From: Modestobacter sp. VKM Ac-2982
GTDB taxonomy: Bacteria > Actinomycetota > Actinomycetes > Mycobacteriales > Geodermatophilaceae
Direction: 5' to 3'
DNA: 64,000 nucleotides
NCBI RefSeq assembly: GCF_026967935.1
Contig: NZ_JAPVBL010000006.1
Location: 234,051 to 298,050 of the forward strand
This document shows positions 1-64,000 of this stretch, one piece after another. The first letter of the stretch is position 1; every line of letters begins with the position of its first letter. Made by a program: the position numbers and the translations under genes. The notes under the pieces are model-generated. The model worked only from the letters and a program-made list of their open reading frames with translations. It was not told the origin of the DNA and did not search any database.

Positions 1-239
1 ACCTGGGCGAAGGCGGGGAACACCCAGTGCTTGCCGGAGAACGGCCCCGCCGGGGCGTCGCCCAGCAACGAGCGCGTCGCCTCGACGTAGGCCTGGCCGC
101 CGACGCCGTCGTACCAGGTGGTCCGCACCCACGCACCGGGGTGGAAGCAGCCGGCCATCACGTCGAACCGCCGCTGGTCGCGCGCGAAGCGCTCGCGCCG
201 GACCAGGTCGAACAGGTCTTGCTCGTCAGCCGACGGCAC
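1..239 (-). CDS. SnoaL-like (NTF2-fold) protein, 3' end cut by window edge
   Basis: Reading from a GTG at 239 towards the left edge gives about 79 residues with no stop. The text near the start, DLVRRERFARDQRRFDVM followed by a GAWVRTTWYDG segment, is typical of the N-terminal helices of SnoaL-like/NTF2-fold proteins, which include small dehydratases, isomerases and ring-hydroxylase beta-like subunits. The GTG lies inside the last codons of the upstream IclR gene (14-base overlap), so translation is probably coupled. An internal ATG at 158 is less likely because it would remove the first conserved helix. The catalytic residues cannot be judged because the C-terminal half is outside the window. 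A role in the same catabolic island is inferred from position only. Confidence 0.65.
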   Translation of the reverse strand, partial: MPSADEQDLFDLVRRERFARDQRRFDVMAGCFHPGAWVRTTWYDGVGGQAYVEATRSLLGDAPAGPFSGKHWVFPAFAQ

Positions 240-978
240 GAGGCGCGCCTCCGCCGAGCTCGGCGCTCAGCGCGTTGGTCGTGGCCAGCAACTGCTCCAG
301 GGTCGATTCGAGGTCCAGCTCGCCCGCCCCCAGCAGCGCCACCGTCGCGGCCAGGCCCTTGTCGTCGAACACGGGGGCGGCCACCGCGACGGTGCTCCCG
401 TTCCACACCACGCTGTAGCCCTGCCGCCGGGCCGAGTAGACGTCGGTCTCCAACCGGGCCCGCTGCGCCGGCGACATCCCGGCGGTGGCGGTCTCCATGG
501 CCGAGGCGTCCCCGTAGGCGAACATCAGCTGCGACTGAGCGGCCGTCGGGTCCAGCTTGGTGCCCGGGTGCACCGTCATGACGACGACCCGGCTGGTGTC
601 CTCCTCGGTCAGCGCCACCACCGGCCCGGTGGTGCCGCGGACGCTGAGGACCGCCGTCATACGGACGGCGGTCCTCAGCCGCTGCAGGTGCGGCCCGGCG
701 ATCTCCACCACCCGCCGCCGGCCCAGCGCCTGCACCCCCAGCTCGAGCATCAGCCCACCGAGCGCGAACGTCCCCCGGCGAGACCCCCGCTCGAGGATCC
801 CGGCCGCCGCCATCGAGGCGCAGTAGCGGTAGGCCGTCGTCCGGTTGAGCCCGGTCGCGTCGGCGATGTCCGCCGCCGTCAGCTCGACCACCTGCGGACC
901 GAACAGTGCGCAGATCTGGGCGACCCGAGCCACCGCACGGATGTCAGCGGTCGACGTCGCGTCCTCGGAGTTCGCCAT
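226..978 (-). CDS. IclR-family transcriptional regulator
   Basis: The product is about 250 residues from the ATG at 978 (MANSED). It has an N-terminal winged helix-turn-helix (residues about 15-75, with ADIADATGLNRTTAYRYC as recognition region) and a C-terminal IclR effector domain. The usual IclR effector-domain core (a GKxxLA-type segment) is degenerate here, as in a subgroup of short actinobacterial IclR proteins. The second IclR at 5298-6113 shares this layout. An upstream in-frame start at 1023 is possible but adds residues unlike the family and leaves too little room after the preceding gene. It lies 58 bases downstream of the substrate-binding protein gene on the same strand, so it may be co-transcribed with it. 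Ligand unknown. Confidence 0.85.
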   Translation of the reverse strand: MANSEDATSTADIRAVARVAQICALFGPQVVELTAADIADATGLNRTTAYRYCASMAAAGILERGSRRGTFALGGLMLELGVQALGRRRVVEIAGPHLQRLRTAVRMTAVLSVRGTTGPVVALTEEDTSRVVVMTVHPGTKLDPTAAQSQLMFAYGDASAMETATAGMSPAQRARLETDVYSARRQGYSVVWNGSTVAVAAPVFDDKGLAATVALLGAGELDLESTLEQLLATTNALSAELGGGAPRAVG

Positions 979-1036
979 GCGCGAAGAGTAGTTCACCAGG
1001 GGCACTTCTCGACGTGTCCGCACTCGAGCGGGGTGC

Positions 1037-2116
1037 TCAGCCGGCCAGCCAGTTGGTCAGCTGCGCGGAGACCTCGTTGTAGTTCTCGGCGTACCAGTCG
1101 ACGTCCTGCATCACGTTCTCCCCGGTGTTCACCGGCCCGTAGACCTCGACCTTCTGCTGGCTCTCCGACAGCTCCGGCTCCGACGTCGTGTTCACCGGCG
1201 CCGTCCCCAGGTCCTCGGAGATCGCCGCCGCGGCCTCCGGGCCGGTGAGGGAGGAGACGAAGGCCTCCGCGGCCGCCGCGTTCGGGGCGCCCTTCGGCAC
1301 CGCGAAGGCGCTCAGCGTCGTCACGGTGGTGTCCCAGACGATCGTGATGTCCAGGCCCTGGTCCAGCAGCGGCACCAGTCGCGAGTCCGACAGCAGGAAC
1401 ATGTCCACCTGGCCTGAGCCGACCGCCTGCTGCAGCGCGCCGACGTTGGGGGCGAAGGTGGTGACGTCGCGGATGGTGTCCAGCTTCTCCAGCGCCCGGT
1501 CGACGTCCAGCGGGTAGAGCTCCTCGGGGGCGACCCCGTCGGCGAGCAGCGGGTACTCCAGGATGCCGTTCTGCAGGTTGGTCAGGATGCCGCGCTGACC
1601 CGGGAACTCCTCCACGTCGAAGAAGTCCTCGATCGTCTGGGGCGCCGTGCTCGGGTCCGGGTACGCCTCGGTCCGGTAGGCGAAGGGCGTGGAGTTGATG
1701 AACCCGCCGACGTAGCACTCGCCGACCGCCTGCTCGACCAGCTCGTCCTCGCTGACGCCGCTGTACTCCACCGGCTCGAAGAGCGTGTCGCAGTTCTGCT
1801 GCGCGGCCGCCGGAGCGACGGCGACGACGTCCCAGGAGACGGCGCCGGCCTCGACCTGGGCCTTGACCTGGGCGACGTCCGGCGGGGAGGTGTTGACGAA
1901 GGTGACCCCCGGGTTCTCCGCCGTGTAGGGCTCCTGCCAGTCCTTGATCATGGCGTCCTGACCGTCGCCGCCGTAGCCGACGAACGTCAGCTGGGCCTCG
2001 TCGGCGGCACCCGCCGCGGCGGGGTCGCCCCCGCCGTCGTCACTGCCACAGGCGGCGAGTGAGGTGGTGAGGACGATCGCGCCGAGAGCTCCGAACGCGC
2101 GCATGGATCGTGGCAT
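1037..2116 (-). CDS. PotD-like ABC transporter substrate-binding lipoprotein
   Basis: This is an extracytoplasmic solute-binding protein of the spermidine/putrescine (PotD, family 1/8) type, 359 residues. The ATG at 2116 is chosen because AAGGAAG lies about 8 bases upstream and because it gives a clean lipoprotein signal peptide: MPRSMRAF, a hydrophobic stretch, then the lipobox SLAAC with Cys near residue 22. The mature protein begins with an acidic, Gly-rich linker and continues with TFVGYGGDGQDAM, typical of the ligand-binding fold. The matching permeases and ATPase are upstream on the same strand, but a strong hairpin at 2333-2371 separates them. The binding protein therefore probably has its own promoter and higher expression. 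The true ligand is unknown; 'polyamine' is only the family label. Confidence 0.88.
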   Translation of the reverse strand: MPRSMRAFGALGAIVLTTSLAACGSDDGGGDPAAAGAADEAQLTFVGYGGDGQDAMIKDWQEPYTAENPGVTFVNTSPPDVAQVKAQVEAGAVSWDVVAVAPAAAQQNCDTLFEPVEYSGVSEDELVEQAVGECYVGGFINSTPFAYRTEAYPDPSTAPQTIEDFFDVEEFPGQRGILTNLQNGILEYPLLADGVAPEELYPLDVDRALEKLDTIRDVTTFAPNVGALQQAVGSGQVDMFLLSDSRLVPLLDQGLDITIVWDTTVTTLSAFAVPKGAPNAAAAEAFVSSLTGPEAAAAISEDLGTAPVNTTSEPELSESQQKVEVYGPVNTGENVMQDVDWYAENYNEVSAQLTNWLAG

Positions 2117-2161
2117 CGTTGTCACTTCCTTGAGAGGCGGGCTCGTGAGGCCCAGAAGGTT

Positions 2162-2196
2162 GTTCGGCATGTGATGTGTGTCATCGCCATGTGAAC
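2162..2196. promoter_or_regulatory. 35-bp inverted repeat, candidate IclR operator upstream of binding-protein gene
   Basis: The dyad begins GTTC and ends GAAC, with inner arms GATG and CATC around a 5-base centre. It lies 46 bases upstream of the binding-protein start. A dyad of the same 35-base length with the same GTTC/GAAC ends is found at 6184-6218. Their best-matching half-sites share GTTCA, four variable bases, then GCGA. Sharing between the two transporter/catabolic promoters suggests a common regulator, probably one of the two IclR proteins. The binding itself is inferred. Confidence 0.5.
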
Positions 2197-2224
2197 GCTA
2201 GCCCCGTGCGAAGCAGTGCGACAA
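2195..2224 (-). promoter_or_regulatory. Candidate promoter for binding-protein gene
   Basis: On the minus strand, TTGTCG (2224-2219) is followed by an 18-base spacer and TAGCGT (2200-2195), which fits the loose actinobacterial TAnnnT -10 pattern. The -10 overlaps the first bases of the dyad at 2162-2196. That would place the dyad over the transcription start, a repressor-like position. This is pattern reading only. Confidence 0.35.
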
Positions 2225-2332
2225 GCATGTCGAGCGGGGCATCTGAGAAAGTTGCACCGCGCTGTGACACGACCGTGCACATCGTGAACGCGCAGGTGGA
2301 AGGCCACTTTCCGCCGTCCGGCTCCGGGCATG

Positions 2333-2371
2333 CCGAGGCACCGCGCGGCGGTCCACCGCGCGGTGCCTCGG
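2333..2371. terminator. Perfect 16-bp stem terminator after the ATPase gene
   Basis: The arms at 2333-2348 and 2356-2371 are exact reverse complements (CCGAGGCACCGCGCGG) with a 7-base loop and no U tract, as is usual in high-GC actinobacteria. It sits 9 bases after the ATPase stop and separates the transporter core genes from the binding-protein gene. Confidence 0.8.
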
Positions 2372-2379
2372 GACGAGCG

Positions 2380-3516
2380 TCAGCGCGACACGACCCGCTG
2401 CCGCTCCACCCGCCACCAGGCCACCACGTCCTGCCCGACGGCCAGCTGGGTCTCCGACGCGTCCAGCCGGGCCCGCCCGACCACGTCGCTGCTGCCATAG
2501 GAGAGGACGACGTTCCGGTAGGAGCCCAGGTAGTGGACGTCGGTGACCCGCGCCGGCACCGCGTTCGCACCGGCCGGCACCTCGTCGGCCCGCTGGGCGA
2601 TGCGCACGTCCTCCGGCCGCACCATCAGCGCCGCGTGCTCTGCGGCCCGCGCCCGGTCGGACACCGTGCGCGGCTCCACCGCCCAGGTGCGGTCGCCCCA
2701 CACCACGGTGCTGCCCGGCGCCTGGGCCAGCTCGAAGACGTTCGAGTCGCCCAGGAAGGTCGCGGTGAAGAGGGTCTCCGGCGCCCGGTACAGCGTCTCC
2801 GGGCTGCCGACCTGTTCGATCCGCCCGCTGTTGAACAACGCGATCCGGTCCGAGAGGCTCATCGCCTCCTCCTGGTCGTGGGTGACGAAGACGAACGTCG
2901 AGCCCACCTCCCGGTGGATCCGCTGGATCTCCGCCTGCAGCGCGCCGCGCAGGTTGCGGTCCAGTGCGCCCAGCGGCTCGTCCAGCAGCAGCGCCTTCGG
3001 GTCGAAGACGATGGCGCGGGCCAGCGCCACCCGCTGCTGCTGCCCGCCGGAGAGCTGGGACGGCACGTTGTCGTCGCGCCCGGTGAGCTGGACGAGCTCC
3101 AGCACCTCGGCCACCCGGCGGGTGATCTCCGCCTTGGGCACCTTCCGCTCCCGCAGCGGGTAGGCGACGTTCTGCGCCACCGTCATGTGCGGGAACAGTG
3201 CGTAGTTCTGGAACAGCATCCCCAGGTCCCGCTTGTGCGGCGGGAGGCTGCTGACGTCGTCCCCGTTGAACGCGATGCGCCCCGAGGTGAGGGTCTCGAA
3301 GCCGGCGATCAGGTTCAGGGTCGTGGTCTTGCCGGAGCCGCTGGGACCGAGCAGGGTCATAAACTCCCCCGGCTCGATGGTCAGCGAGACGCCGTCGACG
3401 GCCGGCACGGCCAGGCCGTAGTCCTTCACGACGTCGGTCAGCCGGATCTGCGTCCCCGCCCGGGGGACGGCGGGCGCGGCCGTCGGGGCGACGGTGGACG
3501 TGGTGGTGGCGGGCAT
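2380..3516 (-). CDS. PotA-like ABC transporter ATP-binding protein
   Basis: This is the cytoplasmic ATPase of the polyamine-type importer, 378 residues. The start is the ATG at 3516 (MPATTT), preceded by TAGGAG about 5 bases upstream. Motifs in order: Walker A LLGPSGSGKTTTL, Q-loop MLFQNYALFPHMT, signature LSGGQQQRVALARA, Walker B ALLLDEPLGALD and H-loop FVFVTHDQEEAMS. The C-terminal third is the TOBE regulatory domain (about residues 290-370, with LMVRPEDVRI), characteristic of PotA/FbpC/UgpC-type ATPases. It begins 8 bases after the permease stop, so it is the last gene of the IclR-permease-permease-ATPase operon before the hairpin. Confidence 0.93.
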   Translation of the reverse strand: MPATTTSTVAPTAAPAVPRAGTQIRLTDVVKDYGLAVPAVDGVSLTIEPGEFMTLLGPSGSGKTTTLNLIAGFETLTSGRIAFNGDDVSSLPPHKRDLGMLFQNYALFPHMTVAQNVAYPLRERKVPKAEITRRVAEVLELVQLTGRDDNVPSQLSGGQQQRVALARAIVFDPKALLLDEPLGALDRNLRGALQAEIQRIHREVGSTFVFVTHDQEEAMSLSDRIALFNSGRIEQVGSPETLYRAPETLFTATFLGDSNVFELAQAPGSTVVWGDRTWAVEPRTVSDRARAAEHAALMVRPEDVRIAQRADEVPAGANAVPARVTDVHYLGSYRNVVLSYGSSDVVGRARLDASETQLAVGQDVVAWWRVERQRVVSR

Positions 3517-3524
3517 GCCAGCTC

Positions 3525-4379
3525 CTATCGGTTCTTGCGCCGGCTGCCCAGCAGCAGCGGGACGAGACAGATGACGGTGACCGCGGTGACCACCAGGCTG
3601 GAGGTCGCGGCGATGGTCGGGTCGACCTCGAAGGTGACGCTGTTGAACATCTGGACAGGCAGCGTCTGGAAGGTCGGGGAACGCAGGAACAGCGCGATGA
3701 CCACCTCGTCGAAGGAGGTCACAAAGGCGAAGATCGCGCCGGTGAGGATGCCCCGGCTGATCAGCGGCATGGTCACTCGCAGGAAGGTCCGCAGCGGGTT
3801 GGCGCCCAGCGACGCCGAGGCCCGCAACAGCTTGGGGTCGAAGCCGCTCAGCGCACTGGTCACCGACACCAGCACGAACGGCATGCCGATCGCGGCGTGC
3901 GCGAGCACGTACCCGGTGAAGGAGCCCACCAGGTGCCACTTCAGGAAGGAGATGTAGACGACGACCGCGATGACGATGCCCGGCGTGACGATCGAGATCA
4001 TCAGCACCGTGCGGGCCAGCCGGGCCATCCGGCCGGTCAGGTTGTGCAGCCCGACCGCCGCAGCGGTGCCGACCACGGTGGCCAGCAGCGCGGCGACCAC
4101 CGCGACGGCGACCGAGTTGCGCAGCGAGGTCAGCCAGACCGGGTCGGTGAAGAAGTTCCGGTAGAGCTGCAGCGTGAAGCCCTCGGGCGGGAAGCTGAAC
4201 GTCGAGGACTCGCTGAAGCTCATCGGGATGACGAACAGCGTCGGGAGCACGAAGTACAGCGCGACCAGCGCCACCACCACCCGCAGCCACCACGGGACGG
4301 CGTCCACGCTGCGCTGGCGGCGTCGGGCTGGCCGGGCAGCGGGCGCCCGGGGGACGTCGAGCTCGGGTGCCGTGGTCAT
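3525..4379 (-). CDS. PotC-like ABC transporter permease
   Basis: This 284-residue inner-membrane permease has about six transmembrane helices; the first is WWLRVVVALVALYFVLP. The binding-protein-dependent transport signature lies near residues 170-215, with the EAA-type loop around ASASLGANPLRTFLRV, which docks on the ATPase. The N-terminus carries about 25 Ala/Pro/Arg-rich residues before the first helix. Its ATG overlaps the stop of the upstream permease (ATGA, 4376-4379), showing translational coupling. It is probably the PotC partner in a PotB/PotC heterodimer. Confidence 0.92.
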   Translation of the reverse strand: MTTAPELDVPRAPAARPARRRQRSVDAVPWWLRVVVALVALYFVLPTLFVIPMSFSESSTFSFPPEGFTLQLYRNFFTDPVWLTSLRNSVAVAVVAALLATVVGTAAAVGLHNLTGRMARLARTVLMISIVTPGIVIAVVVYISFLKWHLVGSFTGYVLAHAAIGMPFVLVSVTSALSGFDPKLLRASASLGANPLRTFLRVTMPLISRGILTGAIFAFVTSFDEVVIALFLRSPTFQTLPVQMFNSVTFEVDPTIAATSSLVVTAVTVICLVPLLLGSRRKNR

Positions 4380-5278
4380 CGCTGCTCCTTGGTGCCGGTG
4401 GTGGCGACGACGCCGATCGCCGAGACGGTGCCGCCGATGCGGTTCGCCCAGGCCACCAGCACCAGGGTGATCACCAGCACGAGCATCCCGAGGGCGCCGG
4501 CACCGGCGAAGTCCAGGAGCTGGGTGGTGCGCTGGGCCAGCAGCTGGGCGATCAGCGACTCCTGCGGAGTGCCGAGCAGGGCGGGGGTGACGTAGAAGCC
4601 CAGGCTCAGCGTGAAGACCAGGATCAGGCCCGCGGTGACGCCGGCCCGGGACAGCGGCCAGTAGATCTTCCAGAACGCCACCAGCGGGGAGGACCCGAGG
4701 CCGCGCGCAGCCAGCAGCAGCCGCCGGTCGATGCCGCTCAGCGCGCTGAACAGTGGCAACACCATGAACGGCAGCAGCACCTGGCTCATCGCGATGGCGA
4801 CGCCGGAGACACTGCCGTAGAGGACGACGTCCAGGCCGAAGAGCTGGAAGAACTCGTCGACCGGCCCGCCACGCTGCAGGATCAGGATCCAGGCGAAGTT
4901 GCGGGCCATGACCGAGGTCCAGAACGGCACCAGCACGATGACCAGCAGGACGGCCCGCATCCGCGGCCCGACCCGGGTCATCACGTAGGCGTAGGGGTAG
5001 CCGAGCACGAAGGCGATCACGGTGACCAGCAGGGCGGTCTGCGCCGTGCGCAGCAGCACCGTGAGGGTGACGCCGTCGGTGAACAGCAACCGGTAGTGCT
5101 CGTCGGTGAGGTCGGGGGCGCCGACGCTGCGCAGGAAGCTCTGCGCCAGCGGGATCAGCAGCACCACGCCGAGCAGTCCGAGGGCCGGGACGAGCAGCAG
5201 CCAGTGCGGCCGCGGCGCTCGGCGCCCGGCCGGCGCCGACCGGCCGGGGTCGGTTCGTTCGCGTGCGAGGACTGTCAT
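4376..5278 (-). CDS. PotB-like ABC transporter permease
   Basis: This 300-residue permease is read from the ATG at 5278 (MTVLARERTD). GGAAGG lies about 10 bases upstream, and the longer reading from 5347 would run into the preceding regulator gene. The first helix (HWLLLVPALGLLGVVLLIP) is followed by a periplasmic segment and five further helices. The EAA loop is at AARGLGSSPLVAFWKIYWP. The gene begins 19 bases after the IclR stop, so regulator and transporter probably share a transcript. Ligand specificity is not readable from the permease. Confidence 0.92.
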   Translation of the reverse strand: MTVLARERTDPGRSAPAGRRAPRPHWLLLVPALGLLGVVLLIPLAQSFLRSVGAPDLTDEHYRLLFTDGVTLTVLLRTAQTALLVTVIAFVLGYPYAYVMTRVGPRMRAVLLVIVLVPFWTSVMARNFAWILILQRGGPVDEFFQLFGLDVVLYGSVSGVAIAMSQVLLPFMVLPLFSALSGIDRRLLLAARGLGSSPLVAFWKIYWPLSRAGVTAGLILVFTLSLGFYVTPALLGTPQESLIAQLLAQRTTQLLDFAGAGALGMLVLVITLVLVAWANRIGGTVSAIGVVATTGTKEQR

Positions 5279-5297
5279 GGGAGGTCCACCTTCCGAC

Positions 5298-6113
5298 TCA
5301 GCCGGCGACCATGGAGCCGAGCGTGGAAGCCGCCTCCTGGAGGGCATGGACCCGCTCCGCGGAGTCGGAGGGGTTGAGCATCGTGCTGGTGCCGATCAGC
5401 GCCATCGCCGCCTGGACGTCGTAGGTCGCCAGCACCGGCACCGCGACCGACGCCAGGCCGACGCGGTCCAGGTCGGCCCAGGCGAGCCGGTGCCGCCGGA
5501 CGTCGTGCAGCGCGCTGCGCTCGACGGCGGCCTGGGCCTCGGTGAGCGTCGCGTGCGCCCGGGTCACCGCGCTCGGGTCGGACTGGAACGCCAGCAGCAC
5601 GCGGGTCTGCGCCGCCTTCACCTCGAGCACCGTGCCGACCCGGACGGTGAGCAGGATCGTCGTCTGCTGCGGCTCCTCGACCAGCGTCACCACGGCGCCG
5701 GTGCGCCCCAGGAAGCTGAGCACGGCGGTCAGGCCGGTGGTGTCGGCCAGCTGGCGCATGATCGCCGGCGCCAGGGTGATCAGCTGCTGGCGGACCGAGA
5801 CCAGCGCCGACAGCTGGTCCAGCAGCGGCCCCGGACCGGCGGTGGCGCTGAGGAACCCGGCCCGCTGCAACGACTGCAGGTAGCGGTGCGCGGTGGTGCG
5901 GTTGAGGCCGAGCCGCTCGGCGACGAGTGGCGCGGTCAGCCGGCGGGTGTCCTGGTCGAGCAGCGCCAGCACGTTCGCGGCCCGGTCGATCGCCTGGATC
6001 AGCGCCCGTTCCGAGTCGGCTCCCATCGGCGCCCGACTCGCCGGCCGTACCGGCTGTTCCGGCGGGGCCGGCCGTGCCGGCGGCGCCTGCTGGCCGCGGA
6101 CAGCGACCTCCAT
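5298..6113 (-). CDS. IclR-family regulator heading the ABC transporter operon
   Basis: The product is 271 residues. A Pro/Ala-rich tail of about 30 residues is followed by the winged helix-turn-helix (residues 38-95, with VAERLGLNRTTAHRYLQSL) and an IclR effector-like domain. A GGGGGTGGG ribosome-binding site precedes the ATG at 6113. The layout and the sequence of the HTH (LNRTTA[HY]RY) resemble the IclR at 226-978, so the two may be paralogues answering related ligands. It is divergent from the seven-gene catabolic operon, and the 193-base space between them contains a 35-bp dyad. It is the likely local regulator of both directions. Confidence 0.88.
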   Translation of the reverse strand: MEVAVRGQQAPPARPAPPEQPVRPASRAPMGADSERALIQAIDRAANVLALLDQDTRRLTAPLVAERLGLNRTTAHRYLQSLQRAGFLSATAGPGPLLDQLSALVSVRQQLITLAPAIMRQLADTTGLTAVLSFLGRTGAVVTLVEEPQQTTILLTVRVGTVLEVKAAQTRVLLAFQSDPSAVTRAHATLTEAQAAVERSALHDVRRHRLAWADLDRVGLASVAVPVLATYDVQAAMALIGTSTMLNPSDSAERVHALQEAASTLGSMVAG

Positions 6114-6183
6114 GTCCCACCCCCTCGTTTGCGCGCCTGACCGAGTGCCAGGTGCGCTGCGTCACAGAGTGAAGCAGCCGCGA

Positions 6184-6218
6184 GTTCAGGATGCAATCAC
6201 CGATTTCGCATCATGAAC
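6184..6218. promoter_or_regulatory. 35-bp inverted repeat, candidate IclR operator in divergent promoter region
   Basis: The arms GTTCAGGATGC (6184-6194) and GCATCATGAAC (6208-6218) match at 10 of 11 positions across a 13-base spacer. The site lies about 20 bases upstream of a candidate -35 for the rightward operon, an activator-type position. It has the same length and ends as the dyad at 2162-2196. Confidence 0.6.
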
Positions 6219-6236
6219 ACAGCTGGCCCTGAGGGC

Positions 6237-6266
6237 TGGACATGGTCGATCGGCCGTGCGTAGGTT
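6237..6266 (+). promoter_or_regulatory. Candidate promoter of the seven-gene catabolic operon
   Basis: TGGACA (6237-6242), an 18-base spacer and TAGGTT (6261-6266, TAnnnT type) lie between the dyad and the first gene. Transcription would start near 6273, leaving a leader of about 34 bases with GAGGAGG before the ATG at 6307. This is pattern-based only. Confidence 0.4.
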
Positions 6267-6306
6267 GAACAAACGCAACGCATACCGAACACGAGGAGGT
6301 CCCCGG

Positions 6307-7227
6307 ATGGTCACCGCGGAGGCAGACACCCAGCCGTCGCCGGCACTGCTGAAGGTCTTGGACGGCGTCGTCGACCTCCACTGCCACTCCGGCCCCAGCC
6401 CGTTCCCGCGGCGCCTGGACCACGTCGAGGCCTCCTACGAGGGCGCGCGGATCGGCATGCGGGCGGCGCTGGTGAAGTCCCATCACCACAACACCGTGAT
6501 GGACCTGCTGGCCATGGGCCCGCGGCTGGCGGAGGCCCCGACGCCGATGTTCGGCGGGGTGGCGCTGAACTCCGAGGTCGGTGGGATGAACCCCTCGGCC
6601 GTCGCAGTGGCGATCAACATGGGTGGCAAGTGCGTCTGGGGGCCCACCGTGTCGGCCGCCCAGCACATCGAGGCGCACCGCCACGACGACGGCTTCCCGC
6701 ACAACACCGGCAACCTCTACGAGCAGGAGGTGTCGGTCTTCGACGCCTCCGGTGAGGTGTCCGAGGCCACCGACCTGGTCACCCGGCTGGTCGGCGACGC
6801 GGACATCCTGCTCACCGGCGGCCACCTGGACGGCGACTCGATGGTCGCCTTCTTCGAGACGGCCCACCGCAACGGCGTCCGGCGGATGCTCATCCACCAC
6901 CCGGACTACATCATCAACGCCTCCGAGACCGCGATCGAGAAGATGATCGGCCTCGGTGCCTTCGTCGAGCACGAGCTGTCGATGTACGACCCGCGGGTCA
7001 AGGCCCCGGACTGGCCGATCGAGCAGCTCGTCGAGTGGATCCGCAAGATCGGCCCCGAGCACACGGTCATCGACTCCGACCTCGGCCAGGTGGGCAACCC
7101 GCTCCCGGTCGACGCCTACCTGCTCGTCGTCCAGCAGCTGCTCGACCACGGCATCCCCGCTGCCGACATCCGGCAGATGATCTGCCGCAACACCGCCTTC
7201 CTCCTCGGCCTGGAGGAGACCAACTGA
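6307..7227 (+). CDS. DUF6282-type amidohydrolase-like protein
   Basis: The product is 306 residues from the ATG at 6307, which follows GAGGAGG at 6293-6299. The protein looks like a metal-dependent TIM-barrel hydrolase: DLHCHSGPSPF near residue 25 supplies the HxH ligands, KSHHHNTV near residue 57 and MLIHHPDY near residue 195 give further histidines, and DSDLGQ near residue 258 is a candidate for the usual late Asp. I recognise this as the DUF6282 group, whose substrate is not established as far as I know. It is the first gene of an overlapping operon with BKACE and aldolase genes. Hydrolysis of a lactone, amide or ester early in that pathway is a reasonable inference but unproven. Confidence 0.75.
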   Translation: MVTAEADTQPSPALLKVLDGVVDLHCHSGPSPFPRRLDHVEASYEGARIGMRAALVKSHHHNTVMDLLAMGPRLAEAPTPMFGGVALNSEVGGMNPSAVAVAINMGGKCVWGPTVSAAQHIEAHRHDDGFPHNTGNLYEQEVSVFDASGEVSEATDLVTRLVGDADILLTGGHLDGDSMVAFFETAHRNGVRRMLIHHPDYIINASETAIEKMIGLGAFVEHELSMYDPRVKAPDWPIEQLVEWIRKIGPEHTVIDSDLGQVGNPLPVDAYLLVVQQLLDHGIPAADIRQMICRNTAFLLGLEETN

Positions 7228-8180
7228 TGCGCACGGCGGAGAAGGTCATCATCACGACTGCGGTGACCGGGTCGGTCAACGTCCCGTCGCAGAGCCCGTA
7301 CCTGCCGCTGTCGGCCGACCAGGTGGTCGAGGCCGCGCTCGGGGCGATCGAGGCCGGGTCGGCCGTCGTCCACCTGCACGCCCGGCACCCGGACGGCCGG
7401 CCGGCGTGGGAGCCGGAGGTGTTCGAGCAGATCGTCCCGCGGATCACCGAGGCCACCGACGCGGTCATCAACATCACCACCGGCGGCTCGTCGGCGATGA
7501 CCATGGAGCAGCGGCTGGCCGGGGCGACCCGGTTCCAGCCGGAACTCGCCTCGATGAACATGGGGTCGATGAACTTCGTGTACTCGGGGATCGCCGACCG
7601 GGTCACCGACTGGAAGCACGACTGGGAGCGCCCGTACGTGCTCAACACGTACTCCCATCCGTTCGTCAACAGCTTCGACCGGATCGAGCACACCCTGCGC
7701 ACCCTCGGTGCGACCGGCACCCGCTTCGAGTACGAGTGCTACGACATCGGCCACCTGTACTCCCTGGCCCACTTCGTGGACCGGGGCCTGGCCCCGGCTC
7801 CCCTGCTGATCCAGGGGGTGTTCGGCATCCTCGGCGGCATCGGCGCCGACCACGAGAACCTCGAGCACATGGTCCGGATCGCCGACAAGCTCTTCGGCGA
7901 CGACTACTCCTTCTCCGCCTTCGCCGCCGGCCGCGACCAGATGCAGTTCGCCACGCACAGCGCCTGGCTCGGCGGGCACGTCCGAGTCGGGCTCGAGGAC
8001 AGCCTCTGGCTCGGCAAGGGCCGTCTCGCCGAGAGCAACGCCCAGCAGGTCACCAAGATCCGCGGCGTCGTCGAGGACCTCGGCAAGCAGATCGCCACCC
8101 CGGCAGAGGCCCGCGCGATGCTTGCGCTGCGCGGCCGCCCCACCAGCACCGACGCTCAGAAGGGCAGTGCTCTCGCATGA
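7227..8180 (+). CDS. BKACE family beta-keto acid cleavage enzyme (formerly DUF849)
   Basis: The product is 317 residues; its ATG at 7227 overlaps the previous stop by one base. BKACE enzymes are zinc-dependent and convert a beta-keto acid plus acetyl-CoA to acetoacetate and a shortened CoA thioester; the founding member is 3-keto-5-aminohexanoate cleavage enzyme of lysine fermentation. Family marks seen are VHLHARHPDGRP (zinc HxH near residue 50), NITTGGSSAM, RFEYECYDIGHL (conserved Glu) and the C-terminal HVRVGLEDSLWLGKG ... SNAQQVTKI. The family is diverse in substrate, so the beta-keto acid cannot be named here. Co-transcription with an SDR that could make a keto group fits the reaction. 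Confidence 0.9.
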   Translation: MRTAEKVIITTAVTGSVNVPSQSPYLPLSADQVVEAALGAIEAGSAVVHLHARHPDGRPAWEPEVFEQIVPRITEATDAVINITTGGSSAMTMEQRLAGATRFQPELASMNMGSMNFVYSGIADRVTDWKHDWERPYVLNTYSHPFVNSFDRIEHTLRTLGATGTRFEYECYDIGHLYSLAHFVDRGLAPAPLLIQGVFGILGGIGADHENLEHMVRIADKLFGDDYSFSAFAAGRDQMQFATHSAWLGGHVRVGLEDSLWLGKGRLAESNAQQVTKIRGVVEDLGKQIATPAEARAMLALRGRPTSTDAQKGSALA

Positions 8181-9088
8181 CCACCTACGCCGCCGACGAC
8201 ATCCGGTCGAACCTGGCCATCGCCACACCGACCCGGACGGTCGACCCCAGCACGCCGATCCGGCCCTCGCAGTGGATCGAGTTCCTGTCGCTCCCGCCGA
8301 CCGAGACCGCGCCGAACGGCAGCCGCACCTGGATCGCCCGGGCGGCGAACCTGGTGATTGCCTACACCGACGCCAAGGCCGGCGACGTCTTCGCCCGCAT
8401 CGGCCAGCCCGACGAGTACACCGTGCTGCTGTACTCCGACAGCGCCCCGGTGACGGTGACCGCCGACGGCGCCACCGAGTCGGTCGCCGAGGAGGCGCTC
8501 GTCGTCGTCCCGCCCGGGGACAGCGAGGTCCGGGTCGATTCCGACGGCGTGCTGATCCGGCTGTTCTCCACGGTGGCCGACGACCTGACCGCGAGCTCGG
8601 TGAACGCGGCGGTGTACGCCGAGCCCGACCTGCGCGCCGCGCCGATGGTGCCCGGGCCGGACCCGGTCGGCGGCTTCCGGCTCCGGGTCTACCGGCTCGC
8701 CGAGACGCCGATCGCCGAGGGGCGCTTCGGGCGGATCTTCCGCACCACCAACCTGATGGTGAACTTCCTCGCCGAGGAGCCCGCCCCGCGCAACGCGCAG
8801 AAGCTGTCGCCGCACACGCACGAGGACTTCGAGCAGATCTCGCTGGCGGTCAAGGGCCGGTTCGTGCACCACATCCGCTACCCGTGGGGTCCGGACTCGG
8901 CCCAGTGGCGCCCGGACGAGAACCGCGAGATCGCCACACCGTCGATCTGCGTCATCCCGCCGCCGACGGTGCACACCACTCAGGGCGTCGGGCCGCACCA
9001 GCAGCTGATCGACCTCTTCTCCCCGCCGCGTGCGGACTTCGCCGCCTCCGGGTGGGTGCTGAACGCCGACGACTACCCGGCCCGGTGA
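8177..9088 (+). CDS. Bicupin-like protein of unknown function
   Basis: The product is 303 residues and starts at an ATG overlapping the BKACE stop (ATGA). The C-terminal half has a clear cupin: SPHTHEDFEQISLAVKGRF supplies the first-motif histidines and glutamate, and a second motif follows near PPTVHTTQGVGPHQQL. The N-terminal half (DVFARIGQPDEYTVLLY ... VVVPPGDSEV) looks like a second, degenerate cupin without metal ligands. I cannot assign it to a named enzyme. An isomerase, decarboxylase or dioxygenase-like step in the surrounding pathway, or a sensor role, are all possible. The tight overlap on both sides argues that it acts in the pathway. Confidence 0.75.
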   Translation: MTTYAADDIRSNLAIATPTRTVDPSTPIRPSQWIEFLSLPPTETAPNGSRTWIARAANLVIAYTDAKAGDVFARIGQPDEYTVLLYSDSAPVTVTADGATESVAEEALVVVPPGDSEVRVDSDGVLIRLFSTVADDLTASSVNAAVYAEPDLRAAPMVPGPDPVGGFRLRVYRLAETPIAEGRFGRIFRTTNLMVNFLAEEPAPRNAQKLSPHTHEDFEQISLAVKGRFVHHIRYPWGPDSAQWRPDENREIATPSICVIPPPTVHTTQGVGPHQQLIDLFSPPRADFAASGWVLNADDYPAR

Positions 9089-9882
9089 GGACGAGCCGCT
9101 TCCGCGCCGCCCTCGCCGACGAGCGGGGACCCGCGCTCGGCACCTGGGTGAAGCTCCCGGCGACGGAGACCATGGAGCTGATCGCCCTGGCCGGCCTGGA
9201 CTTCGTCGTCATCGACCTCGAGCACTCCCCGCTCGACCTGGAGTCCGCCTCCCGGCTGATCGGGACGGCGCTGCACACCGGGGTCTCCCCCGTCGTCCGG
9301 GTGCCCGACCTGCACCCCGGGCTCGTGCAGCGGGTGCTCGACGCCGGGGCCGAGGGCGTGATGGTGCCGCACGTCGACACCGTCGAGCAGGCCCGCGCGG
9401 CGGCCGCCGCGGTCCGCTTCCCGCCGCTGGGCTCCCGGGGCGTGGGGTCCACCAGCCGGGCCGGCGCCTGGGGCGCGACCCCGCTCGCGGAGTACCTGCG
9501 CTACGGCCAGCAGGAGGTGGTGCTCATCGCGCAGATCGAGAGCGCGCTGGGCGTCCGCAACGCCGGCGCCATCGCAGCCGTCGAGGGCGTGGACGCGCTG
9601 CTGGTCGGTGCCGTCGACCTCTCGGTGAGCGAGGGGAAGACGCCGTCGGACCCGGACGTGGTCGCACTGATCGCCTCCGCCGTCGAGGCCGGCCGGACGG
9701 CGGGGGTACCGGTCGGCAACGCCGGCGGGGCCACCGCCGCCTCGGTGCGCGCCTCCGTCGACGCCGGCTTCACCTTCACGCTGCTCAGCAACGACGCCAC
9801 CCTCTTCGGCACCGCGATGAAGGCGGCCGCCGACGCGGGTCGCACCGTGACCTTCGAACGACCTCGACAGGAGACACCATGA
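9085..9882 (+). CDS. HpcH/HpaI family class II aldolase
   Basis: The product is 265 residues from a GTG at 9085 that overlaps the preceding stop (GTGA). Members cleave 4-hydroxy-2-oxo acids to pyruvate plus an aldehyde using a divalent metal. Visible family marks are VVIDLEHSPLD near residue 40 (catalytic His region), GVMVPHVDTVEQAR, PLGSRGVGS (loop binding the carboxylate), IAQIES (Glu metal ligand) and VGAVDLSVSEG (Asp ligand). Its product aldehyde would be a natural substrate for the aldehyde dehydrogenase two genes on. The exact hydroxy-oxo acid is not readable. Confidence 0.9.
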   Translation: MRTSRFRAALADERGPALGTWVKLPATETMELIALAGLDFVVIDLEHSPLDLESASRLIGTALHTGVSPVVRVPDLHPGLVQRVLDAGAEGVMVPHVDTVEQARAAAAAVRFPPLGSRGVGSTSRAGAWGATPLAEYLRYGQQEVVLIAQIESALGVRNAGAIAAVEGVDALLVGAVDLSVSEGKTPSDPDVVALIASAVEAGRTAGVPVGNAGGATAASVRASVDAGFTFTLLSNDATLFGTAMKAAADAGRTVTFERPRQETP

Positions 9883-10643
9883 GTGAGCCGCGATCACCGC
9901 TGGCGGGCACGGTCGTGCTCGTCGTCGGCGCGAGCGCCGGGATCGGCGCGGACACCGCACGGGTGCTGGCCGCCGACGGCGCCAGCCTGATGCTCGTCGC
10001 CCGGAACGCGGGCCCGCTGGAGCTGCTGACCAAGGAGCTCGTGGCCGACGGGCACGACGTCGCCTGCACCACCGGCGACGTCTCCTCGGCCGGGGACGTC
10101 GCCCGGTTCGTCGACGCGACGGTCGAGCGGTTCGGCCGGCTCGACGGCGCCTTCAACAACGCCGCGATGACCCAGGCCGGCCGGCTGGACCAGGTGGCCG
10201 AGGCCGACTTCGACCAGCTCATGGCGGTGAACGTGAAGGGCACCTGGCTGTGCCTCCGCGAGGAGATCCGGGTGATGGAGCACCAGGGATCGGGCTCGAT
10301 CGTCAACGTGAGCAGCATCGGCGGCCTGCGGGGCAGCTCCGGGATGGGCGCCTACCAGGCCAGCAAGCACGCCGTCATCGGCCTCACCCGCACCGCGGCG
10401 CACGACGTCGGGCCGCTGGGCATCCGGGTGAACGTGATCGCGCCCGGCCCCACCGAGACGCCGATGCTGGCCCAGACCCGGGAGGCGATCCCGGGCGGGG
10501 TCGAGGCCCGGATCGCCGCAACCCCGCTGCGCAAGGTGGGTACCGGCCCCGAGGTCGGCAACGTCGTGTCCTTCCTGGTCAGCGACCGGGCCAGCCACCT
10601 GTCCGGTGTGGTCCTGCCGGTGGACGGTGGGTTCGTTGCCTGA
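9879..10643 (+). CDS. Short-chain dehydrogenase/reductase (SDR)
   Basis: The product is 254 residues with a classical SDR layout: VVGASAGIGADTA (NAD(P)-binding glycine motif near residue 17), NNAAM near residue 90, catalytic Ser in NVSSIGG near residue 142, and YQASK (Tyr/Lys pair) near residues 155-159. The end VVLPVDGGFVA is normal for the family. Its ATG overlaps the aldolase stop and is preceded by AGGAG. In this operon it would interconvert a hydroxyl and a keto group, for example making the beta-keto acid for BKACE. Whether it uses NAD or NADP is not clear. Confidence 0.92.
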   Translation: MSEPRSPLAGTVVLVVGASAGIGADTARVLAADGASLMLVARNAGPLELLTKELVADGHDVACTTGDVSSAGDVARFVDATVERFGRLDGAFNNAAMTQAGRLDQVAEADFDQLMAVNVKGTWLCLREEIRVMEHQGSGSIVNVSSIGGLRGSSGMGAYQASKHAVIGLTRTAAHDVGPLGIRVNVIAPGPTETPMLAQTREAIPGGVEARIAATPLRKVGTGPEVGNVVSFLVSDRASHLSGVVLPVDGGFVA

Positions 10644-11862
10644 GCAGATCGGGACGCTGCGGCTGCCTGCCCGGGTGCACGTCGGCTGGGGTGCGCGTGC
10701 CCAGCTGCCCGAGATCGTCGGCCTGCACGGCCGGCGGGTGCTCGCCGTCGTCGACCCGTTCCTGGTCGGCACCGAACTGCTGACCGGCATCGTCGGTGAG
10801 CTGGCCGGCACCGGGATGGAGGTGCAGGTCTACGCCGACATCACCCCCGAGTTGCCGGTCGACACCCTGACCGCGGCCGCCGAGGTGGCCCGCGACTTCG
10901 GCGCGGACGTCGTCCTCGCGATCGGCGGCGGCAGCGCGCTGGACGCGGCCAAGGTCGTGGCGCTGCTGTCCCGCTACGCCGGCCCGCTGTCCCGCTACTA
11001 CGGCGAGAACCTGGTGCCCGGCCCGGTCGTGCCGATCGTGGCGGTGCCGACGACGGCCGGCACCGGCTCGGAGGTCACCCCCGTCGCGGTCGTGTCCGAC
11101 CCGGACCGCGAGCTCAAGGTGGGCATCTCCAGCCCGTTCCTGGTGCCGGCCGCCGCCGTCGTCGACCCCGAGCTGACCCTCGGCGCCCCCGCGTCGGTGA
11201 CCGCCTTCTCCGGCATCGACGCCCTGGTGCACGCGGTGGAGTCCTACACCGCCCGGGAGCTGGACGTCGACTGGACCGCGCCGCTGCCGGTGTTCACCGG
11301 GCGCAACGCCCTGATCGAGCCGATCGCGCTGCAGGCCGCCGGGCACCTGGGTCCGTGGCTGCCGGTCGCCGTCCGGGAGCCCGGCAACCGGCGCGCCCGC
11401 TCCGAGGTCGCCCGCGGGGCGCTGCTCGGCGGGATCGCGTTCGGGTCGACCGGCACCCACCTGTGCCATGCCCTGCAGTACCCGATCGGCGCGCTGACCA
11501 AGACCCCGCACGGCCTGGGCACCGGGCTGATGCTCCCCTACGTCCTCGACGTGCTCCGGCGGGACGCCGACGTCGCCGCGCGGATCGCCACCCTCGGTGC
11601 GGCGCTGGAGGGCATCCCCGCCAGCGAGGCCTCGGCCGAGCGCACCGTCGCCCGGGTGGTGCAACTGAACGCGGAGATCGGGGTCCCCGCCGACCTGGCC
11701 GCCATCGGCCTCGACCATGACCAGCTGCCGCACATCGCCGACCTCGCGCTGCGGTCAGCGCGGTTGCTGGCGATCGCACCGGTCGACCCCACCCGGGACC
11801 TGCTGCTGGAGGTCCTCGAGAACGCCCTCACCGGAACCCGTACCGATCGGAGCGACGCATGA
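10636..11862 (+). CDS. Iron-containing alcohol dehydrogenase
   Basis: The product is about 408 residues. I chose the TTG at 10636 because GGTGGG sits about 5 bases upstream and the N-terminus then matches the family; a GTG at 10627 is an alternative. It overlaps the SDR stop by 8 bases. Motifs are LAIGGGSALDAAK (nucleotide binding), VPTTAGTGSEVTP, FSGIDALVHAVESY (Asp/His metal ligands), GTHLCHALQYP and TPHGLGTGLMLPYVL (the two further His ligands). Fe-ADH family proteins include maleylacetate reductases and 1,2-diol or semialdehyde reductases. It overlaps the following aldehyde dehydrogenase, so an alcohol-to-acid sequence is plausible. Confidence 0.9.
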   Translation: MPEQIGTLRLPARVHVGWGARAQLPEIVGLHGRRVLAVVDPFLVGTELLTGIVGELAGTGMEVQVYADITPELPVDTLTAAAEVARDFGADVVLAIGGGSALDAAKVVALLSRYAGPLSRYYGENLVPGPVVPIVAVPTTAGTGSEVTPVAVVSDPDRELKVGISSPFLVPAAAVVDPELTLGAPASVTAFSGIDALVHAVESYTARELDVDWTAPLPVFTGRNALIEPIALQAAGHLGPWLPVAVREPGNRRARSEVARGALLGGIAFGSTGTHLCHALQYPIGALTKTPHGLGTGLMLPYVLDVLRRDADVAARIATLGAALEGIPASEASAERTVARVVQLNAEIGVPADLAAIGLDHDQLPHIADLALRSARLLAIAPVDPTRDLLLEVLENALTGTRTDRSDA

Positions 11863-13286
11863 ACCTGCAGACCGACCTCTTCATCGACGGGGAGTGGCGG
11901 CCCGGTTCCGACGGCCGCCGGTTCGACGTCGTCGACCCCGCCGACTCCACGGTCATCGCGGGCTTCGCTGTCGCCACCGAGGCCGACTGCATGGCCGCCG
12001 TGGACGCCGCGGCCGCCGCGCAGGAGGGGTGGGCGGCGACCGCCCCGCGCCGGCGCAGCGAGCTGCTCCGCGCCGCCTACGACGTGCTGACCGAGGAGGT
12101 CGAGCACTTCGCCGAGCTGATGGTGCGGGAGAACGGCAAGAGCTGGTCCGACGCCATGGGCGAGGCCGGCTACGCCAAGGAGTTCTTCCGCTGGTTCGCC
12201 GAGGAGGCCGTGCGGGTGCCGGGTGACTACCGGCTCTCCCCCGCCGGTGACAAGCGGATCGTGGTCGACCGGCAGCCGATCGGCGTCTCGCTGCTGATCA
12301 CGCCGTGGAACTTCCCGGCCGCGATGGCGACCCGCAAGCTCGCCCCGGCACTCGCGGCCGGCTGCACGACCATCCTCAAGCCCGCCCGCGAGACGCCGCT
12401 CACCGCCGCCTACGTCGTCGACGTGCTGCACCGCGTCGGGGTCCCGCGCGGCGTGGTCAACCTGGTGACGCCGATGCCCACCGGCCCGCTGGTGAAGGCG
12501 ATGCTCGACCGCCCGGAGGTGCGGAAGCTGTCGTTCACCGGGTCGACCGAGGTCGGCCGCGAGCTGCTGCACGCCTGCGCCGACCGGGTGGTCAGCGCCT
12601 CGATGGAGCTGGGCGGCAACGCGCCGCTGATCGTGCTGCCCGGCGCCGACCTCGACGTCACGGTGGAGGGTGCGCTGCTGGCGAAGATGCGCAACGGCGG
12701 CTCGGCCTGCACGGCGGCCAACCGCTTCTACGTGCACAGCTCGCTGCACGACGAGTTCGTCGCCCGGATGGACACCGCCCTGGCCAAGGTCGCCGTCGGG
12801 CCGGGGCTGGACCGCGCCAACGACCTCGGCGCCCTCGTGTCGGTGCACGAGCGGGACAAGGTGGCCGGCCTGGTCGACGACGCCGTGGCCGCAGGCGCGA
12901 CCGTCGTCCGCGGCGGCACCGCCTCGGCCGAGGGGGCCTTCTACGACGCGACGCTGCTCACCGACGTGGTGCACGGCTCGTCGATCAGCACGACGGAGAT
13001 CTTCGGCCCGGTGACCGCAGTGGTCCGCTTCGACGACGTGGACGACGCCGTCCGGATGGCCAACGACACGATCTACGGGCTGATGGCCTACGTGTTCGGC
13101 GAGGAGCGGGAGGCGATGGCGGTCGCCCGCCGGATGGAGGCGGGGATGGTCGCGGTGAACCGCGGCGTCGTCAGCGACCCGGCGGCCCCGTTCGGCGGCG
13201 TCAAGCAGAGCGGCCTGGGCCGCGAGGGCAGCTCCGAGGGCATCCTGGAGTTCCTCGAGGAGAAGTACATCGCCCTGACCGCGTGA
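11859..13286 (+). CDS. NAD(P)-dependent aldehyde dehydrogenase (succinate-semialdehyde type)
   Basis: The product is 475 residues, full length for the family. The cofactor-binding and catalytic marks are all present: LITPWNFPAAMATRK near residue 145, FTGSTEVGRELL near residue 225, the general-base Glu in MELGGNAPL, the catalytic Cys in NGGSACTAANR near residue 285, and the C-terminal PFGGVKQSGLGREG. The closest feel is to the succinate-semialdehyde/lactaldehyde dehydrogenase group. Its ATG overlaps the alcohol dehydrogenase stop (ATGA). It is the last gene of the operon, followed by a strong hairpin. Confidence 0.92.
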   Translation: MNLQTDLFIDGEWRPGSDGRRFDVVDPADSTVIAGFAVATEADCMAAVDAAAAAQEGWAATAPRRRSELLRAAYDVLTEEVEHFAELMVRENGKSWSDAMGEAGYAKEFFRWFAEEAVRVPGDYRLSPAGDKRIVVDRQPIGVSLLITPWNFPAAMATRKLAPALAAGCTTILKPARETPLTAAYVVDVLHRVGVPRGVVNLVTPMPTGPLVKAMLDRPEVRKLSFTGSTEVGRELLHACADRVVSASMELGGNAPLIVLPGADLDVTVEGALLAKMRNGGSACTAANRFYVHSSLHDEFVARMDTALAKVAVGPGLDRANDLGALVSVHERDKVAGLVDDAVAAGATVVRGGTASAEGAFYDATLLTDVVHGSSISTTEIFGPVTAVVRFDDVDDAVRMANDTIYGLMAYVFGEEREAMAVARRMEAGMVAVNRGVVSDPAAPFGGVKQSGLGREGSSEGILEFLEEKYIALTA

Positions 13287-13313
13287 CCCCGGCGCGGCCC
13301 GGTCGCGGGTGGT

Positions 13314-13365
13314 GATGTGCACGGAGGGCGGGTTCCCGATCGGGAACCCGCCCTCGTCGCACATC
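13314..13365. terminator. Bidirectional terminator, 32-bp perfect palindrome with outer stem
   Basis: Bases 13324-13355 form a perfect palindrome with arms GAGGGCGGGTTCCC around GATC. An outer stem GATGTGC (13314-13320) / GCACATC (13359-13365) extends it past a small internal bulge. It lies between two convergent genes and can serve both. Confidence 0.8.
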
Positions 13366-13384
13366 GCCCGGCGGGCCGGTCCGC

Positions 13385-14494
13385 TCAAGCGGGCGCGCCC
13401 GCCGCGGCGTCGGGGAGCCGCACGGCCATCGCCCGGGTGCAGTTCCGGCCGCCCCGCTTGGCCGCGTAGAGCGCCCGGTCAGCGGCATCCGTCATGGCGC
13501 GGAGGGACAGCGCCTCGTCCCGCGCACTGGTGACCCCCGCCGAGACGGTGACCGACAGCCCGGCCAGCGGAGCTGCCGCGACCGAGGCCCGGATCCGCTC
13601 GGCCACGGCCACCGCTTCCGGCTGGTCGTGGCCGGGGAGCAGCACGAGGAACTCCTCGCCGCCCATCCGGTAGACCAGGTCGGTGCTGCGCACCGCCGTC
13701 CGGAGTCGGTCGGCGAAGGCCTGCAGCACCTCGTCACCCCGCGCATGACCGTGGCTGTCGTTGACCACCTTGAAGTGGTCGAGGTCGAGCACCACCAGGC
13801 CGAGCTCGCGGTCCAGCGCCCGCGCCTGCGCCCGCGCGTCGGCGAACCGGTCGGTCAGCGATGCCCGGTTGAACAGGCCGGTGAGCGGATCGACCACCGC
13901 ACCGTCCCGGGCGGTCAGGTCGGAGGTGGCCAGGAAGTGCCCGGCGAGGGCCAGGCAGCCCAGCACGGCGAAGAAGCCGGGCAGGACCAGCCAGGGCGGT
14001 GCGGGCTCGGTGCGGGGCAGGAGCGTGGCGCCCAGCGTGGCGGCCACCGCGAGGAGCCCGCAGCCGCTCACCGCGGTCAACAGCACCTGCGGTCGGAACA
14101 GCACGGCCTGGGTGAACAGCGGCACGACCAGCAGCGTCAGCAGCGGACTGCCCAGGCCGCCGGTGAGCGCCACCTGCACGGCCATGGCGATCTGCAGCAG
14201 CATGAAGGTGGCCGCCCCGGCGACTTCCGGGTGGCGGGCCCGGTCGGTGACGGCGAGCCCCAGGGCCATGGTGGCCCCGGTGATCACGAACATGACGAGC
14301 AGCCACGGCCCGTACCAGATGGACGAGAGCAGGGTCATCGAGCCCAGGGCGACCCCGAACAGGTGGCCCTTGCGCATGCGCGCGTGCATGTCCCGGTAGC
14401 GCCGCTGGTCGGTGGCGCTACCGCACAACCACCGCAGCGCACCCGACCAGGCCGCCCGACCTGGGGACCCGGCCGTGGTCACGGCGGCTGACAT
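13385..14494 (-). CDS. Membrane-anchored GGDEF diguanylate cyclase
   Basis: The product is about 369 residues from the ATG at 14494 (MSAAVTTAG); later in-frame ATGs near 14389 are possible because no strong ribosome site marks the start. Roughly six transmembrane helices (residues about 45-190) are followed by a GGDEF domain (about 205-360). The active-site motif is GGEEF, with LVVLDLDHFKVVNDSHGHARGD upstream, so cyclase activity is expected. I see no RxxD product-inhibition site immediately before the motif. The membrane part resembles a generic sensory MHYT-free module rather than a named domain. It would synthesise c-di-GMP in response to an unknown membrane signal. Confidence 0.88.
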   Translation of the reverse strand: MSAAVTTAGSPGRAAWSGALRWLCGSATDQRRYRDMHARMRKGHLFGVALGSMTLLSSIWYGPWLLVMFVITGATMALGLAVTDRARHPEVAGAATFMLLQIAMAVQVALTGGLGSPLLTLLVVPLFTQAVLFRPQVLLTAVSGCGLLAVAATLGATLLPRTEPAPPWLVLPGFFAVLGCLALAGHFLATSDLTARDGAVVDPLTGLFNRASLTDRFADARAQARALDRELGLVVLDLDHFKVVNDSHGHARGDEVLQAFADRLRTAVRSTDLVYRMGGEEFLVLLPGHDQPEAVAVAERIRASVAAAPLAGLSVTVSAGVTSARDEALSLRAMTDAADRALYAAKRGGRNCTRAMAVRLPDAAAGAPA

Positions 14495-14679
14495 GCCCCT
14501 GGGATCGGTACCACCGGCCCGTTGGTGTACCCCGTGACCGCATGTCACCACCCCAAGGGAGGACGACGAGCCCGGACCGTCGGCTATCGTCGGTGCAGTC
14601 TTTGAAATCCGTGTGTAACAACCTGCGGCCGGCGTCCCCGGTGTGAGCAAGGCGGCACGCCCTACCCGCAGCAGAGGTC

Positions 14680-15936
14680 ATGTTCCACACGCGCGCTCCC
14701 CGCACCGAGCTCATCCGGCACGCCGGGCTCTCCTACTTCCCGCTCGCCTTCATCGCGCGGCTCCCCTTCGCGATGATGGTGGTCGGCGTCCTCACCCTCG
14801 TCGTCGCCGAACGCGGCTCGGTGACCCTCGGCGGGCTCAACTCCGCCGCCGCCGGCATCGGCACCGCCCTCGCCGGGCCACTGCTCGGCGCGGCCGCCGA
14901 CCGGCTCGGCCAGCGCCGGGTCCTCGTCCCGGTCGGGCTGGTCAACGCGACCCTGCTCGGCGCCTTCCCGTTCGTCGTCGCCAGCAGCACCCCGGCTCTC
15001 GCCCTGCTCGCCATGTCGGTGCTGATCGGCGCCTCGGCGCCGCAGATCGCGCCGATGTCGCGCACCCGGCTGGTCGCCATCATCAAGCGGTCGGTCCAGC
15101 GCAACCAGCGCGCGCGGGTGCTGAACGGGACGATGGCCTACGAGTCCGCCGCCGACGAGACCGTCTTCATCGTCGGCCCCTTCCTCGTCGGACTGCTCGC
15201 CACCGCCGTCGCCCCCTGGCTGGCCATCGCCGGCGCCTCCGCGTTGACGTTCGTCTTCGTCACCTGGTTCGCGCTGCACCCCACCGGGCGGCTGCACCCC
15301 GGCGCGCAGGACGCCCGCCACGAACAGGCCCCCGCCCGGGAACTCGCCCGCTTCCCGCTGGTCACCGTCGTGACCGGCACGCTCGGCATCGGCCTCTTCT
15401 TCGGCGCCACCCTCACCTCGCTCACCGGCTTCCTCGCCGCCGACAGCAGCGGCGACCGCGCCGGGCTCCTCTACGGCGTCATGGGCATCGGATCGGCCGG
15501 CCTTGCCCTGGGGTCGGCGGCGTTCCCCGAGCGGTTCAGCCTGCGGGCCCGGTGGCTGGTCTTCGGGTCGCTGATGCTCGCCGCCGCGATCCTCTACGCA
15601 GCCGCCCGGTCGGAGCTGACGCTGATCGTGGCCCTCGCCGTCCTCGGCTGCGGCATCGGGCCGACCCTGGTCAGCCAGTACAGCCTCGCCGCCAAGTTCA
15701 GCCCGCTCGGCCGCTCGGCGACCACCATGACGCTGCTCGGGTCCGCCGTCGTCGTCGGGCAGGCGCTCTCCTCCGCCGTCACCGGTGTCGTCGTCGACCA
15801 GCTCGGCGCCGACACCGCGCTCGTCCTGCCCGCCGTCGCCGCCGCGATCGTGGTCGCCGCCGGGATCGCCCACGCCACCTCGACACCGGACGTCGTCCAC
15901 CAGCCGGAGCCGGAGCGGGAGCTGGTCCCCGCCTGA
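14680..15936 (+). CDS. Major facilitator superfamily (MFS) transporter
   Basis: The product is 418 residues with about twelve hydrophobic helices and the MFS loop 2-3 motif GAAADRLGQRRVL near residue 70. The first helix region (LSYFPLAFIARLPFAMMVVG) and the N-half ending VLNGTMAYESAADETVFIVGPFL are typical of a group of actinobacterial exporters annotated as MFS transporters of unknown substrate. The start is the ATG at 14680, with AGAGG immediately upstream, a short spacing. It is divergent from the GGDEF gene with 185 bases between. Nothing nearby indicates its substrate. Confidence 0.88.
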   Translation: MFHTRAPRTELIRHAGLSYFPLAFIARLPFAMMVVGVLTLVVAERGSVTLGGLNSAAAGIGTALAGPLLGAAADRLGQRRVLVPVGLVNATLLGAFPFVVASSTPALALLAMSVLIGASAPQIAPMSRTRLVAIIKRSVQRNQRARVLNGTMAYESAADETVFIVGPFLVGLLATAVAPWLAIAGASALTFVFVTWFALHPTGRLHPGAQDARHEQAPARELARFPLVTVVTGTLGIGLFFGATLTSLTGFLAADSSGDRAGLLYGVMGIGSAGLALGSAAFPERFSLRARWLVFGSLMLAAAILYAAARSELTLIVALAVLGCGIGPTLVSQYSLAAKFSPLGRSATTMTLLGSAVVVGQALSSAVTGVVVDQLGADTALVLPAVAAAIVVAAGIAHATSTPDVVHQPEPERELVPA

Positions 15937-16051
15937 CGGAGCGACGGCGGGCTCCTTCGGAGGCACAGCGGTGCCACAGTGGGCGGACGTCCAGCTCACC
16001 GGACCACGGCCGAGGGTTCTGCGTACCGGACGTCGAACGACAGGAGCCACC

Positions 16052-16954
16052 GTGCCCGCGCAGCCCCAGCAGAGCCCCAGCTACGAAGGACGCCCGCTCC
16101 CCCGCCCCGAGGACGAGCTCGTCGACCAGGGCCTCGGCTTCGACCTGGGCACCCTGGTCACCCGCCGGCGGATGCTCGCCGTCCTCGGCATCGGCGCGGC
16201 CGGCGTCGGCCTCGCCGCCTGCGGCGGGACGAGCGGCACGTCGCGCGCGACGCCGTCGGCGAGCGGGACGACGGCCGGCGCGCTGACCGAGATCCCGGAC
16301 GAGACGGCCGGCCCCTTCCCCGGGGACGGGTCCAACGGGCCGGACGTGCTGGAGCAGAGCGGCATCGTCCGCAGCGACATCCGGTCCAGCTTCGGCGAGG
16401 CCAGCGGCACCGCCGAGGGCGTCCCGATGACCCTGGAACTGACCGTCCGCGACCTGACCAACGGCGGTGTGCCTTTCGCCGGCGTCGCCGTCTACGTGTG
16501 GCACTGCGACCGCGACGGCAGGTACTCGATGTACTCCGACGGGGTCACGGAGGAGAACTACCTGCGCGGCGTGCAGATCGCCGATGCCACCGGCACGGTC
16601 AGCTTCACCAGCATCGTCCCGGCCTGCTACCCCGGGCGCTGGCCGCACGTCCACTTCGAGGTCTACCCCGACCAGGCCAGCATCACCGACGCGACCACCG
16701 CCCTCGCCACCTCCCAGGTGGCACTGCCGAAGGACGTCTGCGACGCCGCCTACGCGACCGACGGCTACTCGGCCTCCGTGCGGACCCTCGCCCAGATCAC
16801 CCTGACCAGCGACAACGTCTTCGGTGAGGACGGCGGCGCCAGCCAGCTGGCCACCGCCCGCGGAGACCTGTCCAGCGGCTGGACCGTCTCCCTCCCGGTC
16901 GGTGTCGACACCACGACGACGCCCAGCGCCGGGGCCCGCGGCCCGCGCGGCTGA
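16052..16954 (+). CDS. Exported intradiol ring-cleavage dioxygenase-like lipoprotein
   Basis: The product is 300 residues from a GTG at 16052 with AGGAG 6 bases upstream. After about 30 polar residues there is a Tat-like signal: TRRRMLAVLGIG, a hydrophobic stretch and the lipobox GLAAC, so it is probably an exported lipoprotein. The mature part has the intradiol dioxygenase fold: a beta-sheet core with VYVWHCDRDGRYSMY (Tyr ligand region) and CYPGRWPHVHFEVY, which holds the HxH iron ligands. Related secreted 'protocatechuate 3,4-dioxygenase beta-like' proteins occur in actinobacteria, and their physiological aromatic substrate is poorly known. The 26-base gap to the next gene suggests co-transcription. 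Confidence 0.88.
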   Translation: MPAQPQQSPSYEGRPLPRPEDELVDQGLGFDLGTLVTRRRMLAVLGIGAAGVGLAACGGTSGTSRATPSASGTTAGALTEIPDETAGPFPGDGSNGPDVLEQSGIVRSDIRSSFGEASGTAEGVPMTLELTVRDLTNGGVPFAGVAVYVWHCDRDGRYSMYSDGVTEENYLRGVQIADATGTVSFTSIVPACYPGRWPHVHFEVYPDQASITDATTALATSQVALPKDVCDAAYATDGYSASVRTLAQITLTSDNVFGEDGGASQLATARGDLSSGWTVSLPVGVDTTTTPSAGARGPRG

Positions 16955-16977
16955 CCGGACCGGCGAGACTGCCGGGC

Positions 16978-17751
16978 GTGGACCTCGAGGCCTTCTACCT
17001 GCCGCTCGGTGACAACCGCTTCTCCCCCACCCGGGCCACCGAGAGCCCGTGGGAGACCAGCGCCCAGCACGGCGGGCCGCCGTCCGCGCTGCTGGCGCAC
17101 CTCGCGACCGCCGCCGCGGGTGAGCCCTTGCGGGCGGCTCGGATCAGCGTCGACTTCTTCGGCGCCATCCCCCGGCGGGAGCTGACCGTCGAGGTCTCCC
17201 CCATCCGTCCGGGCCGGCGGATCGACCTCACCGAGGCGGCGATGACCGTCGAGGGCCGGACCGTCGCCGTTGCCCGGGTGTGGTCGATCGCCACCGGCCC
17301 GACGCCGCCGGCGGTCACCGAGCTGACCCCGCCACCCGCCGTCCCCGACGAGTCGGTGCAGCTGCTGCCCGACCTCCCCGACTGGGGCTTCGGGCAGGCC
17401 CTCGACTGGCGCTACACCGCTGGCTCAGCCGACCAGCAAGGCCCCGCCGACGTCTGGACCCGGGTCCTGGTCCCGCTCATCGCCGGCCAGGAGCTCACCG
17501 GGCTGGACCGCACGCTGGTCGCCGCGGATGCCGCGAACGGCATCTCCGCCGAGCTGCCGATCAGCACCTGGCTGTCCATCCCGCCGGGCATGACCACCCA
17601 CCTGACCCGCGAGCCGGACGGCGAGTGGGTGCACCTGTCCGCCCGCAGCTCGATTGCCGCCGACGGCATCGGGCTGTGCCTCGGCACGCTCTCCGACGCC
17701 ACCGGCGAGATCGGCCAGGTCTCCCAGCCACTGCTCGTCCGCGAACGCTGA
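16978..17751 (+). CDS. Thioesterase-family protein (acyl-CoA thioesterase-like double hotdog)
   Basis: The product is 257 residues from a GTG at 16978. The N-terminal hotdog has WETSAQHGGPPSALLAHL near residue 23 and RISVDFFGAIPRRELTVEV, the pattern of the TesB-like/4HBT_3 family. The C-terminal hotdog holds DAANGISAELPISTWLSIP near residue 182. These proteins hydrolyse acyl-CoA thioesters in the cytoplasm; the chain preference is unknown. It follows the dioxygenase-like gene at 23 bases and is ended by the hairpin at 17778-17807. Confidence 0.8.
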   Translation: MDLEAFYLPLGDNRFSPTRATESPWETSAQHGGPPSALLAHLATAAAGEPLRAARISVDFFGAIPRRELTVEVSPIRPGRRIDLTEAAMTVEGRTVAVARVWSIATGPTPPAVTELTPPPAVPDESVQLLPDLPDWGFGQALDWRYTAGSADQQGPADVWTRVLVPLIAGQELTGLDRTLVAADAANGISAELPISTWLSIPPGMTTHLTREPDGEWVHLSARSSIAADGIGLCLGTLSDATGEIGQVSQPLLVRER

Positions 17752-17777
17752 GCCGATCGGAGGAGAGCGTGTCCCGT

Positions 17778-17807
17778 TGTTCTCACTTCCCGGGCGAAGT
17801 GAGAACA
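17778..17807. terminator. Bidirectional hairpin terminator
   Basis: A perfect 12-bp stem (TGTTCTCACTTC at 17778-17789 with its complement at 17796-17807) surrounds a 6-base loop. It sits exactly between the convergent thioesterase and DUF4916 genes. Confidence 0.75.
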
Positions 17808-17812
17808 CGCGG

Positions 17813-18346
17813 TCAAACGCCCAGGTGCGCCAGGGCCTGCAGCAGCAGGTGGCTCTGCCCGTTCGCCAGCTCGGCCAGCAGCGCGGGCTCCCGGGCCTCC
17901 TGCGGGGTGAACCAGGTCAGTTCCAGCGCGTCCTGCTGCGGCGCGCAGTCGCCCTCCACCGGGACGACGTAGGCCAGCGACACCGCGTGCTGCCGCGGGT
18001 CGTGGAACGGCGTCACCCCCGGCGTCGGGAAGTACTCGGCGATGGTGAACGGCTGCGGTGCGGGCGGCACCCGGGGCAGCGCCAGCGGGCCGAGGTCCTT
18101 CTCCAGGTGCCGGAGCAGCGCCGCGCGCACCCGCTCGTGGTAGAGCACCCGGCCCGACACCAGCGCCCGCTTCACCAGCCCGTCGCTGCCGGCCCGCAGC
18201 AGCAGACCGACCGCGATGACCACGCCCTGGTCGTCGACCCGCACCGGCACCGCATCGACGTAGAGGATGGGCAGCCGCTCGCGCGCGGCGTCCATCTCCT
18301 CACCGGAGAGCCAGCCAGCGTCGTTCCTCGTCGTCGCCTCGGTCAT
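17813..18346 (-). CDS. DUF4916 NUDIX-like protein
   Basis: The product is 177 residues from the ATG at 18346. I recognise the actinobacterial DUF4916 pattern: WLSGEEMDAARERLPILYVDAV at the N-terminus, then GVVIAVGLLLRAGSDG, and a late TWFTPQEA segment. The fold is NUDIX-like, but I do not see a full GX5EX7REUXEEXGU box; LVSGRVLYHERVRAALLRHLEKDLG takes its place, so pyrophosphatase activity is doubtful. It stands alone between a convergent terminator and a divergent small gene. Function unknown. Confidence 0.8.
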   Translation of the reverse strand: MTEATTRNDAGWLSGEEMDAARERLPILYVDAVPVRVDDQGVVIAVGLLLRAGSDGLVKRALVSGRVLYHERVRAALLRHLEKDLGPLALPRVPPAPQPFTIAEYFPTPGVTPFHDPRQHAVSLAYVVPVEGDCAPQQDALELTWFTPQEAREPALLAELANGQSHLLLQALAHLGV

Positions 18347-18447
18347 GGGTCACTGTCTAACCGATGCGGGTCCGGTCGCGGTGCGGCGGGCTCCCGTGGC
18401 GCGTCGCACGGTCACGGGCGAGGCACGGACTGCCGAGAACCGGTTGC

Positions 18448-18642
18448 ATGAGCACCCGATCCGACGACGCGCTCAACAGCTGGCTCGCCGACCTGACCGG
18501 CGGCGAGACCTCGATGCGCCGGCTCCGCAAGCGGCTGACCGAGGAGGGCACGCTGACCACCGAGCCGTGCCCGACCTGCCAGCACCCGGCCACCCCGGAC
18601 GTCCCGCACGCTGACCACGAGGTCGCCGAGCCCGTCGGCTGA
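18448..18642 (+). CDS. Small hypothetical protein with one CxxC pair
   Basis: The product is 64 residues from the ATG at 18448. The N-terminal half is a charged helix (LNSWLADLTGGETSMRRLRKR), and a single CPTC pair sits near residue 44, followed by His-rich HPATPDVPHADH. This could make a four-ligand metal site with His or a redox pair. The ribosome-binding site is weak, and the gene ends two bases before the convergent GGDEF-EAL stop. I do not recognise the family. The gene is plausible because the coding pattern is good and a longer upstream reading is not needed. Confidence 0.5.
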   Translation: MSTRSDDALNSWLADLTGGETSMRRLRKRLTEEGTLTTEPCPTCQHPATPDVPHADHEVAEPVG

Positions 18643-18644
18643 GG

Positions 18645-20396
18645 TCAGGCTGCGACCGGCCGGAGCGCCGCGATCAGCTCCGCCACCGGCTGCGGCCGGC
18701 CGAACAGCCAGCCCTGCGCCAGCGGGCAGCCCAGCTCGGTGAGGGTCCGGGCCTGCGCGGCGGTCTCCACACCCTCGGCGATCAGCACCAGCTCCAGCGC
18801 ATCGGCCAACGCCATCACGCTGCGCAGCAGCCGGCCCCGCCGGCTGGACGTGGTGATCGTCGAGACGAACGAGTTGTCCAGCTTGAGGAACTCGGTCGGC
18901 AGCGTGTCCAGCCGGGACAGCGACGAGTACCCGGTGCCGAAGTCGTCGATGGCCACCTGGAGCCCGTGCTCCCGGAGCACGTGCAGCGCACGCACCGAGC
19001 GGGTCGACTCCGCCTCGACCAGGCTCTCCGTCACCTCCACCACCGTCTGCTCGGCCGGCCAGCCGGTCTCGGCCAGCGTCGCGAGCACCCGGGCCGGGAA
19101 CTCCTCGTCGTCCAGCTCCAGACCGGACACGTTGACCGTCAGGAACAGCCGGCGGCCGGTCGCCGCGCACAGTGCCCGCGCGTCGCGGCACGCCGCCGCC
19201 CAGACGACCGCACCCAGCTCCCCGATCAGCCCCTCCCGCTCGGCGACCGGGATGAACTCCGCCGGCGTCACCGGCCCCCGCTCGGCGTGGTCCCAGCGCA
19301 CCAGCGCCTCGACGCCCGCCACCTCGCCGTCCGGCAGGGTCACGATCGGCTGGAAGTGCACGTGCAGCGCGCCGGAGGCGGGGTCGGCCAGAGCGGCCGC
19401 CAGGTCGCGACCCAGCGGGCTCCGGCCGCCGGCGTCCAGCTCGCTGCGCCCGCGGCCCAGCGACTTGACCCGGTACAGCGCCGAGTCCGCCCGCCGCATC
19501 AGCGCGGCCGGTGAGTCCTCCGGCTCCATGCCCGCCACCCCGACGGACGTGCCGATCCGCGGCAGTGCGGCCCGCAGCCGCTCCGCGACGACCAGTGCCG
19601 CCTCGCCCTCCAGCCCGGGGAGCAGGAGCGAGAACTCGTCGCCACCGTGCCGGGCGAGGACGGCGCCCGGCGGCAGCATCGGGAGCCAGGTGGCCGCCAC
19701 CGTCCGCAGCAGCTCGTCGCCGGCGGCGTGCCCGCGCGAGTCGTTGACCGCCTTGAAGTGGTCCAGGTCGAACAGCGCCGCCGACAGCGGCTCCCCGCTC
19801 CGCAGCGCCCCGCGCACGGCGACCTCGAGGGCCTCGTCGAAACCCCGCCGGTTCACCAGCCCGGTCAGCGCGTCCTCGTGCGCGCTGGCGGCCCGGCGGG
19901 CCAGGACGGCGATCGCCCCGGCCGAGCCGAGCACGAGCAGGCCGAGGACGGCGGCGGCACCGGCCGGCACGTCACCGCGCAGCACGACGACGACCGTGCC
20001 GATGACCAGCAGCTCACCCAGGAAGCCGACGGCCCACACCAGCGGGAAGAAGAGGAAGGCGTTCATCGACGCGAACGCCATCAGCGCGAGCACGGCCACC
20101 GCCCCGGTCGCCGACGGCGAGGCCAGCGCGAACACCCCGATGCCGACGGAGCCCACGGCCAGCAGCCAGCGGTAGGAGGCCATCGGCACGCGGCTGCCCC
20201 AGCGCATGACCGCCAGGCCCAGCACCGTGGTGACCGGTGCGAGGGTGAGGACGGCGGGGTCGTAGACGGCCAGTCCGCCCGGGGTGCCCAGCACCAGGGC
20301 GACCGCCGCCAGCCCGCCGACCGCGGTCAGCAGCCCGGCGGTCCGGGCGACCACGCGGGGGGTGGCCAGCTCAGGCGCCATCCGACCGATCCGCAT
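18645..20396 (-). CDS. Membrane GGDEF-EAL protein (c-di-GMP cyclase/phosphodiesterase)
   Basis: The product is 583 residues from the ATG at 20396 (an ATG at 20381 is also possible). About six N-terminal helices (residues 15-170) lead into GGDEF (about 175-325) and EAL (about 335-575). The cyclase motif is intact (RHGGDEF, preceded by AALFDLDHFKAVNDSRGH). The phosphodiesterase has the VEALVRW motif, the metal-binding DDFGTGYSSL loop and a late EGVET, so both activities are predicted. It shares the membrane-GGDEF plan with the cyclase at 13385-14494, giving two c-di-GMP enzymes within 7 kb. The input signal is unknown. Confidence 0.93.
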   Translation of the reverse strand: MRIGRMAPELATPRVVARTAGLLTAVGGLAAVALVLGTPGGLAVYDPAVLTLAPVTTVLGLAVMRWGSRVPMASYRWLLAVGSVGIGVFALASPSATGAVAVLALMAFASMNAFLFFPLVWAVGFLGELLVIGTVVVVLRGDVPAGAAAVLGLLVLGSAGAIAVLARRAASAHEDALTGLVNRRGFDEALEVAVRGALRSGEPLSAALFDLDHFKAVNDSRGHAAGDELLRTVAATWLPMLPPGAVLARHGGDEFSLLLPGLEGEAALVVAERLRAALPRIGTSVGVAGMEPEDSPAALMRRADSALYRVKSLGRGRSELDAGGRSPLGRDLAAALADPASGALHVHFQPIVTLPDGEVAGVEALVRWDHAERGPVTPAEFIPVAEREGLIGELGAVVWAAACRDARALCAATGRRLFLTVNVSGLELDDEEFPARVLATLAETGWPAEQTVVEVTESLVEAESTRSVRALHVLREHGLQVAIDDFGTGYSSLSRLDTLPTEFLKLDNSFVSTITTSSRRGRLLRSVMALADALELVLIAEGVETAAQARTLTELGCPLAQGWLFGRPQPVAELIAALRPVAA

Positions 20397-20484
20397 GCAA
20401 GGTGATCGAACGCCGGGTTCCGGAACTTCAGCGAATCACGCCCGGGAAGCCCCCGATTCCCCTCCCGCGAGTGAGAGGCGACGG

Positions 20485-21498
20485 TCAGGCGGTCGGCGAC
20501 CAGCCCAGCGCCGGGCCGAGGTGCTGCGCGATGTCGCTCAGGATCTGTTCGTGGTCGGCGTGCTCGAAGCTGAACGGCAGCGCGAAGACCACCTCGGTCA
20601 CCTCGCGGAACCCGGCGTGGGCGTAGAGCTGCTCGGCGATCTGCTCCGACGTCCCGACCAGGTCGGCGGCGAACATCAGCCGGGCCGGGCCCTGCGGGGT
20701 CGCCGTCCGCGGCAGCCGGGCCTCGACGTAGGCGGCGTACCTCTCCCGCTGCTCCGCCGACGCCGAGTCGGTCGGGATGACCACCAGCCCCTGGGACGCC
20801 CGCCCAGCCGGGTTGGCGGCCTTGAAGGCCCGCAGCTGGGCGGCCTGCTCGGTGGCGAAGTCCTCGCTGGCCTCTGCCTTCACCACCGATGAGCTCAGGA
20901 AGTGCAGCCCGTTCTCACCGGCCCAGACCGCCGACCTCAGCGACGCACCGCCGTACCAGAGCCGGGACCGCAGGCCCCGGGAGTGCGGCTGCACGTGGTC
21001 CGACCACTCCTCCACCACGCCCTCCCGGCCGGCGAACGTCGACGCGGGCGCGCCCTCGACGAAGCGCAGCAGCCGGGCCACCCGCTCGTAGGAGAAGTCC
21101 TCGACGTCGGCGGTGTCGGGGTACAGCGCGGCCTTCACGTGGTCCCAGTGCATCGGTGGGCCGACGGAGAAGCCCGGGTTCAGCCGGCCACCGCTGAGCA
21201 CGTCGACCGTGGCGAGGTCCTCGGCCAGCCGGAGCGGGTTCTCCCACGCCAGCGGGATCACCGCCGTGCCCAGCTCGATCCGGGACGTGCGCTGGGTGGC
21301 CGCCGCCAGCACCGCGACCGGGGAGGAGATGCCGTACTGCAGGTGCCGGTTGCGCAACCACGCGCTGTCGAAGCCGAGCTGCTCCCCCAGCTCGATCACC
21401 CGCAGCGTCGACTCGTGCCCGCCGCGCGGATCGGCCTCGTCGAACAGGCCGATGGTCAGGAAACCCAGCTTCTCCAGCGGCACCCCGGACGATGGCAT
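20485..21498 (-). CDS. LLM-class (luciferase-like) flavin-dependent oxidoreductase
   Basis: The product is 337 residues from the ATG at 21498. The bacterial luciferase-like fold is shown by LGFLTIGLFDEADPRGGHE at the start, RVIELGEQLGFDSAWLRNRH, SRIELGTAVIPLAWENPLRLAEDLATVDVLSGGR (the strand and helix that hold FMN or F420), and a C-terminal LVGTSEQIAEQLYAHA. LVVIPTDSAS falls in the variable insertion. The gene lies 23 bases after the ECF sigma stop on the same strand, so the two probably form one transcript. Its substrate is unknown, and FMN versus F420 use cannot be decided by eye. Confidence 0.88.
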   Translation of the reverse strand: MPSSGVPLEKLGFLTIGLFDEADPRGGHESTLRVIELGEQLGFDSAWLRNRHLQYGISSPVAVLAAATQRTSRIELGTAVIPLAWENPLRLAEDLATVDVLSGGRLNPGFSVGPPMHWDHVKAALYPDTADVEDFSYERVARLLRFVEGAPASTFAGREGVVEEWSDHVQPHSRGLRSRLWYGGASLRSAVWAGENGLHFLSSSVVKAEASEDFATEQAAQLRAFKAANPAGRASQGLVVIPTDSASAEQRERYAAYVEARLPRTATPQGPARLMFAADLVGTSEQIAEQLYAHAGFREVTEVVFALPFSFEHADHEQILSDIAQHLGPALGWSPTA

Positions 21499-21521
21499 GC
21501 CGCGATCAGACCAGACCGGGC

Positions 21522-22121
21522 TCAGGCCTCGGTCGCCGGCAGTGCGGTGGCGACCGGCGGGGTGCCGGGCCGGACGGCCAGCCCCGGGACGACGGCGGTC
21601 AGCCCGTTCTGCAGCCGCCGCATGCCCACCATCATCCGGGTCTTCACGGTGCCCAGCGGCGCACCGGTGCGCTGGGCGATCTCCCGCTGCGTGTACCCGC
21701 CCCAGTAGGCCAGCACCAGCGCCTCCCGCTGCGCGGCGGGCAGCTCTGCCAGAGCCGTGCGCACCCACGCATCGGCCATCCGCCCGGCGACCAGCTCGGC
21801 GACGTCGAGCGAGGAGGCCTCCCGGAACCGTTCCGCCACGGCGTCGGCCCGGCGCTGCTGCGAGGCCTCGTGCCGGACGACGTCCACCGCCTTGTGGTGC
21901 ACCAGCGCCAGGAACCAGGAGCGGAACGAGCCGCGCGCCCGGTCGTAGGCGGCCGGGTCGCGCCAGTAGGCCACGAACGCCTCCTGGACGACGTCCTCGG
22001 CGAGCCGCTCGTCGACCAGGATCCGCCGGGCCAGCGCCAGCGCCGGTGCGGTGTGCTCGTCCAGGAGCTCGGCGATGGAGGCCGGCGCGGTGCGGCCCGG
22101 TGGTGGAACGACGCTGTTCAT
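21522..22121 (-). CDS. ECF-family RNA polymerase sigma factor
   Basis: The product is 199 residues from the ATG at 22121; a GTG one codon upstream is equally possible. Region 2 covers about residues 18-90 (DERLAEDVVQEAFVAYWRDP) and region 4 about 125-180 (LPAAQREALVLAYWGGYTQREIA, then GTVKTRMMVGMRRLQ). The C-terminal tail of about 25 residues is Pro/Thr/Ala-rich. No anti-sigma gene with a zinc-finger HxxxCxxC is adjacent on either side. The only linked gene is the flavin oxidoreductase downstream. Regulation may therefore be transcriptional or through a distant partner. Confidence 0.9.
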   Translation of the reverse strand: MNSVVPPPGRTAPASIAELLDEHTAPALALARRILVDERLAEDVVQEAFVAYWRDPAAYDRARGSFRSWFLALVHHKAVDVVRHEASQQRRADAVAERFREASSLDVAELVAGRMADAWVRTALAELPAAQREALVLAYWGGYTQREIAQRTGAPLGTVKTRMMVGMRRLQNGLTAVVPGLAVRPGTPPVATALPATEA

Positions 22122-22204
22122 CACCTCTGATCAATAGCGCACAACTTGATTGTTCAAACAGGGTTCACCCGAAGGGGTGGGCCTCTGAGCTGCACGGAGA
22201 CGCA

Positions 22205-22241
22205 GACCGCCGACCCGGGGCGAGAGCCCGGATCGGCGGTC
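22205..22241 (-). terminator. Hairpin terminator after DUF4407 gene
   Basis: The arms GACCGCCGA (22205-22213) and TCGGCGGTC (22233-22241) are perfect, with a further 5-bp inner stem after one mismatch and a 7-base loop. It lies 21 bases past the DUF4407 stop on the minus strand and upstream of the sigma-factor gene. Confidence 0.7.
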
Positions 22242-22262
22242 AGGTCGAGCAGTGCTGACGGG

Positions 22263-23792
22263 TCAGCGGTCCTCGGTCAGGGGCTGCAGCAGCTCGGCGG
22301 CCGGCCGGGGGGCGGGCACCGACGACGTCCCGTAGAGGCTGACGCCGGACGGCGCGGCCATCATCGCCTCGAGCTCGCCGGTGTCCAGCATCGGCTCGAT
22401 CGTCTCCAGCGTCGGCTCGATGAGCGCCGGCTCCGCCACGGCGGGACGGCGACCGGCGATCCGCCGGGCCAGGCCGCGCAGCGAGCGGGCCTCCTTCCGG
22501 CGGGCCTTGCGCTCGGCCGCCCGCGCGGCCTCCTCGCGGGCGGCGAGCTCGCGGTCCAGGATCTCCCGCGCCATCCGGTCGGTCTCGGCGGCCACGATCA
22601 GGTCGGCCCGGGCCTGCTGGGCACGCTGCCGGCCGTCGCGGCGGATCTCCTCGGCCTCGACCTCCTCGTCGTCGCGCACCTTCAGCAGCCGGTCGTAGGC
22701 CGTCGGCGGGGCGAAGTTCATCAGCGTCTTCATCAGCACCGGCAGGATCTCCACACTGAGGAAGAGCAGGAACAGCATCACGTGGGCCAGGTGCGCCATC
22801 GGCCGCTCCTCCGACAGCCGGTCGATCGCCTCCAGCCGGGCCAGGATGCCGTCGCTCTGGCTGTTCTCCGCCTCGAACGCCGCCTGCTCGGCCAGCCGCG
22901 CCCCGGTCAGCCGGCTCAGCTCGGCCTGGTCGGTCACCAGCGCGGCCTTGGCCAGCGCCACGCTGCGGGCGGCGGCACCGACGGCGTCCTCCTCGGCGGT
23001 GGTGCGGGTCTGCTGCAGCGCGGCCTCGGCGGCGTCGAGCTCGGCCTTCGCCGTCTCCCGCACCGCTGCCTGCTGCCCGGCCGCCGCCGCAGCGGCGAAG
23101 TACGCCGCGCCCTGGCCCTCGTCACCGGAGCCGCAGGTGCCGTCGAGCTCGCACTGCGCCTTGGCCTGCAGCTCGTCGAACCGGCCCGTCGCCGCGTCGT
23201 ACACGGCCTTCTTGCTGTCCCGCTCGGCCTCCGCCGCCGCCACCCGCGGGTCGGCGTTCGGGTCGGTGGCGCCGCCGCTGGCGACGACGGCCTGGTCCTC
23301 GGCGATCGACTGGGTGAGCATCGGGATCTGCGCGTAGCGGGCGTCGGCGTCCAGCTCGTCGGTGAACTGCTCGGCCGCCTCCGCCTGCAGCGTCACGATC
23401 GTGGCGTCGACCTCCTTGCTGAACACCTGCAGCGTCAGCGGCGTCGAGATGACCGTGCCGAGGACGACGGCCAGCGCCAGCCGCGGCAGGGCCAGCCCGA
23501 GGTTGCGCCGCCAGGACGGGTCGTGACCCATCCCGACCAGCAGCATCCGGTCCAGGTTGAGGATCACCAGCCCCCAGCCCAGGCCGATCAGGACGGCGAC
23601 CGCCCACCAGGCGCCCAGCGCCATGTGCACGGCGAACGCCATCGACAGCGCGGCCAGTGCACCGGTGCTGACCAGCACGCCACCGAGGGCGACGTACTTG
23701 GCGCGCGCGCCGGGGGCGACCCGGAGCAGATCGAGCCGGGCGCCGGCCAGCACGGCCAACCGATCGCCGGCAGAACGGGGGCGGGACCTCAT
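22263..23792 (-). CDS. DUF4407 membrane protein with long central coiled coil
   Basis: The product is 509 residues from the ATG at 23792, with GAGAGGAA about 8 bases upstream. Three hydrophobic helices lie in residues about 25-110 (ALGGVLVSTGALAALSMAFA, AVLIGLGWGLVILNLDRMLL). An Ala/Glu/Asp-rich, probably coiled-coil region (about 125-330) follows, then a fourth helix (HLAHVMLFLLFLSVEILPVL) and a charged C-terminal coiled coil rich in AREEAARAAERKARRK. This order is the DUF4407 pattern. One CELDGTC pair sits in the predicted extracytoplasmic coiled coil and could form a disulfide. Function is unknown; the architecture suggests a structural or signalling membrane scaffold. It is divergent from the NitT/TauT transporter. 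Confidence 0.85.
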   Translation of the reverse strand: MRSRPRSAGDRLAVLAGARLDLLRVAPGARAKYVALGGVLVSTGALAALSMAFAVHMALGAWWAVAVLIGLGWGLVILNLDRMLLVGMGHDPSWRRNLGLALPRLALAVVLGTVISTPLTLQVFSKEVDATIVTLQAEAAEQFTDELDADARYAQIPMLTQSIAEDQAVVASGGATDPNADPRVAAAEAERDSKKAVYDAATGRFDELQAKAQCELDGTCGSGDEGQGAAYFAAAAAAGQQAAVRETAKAELDAAEAALQQTRTTAEEDAVGAAARSVALAKAALVTDQAELSRLTGARLAEQAAFEAENSQSDGILARLEAIDRLSEERPMAHLAHVMLFLLFLSVEILPVLMKTLMNFAPPTAYDRLLKVRDDEEVEAEEIRRDGRQRAQQARADLIVAAETDRMAREILDRELAAREEAARAAERKARRKEARSLRGLARRIAGRRPAVAEPALIEPTLETIEPMLDTGELEAMMAAPSGVSLYGTSSVPAPRPAAELLQPLTEDR

Positions 23793-24035
23793 CCGTGGAT
23801 TCCTCTCGCAGAACGACCACAGGAGGTATCGGTCGCCCACGACCGGGCCGGTACCGGCCAGCGACTGTGAGACATCTCCGACCGCCGGGACACCACGTAA
23901 CGGCACCGTCACGTCTCAGACACCGCTGGCGCACACGCGGAAGGTGAGGTCTCCCTCGAGAACGCACAGCGCGCTCTTCGTCCGCCCGCCGCCCCCCGTT
24001 CGGCGGCCGGACACGTCGGCCTCGAAGGAGACCCA

Positions 24036-25007
24036 TTGAGCCCCCAGCTCGTCCGGCGCGCGATCGCCGGCACCGTCGCAGCCACCACCGTCATGGCACT
24101 GGCTGCCTGTTCGTCCGACTCCGCCGAGGCCAGCGGCAGCGGCGACGGGGGCACCGAGACCGTCACGATCGGGACCCTGCGCGGCCAGCCGCACTTCTAC
24201 GCCCCGTTCCTCTACGACGAGTACGCGCCCGAGGGGGTGGAGTTCGAGGTCGTCGTCCTGGACACGGCCCCGTCGCTGACCGACGCCGTCATCTCCGGCG
24301 CCGTCGACTTCGCGATCACCGGTGTCGTGGCGACGGTCGCCTCGGTCGCGCAGGACCGGGACATCACCCTGGTCGCGTCCGCGGCCGACGGCGGCTTCGG
24401 CTTCATCGGCGGCGAGGGCATCGAGACCGTGGCCGACCTGACCGGGAAGACGGTCGGCTACATCCAGGGCAGCGCCCCGGAGATCGCGATGCGGCTGATC
24501 CTGGAGGAGAACGGCATCGACCCGAGCAGCGTGGAGCTGATCGCCGTCCCGCCGCCGGAGATGGCCTCCGCCCTGGGCAGCGGCTCGATCGACGCCTTCT
24601 TCGGCACCGAGATCGCCGTCTCGCTCGCCACGGCCGCCGGCGCGACCGAGCTCACCGACCCCTACGCCACCCCGATCGGCCGGGTGAACCTCGGCCTCAC
24701 CACCACCGGTGCGCTGATCGCCGAGGACCCGGAACTGGTCCAGCAGGTCGTCGACACCCACGCGGAGACCACCGAGTACATGGCCGACAACGTCGACGAG
24801 TGGCTGCCGGAGATGGTCGCCGAGTTCGGTGGCGACCAGGGCGTCTTCGAGTCGGCACTGGACAACTTCTGGCTGCGCGCCGACCTGAGCGAGGAGTACC
24901 AGACCCAGGTCGAGGCGCTGGCCGAGGCGATGGTCGGACTCGGGGTCATCGACACCGCCCCGACCGCCGCCGACCTCATCGACACCTCCTTCGCCCCGTC
25001 CGCCTGA
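24036..25007 (+). CDS. NitT/TauT-type ABC transporter substrate-binding lipoprotein
   Basis: The product is 323 residues from a TTG at 24036 chosen because AAGGAG lies 6 bases upstream. The signal peptide ends in the lipobox ALAAC near residue 25. The mature part has TVTIGTLRGQPHFYAPFLYDE and AVDFAITGVVATVASVAQD, typical of the SsuA/NMT1/THI5-like binding proteins. Members bind sulfonates, nitrate, pyrimidine precursors or unknown ligands. The 243 bases upstream contain no TPP, SAM or other riboswitch that I could recognise, so the ligand stays open. Permease and ATPase genes follow. Confidence 0.9.
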   Translation: MSPQLVRRAIAGTVAATTVMALAACSSDSAEASGSGDGGTETVTIGTLRGQPHFYAPFLYDEYAPEGVEFEVVVLDTAPSLTDAVISGAVDFAITGVVATVASVAQDRDITLVASAADGGFGFIGGEGIETVADLTGKTVGYIQGSAPEIAMRLILEENGIDPSSVELIAVPPPEMASALGSGSIDAFFGTEIAVSLATAAGATELTDPYATPIGRVNLGLTTTGALIAEDPELVQQVVDTHAETTEYMADNVDEWLPEMVAEFGGDQGVFESALDNFWLRADLSEEYQTQVEALAEAMVGLGVIDTAPTAADLIDTSFAPSA

Positions 25008-25014
25008 GCCCCCC

Positions 25015-25061
25015 GGGGCGCCGGCGCACCCGCGTCGGCGCCCCTCCCGCCCTGCGGGAGG
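25015..25061 (+). promoter_or_regulatory. Two overlapping hairpins between binding protein and permease genes
   Basis: The first stem is GGGGCGCCG (25015-25023) with CGGCGCCCC (25036-25044). The second is CCTCCCGC (25043-25050) with GCGGGAGG (25054-25061). They share two bases, so they may compete. The second stem contains the first half of the GGAGGAGAGG ribosome site of the permease. Such an element could protect the binding-protein message and lower permease translation. Confidence 0.45.
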
Positions 25062-25072
25062 AGAGGACCCCC

Positions 25073-25948
25073 ATGACCACCACCGACGTCGCGACCGTCC
25101 CCGTCGCGGCCGCCGCCCCCACGGTCCCCGACACTCCCCGCCGGCGAGGCCGCGGGCGGCTGCGCGCCGTGCTGCTCGGCCTCCCCGTCCCGATCCTGTT
25201 CCTGGTGCTCTGGCACCTGGGCCGGGCGCAGGAGTGGGAGCTGCCGCTGGGCATCCGGATGGGCTTCCTGCCCTACCCCGCCGACGTCGCCGCGGGGCTG
25301 GTCAACTACGTCGCCGGCACCCGGGACGACGCGTTCAGCAGCCTGCTGTGGGAGGACCTGCCGGCCAGCGCGCTGCGCGTCGTCTCCGGCTTCGCCCTGG
25401 CCACGCTGATCGCCGTGCCGCTCGGCGTGCTGATGGGCCGGTTCAGCACCGCCAACTCGCTGTTCGACCCGATGATCAACCTGTTCCGGCCGATCCCGGC
25501 GACCGCCTGGGTGCCGCTGGTCGCGCTGCTCATCGGCTACGGCGACCAGGCCTCGATCTTCCTGATCACGCTGTCCGCCTTCTTCCCGATCGTGCTGGGC
25601 ACCATCAGCGGCGCCCGCCAGGTGCCCGAACGGCTGCTGGAGGCCGCCCGGATGCTGGGCACCTCCGGCGTCGGCACGCTGCTGCGGGTGGTGCTGCCGG
25701 CCGCCGCGCCCGCGATCGTCAACGGCATGCGGGTCGGCCTGGGCCTGGCCTGGGTGATCCTGGTGCTCAGCGAGACCACCGGCGTCCCGACCGGTCTGGG
25801 TTCGACGATCTTCCTGGCCCGCGACGTGGTGCAGACCGACCAGATCGTCGTCGGGATGATCTGCATCGCCGTCGCCGGCTTCCTCTCCGACCGGTTGCTG
25901 ACGCTCTTCTTCCGCGTCCTGTTCCGCGACCGCCCGCTGATCAAGTAG
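25073..25948 (+). CDS. NitT/TauT-type ABC transporter permease
   Basis: The product is 291 residues from the ATG at 25073, preceded by GGAGGAGAGG. After a Pro/Arg-rich N-tail come about six helices, the first being LLGLPVPILFLVLWHLG. The cytoplasmic ATPase-docking loop is EAARMLGTSGVGTLLRVVLPAAAP near residue 185, as in SsuC/TauC. It probably acts as a homodimer with the preceding binding protein and following ATPase. An intergenic hairpin may reduce its expression relative to the binding protein. Confidence 0.92.
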   Translation: MTTTDVATVPVAAAAPTVPDTPRRRGRGRLRAVLLGLPVPILFLVLWHLGRAQEWELPLGIRMGFLPYPADVAAGLVNYVAGTRDDAFSSLLWEDLPASALRVVSGFALATLIAVPLGVLMGRFSTANSLFDPMINLFRPIPATAWVPLVALLIGYGDQASIFLITLSAFFPIVLGTISGARQVPERLLEAARMLGTSGVGTLLRVVLPAAAPAIVNGMRVGLGLAWVILVLSETTGVPTGLGSTIFLARDVVQTDQIVVGMICIAVAGFLSDRLLTLFFRVLFRDRPLIK

Positions 25949-25957
25949 GAGCCGACG

Positions 25958-26749
25958 ATGGACACCGAACACCTCACCGCCGGCCGCATGGCCGACGTCC
26001 GCATCGCCGGGCTCAGCAAGGTCTACGCCGGTGGTGTCGCCGCCATGGCCGACGTCGACCTGACCATCGCCTCCGGTGAGTTCGTCGCCGTGGTCGGCGC
26101 CAGCGGCTGCGGCAAGAGCACGCTGCTGCGCATCCTGGCCGGCTTCGAGCGGCCCAGCGGCGGCGTCGTCGAGGTCGGCGGGACGCCGGTCACCGGCCCC
26201 GGCCCCGACCGCGGTGTCGTCTTCCAGGACTACGGCCTGTTCCCCTGGCTGTCGGTGCGGGAGAACGTCGCCTACGGCCCCTCCCGCAAGAAGCTGCCGA
26301 AGGCCGAGGTCGCCGCGGTCACCGACCGGTTCATCGCCGCCGTCGGGCTGACCCGGTTCGCCGCGAAGTACCCCGCGCAGCTGTCCGGCGGCATGCAGCA
26401 GCGGGTGGCGATCGCCCGGGTGCTGGCCAACGACCCGTCGCTGCTGCTGATGGACGAGCCGTTCGGCGCGCTGGACGCGCTCACCCGCGCCGACCTGCAG
26501 GCCGAGCTCAAGCGGATCCACGTCGACACCCGGACGACGGTGGTCTTCGTGACCCACTCGATCGAGGAGGCGGTCTACCTCGCCGACCGGGTCGTGGTGA
26601 TGACCGGCGGCGCCTCGCACGGCGTGCCCGGCTCCATCCGCCGGATCGTCCCGGTCGACCTGACCGACCGCGACGTCACCAGCCCGGCCTTCAACGCGGT
26701 CAAGCGCGAGATCGCCGAGCTCGTGCACACGGTGCCCGCCGCCGTCTGA
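25958..26749 (+). CDS. NitT/TauT-type ABC transporter ATP-binding protein
   Basis: The product is 263 residues from the ATG at 25958, with TAGGAG upstream and only 9 bases after the permease. Motifs are GASGCGKSTLLRILAG (Walker A), VVFQDYGLFPWLSV (Q-loop), LSGGMQQRVAIARV (signature), LLLMDEPFGALDALT (Walker B) and VFVTHSIEEAVYL (H-loop). FPWLSV and the absence of a TOBE domain are typical of the SsuB/TauB/NrtD group. It completes the importer and is closed by the hairpin at 26755-26785. Confidence 0.94.
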   Translation: MDTEHLTAGRMADVRIAGLSKVYAGGVAAMADVDLTIASGEFVAVVGASGCGKSTLLRILAGFERPSGGVVEVGGTPVTGPGPDRGVVFQDYGLFPWLSVRENVAYGPSRKKLPKAEVAAVTDRFIAAVGLTRFAAKYPAQLSGGMQQRVAIARVLANDPSLLLMDEPFGALDALTRADLQAELKRIHVDTRTTVVFVTHSIEEAVYLADRVVVMTGGASHGVPGSIRRIVPVDLTDRDVTSPAFNAVKREIAELVHTVPAAV

Positions 26750-26754
26750 GGAGC

Positions 26755-26785
26755 GCAGGGGCCAAAGTCGTGACTTCGGCCCTGC
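26755..26785. terminator. Hairpin terminator of the GCCGAxGTC palindrome family
   Basis: GCAG...CTGC outer arms and GGCC.AAGTC / GACTT.GGCC inner arms fold around a 2-base centre, with one mismatch. It lies 6 bases after the ATPase stop. Its core resembles palindromes at 27678-27729 and 29682-29709. Confidence 0.6.
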
Positions 26786-26909
26786 GGCGGCCCGCCCCGT
26801 TGGGGTGAGGTCTCCGGGCAGGACTGCGGTACCGGCGGTGGGCGGCCGATCTCACTCGCACGAGCAGTGCACCCGCGCTGCCGGATCGGCGAACAGAGGG
26901 AAGACACAC

Positions 26910-27662
26910 GTGGCCAAGGTGCTGGTGGTGGAGGACGAGGACGTCACTCGTCTGATGCTGGAGTCACGTCTGCACCTGGCCGGCCACCGCGTCCGCGGCG
27001 CCGGTTCGATGGACGAGGCCCGGGCCCTGCTCGAGCACGTCTTCACCCCCGACGTCGTCATCACCGACATGTTCATGCCCGGCGGCAGCGGGCTGTCCCT
27101 GGCCTCGGCCCTGCGTAAGGACCCGATGTGGGCCGACCTGCCGCTGATCTTCCTCAGCGGCCGGGCGCTGCCCGGGGACGTCGCAGCCGGGGCCGCGCTG
27201 AACGCCGCCTACCTCGCCAAGCCGGTGTCGATGACCGCCCTCACCGCAGCGATCGAGACCGCCCTGGTGGACACCGCCGCCGCCCGCGACGAAGCCGTGC
27301 GCGACCACGTCGAGGACCTCTGGGACCTCGACGACGAGGCCGAGCGCCAGCTGCACGCCACGTTGCTCGGTACCTTCGTCGACACGGCACCCGACGGGCT
27401 GGCGTCCGTCGAGGACGCCCTGCACGCCGGGGACGCCGTCGCCGTCGAGGAGACCGCCCACAAGCTGCGCGGCAGCGCCGCGACCCTCGGCGCCGGCCCG
27501 CTGGCCGAGCTCTGCGCCACCCTGGAGGAGGCCGCCCGCACCGGGCAGCTCCCCACCCCGGGCCCGGTGATCGGCGCGCTGCGCCGCGAGCTGGAGGTCA
27601 CCTGCCGGGTCTTCACCGAACTGGCCGCCGAGCTGGCCGAACCGCTCACCCCCGCCGCCTGA
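26910..27662 (+). CDS. Stand-alone REC-HPt phosphotransfer protein
   Basis: The product is 250 residues from a GTG at 26910, with GAGGGAAG upstream. Residues 1-115 are a receiver domain: VLVVEDEDVTR (acidic pair), phospho-acceptor Asp in VVITDMFMPGG near residue 50, FLSGR (Ser/Thr position) and YLAKPVS (Lys). Residues about 140-245 are an HPt four-helix domain, with the phosphorylatable His in VEETAHKLRGSAATLGA. There is no output or kinase domain and no adjacent histidine kinase, so it would act as a relay shuttle or phosphate sink in a multistep phosphorelay. Confidence 0.88.
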   Translation: MAKVLVVEDEDVTRLMLESRLHLAGHRVRGAGSMDEARALLEHVFTPDVVITDMFMPGGSGLSLASALRKDPMWADLPLIFLSGRALPGDVAAGAALNAAYLAKPVSMTALTAAIETALVDTAAARDEAVRDHVEDLWDLDDEAERQLHATLLGTFVDTAPDGLASVEDALHAGDAVAVEETAHKLRGSAATLGAGPLAELCATLEEAARTGQLPTPGPVIGALRRELEVTCRVFTELAAELAEPLTPAA

Positions 27663-27677
27663 GAGGCAAGGTCCCGA

Positions 27678-27729
27678 GGGCCGACGTCGCGATCTCGGGC
27701 CCTGAAGGGCCGAGGTCGCGACGTCGGCA
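27678..27729. repeat. Two adjacent REP-like palindromes (core GTCGCGAC)
   Basis: The first imperfect palindrome (27679-27702) is centred on TCGCGA with GGCCGA-type arms. The second (27710-27729) reads GCCGAGGTCGCGACGTCGGC, matching itself at 18 of 20 positions. They fill the gap between the convergent REC-HPt and Rieske genes and may terminate both. They belong to the same family as 26755-26785. Confidence 0.55.
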
Positions 27730-27731
27730 GC

Positions 27732-28856
27732 TCAGGCGAGGCGCTGCCGGACCCAGTCGTGGAACGTGCCCAGGTGGTGCTCGGCCGGCACCAGCACCCC
27801 GCCGGCCGCGTACGCCCGGGAGGCCATCCCCGGCTGGGTGCGCTCGCAGGCGTCGAAGTCCTGCAGGTTCACCCGGTGGAACAGCTCCACCGACCGGGAG
27901 ACGTCCTGGCCCGACTCGACCACCTGGGGCGCATAGAGCCAGTCGCACTCGACCGTGGTCCGGTCGACGGCCATCGGGATCATCCGCAGCAGGATGACGT
28001 GGTCGGGCACCAGGTTCAGGAAGACCGTCGGCTTGATCGTGGCGGCGTAGTAGCGCCGGTCCTGCTCGACGTCGATGCCGGGCAGCGCGGCGAACCCGGC
28101 GCTGCCGTCGACGGTGAACCCCTCGGCCCCGGCGGCGAACTCCGCCCCGTGCCCGACGAAGCTCTGCGCGGCGTAGCCGCGGGCGAACTCCGGCAGCACG
28201 TCGGTGAGCTCGGGGTGGATCGTCGCGCAGTGGTAGCACTCCATGAAGTTCTCGACGATGAGCTTCCAGTTGGCCGCGACGTCGTAGCGGATCCGCCGGC
28301 CCAGCCGCAGCCCAGCGACGTCGTAGCCCTCGATCGCGGCCGGGTCACCGAGCCGCTCGGTGACGGCGCCGCGCACGTCCTCGGCGAAGGACGGCGGGTC
28401 GTCGGCCAGGCACACCCATGCGTAGCCCAGCCACTCCTGCAGGTGCACCGGCACCAGCCCGTTGGCGACCCGGTCGACGTCGGGCATCCGGGCCAGGTTG
28501 GGGGCGGCGACCAGCGCACCGTCCAGCCCGAAGGACCAGGCGTGGTACGGGCAGCGCAGCGTCGTCCCCACCTGCCCTGCCTCCTCGGTGCACAGCTGCG
28601 CACCCCGGTGGCGACAGACGTTGAGGAACGCCCGCAGCGCGCCGTCCCGGCCGCGCACGACCAGCACGCTCTCCCGGCCCACCTGCACCCGGCGGAAGCT
28701 CCCGGGGGTGGGCAGCTCGTCACTGCGGACGGCGCAGCACCACATCGCCTCGAACACCCGCTCCTGCTCCCGGGCGAACACCGCAGGGTCGGTGTACCAG
28801 CGCCCGCCCAGCGTCGAGATCAGGCTGCTGCCGGTGGACTGCTCGAGCATCGTCAT
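27732..28856 (-). CDS. Rieske-type aromatic ring-hydroxylating oxygenase, alpha subunit-like
   Basis: The product is 374 residues from the ATG at 28856, with GGAGG 7 bases upstream. The N-terminal Rieske [2Fe-2S] domain has VCRHRGAQLC near residue 80 and RCPYHAWSF near residue 100 (Cys-His and Cys-His ligands). The catalytic domain has NWKLIVENFMECYHCATIHPEL, giving the bridging region and the two iron-binding His, with a later Asp candidate in NLVPDHVIL. This pattern is close to glycine-betaine/stachydrine-type demethylases as well as ring hydroxylases. Its ATG overlaps the stop of a wrecked FAD-oxidoreductase gene. Substrate unknown; no reductase gene is adjacent. Confidence 0.92.
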   Translation of the reverse strand: MTMLEQSTGSSLISTLGGRWYTDPAVFAREQERVFEAMWCCAVRSDELPTPGSFRRVQVGRESVLVVRGRDGALRAFLNVCRHRGAQLCTEEAGQVGTTLRCPYHAWSFGLDGALVAAPNLARMPDVDRVANGLVPVHLQEWLGYAWVCLADDPPSFAEDVRGAVTERLGDPAAIEGYDVAGLRLGRRIRYDVAANWKLIVENFMECYHCATIHPELTDVLPEFARGYAAQSFVGHGAEFAAGAEGFTVDGSAGFAALPGIDVEQDRRYYAATIKPTVFLNLVPDHVILLRMIPMAVDRTTVECDWLYAPQVVESGQDVSRSVELFHRVNLQDFDACERTQPGMASRAYAAGGVLVPAEHHLGTFHDWVRQRLA

Positions 28857-29053
28857 CGGATGGCCTCCAGGGCGGGACGGCGGGGGTCGAACAGGGAGAT
28901 CGGGTGCGCCGTCGCACCCGAGGTGGCGAGGTCGGCGAGGACCTCGCCGACCACCGGCGTGAGCTCCTCGGCCAGCGAGCAGCCGACGATGCCGGCCCCG
29001 ATGACGACGACCCACGGAGGCGTCCGGGGAGCGCGCTGAGATCCGACGCCCAT
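28853..29053 (-). pseudogene. Internally deleted FAD-dependent amine/amino-acid oxidoreductase remnant
   Basis: This 66-codon frame starts at the ATG 29053 (GAGAGGA upstream). It contains an N-terminal FAD-binding signature, VVVIGAGIVGCSLAEEL, and within ten residues passes to what looks like the C-terminal end of DAO/sarcosine-dehydrogenase-like proteins, VLADLATSGATAHPISLF followed by DPRRPA. The several-hundred-residue substrate and FAD domain in between is missing, while the frame, ribosome site and ATGA overlap with the Rieske gene are kept. The intact ancestor was probably an oxidase or dehydrogenase of N-methylated amines that worked beside the Rieske enzyme. The peptide cannot be catalytic. 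Confidence 0.75.
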
Positions 29054-29073
29054 GGGCGGGTCCTCTCGACCGT

Positions 29074-29090
29074 GTTGCCTGCTGTGCAAC
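29074..29090. promoter_or_regulatory. GTTGC-N7-GCAAC inverted repeat, candidate IclR operator
   Basis: The 17-base dyad GTTGC (29074-29078) / GCAAC (29086-29090) lies just upstream of the ribosome site of the remnant-Rieske operon. The same pattern occurs at 29609-29625. Palindromes of this size and composition are typical IclR-family binding sites. Confidence 0.5.
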
Positions 29091-29245
29091 CGCTGGCGGT
29101 GTGCGCAACAGCGTTGGCTCGGTCGGGGGCGTCGTCAATGGCGTTCCTGCGTGTCATCGGCGCGTCTGCCGTGATGTTCACACCGCAGAAACGGGCGGCT
29201 TTCCAGCGTGCACACGAATGGAACGCGCGACCCCCCGGCCGCCCG

Positions 29246-29642
29246 TCAGCCGAGCCGGGGGGCGATCTGGGCGGCCGCGCCCCGAACCCGCTCGGCGACC
29301 GCGGCGAACCGTTCGGGCGGCAACCGGTAGGCCGGGCCGGAGACGCTGAGCGCCGCCACGAGTCGCCCGTCGGCACCACAGACCGGCGCAGCGACGGCGA
29401 GCCCGGCTTCCAGCTCTCCCTCGGTGGCCGCCCAGCCCCGCTGCTGCACCTCGGCCAGCGCGGCGGCGTGGGCCTCGGCGTCGGAGATCGTCGCCTCGGT
29501 GAACCGGTCCATCGGCCGGGCGAGGACCGTTGGCCAGCCCCGGCCGGCCGAAGGCGAGCAGCACCTTGCCGCTGGAGGTGGCGTGCAGCGGCGTCCGCCG
29601 GCCGACTCGTTGCGCACCATGCAACGCTGGGGGCGGCGTCAC
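29246..29642 (-). pseudogene. Truncated and frameshifted IclR-family regulator
   Basis: The effector domain of an IclR regulator is readable in two frames. RVGRRTPLHATSSGKVLLAF and then GRPGL appear in one frame, and VLARPMDRFTEATISDAEAH ... GELEAGLAVAAPV ... LSVSGPAYRLPPER in another; the switch falls near 29530. The N-terminal helix-turn-helix domain is absent: the 150 bases upstream do not encode it in any frame. The gene is therefore dead by both 5' loss and frameshift. It probably once controlled the neighbouring Rieske/oxidoreductase operon. Confidence 0.8.
29609..29625. promoter_or_regulatory. Second GTTGC-N7-GCAAC inverted repeat
   Basis: GTTGC (29609-29613), GCACCAT, GCAAC (29621-29625), with one more matching base pair outside. 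It lies inside the truncated IclR reading. It may be a former operator brought next to the effector-domain coding region by the deletion that removed the HTH. Confidence 0.45.
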
Positions 29643-29800
29643 CCCGACCCCGCCGTCGGACCGGCCATCGCCCCGTCCTCGTGGGGCCGAGGTCGCGCCT
29701 CCGGCTCCCCTGATCGGGTGCCCGGGGTCGCGACCGCAGGCCCGACTTGGTGGGATGGGGCGTCCGGACCCCCCGGGCAGCGCACCAGCGAGGGAGACCC

Positions 29801-31381
29801 ATGCACCCGGACGGTCAGCTCCTGGGCGGGCGCTACGAGCTCACCTCGCTGATCGCCACCGGCGGCATGGGGCAGGTCTGGCAGGCCCGCGACACGGTCC
29901 TCGAGCGGGACGTCGCGGTGAAGGTGCTGCGCAGCGAGTACACCGGAGACCCGACGTTCCTGGCCCGCTTCCGGGCCGAGGCCCAGCTCGCCGCCCGCCT
30001 GGTGCACCCGAACATCGCCACCCTGTTCGACTACGGCGAGATCCCACCCGCCGGCCCGCGCGACGAGCACCTCGCCTACCTGGTGATGGAGCTGGTGCGC
30101 GGCGAGTCGCTGTCGACGCTGTTGCGCCGCGATGGCCGACTCAGCCCCGAACGGACCCTGGACGTGCTGCGGCAGAGCGCAGCCGGCCTGGCCGCCGCGC
30201 ACGCCACCGGCGTCGTCCACCGCGACATCAAGCCCGGCAACGTGCTCATCGGCGCCGACGGGACCGTCAAGATCACCGACTTCGGGGTCGCCGTCTCCGG
30301 CTCCACCGTGCCGCTCACCCAGACCGGCCAGGTCATCGGCACCCCGCACTACCTCTCCCCCGAGCAGGCCCAGGGCGAGCGGGCGACCGCGGCCAGCGAC
30401 GTCTACGCCCTCGGCATCGTCGGCTACGAGTGCCTGGCCGGCCACCACGCGTTCGACGCCGAGAGCTCGGTGCAGGTCGCGCTCATGCAGATCCGGGACG
30501 ACGCAGCCCCCCTGCCGGACGACGTCCCCGCGCCGGTGCGCCAGCTCGTTGCCGCGGCGATGGTCAAGGACCCGGCCCGGCGCTTCCCCGACGCCGCCGC
30601 CTTCGGCGCAGCGATCGAGGACGTACGCGCCGGTCGCCCGCTGCAGCTGGCCGACCGGACGACCGTGCTCCCTGCGGCCGGTGACGCAGCACCGTCGCCC
30701 AGCACCCGGGTCATGCCCGCCGTCGGCGGGGCCGCGACGGCCGCGGGTGTGGGCGCCGCCGGTGCCGGCGCCGCCGGGCTCGGTCCCGAACGAGAGCGGG
30801 AGGGCAGGCGCCGCCGACTGCTGCTGCCGCTGCTCGGTGTCCTCATCGCGGCCGCCGTCGCCGTCGCCGGGTTCCAGCTCCTCGGCGACGACGGGACGGA
30901 CACCTCCACCACGACACCGACGACGAGCGCCGAGCCGACCTCCTCACCCACGCCCACCACCGAGGAGACCACCATCCCCAGCGCGGTGCTGGTCGAGGTG
31001 GACGCCGACGACTACCTGGGCCGGCGGATCGGCGACGTCGAGGCGGACCTGATCGGCCTCGGCCTGTCGGTCAACGCCGTCCCGCGGGAGACGGCCGACG
31101 ACGACGAGGGCGCGGTCCTCGCCGTCGCCCCGGACGGCGAGCTGGCCGAGGGCACCCTCGTCACGGTCACCTACGCCACCGCCCCGCCCACACCGACCCT
31201 CACCGCGACTTCGACGCCGACCGACGGCGACGAGGACGAGGCCGACGAGGACGAGCCGGACGAGGGCGGCGGGAACGGCACCGAGGGTGGCGGGAACGGC
31301 GACCAGGGGAACCAGGGCAACGGGAACGGCAACGGCGGCGACGACGACGACGTCAGCGGGCAGGGTCGCGGCAACGGCTGA
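29801..31381 (+). CDS. PknB-like membrane Ser/Thr protein kinase with one PASTA-like domain
   Basis: The product is 526 residues from the ATG at 29801 (GAGGGAG upstream). The kinase domain spans about residues 11-275: ATGGMGQVWQAR (glycine loop), VAVKVL (Lys), HRDIKPGNVL (catalytic loop), DFGVAV and GTPHYLSPEQ. A juxtamembrane linker and one transmembrane helix (LLLPLLGVLIAAAVAVAGF, about 327-345) follow. Outside are a Thr/Ser/Pro linker, one PASTA-like repeat (YLGRRIGDVEADLIGLGL) and an acidic Gly/Asn-rich tail. It is paralogous to the next gene. Confidence 0.93.
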   Translation: MHPDGQLLGGRYELTSLIATGGMGQVWQARDTVLERDVAVKVLRSEYTGDPTFLARFRAEAQLAARLVHPNIATLFDYGEIPPAGPRDEHLAYLVMELVRGESLSTLLRRDGRLSPERTLDVLRQSAAGLAAAHATGVVHRDIKPGNVLIGADGTVKITDFGVAVSGSTVPLTQTGQVIGTPHYLSPEQAQGERATAASDVYALGIVGYECLAGHHAFDAESSVQVALMQIRDDAAPLPDDVPAPVRQLVAAAMVKDPARRFPDAAAFGAAIEDVRAGRPLQLADRTTVLPAAGDAAPSPSTRVMPAVGGAATAAGVGAAGAGAAGLGPEREREGRRRRLLLPLLGVLIAAAVAVAGFQLLGDDGTDTSTTTPTTSAEPTSSPTPTTEETTIPSAVLVEVDADDYLGRRIGDVEADLIGLGLSVNAVPRETADDDEGAVLAVAPDGELAEGTLVTVTYATAPPTPTLTATSTPTDGDEDEADEDEPDEGGGNGTEGGGNGDQGNQGNGNGNGGDDDDVSGQGRGNG

Positions 31382-31476
31382 GCCGTGGACCACCGCTGCA
31401 GCGCCCAGTTCTGCGGAGTGCGAACTCCCGCCCCAGGAGTCCCACATCGCAGCGGGCGAACGGGGAGGATGTGCCG

Positions 31477-33018
31477 GTGCACCCGAACGGTCGACTCCTC
31501 GGCGGGCGCTACGAGTTGCAGACGCTGATCGCCTCCGGCGGCATGGGCCAGGTCTGGCAGGCCCGCGACACCGTGCTCGGCCGGGACGTAGCGGTCAAGG
31601 TGCTGCGCAGCGAGTACACCGCCAACGCCACCTTCCTCGCCCGGTTCCGCGCCGAGGCGCAGCACTCCGCCGGCCTGGTGCACCCGCACATCGCCACGCT
31701 CTTCGACTACGGCGAGGTGCTGCCCGACGCCTCTCCCCGCGGCGAGCACCTGGCCTACCTGGTGATGGAGCTGGTCCGCGGCGAGTCGCTGGCGACGTTG
31801 CTGCGCCGTGAGCGGCGACTGTCCCCGGACCGCACGCTGCAGGTGCTCCGGCAGTGCGCCGCCGGGCTGGCCGCCGCGCACGCCGCCGACGTCGTCCACC
31901 GGGACGTGAAGCCGGGCAACGTCCTGCTCGCCGACGACGGCGGGGTCAAGCTCACCGACTTCGGGGTGGCGGTCTCCGCCACCAGCGTGCCGCTGACCGT
32001 CACCGGCGAGGTCGTCGGCACGGCCCACTACCTCTCCCCCGAGCAGGCCGCCGGCACGCGCGCCACCCCGGCCAGCGACGTCTACGCCCTCGGGCTGGTG
32101 GGCTACGAGTGCCTGGCCGGGCAGCGCGGCTTCGACGGCGGGGACGCGGTGGAGGTCGCGCTCCGGCGGATCCGGGAGGTGCCGCCGCCACTGCCCGACG
32201 ACGTCCCGGCGCCGGTGCGCGCGCTGATCGACCGGGCCATCGCCAAGGACCCCACCGAACGGTTCGCCGACGGCGCCGCCCTCCGCGCCGCCATCGACGA
32301 CGTCCTGGCCGGCCGGCCGGTCGGCGGGCCGGACGCCGAGCCACGGACCGCGGTGATGCCCGCCATCCGGACCGCGGAGCTCCCTGTCGTGCGCATCCCG
32401 ACGCCACCGCCGCCCTTCCCGGCGACCCAGGGCTACGCACTCCCCCCGGCGGAGGACGAGGACGACCTCGGCGACGAGCCCGAGCGCCGCCGACGCTGGC
32501 CGTTCCTGGTCGCCACCCTGCTCGCCTTCCTGGTCGCGATGGGGGGCACCTTCGGTCTGCTCCAGCTCGCCACCGACCGTGCGGACCCGCCTCCTGCCGC
32601 CCAGCCGGCCCCCGCCGCCGAACCGACGCCCCCGAGCGAACCGGTGGTCCAGCTCGTCTCGCTGTCGACGGTGGACTACGTGGGTCGACCGGTGACCGAG
32701 GTGCAGGCCGAGCTGGTCGAGCGGGGTCTCGTCCCGACGCTGCGGCCGCTGCAGACCGGCGACGTCTCCGACGGCTCGGTGATCGCGCTGGACCCGGTCG
32801 GCCAGGTGCTGCCGGGGGCCGCGGTGACCCTCACCCACGCGGTCGCCCCGCCGCCGCCGCCACCCCCGCCGCCCGCGCCCGAGCCGGCACCCGCCCCGGC
32901 ACCCGCGCCCACCCCGGCGGCCGAGCCCGCGCCGACCGAGGACGCCCAGCTGGACGAGGAGGACATCGAGGAGGCCGTCGAGCGTTGGCGGGAACGCCGC
33001 CGGGACCGGGACGACTGA
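31477..33018 (+). CDS. Second PknB-like membrane Ser/Thr protein kinase, tandem paralogue
   Basis: The product is 513 residues. The GTG at 31477 is preferred over the one at 31471 because it leaves 8 bases after GGGGAGG and aligns VHPNGRLLGG with the paralogue's MHPDGQLLGG. The kinase domain is intact (SGGMGQVWQARD, VAVKVL, HRDVKPGNVL, DFGVAV, SPEQAAG). One transmembrane helix (FLVATLLAFLVAMGGTFGLL) is followed by one PASTA-like repeat (VDYVGRPVTEVQAELVERGL). The tail differs completely from its neighbour: Pro/Ala repeats and a charged helix ending RERRRDRDD. It follows the first kinase by 95 bases. Confidence 0.93.
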   Translation: MHPNGRLLGGRYELQTLIASGGMGQVWQARDTVLGRDVAVKVLRSEYTANATFLARFRAEAQHSAGLVHPHIATLFDYGEVLPDASPRGEHLAYLVMELVRGESLATLLRRERRLSPDRTLQVLRQCAAGLAAAHAADVVHRDVKPGNVLLADDGGVKLTDFGVAVSATSVPLTVTGEVVGTAHYLSPEQAAGTRATPASDVYALGLVGYECLAGQRGFDGGDAVEVALRRIREVPPPLPDDVPAPVRALIDRAIAKDPTERFADGAALRAAIDDVLAGRPVGGPDAEPRTAVMPAIRTAELPVVRIPTPPPPFPATQGYALPPAEDEDDLGDEPERRRRWPFLVATLLAFLVAMGGTFGLLQLATDRADPPPAAQPAPAAEPTPPSEPVVQLVSLSTVDYVGRPVTEVQAELVERGLVPTLRPLQTGDVSDGSVIALDPVGQVLPGAAVTLTHAVAPPPPPPPPPAPEPAPAPAPAPTPAAEPAPTEDAQLDEEDIEEAVERWRERRRDRDD

Positions 33019-33266
33019 CCGCCCGGCCCGACGCGTGTGTGGTGCCCGGCCGGACCGGACGTGCCCGACCGTCGCGGGCGACCTCGAGCAGTCCCACGAG
33101 ACCCGCCCGCGCCTCAGCAGCGGGGCGTGCCGGGCGGGGTGCGGAGGGTTCGCACGCGCCGGGTCGTGGCGCCGATGGCGCGCGGCCCCAGCGACCGGGA
33201 CGGCGCGGGAGGACCCTGGGCCTCGCGGCGGTGCCGCCCGGGCGCTCGCCAGGGAGGAGCACGGAG

Positions 33267-33890
33267 ATGCACGCCAGGACCACCACGGTGCGCGGTGACC
33301 CGCAGGCCGTCGACGACGGGATCGACTACGTCCGCGATGCGGTCTGGCCGATGCTGCGCGGGATGAGCGGTTGCGTGGGCATGTCGATGCTGGCCGACCG
33401 GGCCGCTGGCCGCTGCATCGTCACCGCCGCCTGGGCCACCGACGAGGCCATGCGCGCCAGCGCGGTCGCCGTCGGCGAGCTCCGCGACCACGCCGCCGGG
33501 GTCATGCGGGCGGGGTCCATGGAGGTCGCCGAGTGGGAGATCGCCGTCCTGCACCGGGAACACCCCACCGGCGACGGGGCCTGCACCCGCGTCGTCTGGG
33601 CGAAGTCGGACCCGGCGGGCCTGGACGGCATGGTCGACGCCTTCCGGATGAGCCTGATCCCGTGGATGACGGAGCTCCCCGGGTTCTGCAGCACCAGCCT
33701 GCTCGTCGACCGGGACAGCGGCCGCGCCGCCGCGGCCGTCACCTACGCCGACCGCGACGCGCTGGAACGGTCCCGGGAGATGGGGTCAGCGATGCGCCGG
33801 GAGTTCGTCGCAGCGACCCGGGTGCAGGTCACCGAGGTCGCCGAGTTCGACCTGGCGGTGGCGCACCTGCGGGTGCCGGAGATGGCGTGA
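33267..33890 (+). CDS. Dimeric alpha/beta-barrel (ABM-like) protein, paralogue 1
   Basis: The product is 207 residues from the ATG at 33267 (AGGGAGGAG upstream). Two ABM-like halves are visible: MHARTTTVRGDPQAVDDGI ... GCVGMSMLADRAAGRCIVTA, and later WMTELPGFCSTSLLVDRDSG ... AVTYADRDAL. This is the ferredoxin-like barrel of antibiotic biosynthesis monooxygenases and stress proteins. No cofactor residues are obvious. A full-length paralogue of identical length lies at 41260-41883. The 248 bases before it hold no gene that I can see. Function unknown. Confidence 0.8.
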   Translation: MHARTTTVRGDPQAVDDGIDYVRDAVWPMLRGMSGCVGMSMLADRAAGRCIVTAAWATDEAMRASAVAVGELRDHAAGVMRAGSMEVAEWEIAVLHREHPTGDGACTRVVWAKSDPAGLDGMVDAFRMSLIPWMTELPGFCSTSLLVDRDSGRAAAAVTYADRDALERSREMGSAMRREFVAATRVQVTEVAEFDLAVAHLRVPEMA

Positions 33891-33937
33891 CCAGCGGCGT
33901 CGCCCAGCACCGGGGCTGAGCTCCCGCTCGGTACTGC

Positions 33938-33968
33938 TTGACAAATGACCTTGCCACACCAGCAAAAT
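33938..33968 (+). promoter_or_regulatory. Candidate promoter for a leaderless XRE-cupin message
   Basis: A perfect TTGACA (33938-33943) is followed after 19 bases by CAAAAT (33963-33968). Seven bases later is the ATG at 33976, which would be the first transcribed codon. This AT-richer stretch stands out from its surroundings. Confidence 0.5.
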
Positions 33969-33975
33969 GTGCGGC

Positions 33976-34563
33976 ATGAGCGACGACGTCGATGCGGTGG
34001 TCCAGGCCGTGGGGCCGCGGCTGCGCGCGCTGCGCCAGCAGCGGGACACCACGCTCACCCAGCTGTCGGAGACCACCGGGATCTCGGTCAGCACCCTGTC
34101 CCGACTGGAGTCCGGGCAGCGGCGGGCGACGCTGGAGCTGCTGCTCCCGCTCACCCGCGCCCTGCAGGTCCCACTGGACCAGCTGCTCGATGAACCGCCC
34201 TCGCGCGACCCCCGGGTTCAGCCGCGCCCGGTCGAGCGCAACGGCATGACCATGCTGCCGCTCACCCGCCGGCCCGGCGGGATGCAGGCCTACAAGATGA
34301 TCATGCCGCCGGGTCACCCCACCGGCGGCGTGGAGCTCAAGACGCACGAGGGCTACGAGTGGCTGTACGTGCTCAACGGCCGGTTCGTGCTCTTCCTCGG
34401 TGACCAGCGACTGGAGCTCACCCCGGGCGAGGTCGTCGAGTTCGACACGCACGTGCCGCACGCACTGACCAACCCCGGCCCGGCCCCGGTGGAGCTGCTG
34501 GCCCTGTTCGGTCCACAGGGCGAGCGGATGCACGTGCGGGCCCGTCCGCGCGGGAGCGACTAG
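33976..34563 (+). CDS. XRE-family regulator with C-terminal cupin
   Basis: The product is 195 residues from the ATG at 33976. An in-frame ATG at 33967 overlaps the proposed -10 and lacks a ribosome site. Residues about 12-68 form the helix-turn-helix (LRQQRDTTLTQLSETTGISV and STLSRLESGQRRATLELLL). Residues about 110-190 are a cupin (ELKTHEGYEWLYVLNGRFVL, then HVPHALTNPG), the usual ligand-sensing part of this widespread family. Such proteins regulate nearby metabolism or transport genes. The formate/nitrite-type channel gene 110 bases downstream is a candidate target. Confidence 0.92.
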   Translation: MSDDVDAVVQAVGPRLRALRQQRDTTLTQLSETTGISVSTLSRLESGQRRATLELLLPLTRALQVPLDQLLDEPPSRDPRVQPRPVERNGMTMLPLTRRPGGMQAYKMIMPPGHPTGGVELKTHEGYEWLYVLNGRFVLFLGDQRLELTPGEVVEFDTHVPHALTNPGPAPVELLALFGPQGERMHVRARPRGSD

Positions 34564-34673
34564 CAGGACACTGCCGGACTCGCCGCTCACCGAGCGGGAC
34601 GGCGCGGTGTTCGGGAGGCTGGTGCCCCCGGGCCTGAGATCACGGGCCGTCCCGTTCACCCTGGAGGTACGCC

Positions 34674-35531
34674 TTGCCCGCACGCGCACCCAAGGAGATC
34701 GCCCAGGTCGCCGCCGCGACCGGGGCGAAGAAGACCCGCCGCACCTGGGACAAGGTCCTGGTCAGCGCCTTCCTGGCCGGCGCCTACATCGCCTTCGGCG
34801 GCCTCGTCGCCATCGTCGTCTCCTCCGGCCTGGACCCGGAGACCTGGGGGACGCTGCCGACGCTGTTCACCGGCGCCACCTTCACCCTCGGCCTGGTGCT
34901 CGTGCTCGTCGCCGGCTCCGACCTGGCCACCGGCAACATGGCACTGGTCCCACTGGGCGCCATGCGCGGCAAGATCAACGTCGGCGACGTCGCCAAGAAC
35001 CTGTCCCTGGTGCTGCTCGGCAACCTGGTCGGCGCCGTGTTCGTGGCCTTCTTCCTCGCCGTGCAGACCGGGGTGATCGGGGACTCCAGCGCCACCGGCA
35101 CCGGCGGGCTCACCTACGAGCGGCTCGCCTCGATCTCCGAGGGCAAGGCGCTGGGCGAGACGGCCTGGCAGACGTTCCTCCGCGCGGTCGGCTGCAACTG
35201 GCTGGTCTGCCTCGCGGTCTGGATGTCCCTGGCGGCGACGACCGTCTCGGGCAAGATCCTGGCGATCTTCTTCCCGATCATGGCGTTCGTGGCGATGGGC
35301 TTCGACCACGTGATCGCCAACATGTTCTTCCTGCCGGCGGCGATCTTCGCCGGTGTCCCGGACCTGGGCTGGGACGACGCAGCACTCAACTGGCTGCTGG
35401 CCGGCGCCGGCAACCTGGTCGGCGCGGTGGTCTTCGTGTCGACGTCCTACTGGTACCTGTTCCTGAAGGACGAGCCCGCGGACGAGCCCGAGGAGTCCGA
35501 GGCGTCCGCCCCGCCGGCGGAACGCGGCTGA
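34674..35531 (+). CDS. Formate/nitrite transporter (FNT) family channel
   Basis: The product is 285 residues from a TTG at 34674 with GGAGG 6 bases upstream. The six-helix FNT fold is clear: FLAGAYIAFGGLVAIVV, GSDLATGNMALVPLGAMRGK (the first conserved half-helix loop), GCNWLVCLAVWMSLAATTVSGK and FDHVIANMFFLPAAI (the central pore His in NMFF context). These pentameric channels pass formate, nitrite or hydrosulfide. An acidic tail (DEPADEPEESEAS) ends the protein. There is no formate or nitrite metabolism gene nearby to choose the anion. Confidence 0.9.
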   Translation: MPARAPKEIAQVAAATGAKKTRRTWDKVLVSAFLAGAYIAFGGLVAIVVSSGLDPETWGTLPTLFTGATFTLGLVLVLVAGSDLATGNMALVPLGAMRGKINVGDVAKNLSLVLLGNLVGAVFVAFFLAVQTGVIGDSSATGTGGLTYERLASISEGKALGETAWQTFLRAVGCNWLVCLAVWMSLAATTVSGKILAIFFPIMAFVAMGFDHVIANMFFLPAAIFAGVPDLGWDDAALNWLLAGAGNLVGAVVFVSTSYWYLFLKDEPADEPEESEASAPPAERG

Positions 35532-35549
35532 CCCCCTCCACGAACGACG

Positions 35550-35583
35550 ACGGCGGCGCCCCACCTCGGTGGGACGCCGCCGT
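35550..35583. terminator. Bidirectional hairpin terminator
   Basis: A 9-bp outer stem (ACGGCGGCG with CGCCGCCGT) and a 5-bp inner stem separated by one mismatch close on a 4-base loop. It lies between the convergent FNT and nuclease genes. Confidence 0.75.
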
Positions 35584-35613
35584 TGCTCGGTCCAGGAGCC
35601 GATCACCCCTCCG

Positions 35614-38268
35614 TCAGGACCCCGCGCCGTCCTGCTCCTCGGAGCCCTTGCCCCGCCCCTGGTCGAGGAGGTCGGTGCCCGGGCCGCCGATCAGCGTGTC
35701 GCTGCCGTTGTCCCCGCGCAGCTCGTCGTCCCCGGCGCCGCCCAGCAGGACGTCGTCACCGTTGCCGCCGCGGAGCACGTCGTCCCCGTCGCCGCCACAG
35801 ATGACGTCGGCGCCGTTGCCACCGGTGACGGTGTCGTTGCCGCCGAGCCCCATGATCACGTCGACGCCGTTCCCGCCGCGCAGCACGTCGTCGCCCTCGG
35901 TGCCGACGAGCGTGGGCTCCAGGCCCTGGCAGAGCAGCGGCTCCGGCTCGACGACGGGCTCCTGGAGGTCGATGCCGAGCAGCAGCGGGTCGTGGTCGCT
36001 GGAGCGGTACGGGTCAGCCGCGTACAGCGCCGGGTCACCGGAGTACTGGTAGGCGAAGGACTCCACCGAGTTGATGTTCCAGTGCACGACGTCGGTCACC
36101 TTCGCGGTGAGCTCCGCCGTGGCCAGCGCGTGGTCCAGCGAGCCGGACAGCGCGTCGAACACGTAGCTGTACCGGCCCGCGTCGAACCGCTCGCCCAGGT
36201 CGACGTAGCCCTCCTCGCGAAGGGCCTCGATCGGGTCCTCCTGGGTGTAGGCGTTGAAGTCGCCCATCAGGACCACGTCCGGGTCGCCGGTCTGCGCCGC
36301 CAGCTGCTCGGCGAAGACCGCCAGCGACTCCGCCTGACGCACCCGGTCGCCGTTGAACGACCCCTGCCCGGCGTCCAGGTTGTCCCCGGTGCCGGTGCCG
36401 CCCTTGGACTTGAAGTGGTTGGCGACCACGGTGAAGGCGTCGCCGTCCGCGGTGAACGTCTGGGCGATCGGCTCGCGGGCGTTCGACCAGACGGTCTCGT
36501 CGACCAGGCCGATCGAGTCACCGACCGGGGTGACGACGGCGGGCTGGTAGATGATCGCGTTCCGGATCACGTCCCGGTCGACCGCGTACAGCTCCTCGGG
36601 GAACGGCACGAACGCCCACTTGGCCGAGCCGGCGTCGGCGTTGAGCCGGGTGACCAGGTCGGCCAGCGCGGTGTCGGCGTCGCCCGGGGTCAGGCCGGTG
36701 GAGTCGGTGTCCTCGATCTCCATCAGGGTCACCACGTCGGCGCCGAGGGCGTTGATCGCCGGCACGATCTTGCCGGCCTGCTCCTCGAACTCCGCGTCGC
36801 TGGTGGCACCACGGCCGACGCCGCCCTGGGTGAGGAAGTAGTTGAGCACGTTGAACGCGCCCAGCTGGACGTCGCCGCCCACCTCGCCCGGCGTGGCCGG
36901 CCGGGTGTCCTGCGGGGCGAAGACGCCGTCCGCGGTGCCGTCGGCCGGCTGCAGGCGCCAGGCGTCGAACCCGTAGCCGAGCACCAGCGGCTCGGTGACG
37001 GTCAGCGTGTCGCCGACCCGAACCGGGGTCGTCGGCGACAGGTACGGGGCCGTGGTGACGCTGATCCGGCTGCTGACCGCGTCGTCGAGGACGATGCTGC
37101 GCAGCGCGTTGTCCGCCGCGATCTCCTCGGCAGCGACACCGGGCCGGGCCAGCTCGGTCGGCTGCACCAGCAGACCGCCCTCGGACAGGGTCAGCTCGCC
37201 GTAGCTGGTGAGGTCGTACACCTCGCTGACGGTCAGGGTGTCGACCGGGGCGACCAGCATGCCCTCGACCCGCTCACGCGCGGCGTCGTCGGCCGGCAGG
37301 TCCAGCGGTGTCGCCGCCGGGAGGTCGGCGATGGTCGCGTCGGCGCAGATGCCGACGTTCCCCTCGCCCCGGATCTGGGTCTGCCCGAAGTACTCCTGGG
37401 CCGATCCGGTCACCGCGACGGTGTCGCCGAGGCCCACCTCGACCGACGAGAAGACGAAGACGCCGTCGGAGGTGGCGGCGTCGCCGTCACCGTCGGCGTC
37501 CTGCAGGTAGAAGCCGGACAGGCCGGGGACGTCGCCGACGACGACGCCCTCCACGGTGACCGTGGCACCGTCCAGCGGGGTGGTCGCGCCCGTGCCCTGG
37601 ACCGCACCGATCTCGTGGGTGACCGGGGTGTCGCAGACCTCGCCCGCGGCCGGCGGCGGGTCCACCGGGCCGGGGGCTGCGGAGTTCACCGCTCCCTTGG
37701 TGGCCGCGGCCGGGCCGGACCAGACGAGCGCGTCGGTGGCGGCGTCGTAGCTGCGCGACAGCGACTGCCCGACCGGGGTGCTGGCCGTCTCCTCGACCCC
37801 GATGTCGGTGCTGGTCGAGCCGTCGGCCGGCCCGCCGGTCGCGGCGAACGCCCCCTCGTAGGAGAGGAACTCCAGGACGTCGGTGCCGCGGACCAGCGCC
37901 AACCCGTCCGGGGAGCCGTTCTGGATGCCGCTGGCCGGGCCGTTCACCGTCACCACCGCGGGTGCATCCGCCGGCGCGGTCACGGCGGGCAGCGCGAGGG
38001 TGGCGTAGGCGGCACCGCCGCTGCCGTTGTAGAGGACGACGCTGAGCCCGGCCGAACTGGTGCCCGCCGGGAGCTGGACCTCGACGAACTCGTCGACGTC
38101 ACCGCCGGTGTTGTCGTAGTGGATCTCGGAGACGAAGGGCGTGGTGGGCGGCGCGGCGACCGCGACCGCCGGGACGGCGACGGCGGCGAGCACGGCAGCG
38201 GATGCCGTCGCAGCGCCGAGGGCAGCGCGTCGCGCAGCGGTGCGGGCGGTACCAGTGGGGAGGGGCAC
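35614..38268 (-). CDS. Secreted ExeM/NucH-type endonuclease with lamin-tail and RTX regions
   Basis: The product is 884 residues from a GTG at 38268 (GAGAGGA 7 bases upstream). A Sec signal peptide covers residues 1-38 (TARTAARRAALGAATA, hydrophobic core, AVAAPP). The lamin-tail domain (TPFVSEIHYDNTGGDVDEFVE) follows, then an OB-fold ExeM region (TVEGVVVGDVPGLSGFYLQD). The endonuclease/exonuclease/phosphatase domain is at about residues 470-765 (QLGAFNVLNYF, LMEIEDT, VVANHFKSKG, VLMGDFNAYTQEDP, YRSSDHDPLLLGID). The C-terminus has glycine-rich calcium-binding RTX repeats. Such enzymes degrade extracellular DNA for phosphate or nutrients. There is no LPXTG anchor. Confidence 0.93.
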   Translation of the reverse strand: MPLPTGTARTAARRAALGAATASAAVLAAVAVPAVAVAAPPTTPFVSEIHYDNTGGDVDEFVEVQLPAGTSSAGLSVVLYNGSGGAAYATLALPAVTAPADAPAVVTVNGPASGIQNGSPDGLALVRGTDVLEFLSYEGAFAATGGPADGSTSTDIGVEETASTPVGQSLSRSYDAATDALVWSGPAAATKGAVNSAAPGPVDPPPAAGEVCDTPVTHEIGAVQGTGATTPLDGATVTVEGVVVGDVPGLSGFYLQDADGDGDAATSDGVFVFSSVEVGLGDTVAVTGSAQEYFGQTQIRGEGNVGICADATIADLPAATPLDLPADDAARERVEGMLVAPVDTLTVSEVYDLTSYGELTLSEGGLLVQPTELARPGVAAEEIAADNALRSIVLDDAVSSRISVTTAPYLSPTTPVRVGDTLTVTEPLVLGYGFDAWRLQPADGTADGVFAPQDTRPATPGEVGGDVQLGAFNVLNYFLTQGGVGRGATSDAEFEEQAGKIVPAINALGADVVTLMEIEDTDSTGLTPGDADTALADLVTRLNADAGSAKWAFVPFPEELYAVDRDVIRNAIIYQPAVVTPVGDSIGLVDETVWSNAREPIAQTFTADGDAFTVVANHFKSKGGTGTGDNLDAGQGSFNGDRVRQAESLAVFAEQLAAQTGDPDVVLMGDFNAYTQEDPIEALREEGYVDLGERFDAGRYSYVFDALSGSLDHALATAELTAKVTDVVHWNINSVESFAYQYSGDPALYAADPYRSSDHDPLLLGIDLQEPVVEPEPLLCQGLEPTLVGTEGDDVLRGGNGVDVIMGLGGNDTVTGGNGADVICGGDGDDVLRGGNGDDVLLGGAGDDELRGDNGSDTLIGGPGTDLLDQGRGKGSEEQDGAGS
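35659..35904 (-). repeat. RTX (hemolysin-type calcium-binding) repeats inside the nuclease gene
   Basis: About eight to nine nonapeptide-like units of the form GGxGxDxLx occur, for example LRGGNGVDVIMG, VTGGNGADVICG and LLGGAGDDELRG, at roughly residues 789-870. They bind calcium and fold outside the cell. The unusual Cys in VICGG could pair with the single Cys in LLCQGLEPT just before the repeats. Confidence 0.85.
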
Positions 38269-38343
38269 GAACGGTCCTCTCGAAGGACGACGCGGGGTGG
38301 GACCGTGCACACCCTGAGCGGTGGATGTGGACGACTCGCTGAC

Positions 38344-38365
38344 GTTAAGTGACCATTTCGTGACA
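38344..38365 (-). promoter_or_regulatory. Candidate PhoP-like direct repeats upstream of the nuclease
   Basis: On the minus strand two adjacent 11-mers, TGTCACGAAAT and GGTCACTTAAC, share GTCAC at the same position, and a third GTCA follows one base early. Streptomyces PHO boxes are 11-bp direct repeats of the type G(G/T)TCAYYYR. The site lies 76-97 bases before the start codon. A phosphate-starvation link is attractive for a secreted nuclease but unproven. Confidence 0.35.
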
Positions 38366-38508
38366 CGCCAAAGGTCATGGACGTCATCCCGGCGAGTCCT
38401 CGGACGCGTCGCCGTGGCCGGCACCGGCCAGCGGAGCGGGGCCGGCACCGAGCAGGGGGCGGAGCAGGCACCGGCCAGAGGACCGAGCCGGCGTCGTCCG
38501 GGCGCCCG

Positions 38509-38736
38509 TCAGTCGGCCGCGGTGTCCTGACCGGCGTCCTGCTGCTTGCGGAAGCGCAGGGACTCCACCAGCACGTAACCGAACACGACGGTCCACGCGA
38601 AGCTCAGGAAGGCCTCGCCCCACTCGCCGTCCACCAGCCGCAGCACCAGCGCGACCAGGTTGTAGGCCACCGCCACACCCGCCAGCAGCTGCACTCCCCG
38701 GTTGCCGAACCAGGGCGGGCGGAAGGGGGCGGCCAT
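38509..38736 (-). CDS. Small two-helix membrane protein of unknown function
   Basis: The product is 75 residues from the ATG at 38736. Two hydrophobic segments (VQLLAGVAVAYNLVALVLRL and AFLSFAWTVVFGYVLVESL) are joined by an acidic GEWGE turn. The start FRPPWFGNRG and a charged end (RFRKQQDAGQDTAAD) suggest both termini in the cytoplasm. I do not recognise the family. It is upstream of the nuclease on the same strand, but 240 bases with a likely promoter intervene. Confidence 0.7.
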   Translation of the reverse strand: MAAPFRPPWFGNRGVQLLAGVAVAYNLVALVLRLVDGEWGEAFLSFAWTVVFGYVLVESLRFRKQQDAGQDTAAD

Positions 38737-38836
38737 GCCCAGAGGCTAGCCCGGCCCGGGTGCCCGGCGACGGTGGATCGTCCGGCACCGCGCGCCACAC
38801 CCTGCGGTGGAGCGTCCGGTCGAGGAGGCTGGAGAG

Positions 38837-39880
38837 GTGAGCACCAAGAAGCAGAGCGGCAGCGGCTACGTCGAACCCGGCCAGGACTACCAGCGGGACC
38901 AGAACTACATCACCGACCGGATCACCGCCGACGGCGACAGCCGGTGGCCGGTGGAGGCCGGCCGGTACCGGCTGGTCATCGCCCGGGCCTGCCCGTGGGC
39001 CAACCGCGCGGCGATCGTCCGGCGGCTGCTCGGCCTGGAGCAGGCCATCTCCATGGGGATCTGCGGGCCCACGCACGACGAGCGCAGCTGGACCTTCGAC
39101 CTCGACCCCGGCGGCCGCGACCCGGTGCTGGGGTACGAGCGGCTGCAGGAGGCGTTCTTCGCCCGCGACCCGGAGTACCCGCGCGGCATCACCGTCCCGG
39201 CGATGGTCGACATCCCCACCGGCGCAGTGGTGACCAACGACTTCAAGCAGATGACGTTGGACTTCTCGTCCGAGTGGGCCGCGTTCCACCGCGACGGCGC
39301 CCCGGATCTCTACCCCGAGCACCTGCGGGCGGAGATGGACGAGGTGATCGAGCGGATCTTCACCGAGGTGAACAACGGCGTCTACCGCTGCGGCTTCGCC
39401 GGGTCGCAGAGCGCCTACGACAAGGCCTACGAGCGGCTGTGGACGGCGATGGACTGGCTGGAGGAGCGGCTGACGACCCGCCGGTTCCTGATGGGCGACA
39501 CAATCACCGAGGCCGACGTCCGGCTGTTCACCACGCTGGCCCGGTTCGACGCGGTCTACCACGGCCACTTCAAGGCCAACCGCAACAAGCTGACCGAGCT
39601 GCCGGCGCTGTGGGGCTACGCGCGCGACCTGTTCCAGACCCCGGGCTTCGGTGACACCACCGACTTCCCGCAGATCAAGGAGCACTACTACGTGGTGCAC
39701 GCCGACATCAACCCGACCCAGATCATCCCGATGGGCCCGGACACGTCGGTCTGGCTGACCCCGCACGGTCGCGAGGAGATGGGTGGCAGCCCCTTCGGCG
39801 ACGGCACCCCGCCCGGCCCGCCGGTCGACGGTGAGGTCATCCCACCCGAGCACGGCCCGGGCGGCATCGGCCACCGCTGA
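38837..39880 (+). CDS. Glutathionyl-hydroquinone reductase-like (Xi-class GST) enzyme
   Basis: The product is 347 residues from a GTG at 38837, with GGAGG upstream. The N-terminal thioredoxin-like domain has the catalytic-Cys motif ARACPWANRAAI near residue 54 and the Xi-class loops HDERSWTFDLDPGGRDPV and ITVPAMVDIPTGAVVTNDF. The helical domain holds FLMGDTITEADVRLFTTLARFD and YARDLFQTPGFGDTTDF. In proteobacteria these enzymes reduce glutathionyl-quinones. Actinobacteria generally use mycothiol, so the native thiol here is probably mycothiol. The tail is Gly/Pro-rich. Confidence 0.9.
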   Translation: MSTKKQSGSGYVEPGQDYQRDQNYITDRITADGDSRWPVEAGRYRLVIARACPWANRAAIVRRLLGLEQAISMGICGPTHDERSWTFDLDPGGRDPVLGYERLQEAFFARDPEYPRGITVPAMVDIPTGAVVTNDFKQMTLDFSSEWAAFHRDGAPDLYPEHLRAEMDEVIERIFTEVNNGVYRCGFAGSQSAYDKAYERLWTAMDWLEERLTTRRFLMGDTITEADVRLFTTLARFDAVYHGHFKANRNKLTELPALWGYARDLFQTPGFGDTTDFPQIKEHYYVVHADINPTQIIPMGPDTSVWLTPHGREEMGGSPFGDGTPPGPPVDGEVIPPEHGPGGIGHR

Positions 39881-39962
39881 GCGAGCCGCGGCCCGGGACC
39901 CCTGGTTGGCTGACCACGGCATCCCGGGCAGCGGAGCCCGCGGACCGAGGAGAGGTGGCGCA

Positions 39963-40283
39963 GTGGTGCACAGACTGATCGTCCAGTACGGCCAGCCGGC
40001 CGACCCGGCGGAGTTCGACCGGCACTACCGGGACGTGCACGTCGGCCTGGCGCAGGCCATCCCCGGCCTGCTGCGGTTCACCACCGGACACCCCCGGTCG
40101 ATGGACCCCACCACCCTGGGCCCCTACCTGATCGCCGAACTGGACTTCGAGTCCGCCGACGCGATGGGCGCGGGCATGGGCTCGGAGGCCGGCCGGGCCG
40201 CCGGCGCCGACGTGGCCACCTTCGCCACCGGCGGTGCGTCCATGTCGAGCTTCGACCTGGACGACCTCAGTCCGGCCGGCTGA
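39963..40283 (+). CDS. EthD-domain (small alpha/beta-barrel) protein
   Basis: The product is 106 residues from a GTG at 39963 (or 39966), with an AGGAGAGG stretch upstream. The EthD pattern is VQYGQPADPAEFDRHYRDVH near residue 6, then LAQAIPGLLRFTTGHPRS and a Met/Gly-rich C-terminus (DAMGAGMGSEAGR). EthD-type proteins form dimeric ferredoxin-like barrels and act in oxidative degradation clusters. It follows the GST-like gene by 82 bases and is 10 bases before the next gene. Confidence 0.85.
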   Translation: MVHRLIVQYGQPADPAEFDRHYRDVHVGLAQAIPGLLRFTTGHPRSMDPTTLGPYLIAELDFESADAMGAGMGSEAGRAAGADVATFATGGASMSSFDLDDLSPAG

Positions 40284-40293
40284 CCCCACCGAC

Positions 40294-41058
40294 GTGCTGA
40301 CCGGCCGGCCGGACCTGGCGCTCCCCAGCGCCGGGCCCGACCCGCTGCCGTGGCCGACCGCGCTGGCCGCCGTCCTGGGGTACGCCCGGGGACGGCGGCC
40401 ACTGCGGTACCGCTCCCCCAACGAGCGCGACGGCCGGTGGGTGCAGGTGCCGGCCTTCGGCTACGAGCGCTTCGACGCCCGGCCGGTGCCCGCCGGGCCA
40501 CTGGGCGACGAGGACGTGCTGGTGGCCGAGGGGCTGCACGGCCGGCTGGACCCCGACGCCTGGTCCGCGGTCCGCACTGCCCTCGACGCGGCCGAGCCCG
40601 TGGCCGCCGCGCTCGCCGGGCGTGCGGCCGGACGGGCGTTCTGGGAGCTGCCGGACGACGAGCTCTCGGTGCTCGGTGAACCGGGCACCGTGGGCGCCGC
40701 GCTGCGCGGTCTCGGTGAGCTTCCCGAACCGCAGCGGCGACACGTGTCGGCTGCGCTGCACCACCGCCGTCCCGACCTGGTGCCGTTGCTGCACCGCGCC
40801 ACCTGGCTGCAGACGGTGCCACACCTGCGCGAGGGCGACAGCGGGACGGCGGCGGTCGTGCACCGCGAGCTCCGGGCGAACGAGGACGCCTTCGCCGCGC
40901 TGGAGGAGGCGGCTGCCGCGCTGCTCGACGTCCCGCTGACCCGGCTGCGGCTGCACGACGTGCTGGTGTGGCTCAGCGGCACGTTGCGGCTGAGCACCGC
41001 GGTGGCGCTGGGCGAGACGACGGAGGAGTGGCGGCGGTCGCCCTGCGCGACCCGCTGA
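40294..41058 (+). CDS. DUF6308-like protein of unknown function
   Basis: The product is about 254 residues from a GTG at 40294; the ribosome site is weak and translation may be coupled to the gene before. The sequence FGYERFDARPVPAGPLGDED and the central HRRPDLVPLLHRAT resemble the actinobacterial DUF6308 group. I see no catalytic motif, signal peptide or membrane helix. The middle is rich in Leu/Ala helices. The name is tentative. Confidence 0.6.
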   Translation: MLTGRPDLALPSAGPDPLPWPTALAAVLGYARGRRPLRYRSPNERDGRWVQVPAFGYERFDARPVPAGPLGDEDVLVAEGLHGRLDPDAWSAVRTALDAAEPVAAALAGRAAGRAFWELPDDELSVLGEPGTVGAALRGLGELPEPQRRHVSAALHHRRPDLVPLLHRATWLQTVPHLREGDSGTAAVVHRELRANEDAFAALEEAAAALLDVPLTRLRLHDVLVWLSGTLRLSTAVALGETTEEWRRSPCATR

Positions 41059-41259
41059 CCGGCCGCGGCTCGGACCAGCCGGGCGAGATCCCCCGTCCCC
41101 GGGGAGCAGAGGGTGCGGCGTCGGTCAGCGGGCCGTGACGCAACGCCGGGGTCCCGTGACCGGAGCCCGTTCCCCGGCTGACCTCCGCCCAGGGACACGA
41201 GCACAGTTCCCTGCACGGCGGTGCCGCCGGGGGGTGGCGCCGGAGGCGAGGAGGCACCC

Positions 41260-41883
41260 ATGTACGCACGGACGACCACCCTCCGCGGCAACCCGCGTGC
41301 CCTGGACGACGCGATCCAGTTCGTCCGGGACGAGTGGCTGCCGGCGACGACCGACCTCCCCGGCTGCACCGGGCTGTCGATGCTCGTCGGCCGCCGCACC
41401 GGTCGCTGCATCGTCACCAGCGGCTGGGCGGACGAGCAGGCGATGCTGGGCAGCGCCGAGGGCATGCGCCGCGACCGTGCCCGCCTCGGCCAGGTGCTCG
41501 GGGCCGTGCCGGTGGTGGCGCAGTGGGAGGTCGCCGTCATGCACCGGGTGCAGCACGCCGGTGACGACGCCGTCTGCCGGCTCATCTGGAGCTCCCGCCC
41601 GAACCCGGCCGCACTCGACGACGACGTCGCCACCTTCCGGATGGCCCTCCTGCCGCGGATCGAGGAGCTCACCGGCTTCTGCAGCGCCAACCTGATGATC
41701 GACCGGGTCTCCGGCAACACCGTGCTGGCCATCGCCTACGCCGACCGGCAGGCGATGCTGGTCGCCGGCCAGCGCGCCGACGCGCTGCGCACGGAGTACG
41801 GCCGAGCGATGGGCGGCCGGATCACCGATGTCACCGAGCTCGACCTGGCCGTCGCCCACCTGCGCATCCCCGAGACCGCCTGA
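41260..41883 (+). CDS. Dimeric alpha/beta-barrel (ABM-like) protein, paralogue 2
   Basis: The product is 207 residues from the ATG at 41260 with GGCGAGGAGG upstream. It is collinear with the protein at 33267-33890: MYARTTTLRGNPRALDDAI versus MHARTTTVRGDPQAVDDGI at the start, LPGCTGLSMLVGRRTGRCIVT in the middle, and DLAVAHLRIPETA versus DLAVAHLRVPEMA at the end. The two halves each look like one barrel domain. The region 41059-41259 before it has no gene that I can see. A hairpin follows the stop directly. Confidence 0.8.
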   Translation: MYARTTTLRGNPRALDDAIQFVRDEWLPATTDLPGCTGLSMLVGRRTGRCIVTSGWADEQAMLGSAEGMRRDRARLGQVLGAVPVVAQWEVAVMHRVQHAGDDAVCRLIWSSRPNPAALDDDVATFRMALLPRIEELTGFCSANLMIDRVSGNTVLAIAYADRQAMLVAGQRADALRTEYGRAMGGRITDVTELDLAVAHLRIPETA

Positions 41884-41884
41884 A

Positions 41885-41919
41885 GGAGGGCCACCTCGCC
41901 CCCTGCGAGGTGGCCCTCC
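41885..41919. terminator. Perfect 15-bp hairpin terminator
   Basis: GGAGGGCCACCTCGC (41885-41899) pairs exactly with 41905-41919 around a 5-base loop. It begins two bases after the stop of the ABM-like gene and 30 bases from the convergent acyl-CoA dehydrogenase stop. Confidence 0.8.
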
Positions 41920-41948
41920 AGCACGTCACCGGATGGCGGCGCCCTCCG

Positions 41949-43016
41949 TCACAGCACCCGGGTCAGGGCCGGCCAGAGGGCGTCGGGGCCGTCGACGAGC
42001 AGCCCGGCCCCGAGCACCCGGGCCCACGCCGTCTCGGTGCCGGCCTCGTCCCGCCACGACCAGCAGCGCCGGGTGAGGTGGTGCAGCCGGTGCTCCTGGG
42101 TGAAGCCGATCGCGCCGTGCACCTGGTGGGCCAGCCGGGCCACCACCTCCACGGCTGCCCCGGCGCGCACCTTCGCCGCCGCCGCGGCCAGCACCTGCGA
42201 CTCCCCGCGCTCGACCGCCTGCACCGCGGCGTCGACCAGCGCCGCCACGGCGGTCACCTCGCCGGCCATCTCGGCCAGCTCCATCTGGATCGCCTGGAAC
42301 CTGCCCAGCGGCCGGCCGAACTGCTGCCGTTCTCCCGCGTACTGCACCGTCCAGGCCAGTACCTGCTGCAGCGCCGCCGACAGCTGCACCGCCCGGGCCA
42401 GCGCGTACCGCGCCCGCAACTGGCCGGCCTGCGCGTCGGTCAGCAGTGCCCCGGCCGCGGTCACCCCCTGCAGCACGAACGAGCCGCGCGGCTCCCCGGC
42501 CAGGTTCGCCGCGTGCGTGGTCTCCCGGCCGGTGACGTCCACCAGCGCGAGCACCGGCCCGACCGGGCTGGTGGCCAGCACGGCGAGGTGCTGCGCGACC
42601 CCGGCCCACGCGACGTCGGTCGCCGTGCCGGTCAGCGTCCAGCTCCCCGGGCCGTCGCCGTCGTCCCGCGGCTCGGCGGTGACCGCGCCGTCCACCGAGA
42701 TGGACAGCGGCTCCTCGGGCGCGGGCAGGTCGAGGCCGGCCGCCAGGACGGCGGGGGCGGCGACCAGCAGCTGCTCGGCCACCGGCACCGCAGCGGCCCC
42801 GGCGGCCAGCGTCCCCACGACCGCCACCGCGTCGGCGAGCTCACCGCCGGAGCCACCGGCCTCCTCGGGCAGCCCCACCCCGGTCAGCCCGGCCTCGGCC
42901 AGCGCCGACCAGAGGCCGGCGTCCCACGGCCGCTCGGCGGTGAGCACGAACGGCTCGTACTTCGTCAGGATGTCCCGGACGGTCTCGACGACCAGGTCCA
43001 CGTCGGAGGAGGTCAT
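41949..43016 (-). CDS. Acyl-CoA dehydrogenase, smaller/divergent subunit-like
   Basis: The product is 355 residues from the ATG at 43016, which overlaps the upstream dehydrogenase stop (ATGA). N-terminal helices contain GVGLPEEAGGSGGELADAV, and the C-terminal domain has YAGERQQFGRPLGRFQAIQ and HQVHGAIGFTQEHRLHHLTRR. The middle beta-domain is shortened and lacks the usual FAD-contacting MTEPxxGSD motif. Pairs of a normal and a divergent dehydrogenase, as in the FadE26-FadE27 and FadE28-FadE29 heterotetramers of mycobacterial cholesterol side-chain degradation, look just like this. It is probably the partner subunit of the next entry. Confidence 0.9.
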   Translation of the reverse strand: MTSSDVDLVVETVRDILTKYEPFVLTAERPWDAGLWSALAEAGLTGVGLPEEAGGSGGELADAVAVVGTLAAGAAAVPVAEQLLVAAPAVLAAGLDLPAPEEPLSISVDGAVTAEPRDDGDGPGSWTLTGTATDVAWAGVAQHLAVLATSPVGPVLALVDVTGRETTHAANLAGEPRGSFVLQGVTAAGALLTDAQAGQLRARYALARAVQLSAALQQVLAWTVQYAGERQQFGRPLGRFQAIQMELAEMAGEVTAVAALVDAAVQAVERGESQVLAAAAAKVRAGAAVEVVARLAHQVHGAIGFTQEHRLHHLTRRCWSWRDEAGTETAWARVLGAGLLVDGPDALWPALTRVL

Positions 43017-44176
43017 CGCAGTCCCAGCCCTCGTGCCACGATCCCGCGCAGGATCTCGTTGGTGCCGCCGCGCAGCGTGTAGCCCGGCGCGTGCAGCTGC
43101 GCCTCGGCCAGTGCCCGGCCCAGCGGATCGGGTGAGTCCAGCGACGCCGGGACGTCGACCACCCGGCGCACCTCGTCGATCACGTCGGCCTCGAACGTCG
43201 TCCCCACGTCCTTGACCAGCGCGGCCGGGATGTCGGGGAGCTCGCCGCGGTCCAGTGCCCCGGCGATCCGCAGCGACAGCTGGCGCAGCGCGAGCAGTCG
43301 GGCCGACAGCCGGCCCAGAGTGGCCAGCTGTGCCGGGTCCTGGGCCTCGGCCGCGCGCCGGGCGAACTCGGCGATCAGCGGGTAGGTCGACAGGAACCGC
43401 TCCGGCCCGGAGCGCTCGAAGGCCAGCTCTGCGGTCACCTGGTGCCAGCCGGCGCCCTCCTCCCCCAGCAGCATGTCGCCGGGGATGATCGCGTCGTCGA
43501 AGACCACCTCGTTGAAGTGGTGGCCGCCGTCCAGGATCCGGATCGGGTTCACGGTGATCCCGGGCAGCGACAGGTCGACCAGCAGCTGGGAGAGCCCGGC
43601 GTGCCGGTTGGCCGGGTCGGCCGGCGCGGTGCGCACCAGGGTGATCGCGTAGTGCGAGGTGTGCGCGTTCGACGTCCAGACCTTCGCGCCGTTGACCACC
43701 CAATCGCCGTTGCCGTTGCGGGTGGCCCGGGTGCGGATCGAGGCGAGGTCGGAGCCGCTGTCCGGCTCGCTCATCCCGATCACGAAGTAGCACTCCCCCG
43801 CCGCGATCCTCGGCAGGATCTCCTGCCGCTGCGCCTCGGTGCCGTAGCGCAGCAGGTTGGGCCCCGACTGCCGGTCGGCGATCCAGTGCGCCGCGACCGG
43901 GGCGCCGGCCGCCAGCAGCTCCTCGGTGACCGCGTAACGCTCCATCGCCGTCCGCTCGTGCCCGCCGTACTGCTTCGGCCAGGTCATGCCCAGCCAGCCG
44001 CGCTCGCCGAGCTTGCGCGAGAACGCCGGGTCGACGCCGGACAGCCAGGTGTCCACGTGCGTGCTGAAGCTCCCGGCGGCCAGTTCGGCGGCGAGGAACT
44101 CGCGTACCTCGGCCCGTACCTCCTCGGCGGCGGCCGATCGCGGCGCAGGCGCCAGCGTCAACGAGTTGCTGCCCAT
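43013..44176 (-). CDS. Acyl-CoA dehydrogenase, FAD-binding subunit-like
   Basis: The product is 387 residues from the ATG at 44176 with GGGGAG 7 bases upstream. Signatures are GMTWPKQYGGHERTAMERY, FVIGMSEPDSGSDLASIRT (FAD/substrate loop), KVWTSNAHTSHYAI and the C-terminal YTLRGGTNEILRGIVARGL. It is complete, unlike its overlapping neighbour, with which it probably forms an alpha2beta2 enzyme oxidising a CoA thioester, perhaps of a bulky or steroid-like acid. No other beta-oxidation genes are adjacent. Confidence 0.92.
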   Translation of the reverse strand: MGSNSLTLAPAPRSAAAEEVRAEVREFLAAELAAGSFSTHVDTWLSGVDPAFSRKLGERGWLGMTWPKQYGGHERTAMERYAVTEELLAAGAPVAAHWIADRQSGPNLLRYGTEAQRQEILPRIAAGECYFVIGMSEPDSGSDLASIRTRATRNGNGDWVVNGAKVWTSNAHTSHYAITLVRTAPADPANRHAGLSQLLVDLSLPGITVNPIRILDGGHHFNEVVFDDAIIPGDMLLGEEGAGWHQVTAELAFERSGPERFLSTYPLIAEFARRAAEAQDPAQLATLGRLSARLLALRQLSLRIAGALDRGELPDIPAALVKDVGTTFEADVIDEVRRVVDVPASLDSPDPLGRALAEAQLHAPGYTLRGGTNEILRGIVARGLGLR

Positions 44177-44279
44177 GCAGTGCTCCCCACGTCGGTGTGG
44201 TGCCCGGTCTCTCGCTGGGTCCGGTGTCGGTTCTACCGGCTGCGGTGTGTCCTGGCCCGCTGGGGGGCAGGGTGGCCGG

Positions 44280-44705
44280 GTGACCGATCCCTTCGCCCTC
44301 TCCCGCTTCGTCGACGCGCAGGACTCCGGCGGCACCTACGACCAGGCGCTGGCCGAGCTGCGCGCCGGCCGGAAGACCAGCCACTGGATGTGGTTCGTCC
44401 TCCCGCAGCTCGCTGGCCTCGGCAGCAGCGCCATGGCCCAGCGGTACGCGATCAGCGGGCTGGACGAGGCCCGCGCGTACCTGGCCCACCCGGTGCTCGG
44501 GCCCCGGCTGCGCGAGTGCGCCGAGGCGCTCACCGAGCTGGAGACCGACGACCCGGTCGCCGTCCTGGGGTCGATCGACGCCCAGAAGCTGCGCTCGTCG
44601 ATGACGCTCTTCGCTCGGGCCGCTCCCGAGGAGCCGGTCTTCGCCGCCGTCCTGGACCAGTACTTCGCCGGTGCCGAGGACGCCGCGACGACGTCCCGGC
44701 TGTAG
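44280..44705 (+). CDS. DUF1810 family protein
   Basis: The product is 141 residues from a GTG at 44280. The family pattern is unmistakable: DPFALSRFVDAQDSGGTYDQ at the start, KTSHWMWFVLPQLAGLGSS, YLAHPVLGPRLRECAEAL and DAQKLRSSMTLFA. DUF1810 proteins are small, cytoplasmic and helical and are sometimes mislabelled 'calpastatin'. Their function is not established. It is divergent from the acyl-CoA dehydrogenase pair with 103 bases between. Confidence 0.9.
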   Translation: MTDPFALSRFVDAQDSGGTYDQALAELRAGRKTSHWMWFVLPQLAGLGSSAMAQRYAISGLDEARAYLAHPVLGPRLRECAEALTELETDDPVAVLGSIDAQKLRSSMTLFARAAPEEPVFAAVLDQYFAGAEDAATTSRL

Positions 44706-44732
44706 GACGCCCGCCGGCCCTACGGTGCCGCC

Positions 44733-45305
44733 ATGACCGACGACACGCCCTGGGAACCGCCCTTCGCCGGCACCGAGGCCGAGCACCTGCTCGGGGCGCT
44801 GGACCGGCTGCGCACCACCTTCCGGTGGAAGGTCGCCGACCTGGACGCCGCCGGGCTGCAGACCCGGATCGGCGCCTCCACCCTCACCCTCGGCGGCCTG
44901 CTCAAGCACCTGGCGCTGGTGGAGGACGACGTCTCCACCGGCCGGCTGAGCGGCGCGCCGATCGGTGAGCCGTGGGAGTCGGAGTGGGGCGGCGGTGACT
45001 GGGCGTTCACCTCCGCCGCGGAGGACTCCCCCGAGCGGCTCTACGCGCTGTGGGACGACGCCGTCGCACGGTCCCGGGCCCGGTGGGACGCCGCCCTGGC
45101 CGCCGGCGGGATGGACCAACGGGTCGAGCTGACCGGCCCGGACGGCGAGCACGCCGGTGTGCGCCGGCTGCTGTGCGACCTGGTCGAGGAGTACGGCCGG
45201 CACACCGGGCACGCCGACCTGCTCCGCGAGGCCGTCGACGGGCTGGTCGGCGAGGACCCGCCACCCGGCTGGCGCCCGCAGACGGGCCGTCGACCGGTCG
45301 GCTGA
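44733..45305 (+). CDS. DinB-like (DUF664) four-helix protein
   Basis: The product is 190 residues from the ATG at 44733. The DinB/YfiT fold is supported by LGALDRLRTTFRWKVADLDAA, TLGGLLKHLALVEDDV (first metal His) and VEEYGRHTGHADLLREAVDG (the second and third His). Members include mycothiol-dependent maleylpyruvate isomerase-like and S-transferase enzymes; with metal ligands kept, a mycothiol-dependent role is possible. It follows DUF1810 by 27 bases, so the two may be co-transcribed. Confidence 0.87.
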   Translation: MTDDTPWEPPFAGTEAEHLLGALDRLRTTFRWKVADLDAAGLQTRIGASTLTLGGLLKHLALVEDDVSTGRLSGAPIGEPWESEWGGGDWAFTSAAEDSPERLYALWDDAVARSRARWDAALAAGGMDQRVELTGPDGEHAGVRRLLCDLVEEYGRHTGHADLLREAVDGLVGEDPPPGWRPQTGRRPVG

Positions 45306-45334
45306 GCGGGCGGCCACCCCGTCGTGGTGCACCC

Positions 45335-45364
45335 TTGACCAGCAGTGGCTAATGGCGTTAGTTT
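45335..45364 (+). promoter_or_regulatory. Candidate promoter of the hydrolase-TetR operon
   Basis: TTGACC (45335-45340), an 18-base spacer and TAGTTT (45359-45364, TAnnnT type) precede the hydrolase. The -10 lies inside the nested operator at 45346-45384, so a bound repressor would block polymerase. Confidence 0.5.
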
Positions 45365-45384
45365 GTAGCTAACGCACTTAGCCA
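45346..45384. promoter_or_regulatory. Nested double inverted repeat, TetR-type operator
   Basis: Outer perfect arms TGGCTAA (45346-45352) and TTAGCCA (45378-45384) enclose inner perfect arms GCGTTAG (45355-45361) and CTAACGC (45369-45375), around a 7-base centre. The total is 39 bases with exact twofold symmetry of arm spacing (7-2-7-7-7-2-7). It overlaps the candidate -10 and lies just before the ribosome site of an operon ending in a TetR gene. Autoregulation is the natural reading. Confidence 0.75.
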
Positions 45385-45397
45385 ACTGGAGGACGAC

Positions 45398-46228
45398 ATG
45401 ACCGAGCACCTGACCGTCGAGGGCGGCACGATCGCGTACGAGGTGACCGGAGTCGGCCCGCTCGTCGTACTGGCCCACGGCATGGGTGACAGCCGCGCGG
45501 CGTACCGCTTCCTCGCCCCGGCCCTGGTCGCCGCCGGGTACCGGGTCGCCGCCGTGGACCTGCGCGGCTCCGGCGAGTCCAGCGTGGGCTGGGCGTCCTA
45601 CACGCGGACGGACATCGCCGGTGACCTCATCGCCCTGGTCGAGCACCTGGGCGGCCCGGCCGTGCTGATCGGTCACTCCATCTCCGGTGGCGCCGTCACG
45701 ATCGCCGCGGCGACGGCCCCCTCGTCGGTCACCGCGGTGGTCGAGCTGGCGCCGTTCACCCGCAAGCAGCAGATCGGGCTGGGCGACCTGCGGAGCGCCC
45801 GCTTCCGGCGCGGCATGCGCCACCTGCTCGGCACCGCCCTGCTCGGCAGCACCGGGCAGTGGCGGAAGTACCTGGCGGTCGCGTACCCCGGGCCGAAGCC
45901 GGCGGACTGGGACGCCCGCCTCGACCAGATCGAGGCGATGCTGCGGGAGCCGGGCCGGATGAAGGCCCTGCAGGGCATGGGGAAGACGACTCCCGCGGAC
46001 GCGGGTGCGCGGCTGGCCGACGTCCGCTGTCCGGTGCTGGTGGTGCAGGGCACGCTGGACCCCGACTGGGCGTCCCCGCAGGCCGAGGGCGAGGCGATCG
46101 TGGCCGCACTGCCGACCGGGCTGGGGCGGCTGGCGATGATCGACGGCGCCGGGCACTACCCGCACGTCCAGTTCCCCGACCAGGTGAGCGCCCTGGTGCT
46201 GTCGTTCCTGGACTCCGTCCGTGCCTAG
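45398..46228 (+). CDS. Alpha/beta hydrolase
   Basis: The product is 276 residues from the ATG at 45398 with CTGGAGG upstream. The fold is complete: VVLAHGMGDSRAAYR (oxyanion loop), nucleophile Ser in LIGHSISGGAV near residue 95, acid in VVQGTLDPDWASP near residue 218, and catalytic His in DGAGHYPHVQFPDQ near residue 249. The protein lacks a signal peptide. Substrate is unknown. Because its gene is co-transcribed with, and overlaps, a TetR regulator under an exact operator, it may detoxify a compound that the repressor senses. Confidence 0.9.
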   Translation: MTEHLTVEGGTIAYEVTGVGPLVVLAHGMGDSRAAYRFLAPALVAAGYRVAAVDLRGSGESSVGWASYTRTDIAGDLIALVEHLGGPAVLIGHSISGGAVTIAAATAPSSVTAVVELAPFTRKQQIGLGDLRSARFRRGMRHLLGTALLGSTGQWRKYLAVAYPGPKPADWDARLDQIEAMLREPGRMKALQGMGKTTPADAGARLADVRCPVLVVQGTLDPDWASPQAEGEAIVAALPTGLGRLAMIDGAGHYPHVQFPDQVSALVLSFLDSVRA

Positions 46229-46793
46229 GGCCGGTCTCGACCGGGCTGCCGTCATCGCGGCCGGTGCGGCGCTCGCCGACGAGGTCGGCTTCGCCGGCCT
46301 CACCATGGGCCGGCTGGCCGAGCGGGTCGGCGTGCGCACCCCGTCGCTGTACAAGCACGTCGCCGGCCAGGAGGACCTGAACCGCGGGATCGCCGCACTC
46401 GCCCTCGCCGAGGCAGCCGACGCCGTCGGCACCGCCACGCAGGGGCGCGCGGGCCGGGACGCGCTCACCGCAGCCGCCCATGCGTTCCGGGACTTCGTGC
46501 TCGCCCACCCGGGCCGGTACGCCGCCACCATCGGCGTCGAGCCGACCGGTCCGGACGACCCGATCACGGTCGCCGGGCTGGGCGTGCTCGACTCGTTCTC
46601 CGCGGTGCTCCGGTCCTACGCCGTCCCGCCTGCCGAGATGGACCACGCGCTGCGCACGGTGCGCAGCTCCCTCCACGGTTTTGCCACCCTGCAGTCGGCG
46701 AACGGCTTCCAGTGGTCCGCCGACGTCGACGAGAGCCTCGAGTGGCTCATCGCTCTCCTCGACCGCGGCCTGCGGAGCGCCTCTCCGCAGTAG
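46221..46793 (+). CDS. TetR-family regulator (WHG-type C-terminal domain)
   Basis: The product is 190 residues from a GTG at 46221, overlapping the hydrolase by 8 bases. The N-terminal helix-turn-helix is AGAALADEVGFAGLTMGRLA followed by ERVGVRTPSLYKHV. The C-terminal domain has VRSSLHGFATLQSANGFQW, the pattern of the TetR 'WHG' subgroup. It is probably a ligand-released repressor of its own operon through the 39-base operator. The gene is closed by an AATGGCCATT palindrome shared with the convergent AlaX-like gene. Confidence 0.92.
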   Translation: MPRAGLDRAAVIAAGAALADEVGFAGLTMGRLAERVGVRTPSLYKHVAGQEDLNRGIAALALAEAADAVGTATQGRAGRDALTAAAHAFRDFVLAHPGRYAATIGVEPTGPDDPITVAGLGVLDSFSAVLRSYAVPPAEMDHALRTVRSSLHGFATLQSANGFQWSADVDESLEWLIALLDRGLRSASPQ

Positions 46794-46819
46794 CCCGGAC
46801 GCCGCCCGACCCCCCCCAC

Positions 46820-46843
46820 CCACCACAATGGCCATTCCGGTGG
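46820..46843. terminator. AATGGCCATT-centred palindrome between convergent genes
   Basis: CCACC, two mismatched bases, AATGGCCATT, two mismatched bases, GGTGG. The same design occurs at 59307-59334, also between convergent genes. It probably terminates both transcripts. Confidence 0.6.
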
Positions 46844-47578
46844 TCACACGATCCGGACGCGGAGGCGGCGGAAGCCGCGACCCTTGTTCTCCACCTTCAC
46901 CACCTCGACCCGGCCGACCATCGCCGTCGACGCCACGTGGGTGCCGCCGTCGGCCTGGGTGTCCAGCCCGACGATGTCCACGATCCGCACCACCTCGATG
47001 TCCGGCGGCAGCAGGTTGGTCGCGGTGCGGATGATGTCCGGGATCGCGAACGCCTCCTCCCGCGGCAGCTCCCGGACCTCGATCCGGCGGTCGGCGGCCA
47101 GCTCGGCGTTGACCGACTCGGCGACCCGGTCCTTGAAGTCGGCCGGCACCTCGGCGAGGTCGAAGTCCATCCGGGCGGTCAGCGGCTCCATGGTGCCGCC
47201 GGTGACGAGCGCGCCGAAGTCGCGGAAGACGACGCCGGTGAGCACGTGCAGCCCGGAGTGGGTGCGCATCAGCGCGGTCCGGCGCTCGTCGTCCAGCGCG
47301 CCGCGCACCGCCGTCCCCGCCGGTGGCAGCGGGTCGCCCTCGACCGGGAGCAGGTAGAGCTCGTCGCCACGGCGGGTGCCGGCGATCCGGGTGCGCACCC
47401 CGCCCCACAGCAACACGCCCTGGTCCGGGGGCTGCCCGCCGCCGCCGGGGTAGAAAGCGGAGCGGTCCAGCACGATCCCCTGCTCGGGGTCGGCGGCGAC
47501 CACGGTGGCGTCCCACTCCCGCACGGTGGCGTCGGCGAGGTCGAGGCGGTGGGTGTGTCCGGCGTGCGCAGGGGCCAT
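46844..47578 (-). CDS. AlaX-like alanyl-tRNA editing protein
   Basis: The product is 244 residues from the ATG at 47578. The N-terminal beta-barrel (VVAADPEQGIVLDRSAFYP and GGGGQPPDQG) and the editing domain match free-standing AlaX proteins, which hydrolyse Ser or Gly mischarged on tRNA-Ala. The zinc site has THSGLHVLTG (HxxxH) near residue 105. The second motif reads ADGGTHVAST, with Asp where AlaRS and many AlaX proteins have Cys (CGGTH). This variant is seen in other AlaX-like proteins, so activity may be kept. It has a length consistent with the AlaX-M type. It is divergent from the HelR-like gene. Confidence 0.9.
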   Translation of the reverse strand: MAPAHAGHTHRLDLADATVREWDATVVAADPEQGIVLDRSAFYPGGGGQPPDQGVLLWGGVRTRIAGTRRGDELYLLPVEGDPLPPAGTAVRGALDDERRTALMRTHSGLHVLTGVVFRDFGALVTGGTMEPLTARMDFDLAEVPADFKDRVAESVNAELAADRRIEVRELPREEAFAIPDIIRTATNLLPPDIEVVRIVDIVGLDTQADGGTHVASTAMVGRVEVVKVENKGRGFRRLRVRIV

Positions 47579-47729
47579 GCCGGCATCCTGCCCGCCCCCG
47601 GCCGGGCGCGGGCCAGTCCACCCGCAGTCCAGTCGGCCGGTCGATCCGGGAAGACCAGCGCGGCACGTACGGTTGCCAGTCGCCGCAGCGCCCCGTCCGC
47701 GTGCCACCCCGTCCGAGGAGCAGCCGAAG

Positions 47730-50057
47730 TTGTCGAGCCCGTCCCAGGACGCCGCCCCCGAGCCGGCCGTCTCCGCCGAGCAGGCTGCCGTCACCGACCT
47801 CTACCGGCGGCTGGACGCCGCCCGCGAGCTCGCCGTGACCCGGTTCCGGCAGGCGCTGGCCAGCCCGGTGATCAACCCGCAGTCCCTCGGTGAGCGGGAG
47901 GCCGCCGCCCGGTTCCACTCGCAGCGGATCACCGCGCTGGACGCTGCCGACCACGGGCTGGTGATCGGCCGGCTGGACCGGGAGGAGCAGCCGGCCCCGC
48001 TCTACATCGGCCGGGTCGGTCTGCCCGCCGACGACCCCGCGGGCGACCCGGCGCTGGTCGACTGGCGGGCCCCGGCGTCCCGGCCGTTCTACACCGCGAC
48101 GCCGTTCCGGCCCGAGGGCGTGGTGCGCCGCCGGCACATCCGCACCCGCAGCCGCGCGGTCACCGCGGTCAACGACGAGGTGCTCACCGTGCGCCCCGAG
48201 GAGACCGACGGGCCGCCGCTGACCGGCGAGGCGGCGCTGATGGCCGCGCTCACCGCCGAGCGCACCGGCCGGATGGCCGACATCGTGGCCACCATCCAGG
48301 CCGAGCAGGACGCGATCATCCGCAGCGACGCCCGCGGGGTGCTGGTCGTGCAGGGCGGCCCGGGCACCGGGAAGACCGCGGTGGCCCTGCACCGGGCGGC
48401 CTACCTGCTCTACACCCACCGCGACCGGCTGGCCCGCAGCGGCCTGCTCGTCGTCGGGCCCACGCCGACCTTCCTCCGCTACATCGCCGACGTGCTGCCC
48501 GCGCTCGGGGAGACCGGGGTGCTGCTCGCCGGGCTCGGCCAGCTGCGCCCCGGGCTGGACGCGCGCGGCCAGGAGAGCCAGCAGGTGGCGGAGGTGAAGG
48601 GCCGGCTGGCGATGGTCGACGTGCTCAAGGCCGCCGTCCGCGACCGGGAGACGGTGCCCCGCGGCGTCCGGGAGCTGCGCATCGACGGGGTGTCGATCAA
48701 GCTGCGGTCGGTCGACCTCACCCGCTGCCGCACCGCCGGCCGCCGGGCGTCCCGGCTGCACAACCTGGGCCGGCCGGCGTTCCGCCGGGCAGTGGTCGAC
48801 CTGGTGGCGCAGCGCTACGCCGACCGGATCGGCGCCGACGTGCGCGGCGGTGGCAGCCTGCTGGACTCCCGGGACCTGGACGCGCTGCGCTCGGAGATCG
48901 CCGACGAGGCCGCCGTCCGGGCGCTGGTCGACGAGATGTGGCCGGTGCTCACCGCCGAGCAGCTGCTCGGCGACCTGCTCTCCTCCCCCGAGCGCATCGC
49001 GCGGGCGACCAAGGGCTGGACCGACGAGGACCGCGCACTGCTCGCCCGCCCGGCGGGGACACCGTGGACCCCGGCCGACGTGCCGCTGCTGGAGGAGGCC
49101 GACGAGCTCCTGGGGTACGACGACAGCGCCGACCGGGCCCGTGAGGCACGCCGTCGCCGGCAGGCCCGGGACGAGGCCCAGGACACCCTCGACCTGCTGT
49201 ACGGCTCCCGGTCCACCGACCTCGATGACGACGAGGACGGCGAGGAGCTGACCGCCGGCGACCTGCTGGACGCCGAGATGCTCGCCGACCGCGAGGCCGA
49301 GGTGGACGTCCGGTCCGCGGCCGAGCGGGCCGCGACCGACCGCACCTGGACCTTCGGGCACGTGGTCGTCGACGAGGCGCAGGAGCTGTCGGCGATGACC
49401 TGGCGGCTGCTGGCCCGCAAGTGCCCCACCCGGTCGATGACCGTCGTCGGCGACCTGGCCCAGACCGGCAGCCTGGCCGGCGCCACCGACTGGGGCGCGG
49501 TCCTCGCGCCGCACGCCGCTGCGCAGTGGCGGCTCGCCCAGTTGACGGTGAACTACCGGACCCCGGCCGAGGTCATGGCCGTCGCCGCCGACGTGCTGGC
49601 CGCCGGCGGGGCCGGCACCACCGCGCCCCGGTCCGTGCGCAGCACCGGGGTGCCGCCGACCGCCGAGCGGGTGACCGAGGAGACGCTGCTCCCCCGGGTC
49701 GCCGACGTGACCGCCGAGCTGGCCGCCGCCGGGGGCACCGTCGCGGTGATCGTGCCGCCGAGCCGGGTCGACGACGTCGTCGACTGCCTGCGCACCGGCT
49801 GGCCGGCGGTCTCCAGCGGCCCGGCCGCGGACTCCTCCGCCGGGCCGGTCGTCCTGGTGCCCGCCGACGCCAAGGGCCTGGAGTTCGACTCGGTGCTGCT
49901 GGTCGACCCGGCCGCGGTGCTGGCCGAGGGCGTGCGCGGCCACAGCGACCTGTACGTGGCGCTGACCCGGCCCACCCAGCGGCTTGCCGTGCTGCACCCC
50001 GGCGAGCTCCCCCGCGAACTGGACCGCCTCACCGAGCCCCCGCCGTCCGAGGCATAG
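47730..50057 (+). CDS. helR: HelD/HelR-type RNA polymerase recycling ATPase
   Basis: The product is 775 residues from a TTG at 47730 chosen because GAGGAG lies 9 bases upstream; the frame could open earlier. The N-terminal helical arm (about 20-110) precedes a UvrD-like split ATPase: VQGGPGTGKTAVALHRAAYL (Walker A, near 207), VVVDEAQELSAMTWR (motif II), VVGDLAQTGS (III), LTVNYRTPAEVM (IV), ADAKGLEFDSVLLVD (V) and LYVALTRPTQRLAVLH (VI). This is the actinobacterial HelD/HelR group, which displaces stalled or rifamycin-bound polymerase. I saw no clear rifamycin-associated element upstream. A hairpin follows. Confidence 0.85.
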   Translation: MSSPSQDAAPEPAVSAEQAAVTDLYRRLDAARELAVTRFRQALASPVINPQSLGEREAAARFHSQRITALDAADHGLVIGRLDREEQPAPLYIGRVGLPADDPAGDPALVDWRAPASRPFYTATPFRPEGVVRRRHIRTRSRAVTAVNDEVLTVRPEETDGPPLTGEAALMAALTAERTGRMADIVATIQAEQDAIIRSDARGVLVVQGGPGTGKTAVALHRAAYLLYTHRDRLARSGLLVVGPTPTFLRYIADVLPALGETGVLLAGLGQLRPGLDARGQESQQVAEVKGRLAMVDVLKAAVRDRETVPRGVRELRIDGVSIKLRSVDLTRCRTAGRRASRLHNLGRPAFRRAVVDLVAQRYADRIGADVRGGGSLLDSRDLDALRSEIADEAAVRALVDEMWPVLTAEQLLGDLLSSPERIARATKGWTDEDRALLARPAGTPWTPADVPLLEEADELLGYDDSADRAREARRRRQARDEAQDTLDLLYGSRSTDLDDDEDGEELTAGDLLDAEMLADREAEVDVRSAAERAATDRTWTFGHVVVDEAQELSAMTWRLLARKCPTRSMTVVGDLAQTGSLAGATDWGAVLAPHAAAQWRLAQLTVNYRTPAEVMAVAADVLAAGGAGTTAPRSVRSTGVPPTAERVTEETLLPRVADVTAELAAAGGTVAVIVPPSRVDDVVDCLRTGWPAVSSGPAADSSAGPVVLVPADAKGLEFDSVLLVDPAAVLAEGVRGHSDLYVALTRPTQRLAVLHPGELPRELDRLTEPPPSEA

Positions 50058-50104
50058 GAAGCTCTCCACCCGGTTTCGAGCCCGGAACCGGGTGGACAGC
50101 TTCC
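50057..50104. terminator. Long hairpin terminator of the HelR-like gene
   Basis: GGAAGCT (50057-50063) pairs with AGCTTCC (50098-50104), and after one mismatch TCCACCCGGTT (50065-50075) pairs with its complement at 50086-50096. The loop is 10 bases. It lies between convergent genes. Confidence 0.8.
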
Positions 50105-50124
50105 TGTGCCGGGCCCAGCCCGGG

Positions 50125-51111
50125 TCAGCTGACCCGGAGGACGTCGGCCACGGGGCGCCGGCCGGTGGTCACCTGCTCGCCCGACGGGCGGCCCAGTCGC
50201 AGCATCATCTGCGGGTGGCCGACCAGGTCGAGCCGGGCGGTCAGCCGGTTGCGTACCCAGCCCTGGTCCAGCGCCTGGGTCAACGGTGAGGCCGCCAGCC
50301 CGGCGTCGGTGATCGACAGCAGCAGCCGGCCCAGTGCCGTTCCGGCCAGCAGCCAGGCGGCACGGTCGTCGGCCGCGGTGCCCAGCAGCACGACGGAGGG
50401 GTGCTCGACCGGGGGTGGCGGGTCGTCGTCGGCCGGCGTCGCCGGGGCGTCGTGCGGTCCGCCGCCACCGGCGAAGTCGCGGACCGGGGCGTTCGTCGCG
50501 CGGCCCTCCCTGGGCAGCGCTGCGACCGGCACGCCGTCCGGTGCGTCCGGGTCGGCGCGGGTCCACGCCTGCAGCTCGGCCAGGTAGGCCGGGTCGCGCA
50601 GTTCCTGCTGCTCGCCCTGGTCGAGCAGGACGGCGACCGCCGTCTCCTCCTCCACCCGGGTGATCGGCTTGAGCCACACGCCGTCCTGGCCGGCCTCGGC
50701 CTGCAGCTGGTCGACCAACCCGGCCGGCAGCGGCTCGGCGAGGAACGGCGCGCGGTCGGTGTGCCGGGACTGGATCGCCGCAGCCAGCCGGACGTCGGAG
50801 GCGCTGGGCTCGGCCTGCCCCACCACCCGCACGGTGGCGAGGTGCTCGGGATCGGCCGGATCAGGCAGCAGGTCGAGCTCGGTGGTGAAGCCGGAGGCAC
50901 GCAGCGCCACCACCGCGAACTGCACGGCCACCCCGCAGCTGAGCACCTGCTGGCGGCCGGTGGGGTCGACCGCCGGCAGGGCCCGCGAGGTGTCGCGCCG
51001 CACCTCCAGCCGGTCGCCGGAGGCGGTGAACGTCCAGGGCTGGGTGTTGTGGATCGACGGTGCCCGCACCGCCTGCTCCACGACCTGGGTCCACTGCGCC
51101 TGGTCCGGCAT
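50125..51111 (-). CDS. Acg-family nitroreductase-like FMN-binding protein
   Basis: The product is 328 residues from the ATG at 51111 with AGGAGA upstream. APSIHNTQPWTFTASGDRLE near residue 17, QQVLSCGVAVQFAVVALRA and SRHTDRAPF identify the Acg group: two nitroreductase halves fused in one chain, first known from the hypoxia-induced mycobacterial acg gene. Acg-type proteins bind FMN but their lid may block catalysis, and sequestration of flavin has been proposed. Its end GHPQMMLRLGRPSGEQVTTGR fits the family. It lies beside a stress-signalling operon but 81 bases downstream of the Acg start a separate stop intervenes, so linkage is uncertain. Confidence 0.87.
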   Translation of the reverse strand: MPDQAQWTQVVEQAVRAPSIHNTQPWTFTASGDRLEVRRDTSRALPAVDPTGRQQVLSCGVAVQFAVVALRASGFTTELDLLPDPADPEHLATVRVVGQAEPSASDVRLAAAIQSRHTDRAPFLAEPLPAGLVDQLQAEAGQDGVWLKPITRVEEETAVAVLLDQGEQQELRDPAYLAELQAWTRADPDAPDGVPVAALPREGRATNAPVRDFAGGGGPHDAPATPADDDPPPPVEHPSVVLLGTAADDRAAWLLAGTALGRLLLSITDAGLAASPLTQALDQGWVRNRLTARLDLVGHPQMMLRLGRPSGEQVTTGRRPVADVLRVS

Positions 51112-51192
51112 GTCGGTCTCCTGTCGCCCTCGGGTGCGTCTCCCCCAGCCTCCCCGGGAACGAGCCGCAGGGCAGGGGCCGAAGGTCCCGGG

Positions 51193-53481
51193 TCAGGAGT
51201 CCCGGGTGAGCGCCAGCAGCGCGATGTCGTCGGCGCGGTGCGGGCCGGTCAGCTCCGCCAGCAACCGGTCGCAGAGCTCGTCGGCGCCCGCGGCCGCCCA
51301 GCGCTCGGCCGCCGCCCGCAGCCGGGCCAGACCGCTGTCCAGGTCACTGGTGCGGCTCTCCACCAGACCGTCGGTGAACAGCAGCAGCGTGGCGCCCGCC
51401 GGCACCTCCCCGCTCCACTCGACGGCCGGTGCCGGCGGCGCCCCGAGCATCCGGCTGGGCACCACCGGCAGGTACTCCGCTCGCCCGTCGACGATGAGCA
51501 GCGGCGGCGGGTGGCCGGCCGAGGCGACGTGCAGCAGGCCGGAGGGCAGGTCGAGGGTGGCGAAGAGGGCCGTGGCCATCCGCTGCAGGCCGAGCAACGG
51601 CCAGCTGGCCTGCAACCGGTCGATGACGGCGGACGGCGCGGGCGCCTCCACCAGCAGCGCCCGGTACACGCTGCGCAGCTGGCCCATCGTCGCCGCCGCG
51701 GTGATGTCGTGGCCGACCACGTCGCCGACGGCGATCGCCACGTGCTCGCCGGGCAGCGTCGCGACGTCGTAGAAGTCGCCACCGATCTCCACACCGGAGG
51801 TGGCGGCCAGGTAGCGCACGGCGACGGTCATCCCCGGCACCGCGGGCGGGTGCGGCGGCAGCAGGGTGGCCTGCAGCGTGTGCGAGGTGCGCGACTCCAG
51901 CTCGTACCGCTGCGCCTTGCTGAGCACCAGGGCGACCTGGTGCGCCAACTGCTCGACCACCTCGACGTCGGCGGCGGTGAACGGGCCGCGGTGCCGGTCG
52001 GCGCTCAGCGTGAGCGCGCCCAGCGACCGCCCGTCGGCGATCAGCGGGACGCTGACGATGCTGGCCAGCTCGAGCGCACGCACCGCCGCCAGTTCCCGGG
52101 GGTCGCGGACCACCGAGGCGAGCCAGGCGTCGTCGGGTGCGGTGAACCACTGGGTGCGGCCCTCGGCCAGCGCCCGGCGGGCGGGATGGGGCAGCTCCCG
52201 CGCCGGCGGCGCCCACTCGAGCAGGGTGTCGACCAGGTGCTGGCGGTCCGGGTCGCCGTGCCGGGCGACCACCCGACGGGCCCCGTGCTCGGTGACCAGG
52301 TCCAGCATGCACACGTCGGCCAGCCGCGGGACGGCCAGCTCTGCCAGCCGGTCCACCGTCTCGCCCACCCCGGCCGCGCCGGCCATCAGCCGGGCCGCGT
52401 CGAGGAGGAAGGCGGAGCGCGCGGCCTGGCGGGTGGTCTCCTCGTGCAGCCGAGCGCGTTCCAGCGCCTGCCCGGCCTGCCGGCCCAGCGTCCAGAGCAG
52501 GTCGACGTCGCCGTCGGACAGCGCACCGGCCCGGGGCTCGTCCAGGTCGATCAGGTCGTCGGTCGAGCTGCCCAGACCGAGCAGCAGCACGCCCAGGCGC
52601 CGGGTGTCGGCGGACACCGGGACGACGGCGAGCGCGTTGAGGCCCGCCTCCTCCAGCGCGGTGGCGAGCTCGGGCCGCCGGCCGTGCAGCCGCTCGTCGG
52701 GGACGACCACCCGCAGCCCCTCGGCCAGCTCCAGGGCGATCCGCCCGTCGGCCGCCGTGGCCAGCTGGTCCAGCAACGCGGCCGGCAGCCCGTCGCACCG
52801 GGCCACGACGAGCTCCGACCGGGTCCCGGCGTCGGCGGCGCTGCCGTCCGTGACGACCGGGCCGCCGGTGACCAGCAGCAGCGCGGCCCCGCGGCTGCGC
52901 AGCGCCGTCCGCGCCTGCTGCACGACGACCGAGGCCACGTCGGCCACCGACGTCGCGCCGGCCAGCTCGACGACGACCTGCTGCAGCGTCCGGGACCGGG
53001 CCTCGGAGAGCTCCGCGGCCCGGTGCGCAGTGAGGATCTCCCGCTCGTAGCGCCGCCGGGCGGTGGCCTCGAACAGGGTCGCGCGGACCATCAGCGGCCG
53101 GCCCTCGGGGTCCCGCAGCTCGACCGCGTTGACCAGGCAGGGCAGCACCGAGCCGTCCTCCCGGACGACGTCCAGCGCGACCTCGCGGACCGCGCCCTGC
53201 ATCCGCAGCAGCGGTGCCAGGTGGGTGTCGTGGAAGACCTGCCCGCCGACGCTGAGCAGGTCGCGCAGCCGGGTGCGCAGCACCCGCTCGGCGGGGCGGC
53301 CCAGCCAGGTGCAGAGGGTGCGGTTGACCTTGACGATCGTCCCGTCCGGGAGCGTCGACAGGTAGCCGCAGGGCGCGTTCTCGTACAGGTCGGCCGGGTC
53401 GTCCTCGAGCAACTGGTCCAGCCGGGCCCGGTTGTCCTCCCCGCGGCGCCGGTCGAAGTCGGCCATGCGGGGCGCCGTCAC
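51193..53481 (-). CDS. PAS-GAF-GAF-SpoIIE/PP2C phosphatase (RsbP-like)
   Basis: The product is 762 residues from a GTG at 53481 that overlaps the hydrolase stop (GTGA); an ATG at 53466 is possible. The PAS domain covers about residues 28-140 (LYENAPCGYLSTLPDGTIVK). Two GAF-like domains follow, at about 165-350 and 365-520. The C-terminal SpoIIE/PP2C phosphatase (about 540-760) keeps its metal Asp residues: GVEIGGDFYDV, VAIAVGDVVGHD, LLLFTDGLVESR and RADDIALLAL. Such phosphatases dephosphorylate anti-anti-sigma (STAS) proteins to release a sigma factor. The gene directly upstream is RsbQ-like, as in the Bacillus RsbQ-RsbP pair. A STAS gene lies at 59413-59760. Confidence 0.92.
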   Translation of the reverse strand: MTAPRMADFDRRRGEDNRARLDQLLEDDPADLYENAPCGYLSTLPDGTIVKVNRTLCTWLGRPAERVLRTRLRDLLSVGGQVFHDTHLAPLLRMQGAVREVALDVVREDGSVLPCLVNAVELRDPEGRPLMVRATLFEATARRRYEREILTAHRAAELSEARSRTLQQVVVELAGATSVADVASVVVQQARTALRSRGAALLLVTGGPVVTDGSAADAGTRSELVVARCDGLPAALLDQLATAADGRIALELAEGLRVVVPDERLHGRRPELATALEEAGLNALAVVPVSADTRRLGVLLLGLGSSTDDLIDLDEPRAGALSDGDVDLLWTLGRQAGQALERARLHEETTRQAARSAFLLDAARLMAGAAGVGETVDRLAELAVPRLADVCMLDLVTEHGARRVVARHGDPDRQHLVDTLLEWAPPARELPHPARRALAEGRTQWFTAPDDAWLASVVRDPRELAAVRALELASIVSVPLIADGRSLGALTLSADRHRGPFTAADVEVVEQLAHQVALVLSKAQRYELESRTSHTLQATLLPPHPPAVPGMTVAVRYLAATSGVEIGGDFYDVATLPGEHVAIAVGDVVGHDITAAATMGQLRSVYRALLVEAPAPSAVIDRLQASWPLLGLQRMATALFATLDLPSGLLHVASAGHPPPLLIVDGRAEYLPVVPSRMLGAPPAPAVEWSGEVPAGATLLLFTDGLVESRTSDLDSGLARLRAAAERWAAAGADELCDRLLAELTGPHRADDIALLALTRDS

Positions 53482-54269
53482 GACCACGCCCGGATGGCGG
53501 CCGTGGTCTCCTCGGGTTCGCTCAGGTGCGGGCAGTGCCCGGTGGCGGTCAGCTGGGTGAAGGTCGAGCCGGCGATGTGCTCGTGCACGTACCGACCGGC
53601 CGTCTCCGGCGCGATCACGTCCTCCGCACACTGCAGCACCAGGGTGGGCACGTCGACGCCGGGCAGGTCGGCCCGGTTGTCGGAGAGGAAGGAGACCCGG
53701 GCGAACTGCCGAGCCACGTCGGGGTCGGTGCGGCAGAAGCTGTTGGTCAGCTCGGCAGCCAGCTCGGGCCGGTCCGGGTTGCCCATGATCACCGGCGCCA
53801 TCGCGGTCGACCAGCCCAGGTGGTTGGCGTCCAGGTTGTCCAGCAGGTCCTTGACCTGGGCGCGGGAGAAGCCCCCGACGTAGTCCCCGTCGTCGACGTA
53901 CCGGGCGCTGGGGCCGACCATGACCATCGCCCCGAACAGCTCGGGGGCCTGGGCGTGCGCGAGCACCCCGATCATGGCGCTGACCGAGTGCCCGACGAAG
54001 ACGGCGTCAGTCAGCTCCAGGTCGCGCATGACGTCGACGACGTCCGCGGCGTAGCCACGCAGGGAGTTGTACTTCACCGGGTCGTAGGCCGAGAGGTCGG
54101 AGCGGCCGAAGCCCACGTGGTCGAAGGTCACCACCTGGTGGTCCACCTCGAAGTCGGGGGTGATGAACCGCCACATGTTCTGGTCGCACCCGTAGCCGTG
54201 CGCGAACACCATCGGCCGCCCACCGGGCCGGCCGCTCACACGGACGTCGTGCCGCGTGCGGACGCTCAT
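53478..54269 (-). CDS. RsbQ-like alpha/beta hydrolase
   Basis: The product is 263 residues from the ATG at 54269. The chain matches RsbQ closely in layout: FAHGYGCDQNMWRFI near residue 23, VTFDHVGFGRSD near 48, nucleophile Ser95 in VGHSVSAMIGVLA, an Asp in LQCAEDVIAPE near 217, and the catalytic His in TATGHCPHLSEPEE near 245. In Bacillus subtilis RsbQ is required, with its phosphatase partner RsbP, for energy-stress activation of sigma B, perhaps by producing a small hydrophobic ligand for the PAS domain. RsbQ also belongs to the same family as the plant receptors KAI2 and D14. The downstream phosphatase overlaps this gene. Confidence 0.9.
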   Translation of the reverse strand: MSVRTRHDVRVSGRPGGRPMVFAHGYGCDQNMWRFITPDFEVDHQVVTFDHVGFGRSDLSAYDPVKYNSLRGYAADVVDVMRDLELTDAVFVGHSVSAMIGVLAHAQAPELFGAMVMVGPSARYVDDGDYVGGFSRAQVKDLLDNLDANHLGWSTAMAPVIMGNPDRPELAAELTNSFCRTDPDVARQFARVSFLSDNRADLPGVDVPTLVLQCAEDVIAPETAGRYVHEHIAGSTFTQLTATGHCPHLSEPEETTAAIRAWS

Positions 54270-54321
54270 GCCCACGAACCTACGCGACCGGGGCGTTCCG
54301 GTACCAGCCTGCGCACCCCGG

Positions 54322-55572
54322 TCAGCCGGGCCGGACGGCGGTGAGCACGACCCCGCTGGCCGGTCGCGCCGGGATGCGGCGCAACGAGATCTCCAGGTCC
54401 TGCGGCGGCAGGGTGTACTGCAGCCGGGCCAGCCGGACGGCGAGCGCCGACAGCAGCGCGACGGTGATGTCCTCCCCGGGGCAACGGTGCCCGGTCCGCG
54501 GGTCACCGGCCCCTTGTGGCACCAGCTCCCACGGGCCGATCCGGCGGACGGCGGCTCCGGCGCCCTCCCCGTCAAGGAACCGCTCGGGTCGGAAGGCGTA
54601 CGGCTCCGGGAAGAGCTCGGGGTCGTGGTTCTGCCCGAACAGGTCCAGCAGGACCATCGCCCCGGCGGGCACCGTCTCCCCCTCCCACTCGACCTCACGC
54701 GGCGACCGGCCGCCGATGAACGGGGCGAACGGGTAGTACCGCCGGACCTCGTGGGCCACCGCGGTGGCGAACGCCGGTTCACCGGTGCGCAGCCCCTCCC
54801 GCACGTCCGGCCAGTGGTGCAGGGCGTGCGCCGTGAAACCGACGAACCAGCAGACCGCGACCGTCGGACGGATGACGTTGAGCACCTCCACCGCGGCCAC
54901 CCGCGGCTCCAGCAGCTCCCCGTCGGAGTCGCGGTGGCCGGCGACGACGTCGACCACCGAGCCCGCGGGCACGCTCCGCCGGCCGCTGCGCACCTCCTCG
55001 ACGATCCCGGCCAGCCAGGCCTCGCGCCGCTGGCGGACTCGGCGGGCCCGCCAGTGCCGGGGAGCGCCGGTGGCGAAGCCGTCGACCAGGGTGGTGAGGT
55101 CGCGGGCCAGCGCCGGCAGCTCGTCATCGCTCACCGGCACCGCCGCCCAGTCGCAGACGCCGCGGGTGAGCACCTCGGCGACGGCGTCCATCAGCACGAC
55201 CTGCGGCTGCCCTGCCCAGCGCGGCACGGCGTCGTCCCAGGCCGACGTGACCCGGTCGACCAGGTCGCCGATCCCCTCGCCCATGAGCAGGTGCACGAAC
55301 ATCGCCTTGCGCACCCGGTGCGCCTCGCCGTCGAGGGTGTGCACGGCCCCGTGACCGAACAGCGTGCTGACCACCGGTTCGGGCAGCGCGCCGCTGCGCC
55401 GCACGTTGCGCTCGTCGTAGAGGAAGCGGGCCCCACCGGTCCCCTCGACGCCCAGGGCCGGGCGCGCCATCAACCGGGTGCGCACGCTGTCCCGGCCGAC
55501 GGCGCGGCGCAGGTCGGGCAGCCAGGCGTAACCCCTGGCCAACATCGGGATCGACTGGTCCAACCGGGGCAT
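54322..55572 (-). CDS. CYP152-family cytochrome P450 (fatty-acid peroxygenase type)
   Basis: The product is 416 residues from the ATG at 55572, almost the same length as P450 BS-beta and SP-alpha. The heme Cys is Cys364 in GHRCPGEDI. The I-helix reads VLNVIRPTVAVCWFV; Arg235 and Pro236 replace the usual acid-Thr pair, which is the CYP152 hallmark: Arg binds the fatty-acid carboxylate and allows use of hydrogen peroxide. YYPFAPFIGGRSPRE and DLFGQNHDPELFPEPYAFRP are also typical. Expected products are alpha- or beta-hydroxy fatty acids, or terminal alkenes by decarboxylation. It lies 52 bases upstream of the RsbQ-like gene on the same strand. Confidence 0.92.
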   Translation of the reverse strand: MPRLDQSIPMLARGYAWLPDLRRAVGRDSVRTRLMARPALGVEGTGGARFLYDERNVRRSGALPEPVVSTLFGHGAVHTLDGEAHRVRKAMFVHLLMGEGIGDLVDRVTSAWDDAVPRWAGQPQVVLMDAVAEVLTRGVCDWAAVPVSDDELPALARDLTTLVDGFATGAPRHWRARRVRQRREAWLAGIVEEVRSGRRSVPAGSVVDVVAGHRDSDGELLEPRVAAVEVLNVIRPTVAVCWFVGFTAHALHHWPDVREGLRTGEPAFATAVAHEVRRYYPFAPFIGGRSPREVEWEGETVPAGAMVLLDLFGQNHDPELFPEPYAFRPERFLDGEGAGAAVRRIGPWELVPQGAGDPRTGHRCPGEDITVALLSALAVRLARLQYTLPPQDLEISLRRIPARPASGVVLTAVRPG

Positions 55573-55633
55573 GCGGATCACGGCCGATGACGTGCCCACC
55601 ACGCCGGCTCGGAAACCAGAGGTCAGGGTCCTC

Positions 55634-55664
55634 CTCCGGGGCCACCCTGGTCGTGGCCCCGGAG
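55634..55664 (-). terminator. Perfect 12-bp hairpin terminator
   Basis: CTCCGGGGCCAC (55634-55645) pairs exactly with 55653-55664 around a 7-base loop. It lies 11 bases past the stop of the 240-residue gene and upstream of the P450 gene, so P450 should start a new transcript. Confidence 0.75.
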
Positions 55665-55675
55665 TCGGCGAGCGG

Positions 55676-56398
55676 TCACCAGGGCCCCGCCTCCCTCGCC
55701 GGGACGTCGTCCGGCAGGGGCTCACCCCGGGCGGCCCGGGCGGCGGCGTAGGCCGGGCGCCGGAACCGGGCCATCGGCCCGTCGGCGGCCAACCCCGGCG
55801 GCGCGTGCAGGACGGGGTCGAAGTGCACGGTCGGGTCCGGTGGATCGGTGGGGGTCAGCAGGGTGATGCGGGCGAAGGGCTCAGCCGGACCACGGCCGAT
55901 CGCCGCACAGAGGGCGATCGGCAGCCCGGGGCCGCGGGCGACCAGCCCTGCACGGTCGGACGAGAGCCCCGACCACTCCGGGACGGCGGTCAGCCGCACC
56001 GGGCCGGCGATGCTGCGGAAGGCCATGATCGAGCCGTACCGGCAACCGGCGTCCCGGCGCAGGAGCGGCACCTGGCGGCCCCACGGACCGCTCCCGGTGG
56101 AGGACAACAGCAGGTCCACCGGCTGCGCCCCCGGCAGGCGCACCGCACAGCCGAGCAGGTCGGGCAGCGGTGGGGGCAGGCCCGCACCGCGGGAGAGCCG
56201 GACCAGGACGTCGTCGGCCCCGCGTGCGTGCAACCACGGGACACCGGTCTCCCGGAGCAGCCCCCAGCGCTCCAGCCGCGCGGAGAAGGCCACCCCCCGC
56301 GGGTGCAGCGGCTTCGCCCCGCGGACGCGGGCCAGTGCCGCGAACGGGACGGCGACCGCCCGGCCGGCGACCTCGGCGACCTCGGCGACGTGGACCAT
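55676..56398 (-). CDS. Conserved protein of unknown function (catalase-related fold possible)
   Basis: The product is 240 residues from the ATG at 56398. The sequence KPLHPRGVAFSARLERWG, TGVPWLHARGADDVLVRLSR and PVDLLLSSTGSGPWGRQVPL with a late FDPVLHAPPGL matches a family common in actinobacteria, often labelled phosphodiesterase without evidence. VLVRLSRGAGLPPPLPD recalls the heme-binding region of catalase-like proteins, but no heme ligand is secure. No signal peptide or membrane helix is seen. I do not assign a function. Confidence 0.7.
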   Translation of the reverse strand: MVHVAEVAEVAGRAVAVPFAALARVRGAKPLHPRGVAFSARLERWGLLRETGVPWLHARGADDVLVRLSRGAGLPPPLPDLLGCAVRLPGAQPVDLLLSSTGSGPWGRQVPLLRRDAGCRYGSIMAFRSIAGPVRLTAVPEWSGLSSDRAGLVARGPGLPIALCAAIGRGPAEPFARITLLTPTDPPDPTVHFDPVLHAPPGLAADGPMARFRRPAYAAARAARGEPLPDDVPAREAGPW

Positions 56399-56493
56399 GC
56401 CGAGCGGGTTACCACCAGGCCGGTGGCCTCACGCCTGGATTCGGGGCCCCTCCGGACCGGCGCCCCGTTGCGCGCGGCCGTGGGTGGTGCTGA

Positions 56494-56595
56494 TCAGTGC
56501 CGGGTGGTGCCGCAGTCCGTGCAGCGCTTGCGGGCGCTGGCGTTCTTGCGCCGGCAGTTCTCGCACGTCCAGACCGTGCGTTCGATCGTGCGCAT
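56494..56595 (-). CDS. 33-residue zinc-ribbon microprotein
   Basis: The reading from the ATG at 56595 to the TGA at 56494 gives 33 residues starting MRTIERTVWTCENCRRK and ending RCTDCGTTRH. Two CxxC pairs, CENC and CTDC, spaced 12 residues apart, form a complete rubredoxin-like zinc knuckle. A good ribosome site, GAGAGGAA, lies 7 bases upstream. The chain is strongly basic, so RNA, DNA or ribosome binding is plausible. The coding pattern and the site support a real gene despite its length. The partner is unknown. Confidence 0.7.
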   Translation of the reverse strand: MRTIERTVWTCENCRRKNASARKRCTDCGTTRH

Positions 56596-56635
56596 GTCCC
56601 GTTCCTCTCGACCGGCCGGTGTCCCCGGCCTCCCC

Positions 56636-56668
56636 CTGTGGTGGACCAGGGGTCTCCCGCCACCACAG
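56636..56668 (-). terminator. Hairpin between DUF-like membrane gene and zinc-ribbon gene
   Basis: CTGTGGTGG (56636-56644) pairs exactly with CCACCACAG (56660-56668) around a 15-base loop. It lies upstream of the zinc-ribbon gene and downstream of the membrane protein gene on the same strand. Confidence 0.5.
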
Positions 56669-56755
56669 ATTCGACGCTAGGTCGCCCTGGTGACGGGCAG
56701 ATGTCCGGCGCGAGACGACTGGGCGGCGGGCGGTCGGGCGGCGGGACGGGGGTGC

Positions 56756-57397
56756 TCAGCCGCCGGAACCGCAGCCGCCGGCACCGCATGCGCAACCACC
56801 GCAACCGGCTGCCGGAGCCGGCGCGGGCCGGCGGGCGATCCGGGCCATGCCGACGGCACCGGCCAGGTTGGCCAGGCCGAGGGTCACGACCGCGGCGGCG
56901 GCGAGGACACGCGCCGTGGCCAGCAGGGCGTCGACGCCGCCGAGCACGGCGACCGCCACCGCAGCGGCCACGACCAGCACGGCACCGGCCAGGGCCAGCG
57001 GACGGCGGTCGGTGGCGGCGACGGCCAGGGCCGGCAGCGCGACCACGCCGGCGGCGACGAAAAGCCACCCGGTCGCCGTCGCCGACAGCAGGGCCAGGCC
57101 GATGGCCAGGGCGCCGAGCCAGACGCCTCCGGCGCCGACCAGGGCAGCCGTGCGCTGCACGGTGCCGGCGCGGGCACCGCGCAGCAGCGCCACCCCCCGG
57201 ACGACGCCGAACAGGCCGATCGCGCCGAGCAGCACCCGCGGGCCGACGCCGGACCAGGTCAGTGCCAGGACCCCCAGGGCGAGCAGTGCGGCGCCCAGCA
57301 CCGCCATCCGCGGCCAGGTGGACCGGGCCTGCTCCGGGGTGGGCGGGGTGATCGGGGAGCTCCCGGCCTGCCGGCCGGCGGTCACGGCGTTCGTCAC
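56756..57397 (-). CDS. Multi-helix membrane protein with Cys/Gly-rich C-terminus
   Basis: The product is 213 residues from a GTG at 57397, with GAGGGA about 10 bases upstream. About six hydrophobic helices run from residue 35 to 190 (MAVLGAALLALGVLALTW, GWLFVAAGVVALPALAVAA). The last 16 residues are CGGCACGAGGCGSGG-like, with four Cys that could bind metal or form disulfides. The fold resembles the generic DUF308-like small membrane proteins but I do not recognise a named family. It is divergent from the first DUF1206 gene. Confidence 0.7.
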   Translation of the reverse strand: MTNAVTAGRQAGSSPITPPTPEQARSTWPRMAVLGAALLALGVLALTWSGVGPRVLLGAIGLFGVVRGVALLRGARAGTVQRTAALVGAGGVWLGALAIGLALLSATATGWLFVAAGVVALPALAVAATDRRPLALAGAVLVVAAAVAVAVLGGVDALLATARVLAAAAVVTLGLANLAGAVGMARIARRPAPAPAAGCGGCACGAGGCGSGG

Positions 57398-57557
57398 GTC
57401 GTCAGTGTCCCTCACCGACCGGGATCCGTCCCGTACGGACCGGCACCGCCACCGTGCCCGCGCGCGCTCCCCCGGCGGCGGGCCTCCTGCTGTGCCACGC
57501 TGATCGCCGCTTGCGGCAGGCGATCGCCGAGCACACGGCGACACAGGAGGAACGGTC

Positions 57558-58397
57558 ATGGGCACCTCGGGAACCGCGGCGAGAGCCGACCAGGCAGGCA
57601 ACAGCGACGCCCTGGAGCACCTGGCGCGGGTCGGGCTGATCGCCTACGGCGTCGTCCACCTGCTGCTGGCCTGGCTGTCGCTGCAGCTGGCCTGGGGTGG
57701 TGGTGGCGGCGGCTCGGCCGACCAGTCGGGCGCGATGTCCACCCTGGCTGCGCAGCCGTTCGGGAAGGCGCTGCTGTGGGTCCTGGCCCTGGGCCTGCTC
57801 GCGTTGGCCGTCTGGCAGCTGGCCGAGGTGCTGCGCCACCGGCACGGCCTGCAGGCCTCGGGCGATGCGCGGAAGGACGCGCTCGCCACCATCGCCAAGG
57901 CGCTCGCCAAGACCGTCATCTACCTGGTCCTGGCCTACACCGCGATCCGGTTCGCCACCGGAGGTGGGCAGTCCAGCTCGGGGCAGGAGGAGCAGGCGGT
58001 CGCCGGCGTCCTCGGCTGGCCCGGCGGCCGCTACCTGGTCGGGGCGGCGGCGCTCGCGCTGATCGGGGTGGGCGCCTACCTGGTGCACAAGGGCCTCACC
58101 AAGAAGTTCCTCAAGGAGATCGACACCGCAGACGCCTCGGCGACCCAGCGCCGGCTGATCCAGCGGCTGGGTCAGGTGGGCTACCCGGCGAAGGGGGTCG
58201 CCCTGGCGGTCGTCGGTGGCCTCCTCGGCTGGTCGGCGATCACCTTCGACTCCGACAAGGCCGGCGGCCTCGACGACGCGATGCAGACCATCCTGTCGGC
58301 GCCGTTCGGTCAGGCCCTGCTGACGCTGGTCGCCCTCGGCATCGCCGCGTTCGGCGTCTTCTGCCTGTTCCGCGCCCGGTTCCCCGAGCGCACCTGA
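57558..58397 (+). CDS. DUF1206 membrane protein, copy 1
   Basis: The product is 279 residues from the ATG at 57558 with AGGAGGAAC upstream. It shows the DUF1206 pattern of three repeated two-helix units: LEHLARVGLIAYGVVHLLLA near residue 20, KTVIYLVLAYTAIRF near 117, and LGQVGYPAKGVALAVVGGLL near 205. Each unit begins with a short amphipathic stretch and a Gly-Tyr/Ala turn. Function is unknown; the protein should be integral in the cytoplasmic membrane. A second copy follows after 34 bases. Confidence 0.9.
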   Translation: MGTSGTAARADQAGNSDALEHLARVGLIAYGVVHLLLAWLSLQLAWGGGGGGSADQSGAMSTLAAQPFGKALLWVLALGLLALAVWQLAEVLRHRHGLQASGDARKDALATIAKALAKTVIYLVLAYTAIRFATGGGQSSSGQEEQAVAGVLGWPGGRYLVGAAALALIGVGAYLVHKGLTKKFLKEIDTADASATQRRLIQRLGQVGYPAKGVALAVVGGLLGWSAITFDSDKAGGLDDAMQTILSAPFGQALLTLVALGIAAFGVFCLFRARFPERT

Positions 58398-58431
58398 CCG
58401 GCGCGGAGCGGGCTGCTCGGGCAGCATCCCC

Positions 58432-59298
58432 GTGGTGAACGTCGTCCCGCAGCGGGTGCACGAGGCGGTCGCCCGGGCTCGGGAGGTCACCGACCACCCG
58501 GTCCTCGAGCACCTCGCCCGGGTGGGGCTCATCGCGTACGGCGTGCTGCACGTGCTCATCGGCTGGCTGGCGTTCCGGATCGCCTGGTTCGTGCAGCCGA
58601 GCACCGAGGACGCCGACCAGACCGGCGCCCTGCAGGCGATCTCCGGCTCCCCCGGCGGCCGGGTGCTGCTGTGGGTCATCGGGCTGGGGTTGTTCGCGCT
58701 CTCCCTCTGGCAGGCCGGTGAGGTGCTGCGCTGGTGGACCGGGCTGCTGCACCCCTCGCGCCGGTTCCGCGCCGCCGTCGTGTGCACCAAGTGCGCGGCG
58801 AAGGCGGTCGTCTACGCGGTGTTGGGGGTGACGGCCCTGTTCTTCGCCGTCGGTGCCGGCTACCAGGCCGACGAGCGGTTCCAGGCGATGACCGACGACG
58901 CGCTGGAGATCCCCGGCGGATCGGCGCTGGTCGTCGCCGTGGGACTCGGCGTCGCCGCCGTCGGCCTGTACTTCCTCGTCCGCGGGGCCACGGGGAAGTT
59001 CATGCGGGACGTCGACCTGGACTCCGTCCCCGACGAGTGGGCAGTGCGGATCCGGCGGCTGGGCGCGTTCGGCTACGTGGCCAAGGGGATCGCCTTCACC
59101 GTCTCCGGCGGCCTGCTGGTGTTCGCGGCGGCCACCCGCGACGTGTCCACGGCGACCGGGCTGGACGGTGCCATGAACGCGATCGGCGGGGTGCCGACCG
59201 GACGCTGGCTGCTCACCGCGGTCGCCGTCGGGTTCGCCGCGTTCGGCCTCTACGCGCTGGTCCGGGCCCGCTACCCCGACCGCGACCCCGCCACCTGA
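58432..59298 (+). CDS. DUF1206 membrane protein, copy 2
   Basis: The product is 288 residues from a GTG at 58432 (a second GTG follows at 58435). The same three-repeat plan is present: LEHLARVGLIAYGVLHVLIG, KAVVYAVLGVTALFFAVG and LGAFGYVAKGIAFTVSGGLL. It begins 34 bases after copy 1, so they are probably co-transcribed and may form a hetero-oligomer. One Cys pair (VVCTKCAAK) is present in copy 2 only. A convergent palindrome follows. Confidence 0.9.
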   Translation: MVNVVPQRVHEAVARAREVTDHPVLEHLARVGLIAYGVLHVLIGWLAFRIAWFVQPSTEDADQTGALQAISGSPGGRVLLWVIGLGLFALSLWQAGEVLRWWTGLLHPSRRFRAAVVCTKCAAKAVVYAVLGVTALFFAVGAGYQADERFQAMTDDALEIPGGSALVVAVGLGVAAVGLYFLVRGATGKFMRDVDLDSVPDEWAVRIRRLGAFGYVAKGIAFTVSGGLLVFAAATRDVSTATGLDGAMNAIGGVPTGRWLLTAVAVGFAAFGLYALVRARYPDRDPAT

Positions 59299-59306
59299 CC
59301 CGACCC

Positions 59307-59334
59307 GACCACCGAAATGGCCATTCTGGTGGTC
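59307..59334. terminator. AATGGCCATT-centred palindrome, second copy
   Basis: GACCACC, two unpaired or wobble bases, AATGGCCATT, two bases, GGTGGTC. It matches the element at 46820-46843 in core, arm sequence and location between convergent genes. Confidence 0.65.
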
Positions 59335-59412
59335 CAGCGGAGGGGGATCAGGCCGGCGTCGGTGGACCGACTTCGCCAGGCGTGCTCGGTCACCGGGGAC
59401 GTGACCGCTCGA

Positions 59413-59760
59413 TCAGTCGACGACGTTGAAGACGTCCCACAGGCCGGTGATCTGCAGCGGGCGGACGACGGCGCGCGTGGTGCCGCACCGCACCCGCAGC
59501 TCGCGGCCGGCGGCCACGGCTGCCCGATGGGCGGTGGCCAGGGCCGAGAGCCCGGCGGAGTCGAGGAAGGTGACCCCGCGCAGGTCCACCTCCACGGTCG
59601 TGGTGTCCGGGCGCTGGACGACCTCCAGCAGGCAGCCGCGCAGCCCGGGGGCAGTGGCGGAGTCGACCTCGCCGCTCACGGAGACGGTGCAGCCGGCCGA
59701 TGAAGTGGCGGCGCGTACGTCGATGCGGGTGGGGTCGATGTCGACGTTGAGTGCGGTCAT
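59413..59760 (-). CDS. STAS-domain anti-sigma factor antagonist
   Basis: The product is 115 residues from the ATG at 59760; GGAGG five bases upstream decides against the earlier in-frame ATG at 59775. The STAS fold is complete: CTVSVSGEVDSATAPGLRGC near residue 25 and VDLRGVTFLDSAGLSALATA near 60, where the Ser in LDSAGL is the expected phosphorylation site. Phosphorylated by an anti-sigma kinase and reset by a PP2C phosphatase, such proteins control partner switching. The SpoIIE phosphatase at 51193-53481 is a candidate partner, but it is 6 kb away. Confidence 0.92.
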   Translation of the reverse strand: MTALNVDIDPTRIDVRAATSSAGCTVSVSGEVDSATAPGLRGCLLEVVQRPDTTTVEVDLRGVTFLDSAGLSALATAHRAAVAAGRELRVRCGTTRAVVRPLQITGLWDVFNVVD

Positions 59761-59952
59761 ACGGACCTCCGGCATAGCTCGCGTGACCGATGGCGACGAC
59801 CACCGGTCTCGTGCGCCGAGCAGGGTTCACTCGGTCGCGGCTGGTGGTTGAACCGCAACGCTGACGCTAGGGAAGCGATCGGTTGGGCACAAGGGGCCCT
59901 CGGCGTGGCGGCGCGTGCCACGCCGAGGGAGCGATCCCACGAGCTCGGCGTG

Positions 59953-61074
59953 TCAGCCCCAGACCTCCTGCGCGGTCTCCACCACCAGGGCCAGCTTGGC
60001 GACCTGCTCGTCGCGGGTCAGGGCGTTGCCCTCCACGGTGGAGGAGAAGCCGCACTGCGGCGAGAGGGCCAGCTGCTCCAGCGGCACGTGCCGCGCGGCC
60101 TCCTCGATCCGGCGCTTGAGGTGGTCCTTGTCCTCCAGCTCCGGCCGCTTGCTGGTGACCAACCCCAGGACGACGCGCTTGCCCGGCGGCACGAACCGCA
60201 GCGGCTCGAAGCCGCCGGAGCGTGCGTCGTCGTACTCCAGGAAGAAGCCGTCGACCTCCAGCCCGCCGAACAGCGCCTCGGCGACGAAGTCGTACCCACC
60301 CTCGGCGACCCAGGAGGACCGGAAGTTGCCGCGGCACATGTGGGTGGTCACGGTCAGCCCGTCGGGGCGGCCGGCGAGGGCCGCGTTGATCTGCCGGATG
60401 TACCGCTCGTGCTGGTGCTCCGCGTCGCGCCCCTGCCCCGCCAGCTCCGCGCGCTGTGCCGGGTCGTTGAGGTAGGCGAGGCTGGTGTCGTCGAGCTGGA
60501 GGTAGGTGCACCCCTGGGCGGCGACCGCCTGCACCTGCTGGCGGTAGGCGGCCGACAGGGCGTCCCAGAAGGTGTCCTCGTCCGGGTAGACGGCCGGGTC
60601 GATCGCCGCGGCCCCGCCCCGGTAGTGGACCATCGAGGGCGAGGGGATGGTCAGCTTCGCGGTCTGCCCGGGCTGCACCTGTGACTGCAGGAAGGCCAGG
60701 TCGGGGCCGAAGATCGGCTCGTCGATCGACAGCGGCCCCTCGACCCGCAGGCCCGCCGGGGTGAAGTCGATGGTGCCGTCCGCGTTCTTGAAGTGGACCT
60801 CGATGTTCTCCTGCACCTTGGTGATGCCGTTGATCGCGTAGATGAAGTCCATGTGCCAGGACGCGCGGCGGAACTCCCCGTCGGTGGCCGTCGACAGGCC
60901 CACGTCGGCCTGCATCCGGACGACGTCGGCGATCGCCTCGTCCTCGACCCCGCGCAGCTCGGCGGCGTCGATGTCCCCGGCGGCGAACCGCGCTCGGGCG
61001 TCGAGCAGTGCCGGCGGGCGCAGCAGGCTGCCGACGTGGTCGGCGCGGAACGGTGGGCCGGAACGGTCGGGCAT
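59953..61074 (-). CDS. Cobalamin-independent methionine synthase (MetE C-terminal-like) family protein
   Basis: The product is 373 residues from the ATG at 61074. It starts FRADHVGSLLRPPAL, typical of the free-standing MetE catalytic-domain group (YxjG/YxjH type), which lacks the N-terminal MetE half. The zinc ligands can be placed: THMCRGN (His and Cys) near residue 242, an acidic residue in FLEYDDAR, and the distal Cys in LALSPQCGFSST near 339. YLQLDDTSLAYL fits the substrate site. Relatives methylate homocysteine or act on other methyl donors, and the donor here is not clear. Confidence 0.9.
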   Translation of the reverse strand: MPDRSGPPFRADHVGSLLRPPALLDARARFAAGDIDAAELRGVEDEAIADVVRMQADVGLSTATDGEFRRASWHMDFIYAINGITKVQENIEVHFKNADGTIDFTPAGLRVEGPLSIDEPIFGPDLAFLQSQVQPGQTAKLTIPSPSMVHYRGGAAAIDPAVYPDEDTFWDALSAAYRQQVQAVAAQGCTYLQLDDTSLAYLNDPAQRAELAGQGRDAEHQHERYIRQINAALAGRPDGLTVTTHMCRGNFRSSWVAEGGYDFVAEALFGGLEVDGFFLEYDDARSGGFEPLRFVPPGKRVVLGLVTSKRPELEDKDHLKRRIEEAARHVPLEQLALSPQCGFSSTVEGNALTRDEQVAKLALVVETAQEVWG

Positions 61075-61197
61075 CTGCCCAGCATGCTCGACCCGCCGCG
61101 CGTCGGCCTGTCCGGACGGCGCGGGGCCGCACGGGGTGGCCGAGGCCACGCCAGGTGCCCAGCCGGGTGCCCAGCCGGCAGGCGGATACTGGCCGGC

Positions 61198-61530
61198 ATG
61201 TCGAAGCGGACCGTCGTCGCCGGGGTCGCCTGGGTCGTCCTCACCGTGCTGGCCTTCGGCACGGACGTGATCCTGGGCTCGGTCGTGCTGATCTTCGGCG
61301 GTGCCGCGGTCGTCGTCGTCCAGCTGTCCAGCACCTGGTCCCAGCACCCGGACTTCGAGGCCCGCGAGGTGGTCCGCGCCCGGCGGCGCAAGGCCAAGTG
61401 GGAGAAGAACGCCCCCCGCCGGGAGAAGGACGCCGCCCGCTACGCCGCCCACCAGGCGCGGCAGGCCGCCAAGGCGCGCGCCGCCCAGGACCGGACGACC
61501 GGGGCCGAGACCGACCGCACGACCTCCTGA
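61198..61530 (+). CDS. Small membrane protein with basic C-terminal tail
   Basis: The product is 110 residues from the ATG at 61198. Two hydrophobic helices (VVAGVAWVVLTVLAFGT and VVLIFGGAAVVVVQL) are followed by about 60 strongly basic, Ala-rich residues (RARRRKAKWEKNAPRREKDA). The tail should be cytoplasmic and helical. I do not recognise the family. It is divergent from the MetE-like gene. Confidence 0.7.
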   Translation: MSKRTVVAGVAWVVLTVLAFGTDVILGSVVLIFGGAAVVVVQLSSTWSQHPDFEAREVVRARRRKAKWEKNAPRREKDAARYAAHQARQAAKARAAQDRTTGAETDRTTS

Positions 61531-61563
61531 GCCGACGAACCGGCTCCTGAGTCGACAAACCGG
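61524..61563. repeat. Tandem 20-bp direct repeat overlapping a gene end
   Basis: CTCCTGAGCCGACGAACCGG (61524-61543) is followed at once by CTCCTGAGTCGACAAACCGG (61544-61563), 18 of 20 identical. The first copy contains the stop codon of the small membrane gene. The remaining 210 bases before the next gene hold only a 15-codon frame starting at 61600 (MGDTFGAVAVAHLLS), which may be chance. Confidence 0.6.
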
Positions 61564-61773
61564 TGGACGGCCCCGGACGCCGTCCCTACCGTCCTCGCCA
61601 TGGGCGACACCTTCGGTGCGGTGGCGGTCGCACACCTCCTGAGCTGATCCGCGGGCGCTGCCGCACAGCCCCGCCGTCCGGCGGTCCGACGACCGACCGA
61701 GACCGCTCCTCACCCGTTCCGGCGTGCCCGCGCCGATGTCGCGGGCTGCCCGCTGCCCCTCCTGGAGGCCCCC

Positions 61774-62154
61774 GTGTCACGACCCACCCCTGCCCTCGAC
61801 GGCCCGGCCGGCGCAGCCCGCGGCCGACTCCCCGACGACGCCCACGACGGCTTCGACCGGCTGACGCACGCGGTGCTCGCCGCCCCCGGCGCCGGCCGCC
61901 CGGCCGCACTCGGCGCGGTGCTGCGCGGGCTGCTGCCCGGCACCGCCGGGGTGCGCTGGCTGCACGCCGAGGGCCTGTCCCCGACCTCGCGGGCCGCCGA
62001 CCTCACGGCTGCCCACTGGCTCTCCCTGCACGAGGCGTGGCTGGCTCACGAGCGGGCACCGCGTGCCGGGGGCCGGGCGCCCGGGCACGGTCCGCGCCCG
62101 GACAGCCGGCACGGGCACGCGCCCGGCGCGCAGGCCATCCCGCGCTACTACTGA
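61774..62154 (+). CDS. Hypothetical protein, helical N-half, His/Gly-rich tail
   Basis: The product is 126 residues from a GTG at 61774, with GGAGG 5 bases upstream. The N-terminal two thirds look helical (HDGFDRLTHAVLAAPGAGR, AADLTAAHWLSLHEAWLA). The last 30 residues are disordered and rich in His, Gly and Pro (GHGPRPDSRHGHAPGAQ), possibly metal-binding. No family recognised. The gene is convergent with the Hsp90-like gene across a strong hairpin. Confidence 0.65.
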   Translation: MSRPTPALDGPAGAARGRLPDDAHDGFDRLTHAVLAAPGAGRPAALGAVLRGLLPGTAGVRWLHAEGLSPTSRAADLTAAHWLSLHEAWLAHERAPRAGGRAPGHGPRPDSRHGHAPGAQAIPRYY

Positions 62155-62194
62155 ACACGGAGCCCTGACAGGGCGAGTGCGGCCACCACCGGCG

Positions 62195-62236
62195 CCCCGT
62201 CCTCCGCACCACGAGCTCACGGTGCGGAGGACGGGG
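62195..62236. terminator. Perfect 16-bp hairpin terminator
   Basis: CCCCGTCCTCCGCACC (62195-62210) pairs exactly with 62221-62236 around a 10-base loop. It separates the convergent hypothetical and Hsp90-like genes. Confidence 0.8.
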
Positions 62237-62240
62237 TCCG

Positions 62241-64000
62241 TCAGCCGACGGCGTCCTCGGCGGCGAGCTCGGCCGCGCGGTGCGGATGGGCGAACGCCTC
62301 GGCCAGCGCCTGGCGCAGTGGCCAGGCCCCGGACCGCCAGGCCAGCGCCCGGCCGAAGGCGGCCGGCGTCCCGTCCACGGCGTCGACGTCGCCACCGGGC
62401 CACCAGGCCACCTCGACCCCGCCGGTCACGGTCAGCGTCGGGTGGACCGCGACCGACCCGCTGAGCTCGGCCAGCCCCAGCCGGGCGGCGGCCAACCCGG
62501 CACCGGGCACCTCGGCCCAGCCCACGGTCCGCGCCGGGCGACTGGTGACCCGGGCGCCGACCTGCTCGCTGGCCAGCGGCACGTCCAGCAGGTCGGCGAC
62601 CGCGACCGGCCGGCCGCCGGCGGGCACCACGGCCGATGACACCAGTGGCTGTAACCACGGCGCATCCAGCACCACCGCCGCGACGCTGACCTGGTCCGGC
62701 GCCGTCCGGACCCGCCGGGGCGGGTCGACGTCAACACCGTCCAGCGCGGCGGCGAGCTGGGCGTACACCGTGCGCAGGACGGCTGGGGAGACGGCGCGGG
62801 CCGGGTCGCCGAGCCGGTCGAGCAGGTCGATGGCGTCGTCCACGTCGGCCAGCACGTCGGCCACGGTGGCCGGGACGGCGAGCAGGTCGAGCACCGCGGC
62901 GGGGAGGTCGCCGACCGGTTCGTACAGTCCCTGCAACTCGACGGCGCCGGGTGCCCGCAGCCGGGCCGGCAGCGCCCCGTCCAGGACCGGCGAGGTCCGC
63001 AGCCACCAGCGCAGGTACCCCGGGACGACGGTGCCGCCGAGGTCGACGTCCGCGCGGGCGGCCGGGGGCAGGGCCGCCAGGAGCGGCAGCGCCCGGTCCC
63101 AGTCCCGCACCAGCTCGAGGTCCCGCACGGCGGTCAGCACCGGCCACTCCGGTGGCGGCGCATCGGCCGGCAGCCGGTCCAGGACGGCGTCCACCCACTC
63201 CTCGACCCGGTCCACGTCCAGCTCGTCGGGGTCCTCCGCGGTCACCAGCGCGAAGGTGTCCAGCACCCCCACCGCGCGCAGCGCGTCGACGTCCTGCCCT
63301 CGCGCGAACCCCGGGTCGAGCGCGCCGAGCGCCCCCGGAGCCAGCACGTCGGCCAGCGGTGACCCGGGGCGCACCAGCTCACCGGCGGGCGCCCAGCCGC
63401 CGTCGTCGTCGGGCAGCGCCAGCTCCGCCAGCCACGGCAGCTCACCGGGGGTGGGTGCGGCGGCGGCGGCGAGCGCGAGGACGGCGATGGCCAGCGGCTC
63501 GACGTCCTCGCCGTCGTCCGCCCGGTCCAGCGAGCTCTGCACGGCCGCGCGCACGTCCGGGTCGGCGAGCACGGCGGCCGCGGTCGCCGGCCGCGCCCCC
63601 AGCCGTTCCAGCACCCGCCGGGCGGGACCGGTCGCCGCGGCCGGGTCGACGATCCGCAGCCCGAGCGGAGCCAGCCGCCCGGCGGGCAGCGACTCGTCGG
63701 CGAGCAGCACGCCGGCCGGGGTCTGCGCCGTCCGACCGTCGGCCAGCGGCACCGGCAGAGCGGCCAGCTCGTCCCGGTCGGCGCCGTCCAGCGCGCCGTA
63801 GAGCCGGGCCCACCACTCCCCCGGCCGCCGCACCCCGCGCACCGCCTCGACCACGTCGGCCCACCCGGCGCGGCGCACGCCCAGTGCGGCCAGCACCCGG
63901 GCGTCGGTGCGCCGGGACCAGCCCGCCGGCAGCAGACCCGGGAGCACTCCGACCAGGGCGGCGACGCGCTCGTCGGTCGGGTCGTCCAGGACCACGGCGC
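62241..64000 (-). CDS. C-terminal part of a large sacsin/Hsp90-like ATPase-domain protein, cut by window edge
   Basis: At least 585 residues are open to the right edge, with the stop at 62241. No start is assigned because the frame continues upstream. The sequence is Ala/Leu/Val-rich with LADGRTAQTPAGVLLADESL, GLRIVDPAAATGPARRVLERLG and a late VAVHPTLTVTGGVEVAWWPGG. I recognise this as the C-terminal region of long actinobacterial proteins whose N-terminus is a GHKL (Hsp90/sacsin-type) ATPase domain. That domain would lie outside the window, so the call rests on the C-terminal pattern. Function is probably chaperone-like but unproven. Confidence 0.6.
   Translation of the reverse strand, partial: AVVLDDPTDERVAALVGVLPGLLPAGWSRRTDARVLAALGVRRAGWADVVEAVRGVRRPGEWWARLYGALDGADRDELAALPVPLADGRTAQTPAGVLLADESLPAGRLAPLGLRIVDPAAATGPARRVLERLGARPATAAAVLADPDVRAAVQSSLDRADDGEDVEPLAIAVLALAAAAAPTPGELPWLAELALPDDDGGWAPAGELVRPGSPLADVLAPGALGALDPGFARGQDVDALRAVGVLDTFALVTAEDPDELDVDRVEEWVDAVLDRLPADAPPPEWPVLTAVRDLELVRDWDRALPLLAALPPAARADVDLGGTVVPGYLRWWLRTSPVLDGALPARLRAPGAVELQGLYEPVGDLPAAVLDLLAVPATVADVLADVDDAIDLLDRLGDPARAVSPAVLRTVYAQLAAALDGVDVDPPRRVRTAPDQVSVAAVVLDAPWLQPLVSSAVVPAGGRPVAVADLLDVPLASEQVGARVTSRPARTVGWAEVPGAGLAAARLGLAELSGSVAVHPTLTVTGGVEVAWWPGGDVDAVDGTPAAFGRALAWRSGAWPLRQALAEAFAHPHRAAELAAEDAVG

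Follow-up and report, generated by a model that had tools for sequence, protein, structure and literature searches.

A conserved seven-gene operon with a linked importer in Modestobacter probably breaks down a small ring-shaped lactone

What compound is broken down by the overlapping enzyme genes of this Modestobacter sp. VKM Ac-2982 locus, and in which order would their products act? The operon lies in the window (the whole stretch of DNA analysed, 64,000 nucleotides), where seven open reading frames occupy positions 6307–13286 of the plus strand and overlap at all six junctions, by 1, 4, 4, 4, 8, and 4 bases in order, which bears out the coordinates and junctions of the initial annotation. 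Together with the linked importer, the conserved set of seven enzyme genes probably breaks down a small ring-shaped lactone, and the operon looks like a real, previously uncharacterised degradation route. Its genes are the following.

6307..7227, plus strand: DUF6282 protein with an amidohydrolase fold, predicted to hydrolyse lactones of the 2-pyrone type (PF19799, fold, gene context)
7227..8180, plus strand: BKACE, beta-keto acid + acetyl-CoA to acetoacetate + acyl-CoA (PF05853, NCBIfam NF053538)
8177..9088, plus strand: bicupin outside all named families, predicted to hydrate or isomerise 2-oxo-enoates (structure model)
9085..9882, plus strand: HpcH/HpaI class II pyruvate aldolase, here HpcH (PF03328, alignments to solved aldolases)
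9879..10643, plus strand: SDR dehydrogenase, predicted maker of the BKACE substrate (PF13561, pairing with BKACE)
10636..11862, plus strand: iron-type alcohol dehydrogenase (Fe-ADH), TTG start (PF00465/PF25137)
11859..13286, plus strand: aldehyde dehydrogenase (ALDH), best family SSADH but below cut-off (PF00171, TIGR01780)

Profile searches assigned the DUF6282 protein to PF19799 (206.3 bits, cut-off 26.8), BKACE to PF05853 (329 bits, cut-off 24.8), HpcH to PF03328 (124.5 bits, cut-off 25), the SDR to PF13561 (206.5 bits), Fe-ADH to PF00465 (160 bits), and ALDH to PF00171 (497 bits); the bicupin matched no Pfam or NCBIfam family. HpcH is not an HpaI equivalog (TIGR02311, 164 bits against a cut-off of 368.8) and stays under the cut-off of the GarL family (148 bits); it aligns to the GarL structure over residues 4–251 of 265, and its solved relatives include 1dxe and YfaU. 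ALDH is not an SSADH equivalog (TIGR01780, 489.9 bits against 646.35), and Fe-ADH comes near the lactaldehyde reductase family with a score under the cut-off. The TTG start of Fe-ADH is supported by its 8-base overlap with the SDR gene, which recurs in six other loci (L014, L015, L016, L022, L047, and L051).

The initial annotation tied its single-pathway idea to conservation of the set in related genomes, and the order DUF6282-BKACE-bicupin-HpcH-SDR is indeed kept in 13 of the 14 loci with the closest bicupins, all seven genes being contiguous in 8 of these 13. The loci termed window-type here were chosen for holding the set, their shared content being partly a matter of definition; the exception among the close loci is L052, where a 64% identical bicupin stands in the order DUF6282-bicupin-HpcH, with no BKACE or close SDR gene on the 9.5 kb contig. 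Among the best 80 of 327 confirmed bicupin relatives, with counts conditional on having the bicupin and on identity limits of 25% for DUF6282, 30% for HpcH, 50% for BKACE, and 58% for SDR, DUF6282 is found in 70 of the 80 loci, HpcH in 67, and DUF6282, bicupin, and HpcH together in 61; DUF6282 is absent from 10 (5 of them in full-length stretches), and a BKACE of at least 50% identity is present in 27 and absent from 53. Trees of DUF6282, bicupin, and HpcH conflict with those of BKACE and SDR (17 of 29 loci), and, judged by these sequence comparisons, the operon is made up of two modules, a core of DUF6282, bicupin, and aldolase, and a BKACE-SDR pair with a separate history. The pair accompanies a diverged core in five more loci (L022, L023, L094, L123, and L124), and BKACE, DUF6282, and HpcH genes are neighbours in Alphaproteobacteria (L068, L069, L076, L089, and L099); the repeated joining of BKACE and SDR to the core therefore argues for coupled function. 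A cyclase gene of PF04199, which we take to be the family of the Clostridium scatologenes ring-opening enzyme, adjoins 10 of the 13 window-type loci. It is absent from the window locus, the one homologue in the genome lying on a different contig and sharing 33% identity, and the cyclase was set aside as a pathway member in the window operon.

Within the core, DUF6282 is named in no paper of the literature searched and has no PDB relative by sequence (E up to 0.1). A fold search with its model gave PTE-like lactonases, PHP, dipeptidases, and dihydroorotase as the nearest structures, and residues D23, H25, H27, K57, H59, H173, H198, and D258 are invariant in an alignment of all 69 DUF6282 proteins and the window's own. 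PF19799 is its sole match at E up to 0.001; PF04909, which we take to be the family of the LigI-type PDC lactonase, is not matched. In Thermus, DUF6282 lies beside genes for PIG-L (presumably GalB-like), CHA-aldolase, and an oxidoreductase, usually with an extradiol dioxygenase gene, and the same company is kept in 6 of 20 actinobacterial DUF6282 loci (20 of 23 over-cut-off places, those left out being the window's own, G304, and G314). The bicupin was found in none of these 20, and 14 fit neither the bicupin nor the PIG-L/CHA-aldolase context, many of the stretches being short. Fold and gene context suggest that DUF6282 is a lactone hydrolase: next to the PIG-L and CHA-aldolase genes, it occupies the spot where a pyrone lactonase would be expected. 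The Thermus-type pocket has E65, R66, R176, and R222, as against M65, D66, G176, and H222 in the window protein, whose substrate must therefore differ.

The AlphaFold2 model of the bicupin (pLDDT 95) matches bicupins in the PDB; because these are generic bicupins only, of the quercetinase, oxalate decarboxylase, and ureidoglycine aminohydrolase type, the fold search settles no function. H213, H215, and H266 are invariant and E219 is present in at least 90% of sequences (alignment A1 leaves out both halves of the broken L033 bicupin; alignment A3 holds 72 of 79 bicupins). Bicupin and HpcH genes share their neighbourhood with genes for an alpha/beta hydrolase and an extradiol-like dioxygenase in two loci of Rhodococcus (L025 and L157) and one of Nocardia (L067), with no DUF6282 gene in the stretches examined; L157, from Rhodococcus opacus, combines a 60% identical bicupin with this ring-cleavage context and has no BKACE. 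A role of the bicupin as ring-cleavage dioxygenase is weakened by the extradiol-like enzyme that these clusters already hold, and we predict a metal-dependent hydratase/isomerase of 2-oxo-enoates.

BKACE exceeds the cut-off of NF053538, 3,5-dioxohexanoate:acetyl-CoA acetone transferase (480.5 bits against 430), a family name rather than proof of substrate, and is not the KCE of lysine fermentation (NF052387, 218 bits against 382). Glu14 of KCE binds the substrate amino group (PMC10470551). The window protein has Val17 at this position, as matched via a shared TG motif in two alignments, so a 5-amino beta-keto acid is an unlikely substrate. A second BKACE of the genome (C1:746547), unlinked to the operon, keeps the KCE glutamate. 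The operon also offers a physiological setting for the BKACE subfamily containing BKACE15, a characterised member with no known role (PMC11961710).

The minus strand carries the importer and the two IclR genes described initially, accompanied by operator-like sequences.

226..1023, minus strand: IclRa, IclR-family regulator (PF09339/PF01614)
1037..2170, minus strand: SBP, ABC importer solute-binding protein, kin to GABA/agropine/mannopine binders (PF13416, PDB relatives)
2162..2196, unstranded: weaker second operator-like palindrome at the SBP gene start (of 26 consensus bases, 18 match on one strand and 19 on the other)
2380..3516, minus strand: ABC importer ATPase, PotA-like, start placed at 3516 from the start codon (PF00005, PF08402)
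3525..4379, minus strand: ABC importer permease, PotC-like (PF00528; PRK09500 below cut-off)
4376..5347, minus strand: ABC importer permease, PotB-like, 5' end overlapping IclRb, start uncertain (PF00528)
5298..6113, minus strand: IclRb, IclR-family regulator, divergent from the enzyme operon (PF09339/PF01614)
6184..6218, unstranded: 35-bp operator-like palindrome GTTCA-N2-ATGCAAT-N5-ATTTCGCAT-N2-TGAAC (genome search, related promoters)
6266..6290, plus strand: promoter-proximal repeat TGAAC-N8-CGCATACCGAAC (promoter comparison)

The label PotABCD-like suits the PotA-, PotB-, and PotC-like genes better than SBP, whose nearest relatives of known structure bind GABA, agropine, and mannopine, with spermidine/putrescine proteins ranking lower; judging by these relatives, the imported compound itself may carry an amino group. 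Most window-type loci carry an IclR gene on the far side of SBP, and in most of them the palindrome is conserved upstream of DUF6282, though in L048 and L054 it does not exceed the controls; similar palindromes precede SBP in L016 and L048 and occupy the SDR-PotB gap of L053 and L055. The palindrome was defined by cross-locus promoter comparison, an inverted-repeat scan having picked other, weaker repeats, and the 26-base pattern was derived from the window; a second pattern came from the related promoters and is therefore partly circular. When up to 3 mismatches are allowed, the 4.78 Mb genome contains no match besides the site at 6184–6218; since related sites differ by up to 9, there may be a wider regulon. 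We infer that the IclR regulators pair with the palindromes, which provide a direct handle on the inducing compound. The notion of a single catabolic unit is supported by the conserved gene set and by the operator-like motif before both enzymes and importer.

We give an even chance to the operon and importer being a self-contained catabolic unit, one whose imported substrate is a small 2-pyrone-like lactone or is converted to one, with the following order of steps. After uptake by the importer, ring opening by DUF6282 would yield a 2-oxo-enoate or the corresponding enol, from which the metal bicupin would form a 4-hydroxy-2-oxo acid by hydration or isomerisation, and HpcH/HpaI would split the latter into pyruvate and an aldehyde fragment; ALDH, with Fe-ADH acting on an alcohol function, would turn the fragment into a 3-hydroxy acid, from which the SDR would make the beta-keto acid that BKACE and acetyl-CoA would convert to acetoacetate and acyl-CoA. 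IclR regulators at the conserved palindromes would switch importer and enzymes jointly. The order proposed in the initial annotation, with oxidation and BKACE first and the aldolase last, fits less well; lactonase, bicupin, and aldolase are placed first because this trio is the widespread core and BKACE and SDR are the exchangeable part. Counting against a lactone pathway, the seven-gene set contains no gene for making the lactone. Rather tentatively, we further propose that the DUF6282 proteins make up a new family of lactone hydrolases of the pyrone type and that the bicupin is a new kind of 2-oxo-enoate hydratase/isomerase; together with HpcH they would form a modular route of three steps, analogous to LigI-GalB-LigK, to which diverse bacteria attach different end modules, here SDR-BKACE. 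If true, this would provide the first function for DUF6282 and for a bicupin family outside Pfam and NCBIfam, and Thermus and some Actinomycetota would have in DUF6282 a replacement for LigI when degrading aromatics.

The homoprotocatechuate lower pathway employs HpaH/HpaI and then SSADH, and the window resembles it in its HpaI-type aldolase and SSADH-like ALDH; however, both fall below the HpaI and SSADH cut-offs, and no hydratase of a known family is among the seven. In the lower pathway of protocatechuate and gallate 4,5-cleavage, LigI is followed by LigJ or GalB and then by LigK or GalC. The logic of lactone hydrolase, hydratase, and pyruvate-type aldolase (PMC5065237) would be the same in the window, with DUF6282 for LigI, the bicupin for GalB/LigJ, and HpcH/HpaI for the LigK aldolase, whereas the window operon has no ring-cleavage gene. 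The initial annotation knew of no characterised pathway with this combination, and no description of the whole set was found in the literature searched (mostly without full texts); a subset, however, is known from the oxidative deoxyribonate pathway of Pseudomonas simiae, Burkholderia, and Paraburkholderia, in which a lactonase, an SDR yielding a 3-keto acid, and BKACE lead to acetoacetate and acyl-CoA (PMC6365646). In the window, DUF6282, SDR, and BKACE share one operon and are likened to these enzymes by role, DUF6282 as the predicted lactonase; the text consulted on that pathway names no HpcH aldolase, bicupin, Fe-ADH, or ALDH, and transport there is by MFS transporters, as against an ABC importer here (PMC6365646). 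Given this precedent, the operon appears to bring known chemistries together in a new way, with two uncharacterised families taking part.

The deoxyribonate precedent also favours a sugar-acid or deoxysugar-acid pathway, in which the SDR would form a lactone or 3-keto acid, DUF6282 would open a sugar lactone, the bicupin would dehydrate, HpcH would act as 2-keto-3-deoxy-acid aldolase, ALDH and Fe-ADH would handle lactaldehyde or glycolaldehyde, and BKACE would act as in deoxyribonate breakdown. The sub-cut-off closeness of HpcH to GarL, its relatives 1dxe and YfaU, and that of Fe-ADH to lactaldehyde reductase agree with such a pathway; yet we consider it unlikely, as the bicupin and HpcH also occur beside aromatic ring-cleavage genes, DUF6282 is present in aromatic meta-cleavage clusters, and no sugar or glycerate kinase is among the labelled genes common to window-type loci (two 3-locus clusters being unlabelled). 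Far less probable is a phloroglucinol-like breakdown, in which a cyclic 1,3-diketone would give a 3,5-dioxo acid cleaved by BKACE as triacetate. The NF053538 score and the cyclase beside most window-type loci speak for it, and BKACE acts on a 3,5-dioxo acid, a candidate here too, in the anaerobic phloroglucinol pathway of C. scatologenes, for which the available text names no DUF6282, bicupin, or aldolase (PMC10470551). However, the cyclase shared by that pathway and loci related to the window is missing from the window locus, and HpcH, bicupin, and DUF6282 would be left without a role.

It is also improbable that the operon unites two independent functions, with DUF6282, bicupin, and HpcH as the core degrading a lactone and SDR and BKACE separately serving a beta-keto acid: the 53 of the best 80 bicupin loci that miss a close BKACE, the close core alone in L052, and the conflicting trees would suit this arrangement, but BKACE and SDR stand with a diverged core in the five further loci, and BKACE, DUF6282, and HpcH are neighbours in the Alphaproteobacteria. 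The preferred lactone route ending in SDR and BKACE would make acyl-CoA and acetoacetate, so the thioesterase gene within the operon in 3 loci and the CoA-transferase genes (at least 50% identity to a reference) in 5 of the 80 bicupin loci (best 80 of 327) are as expected.

The seven genes on the plus strand at 6307-13286, encoding DUF6282, BKACE, bicupin, HpcH/HpaI aldolase, SDR, Fe-ADH and ALDH, make up a genuine catabolic unit that is conserved, shares a regulatory motif and includes two uncharacterised families; the set is a new combination, not a new kind of system. A case can be made for its general chemistry, though not for a particular growth substrate. A check of open reading frames and junctions bore out the seven genes and six overlaps of the initial annotation, and the importer and two IclR genes it had linked to the operon lie upstream of the enzymes on the minus strand, in the order IclRb, PotB-like, PotC-like, PotA-like, binding protein and IclRa. 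The cupin left there without a family matches neither Pfam nor NCBIfam, and the open literature searched gave no description of the set.

Bicupin was found in only 8 of 200 same-order genomes, the window's own (4.78 Mb, 14 contigs) counted, and the set is therefore sporadic; it was absent from all four same-genus genomes among those listed. The best 80 of 327 bicupin loci confirmed in a collection search, 11 of them shorter than 15 kb, were compared; hosts include Acrocarpospora, Herbiconiux, Microbacterium, Nonomuraea, Umezawaea and Homoserinibacter. Among these best 80, DUF6282 accompanies bicupin in 70, HpcH in 67 and both in 61, BKACE (at least 50% identity) in 27 and SDR (at least 58%) in 12; 5 of the 10 loci missing DUF6282 are full-length stretches. 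Clusters of DUF6282, "aldolase/citrate lyase" and bicupin ("hypothetical protein") also occur on annotated plasmids of Paracoccus, Leisingera, Microvirga, Pseudosulfitobacter and Parasedimentitalea, several with IclR and TRAP transporter genes.

The initial annotation had proposed looking for co-occurrence of BKACE, DUF6282 and HpcH in relatives, and the order DUF6282-BKACE-bicupin-HpcH-SDR proved to be kept in 13 of 14 loci (the window, L014-L016, L047-L055 and L092) whose bicupins are the closest; these 13 are termed window-type. Eight of them (the window, L014-L016, L047 and L049-L051) have the seven genes in one uninterrupted run, except that a thioesterase separates HpcH from SDR in L050. 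The operon and importer as a whole are syntenic with those of L014 and L015, which belong to another family, and of L016, from a different genus of the same family. L052, whose 9.5 kb contig holds DUF6282-bicupin-HpcH at 64-65% identity and neither BKACE nor a close SDR, counts against the favoured pathway reading, whereas L157, a Rhodococcus opacus G13 locus with a ring-cleavage context, counts for it; together they leave its likelihood as it stood.

The core (DUF6282, bicupin and HpcH) and the BKACE-SDR pair have different histories in five loci (L022, L023, L094, L123 and L124), whose core genes are just 46-54% identical to the window's and whose BKACE and SDR reach 79-85%, above several window-type loci. 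The branch carrying these loci stands at 0.91 in the core tree versus 0.05 in the BKACE-SDR tree (17 loci). Together, the identities and the tree conflict indicate that the core is broader and that BKACE and SDR were joined to it separately. Further genes vary: a 4HBT_2 thioesterase lies between HpcH and SDR in L050, L053 and L054; a luciferase-like oxidoreductase lies between HpcH and BKACE in the mosaic operons of L022, L023, L094 and L124 (Pfam was run for three of the four; the L023 copy is shorter); L058 has an NQO1-like protein; and CoA-transferase subunit A matches occur in 7 of the 80 bicupin loci, in five of them with at least 50% identity. Ten of the 13 window-type loci have a PF04199 cyclase next to them; L054 has a fragment of one at the contig edge, and the window and L016 have none beside the operon.

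The palindrome at 6184-6218 is the sole genome match at up to three mismatches, and 100 shuffles of the window gave none. It scores at least 17 of 26 upstream of DUF6282 in 11 of 13 loci; among 100 control stretches per locus, the observed score was reached by none in 10 loci, and by one in L055, three in L048 and ten in L054. A second repeat, whose pattern was drawn from related promoters and is thus partly circular, matches at 13-17 of 17 positions in all 13 loci, a score reached by no more than 2 of 100 controls. Its best match lies 40-46 bases ahead of the start codon in 12 loci and on the plus strand in 11; in L050 it lies at 168 bases on the opposite strand. Weaker palindrome copies occur at the binding-protein gene start in the window (2162-2196) and L016, before the binding-protein and PotB genes in L048, and in the SDR-PotB gap of L053 and L055, where importer genes have relocated. 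Copies at both enzyme and importer genes therefore tie the importer to the enzymes, and we infer that the IclR proteins bind the palindrome.

For DUF6282, a PDB sequence search gave zero relatives; its model (pLDDT 93.5) matches phosphotriesterase-like lactonases, PHP, dipeptidases and dihydroorotase, and D23, H25, H27, K57, H59, H173, H198 and D258 are invariant across 70 sequences. A second context is found in Thermus oshimai:

Plasmid pTHEOS01, 6357-11023 (L042): DUF6282 cluster with PIG-L, CHA aldolase and oxidoreductase

Here the neighbours of DUF6282 are a PIG-L protein, a catechol 2,3-dioxygenase scoring 332 bits against a cut-off of 320, and a CHA aldolase that is above the cut-off of one family (193.9 versus 179) and below that of another (180 versus 304.5), with a 4-hydroxybenzoate 3-monooxygenase nearby. 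For the PIG-L protein the only matches are to deacetylase families, below their cut-offs, and it may be called GalB-like from gene context. Of 20 actinobacterial DUF6282 loci, six (L136-L140 and L153) have the same cluster, five of these with an extradiol dioxygenase (all save L138); bicupin occurs in none of the 20. The Thermus neighbourhood reads as a 4,5-cleavage-type lower pathway, and these clusters are likely a protocatechuate-type meta-cleavage pathway in which DUF6282 would replace the lactonase LigI. We propose DUF6282 as a putative lactonase because this Thermus pathway has no LigI annotated in the 16.9 kb around the gene. Thermus-type (8 sequences, one from Alicyclobacillus) and bicupin-linked (70) proteins share the metal residues and differ in pocket residues, so the bicupin-linked substrate would be expected to differ from the Thermus-type dicarboxylate.

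The bicupin C-terminal domain retains the canonical cupin metal motif, formed by H213, H215, E219 and H266. In strain 9 of Rhodococcus opacus the gene order is bphC, alpha/beta hydrolase, bicupin, HpcH; in Nocardia aurea (L067) and L157, bicupin and HpcH adjoin a hydrolase gene (41%) and an extradiol-like one that is 27-28% identical to the Thermus enzyme. None of these three stretches has DUF6282. Bicupin is predicted to be a hydratase or isomerase because it stands where a hydratase and aldolase are expected; a fold search leaves its role undecided.

BKACE scores above the 3,5-dioxohexanoate equivalog cut-off and lacks, by alignment, the KCE glutamate. PMC6365646 describes a deoxyribonate pathway in which a lactonase acts first and an SDR then forms the beta-keto acid for BKACE; the tight SDR-BKACE pairing suggests a similar division of labour, in which the SDR would supply BKACE. 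ALDH is SSADH-like and Fe-ADH is near SarD and lactaldehyde reductase, all below cut-offs.

Several loci show further features. In L092 (Homoserinibacter; 1121-2136 and 10001-11654), otherwise conserved, the cyclase, bicupin and HpcH frames appear broken, perhaps through sequencing errors; in L033 (Mameliella alba, 8998-9896) bicupin spans two annotated hypothetical proteins and appears broken. L037, L039 and L040 hold sets of DHOD-like protein, DUF6282, aldolase, single-domain cupin and SSADH, and the first two of these loci also a GMC oxidoreductase; the sets may be a parallel pathway using a different cupin. In the window's own genome, a SnoaL-like gene adjoins IclRa, genes for the alpha and beta subunits of nitrile hydratase and for an old yellow enzyme (PF00724) sit just upstream of the window start (L127, 9681-13537), and a DUF4407 protein (270 bits) is encoded at 22263-23912 of the window.
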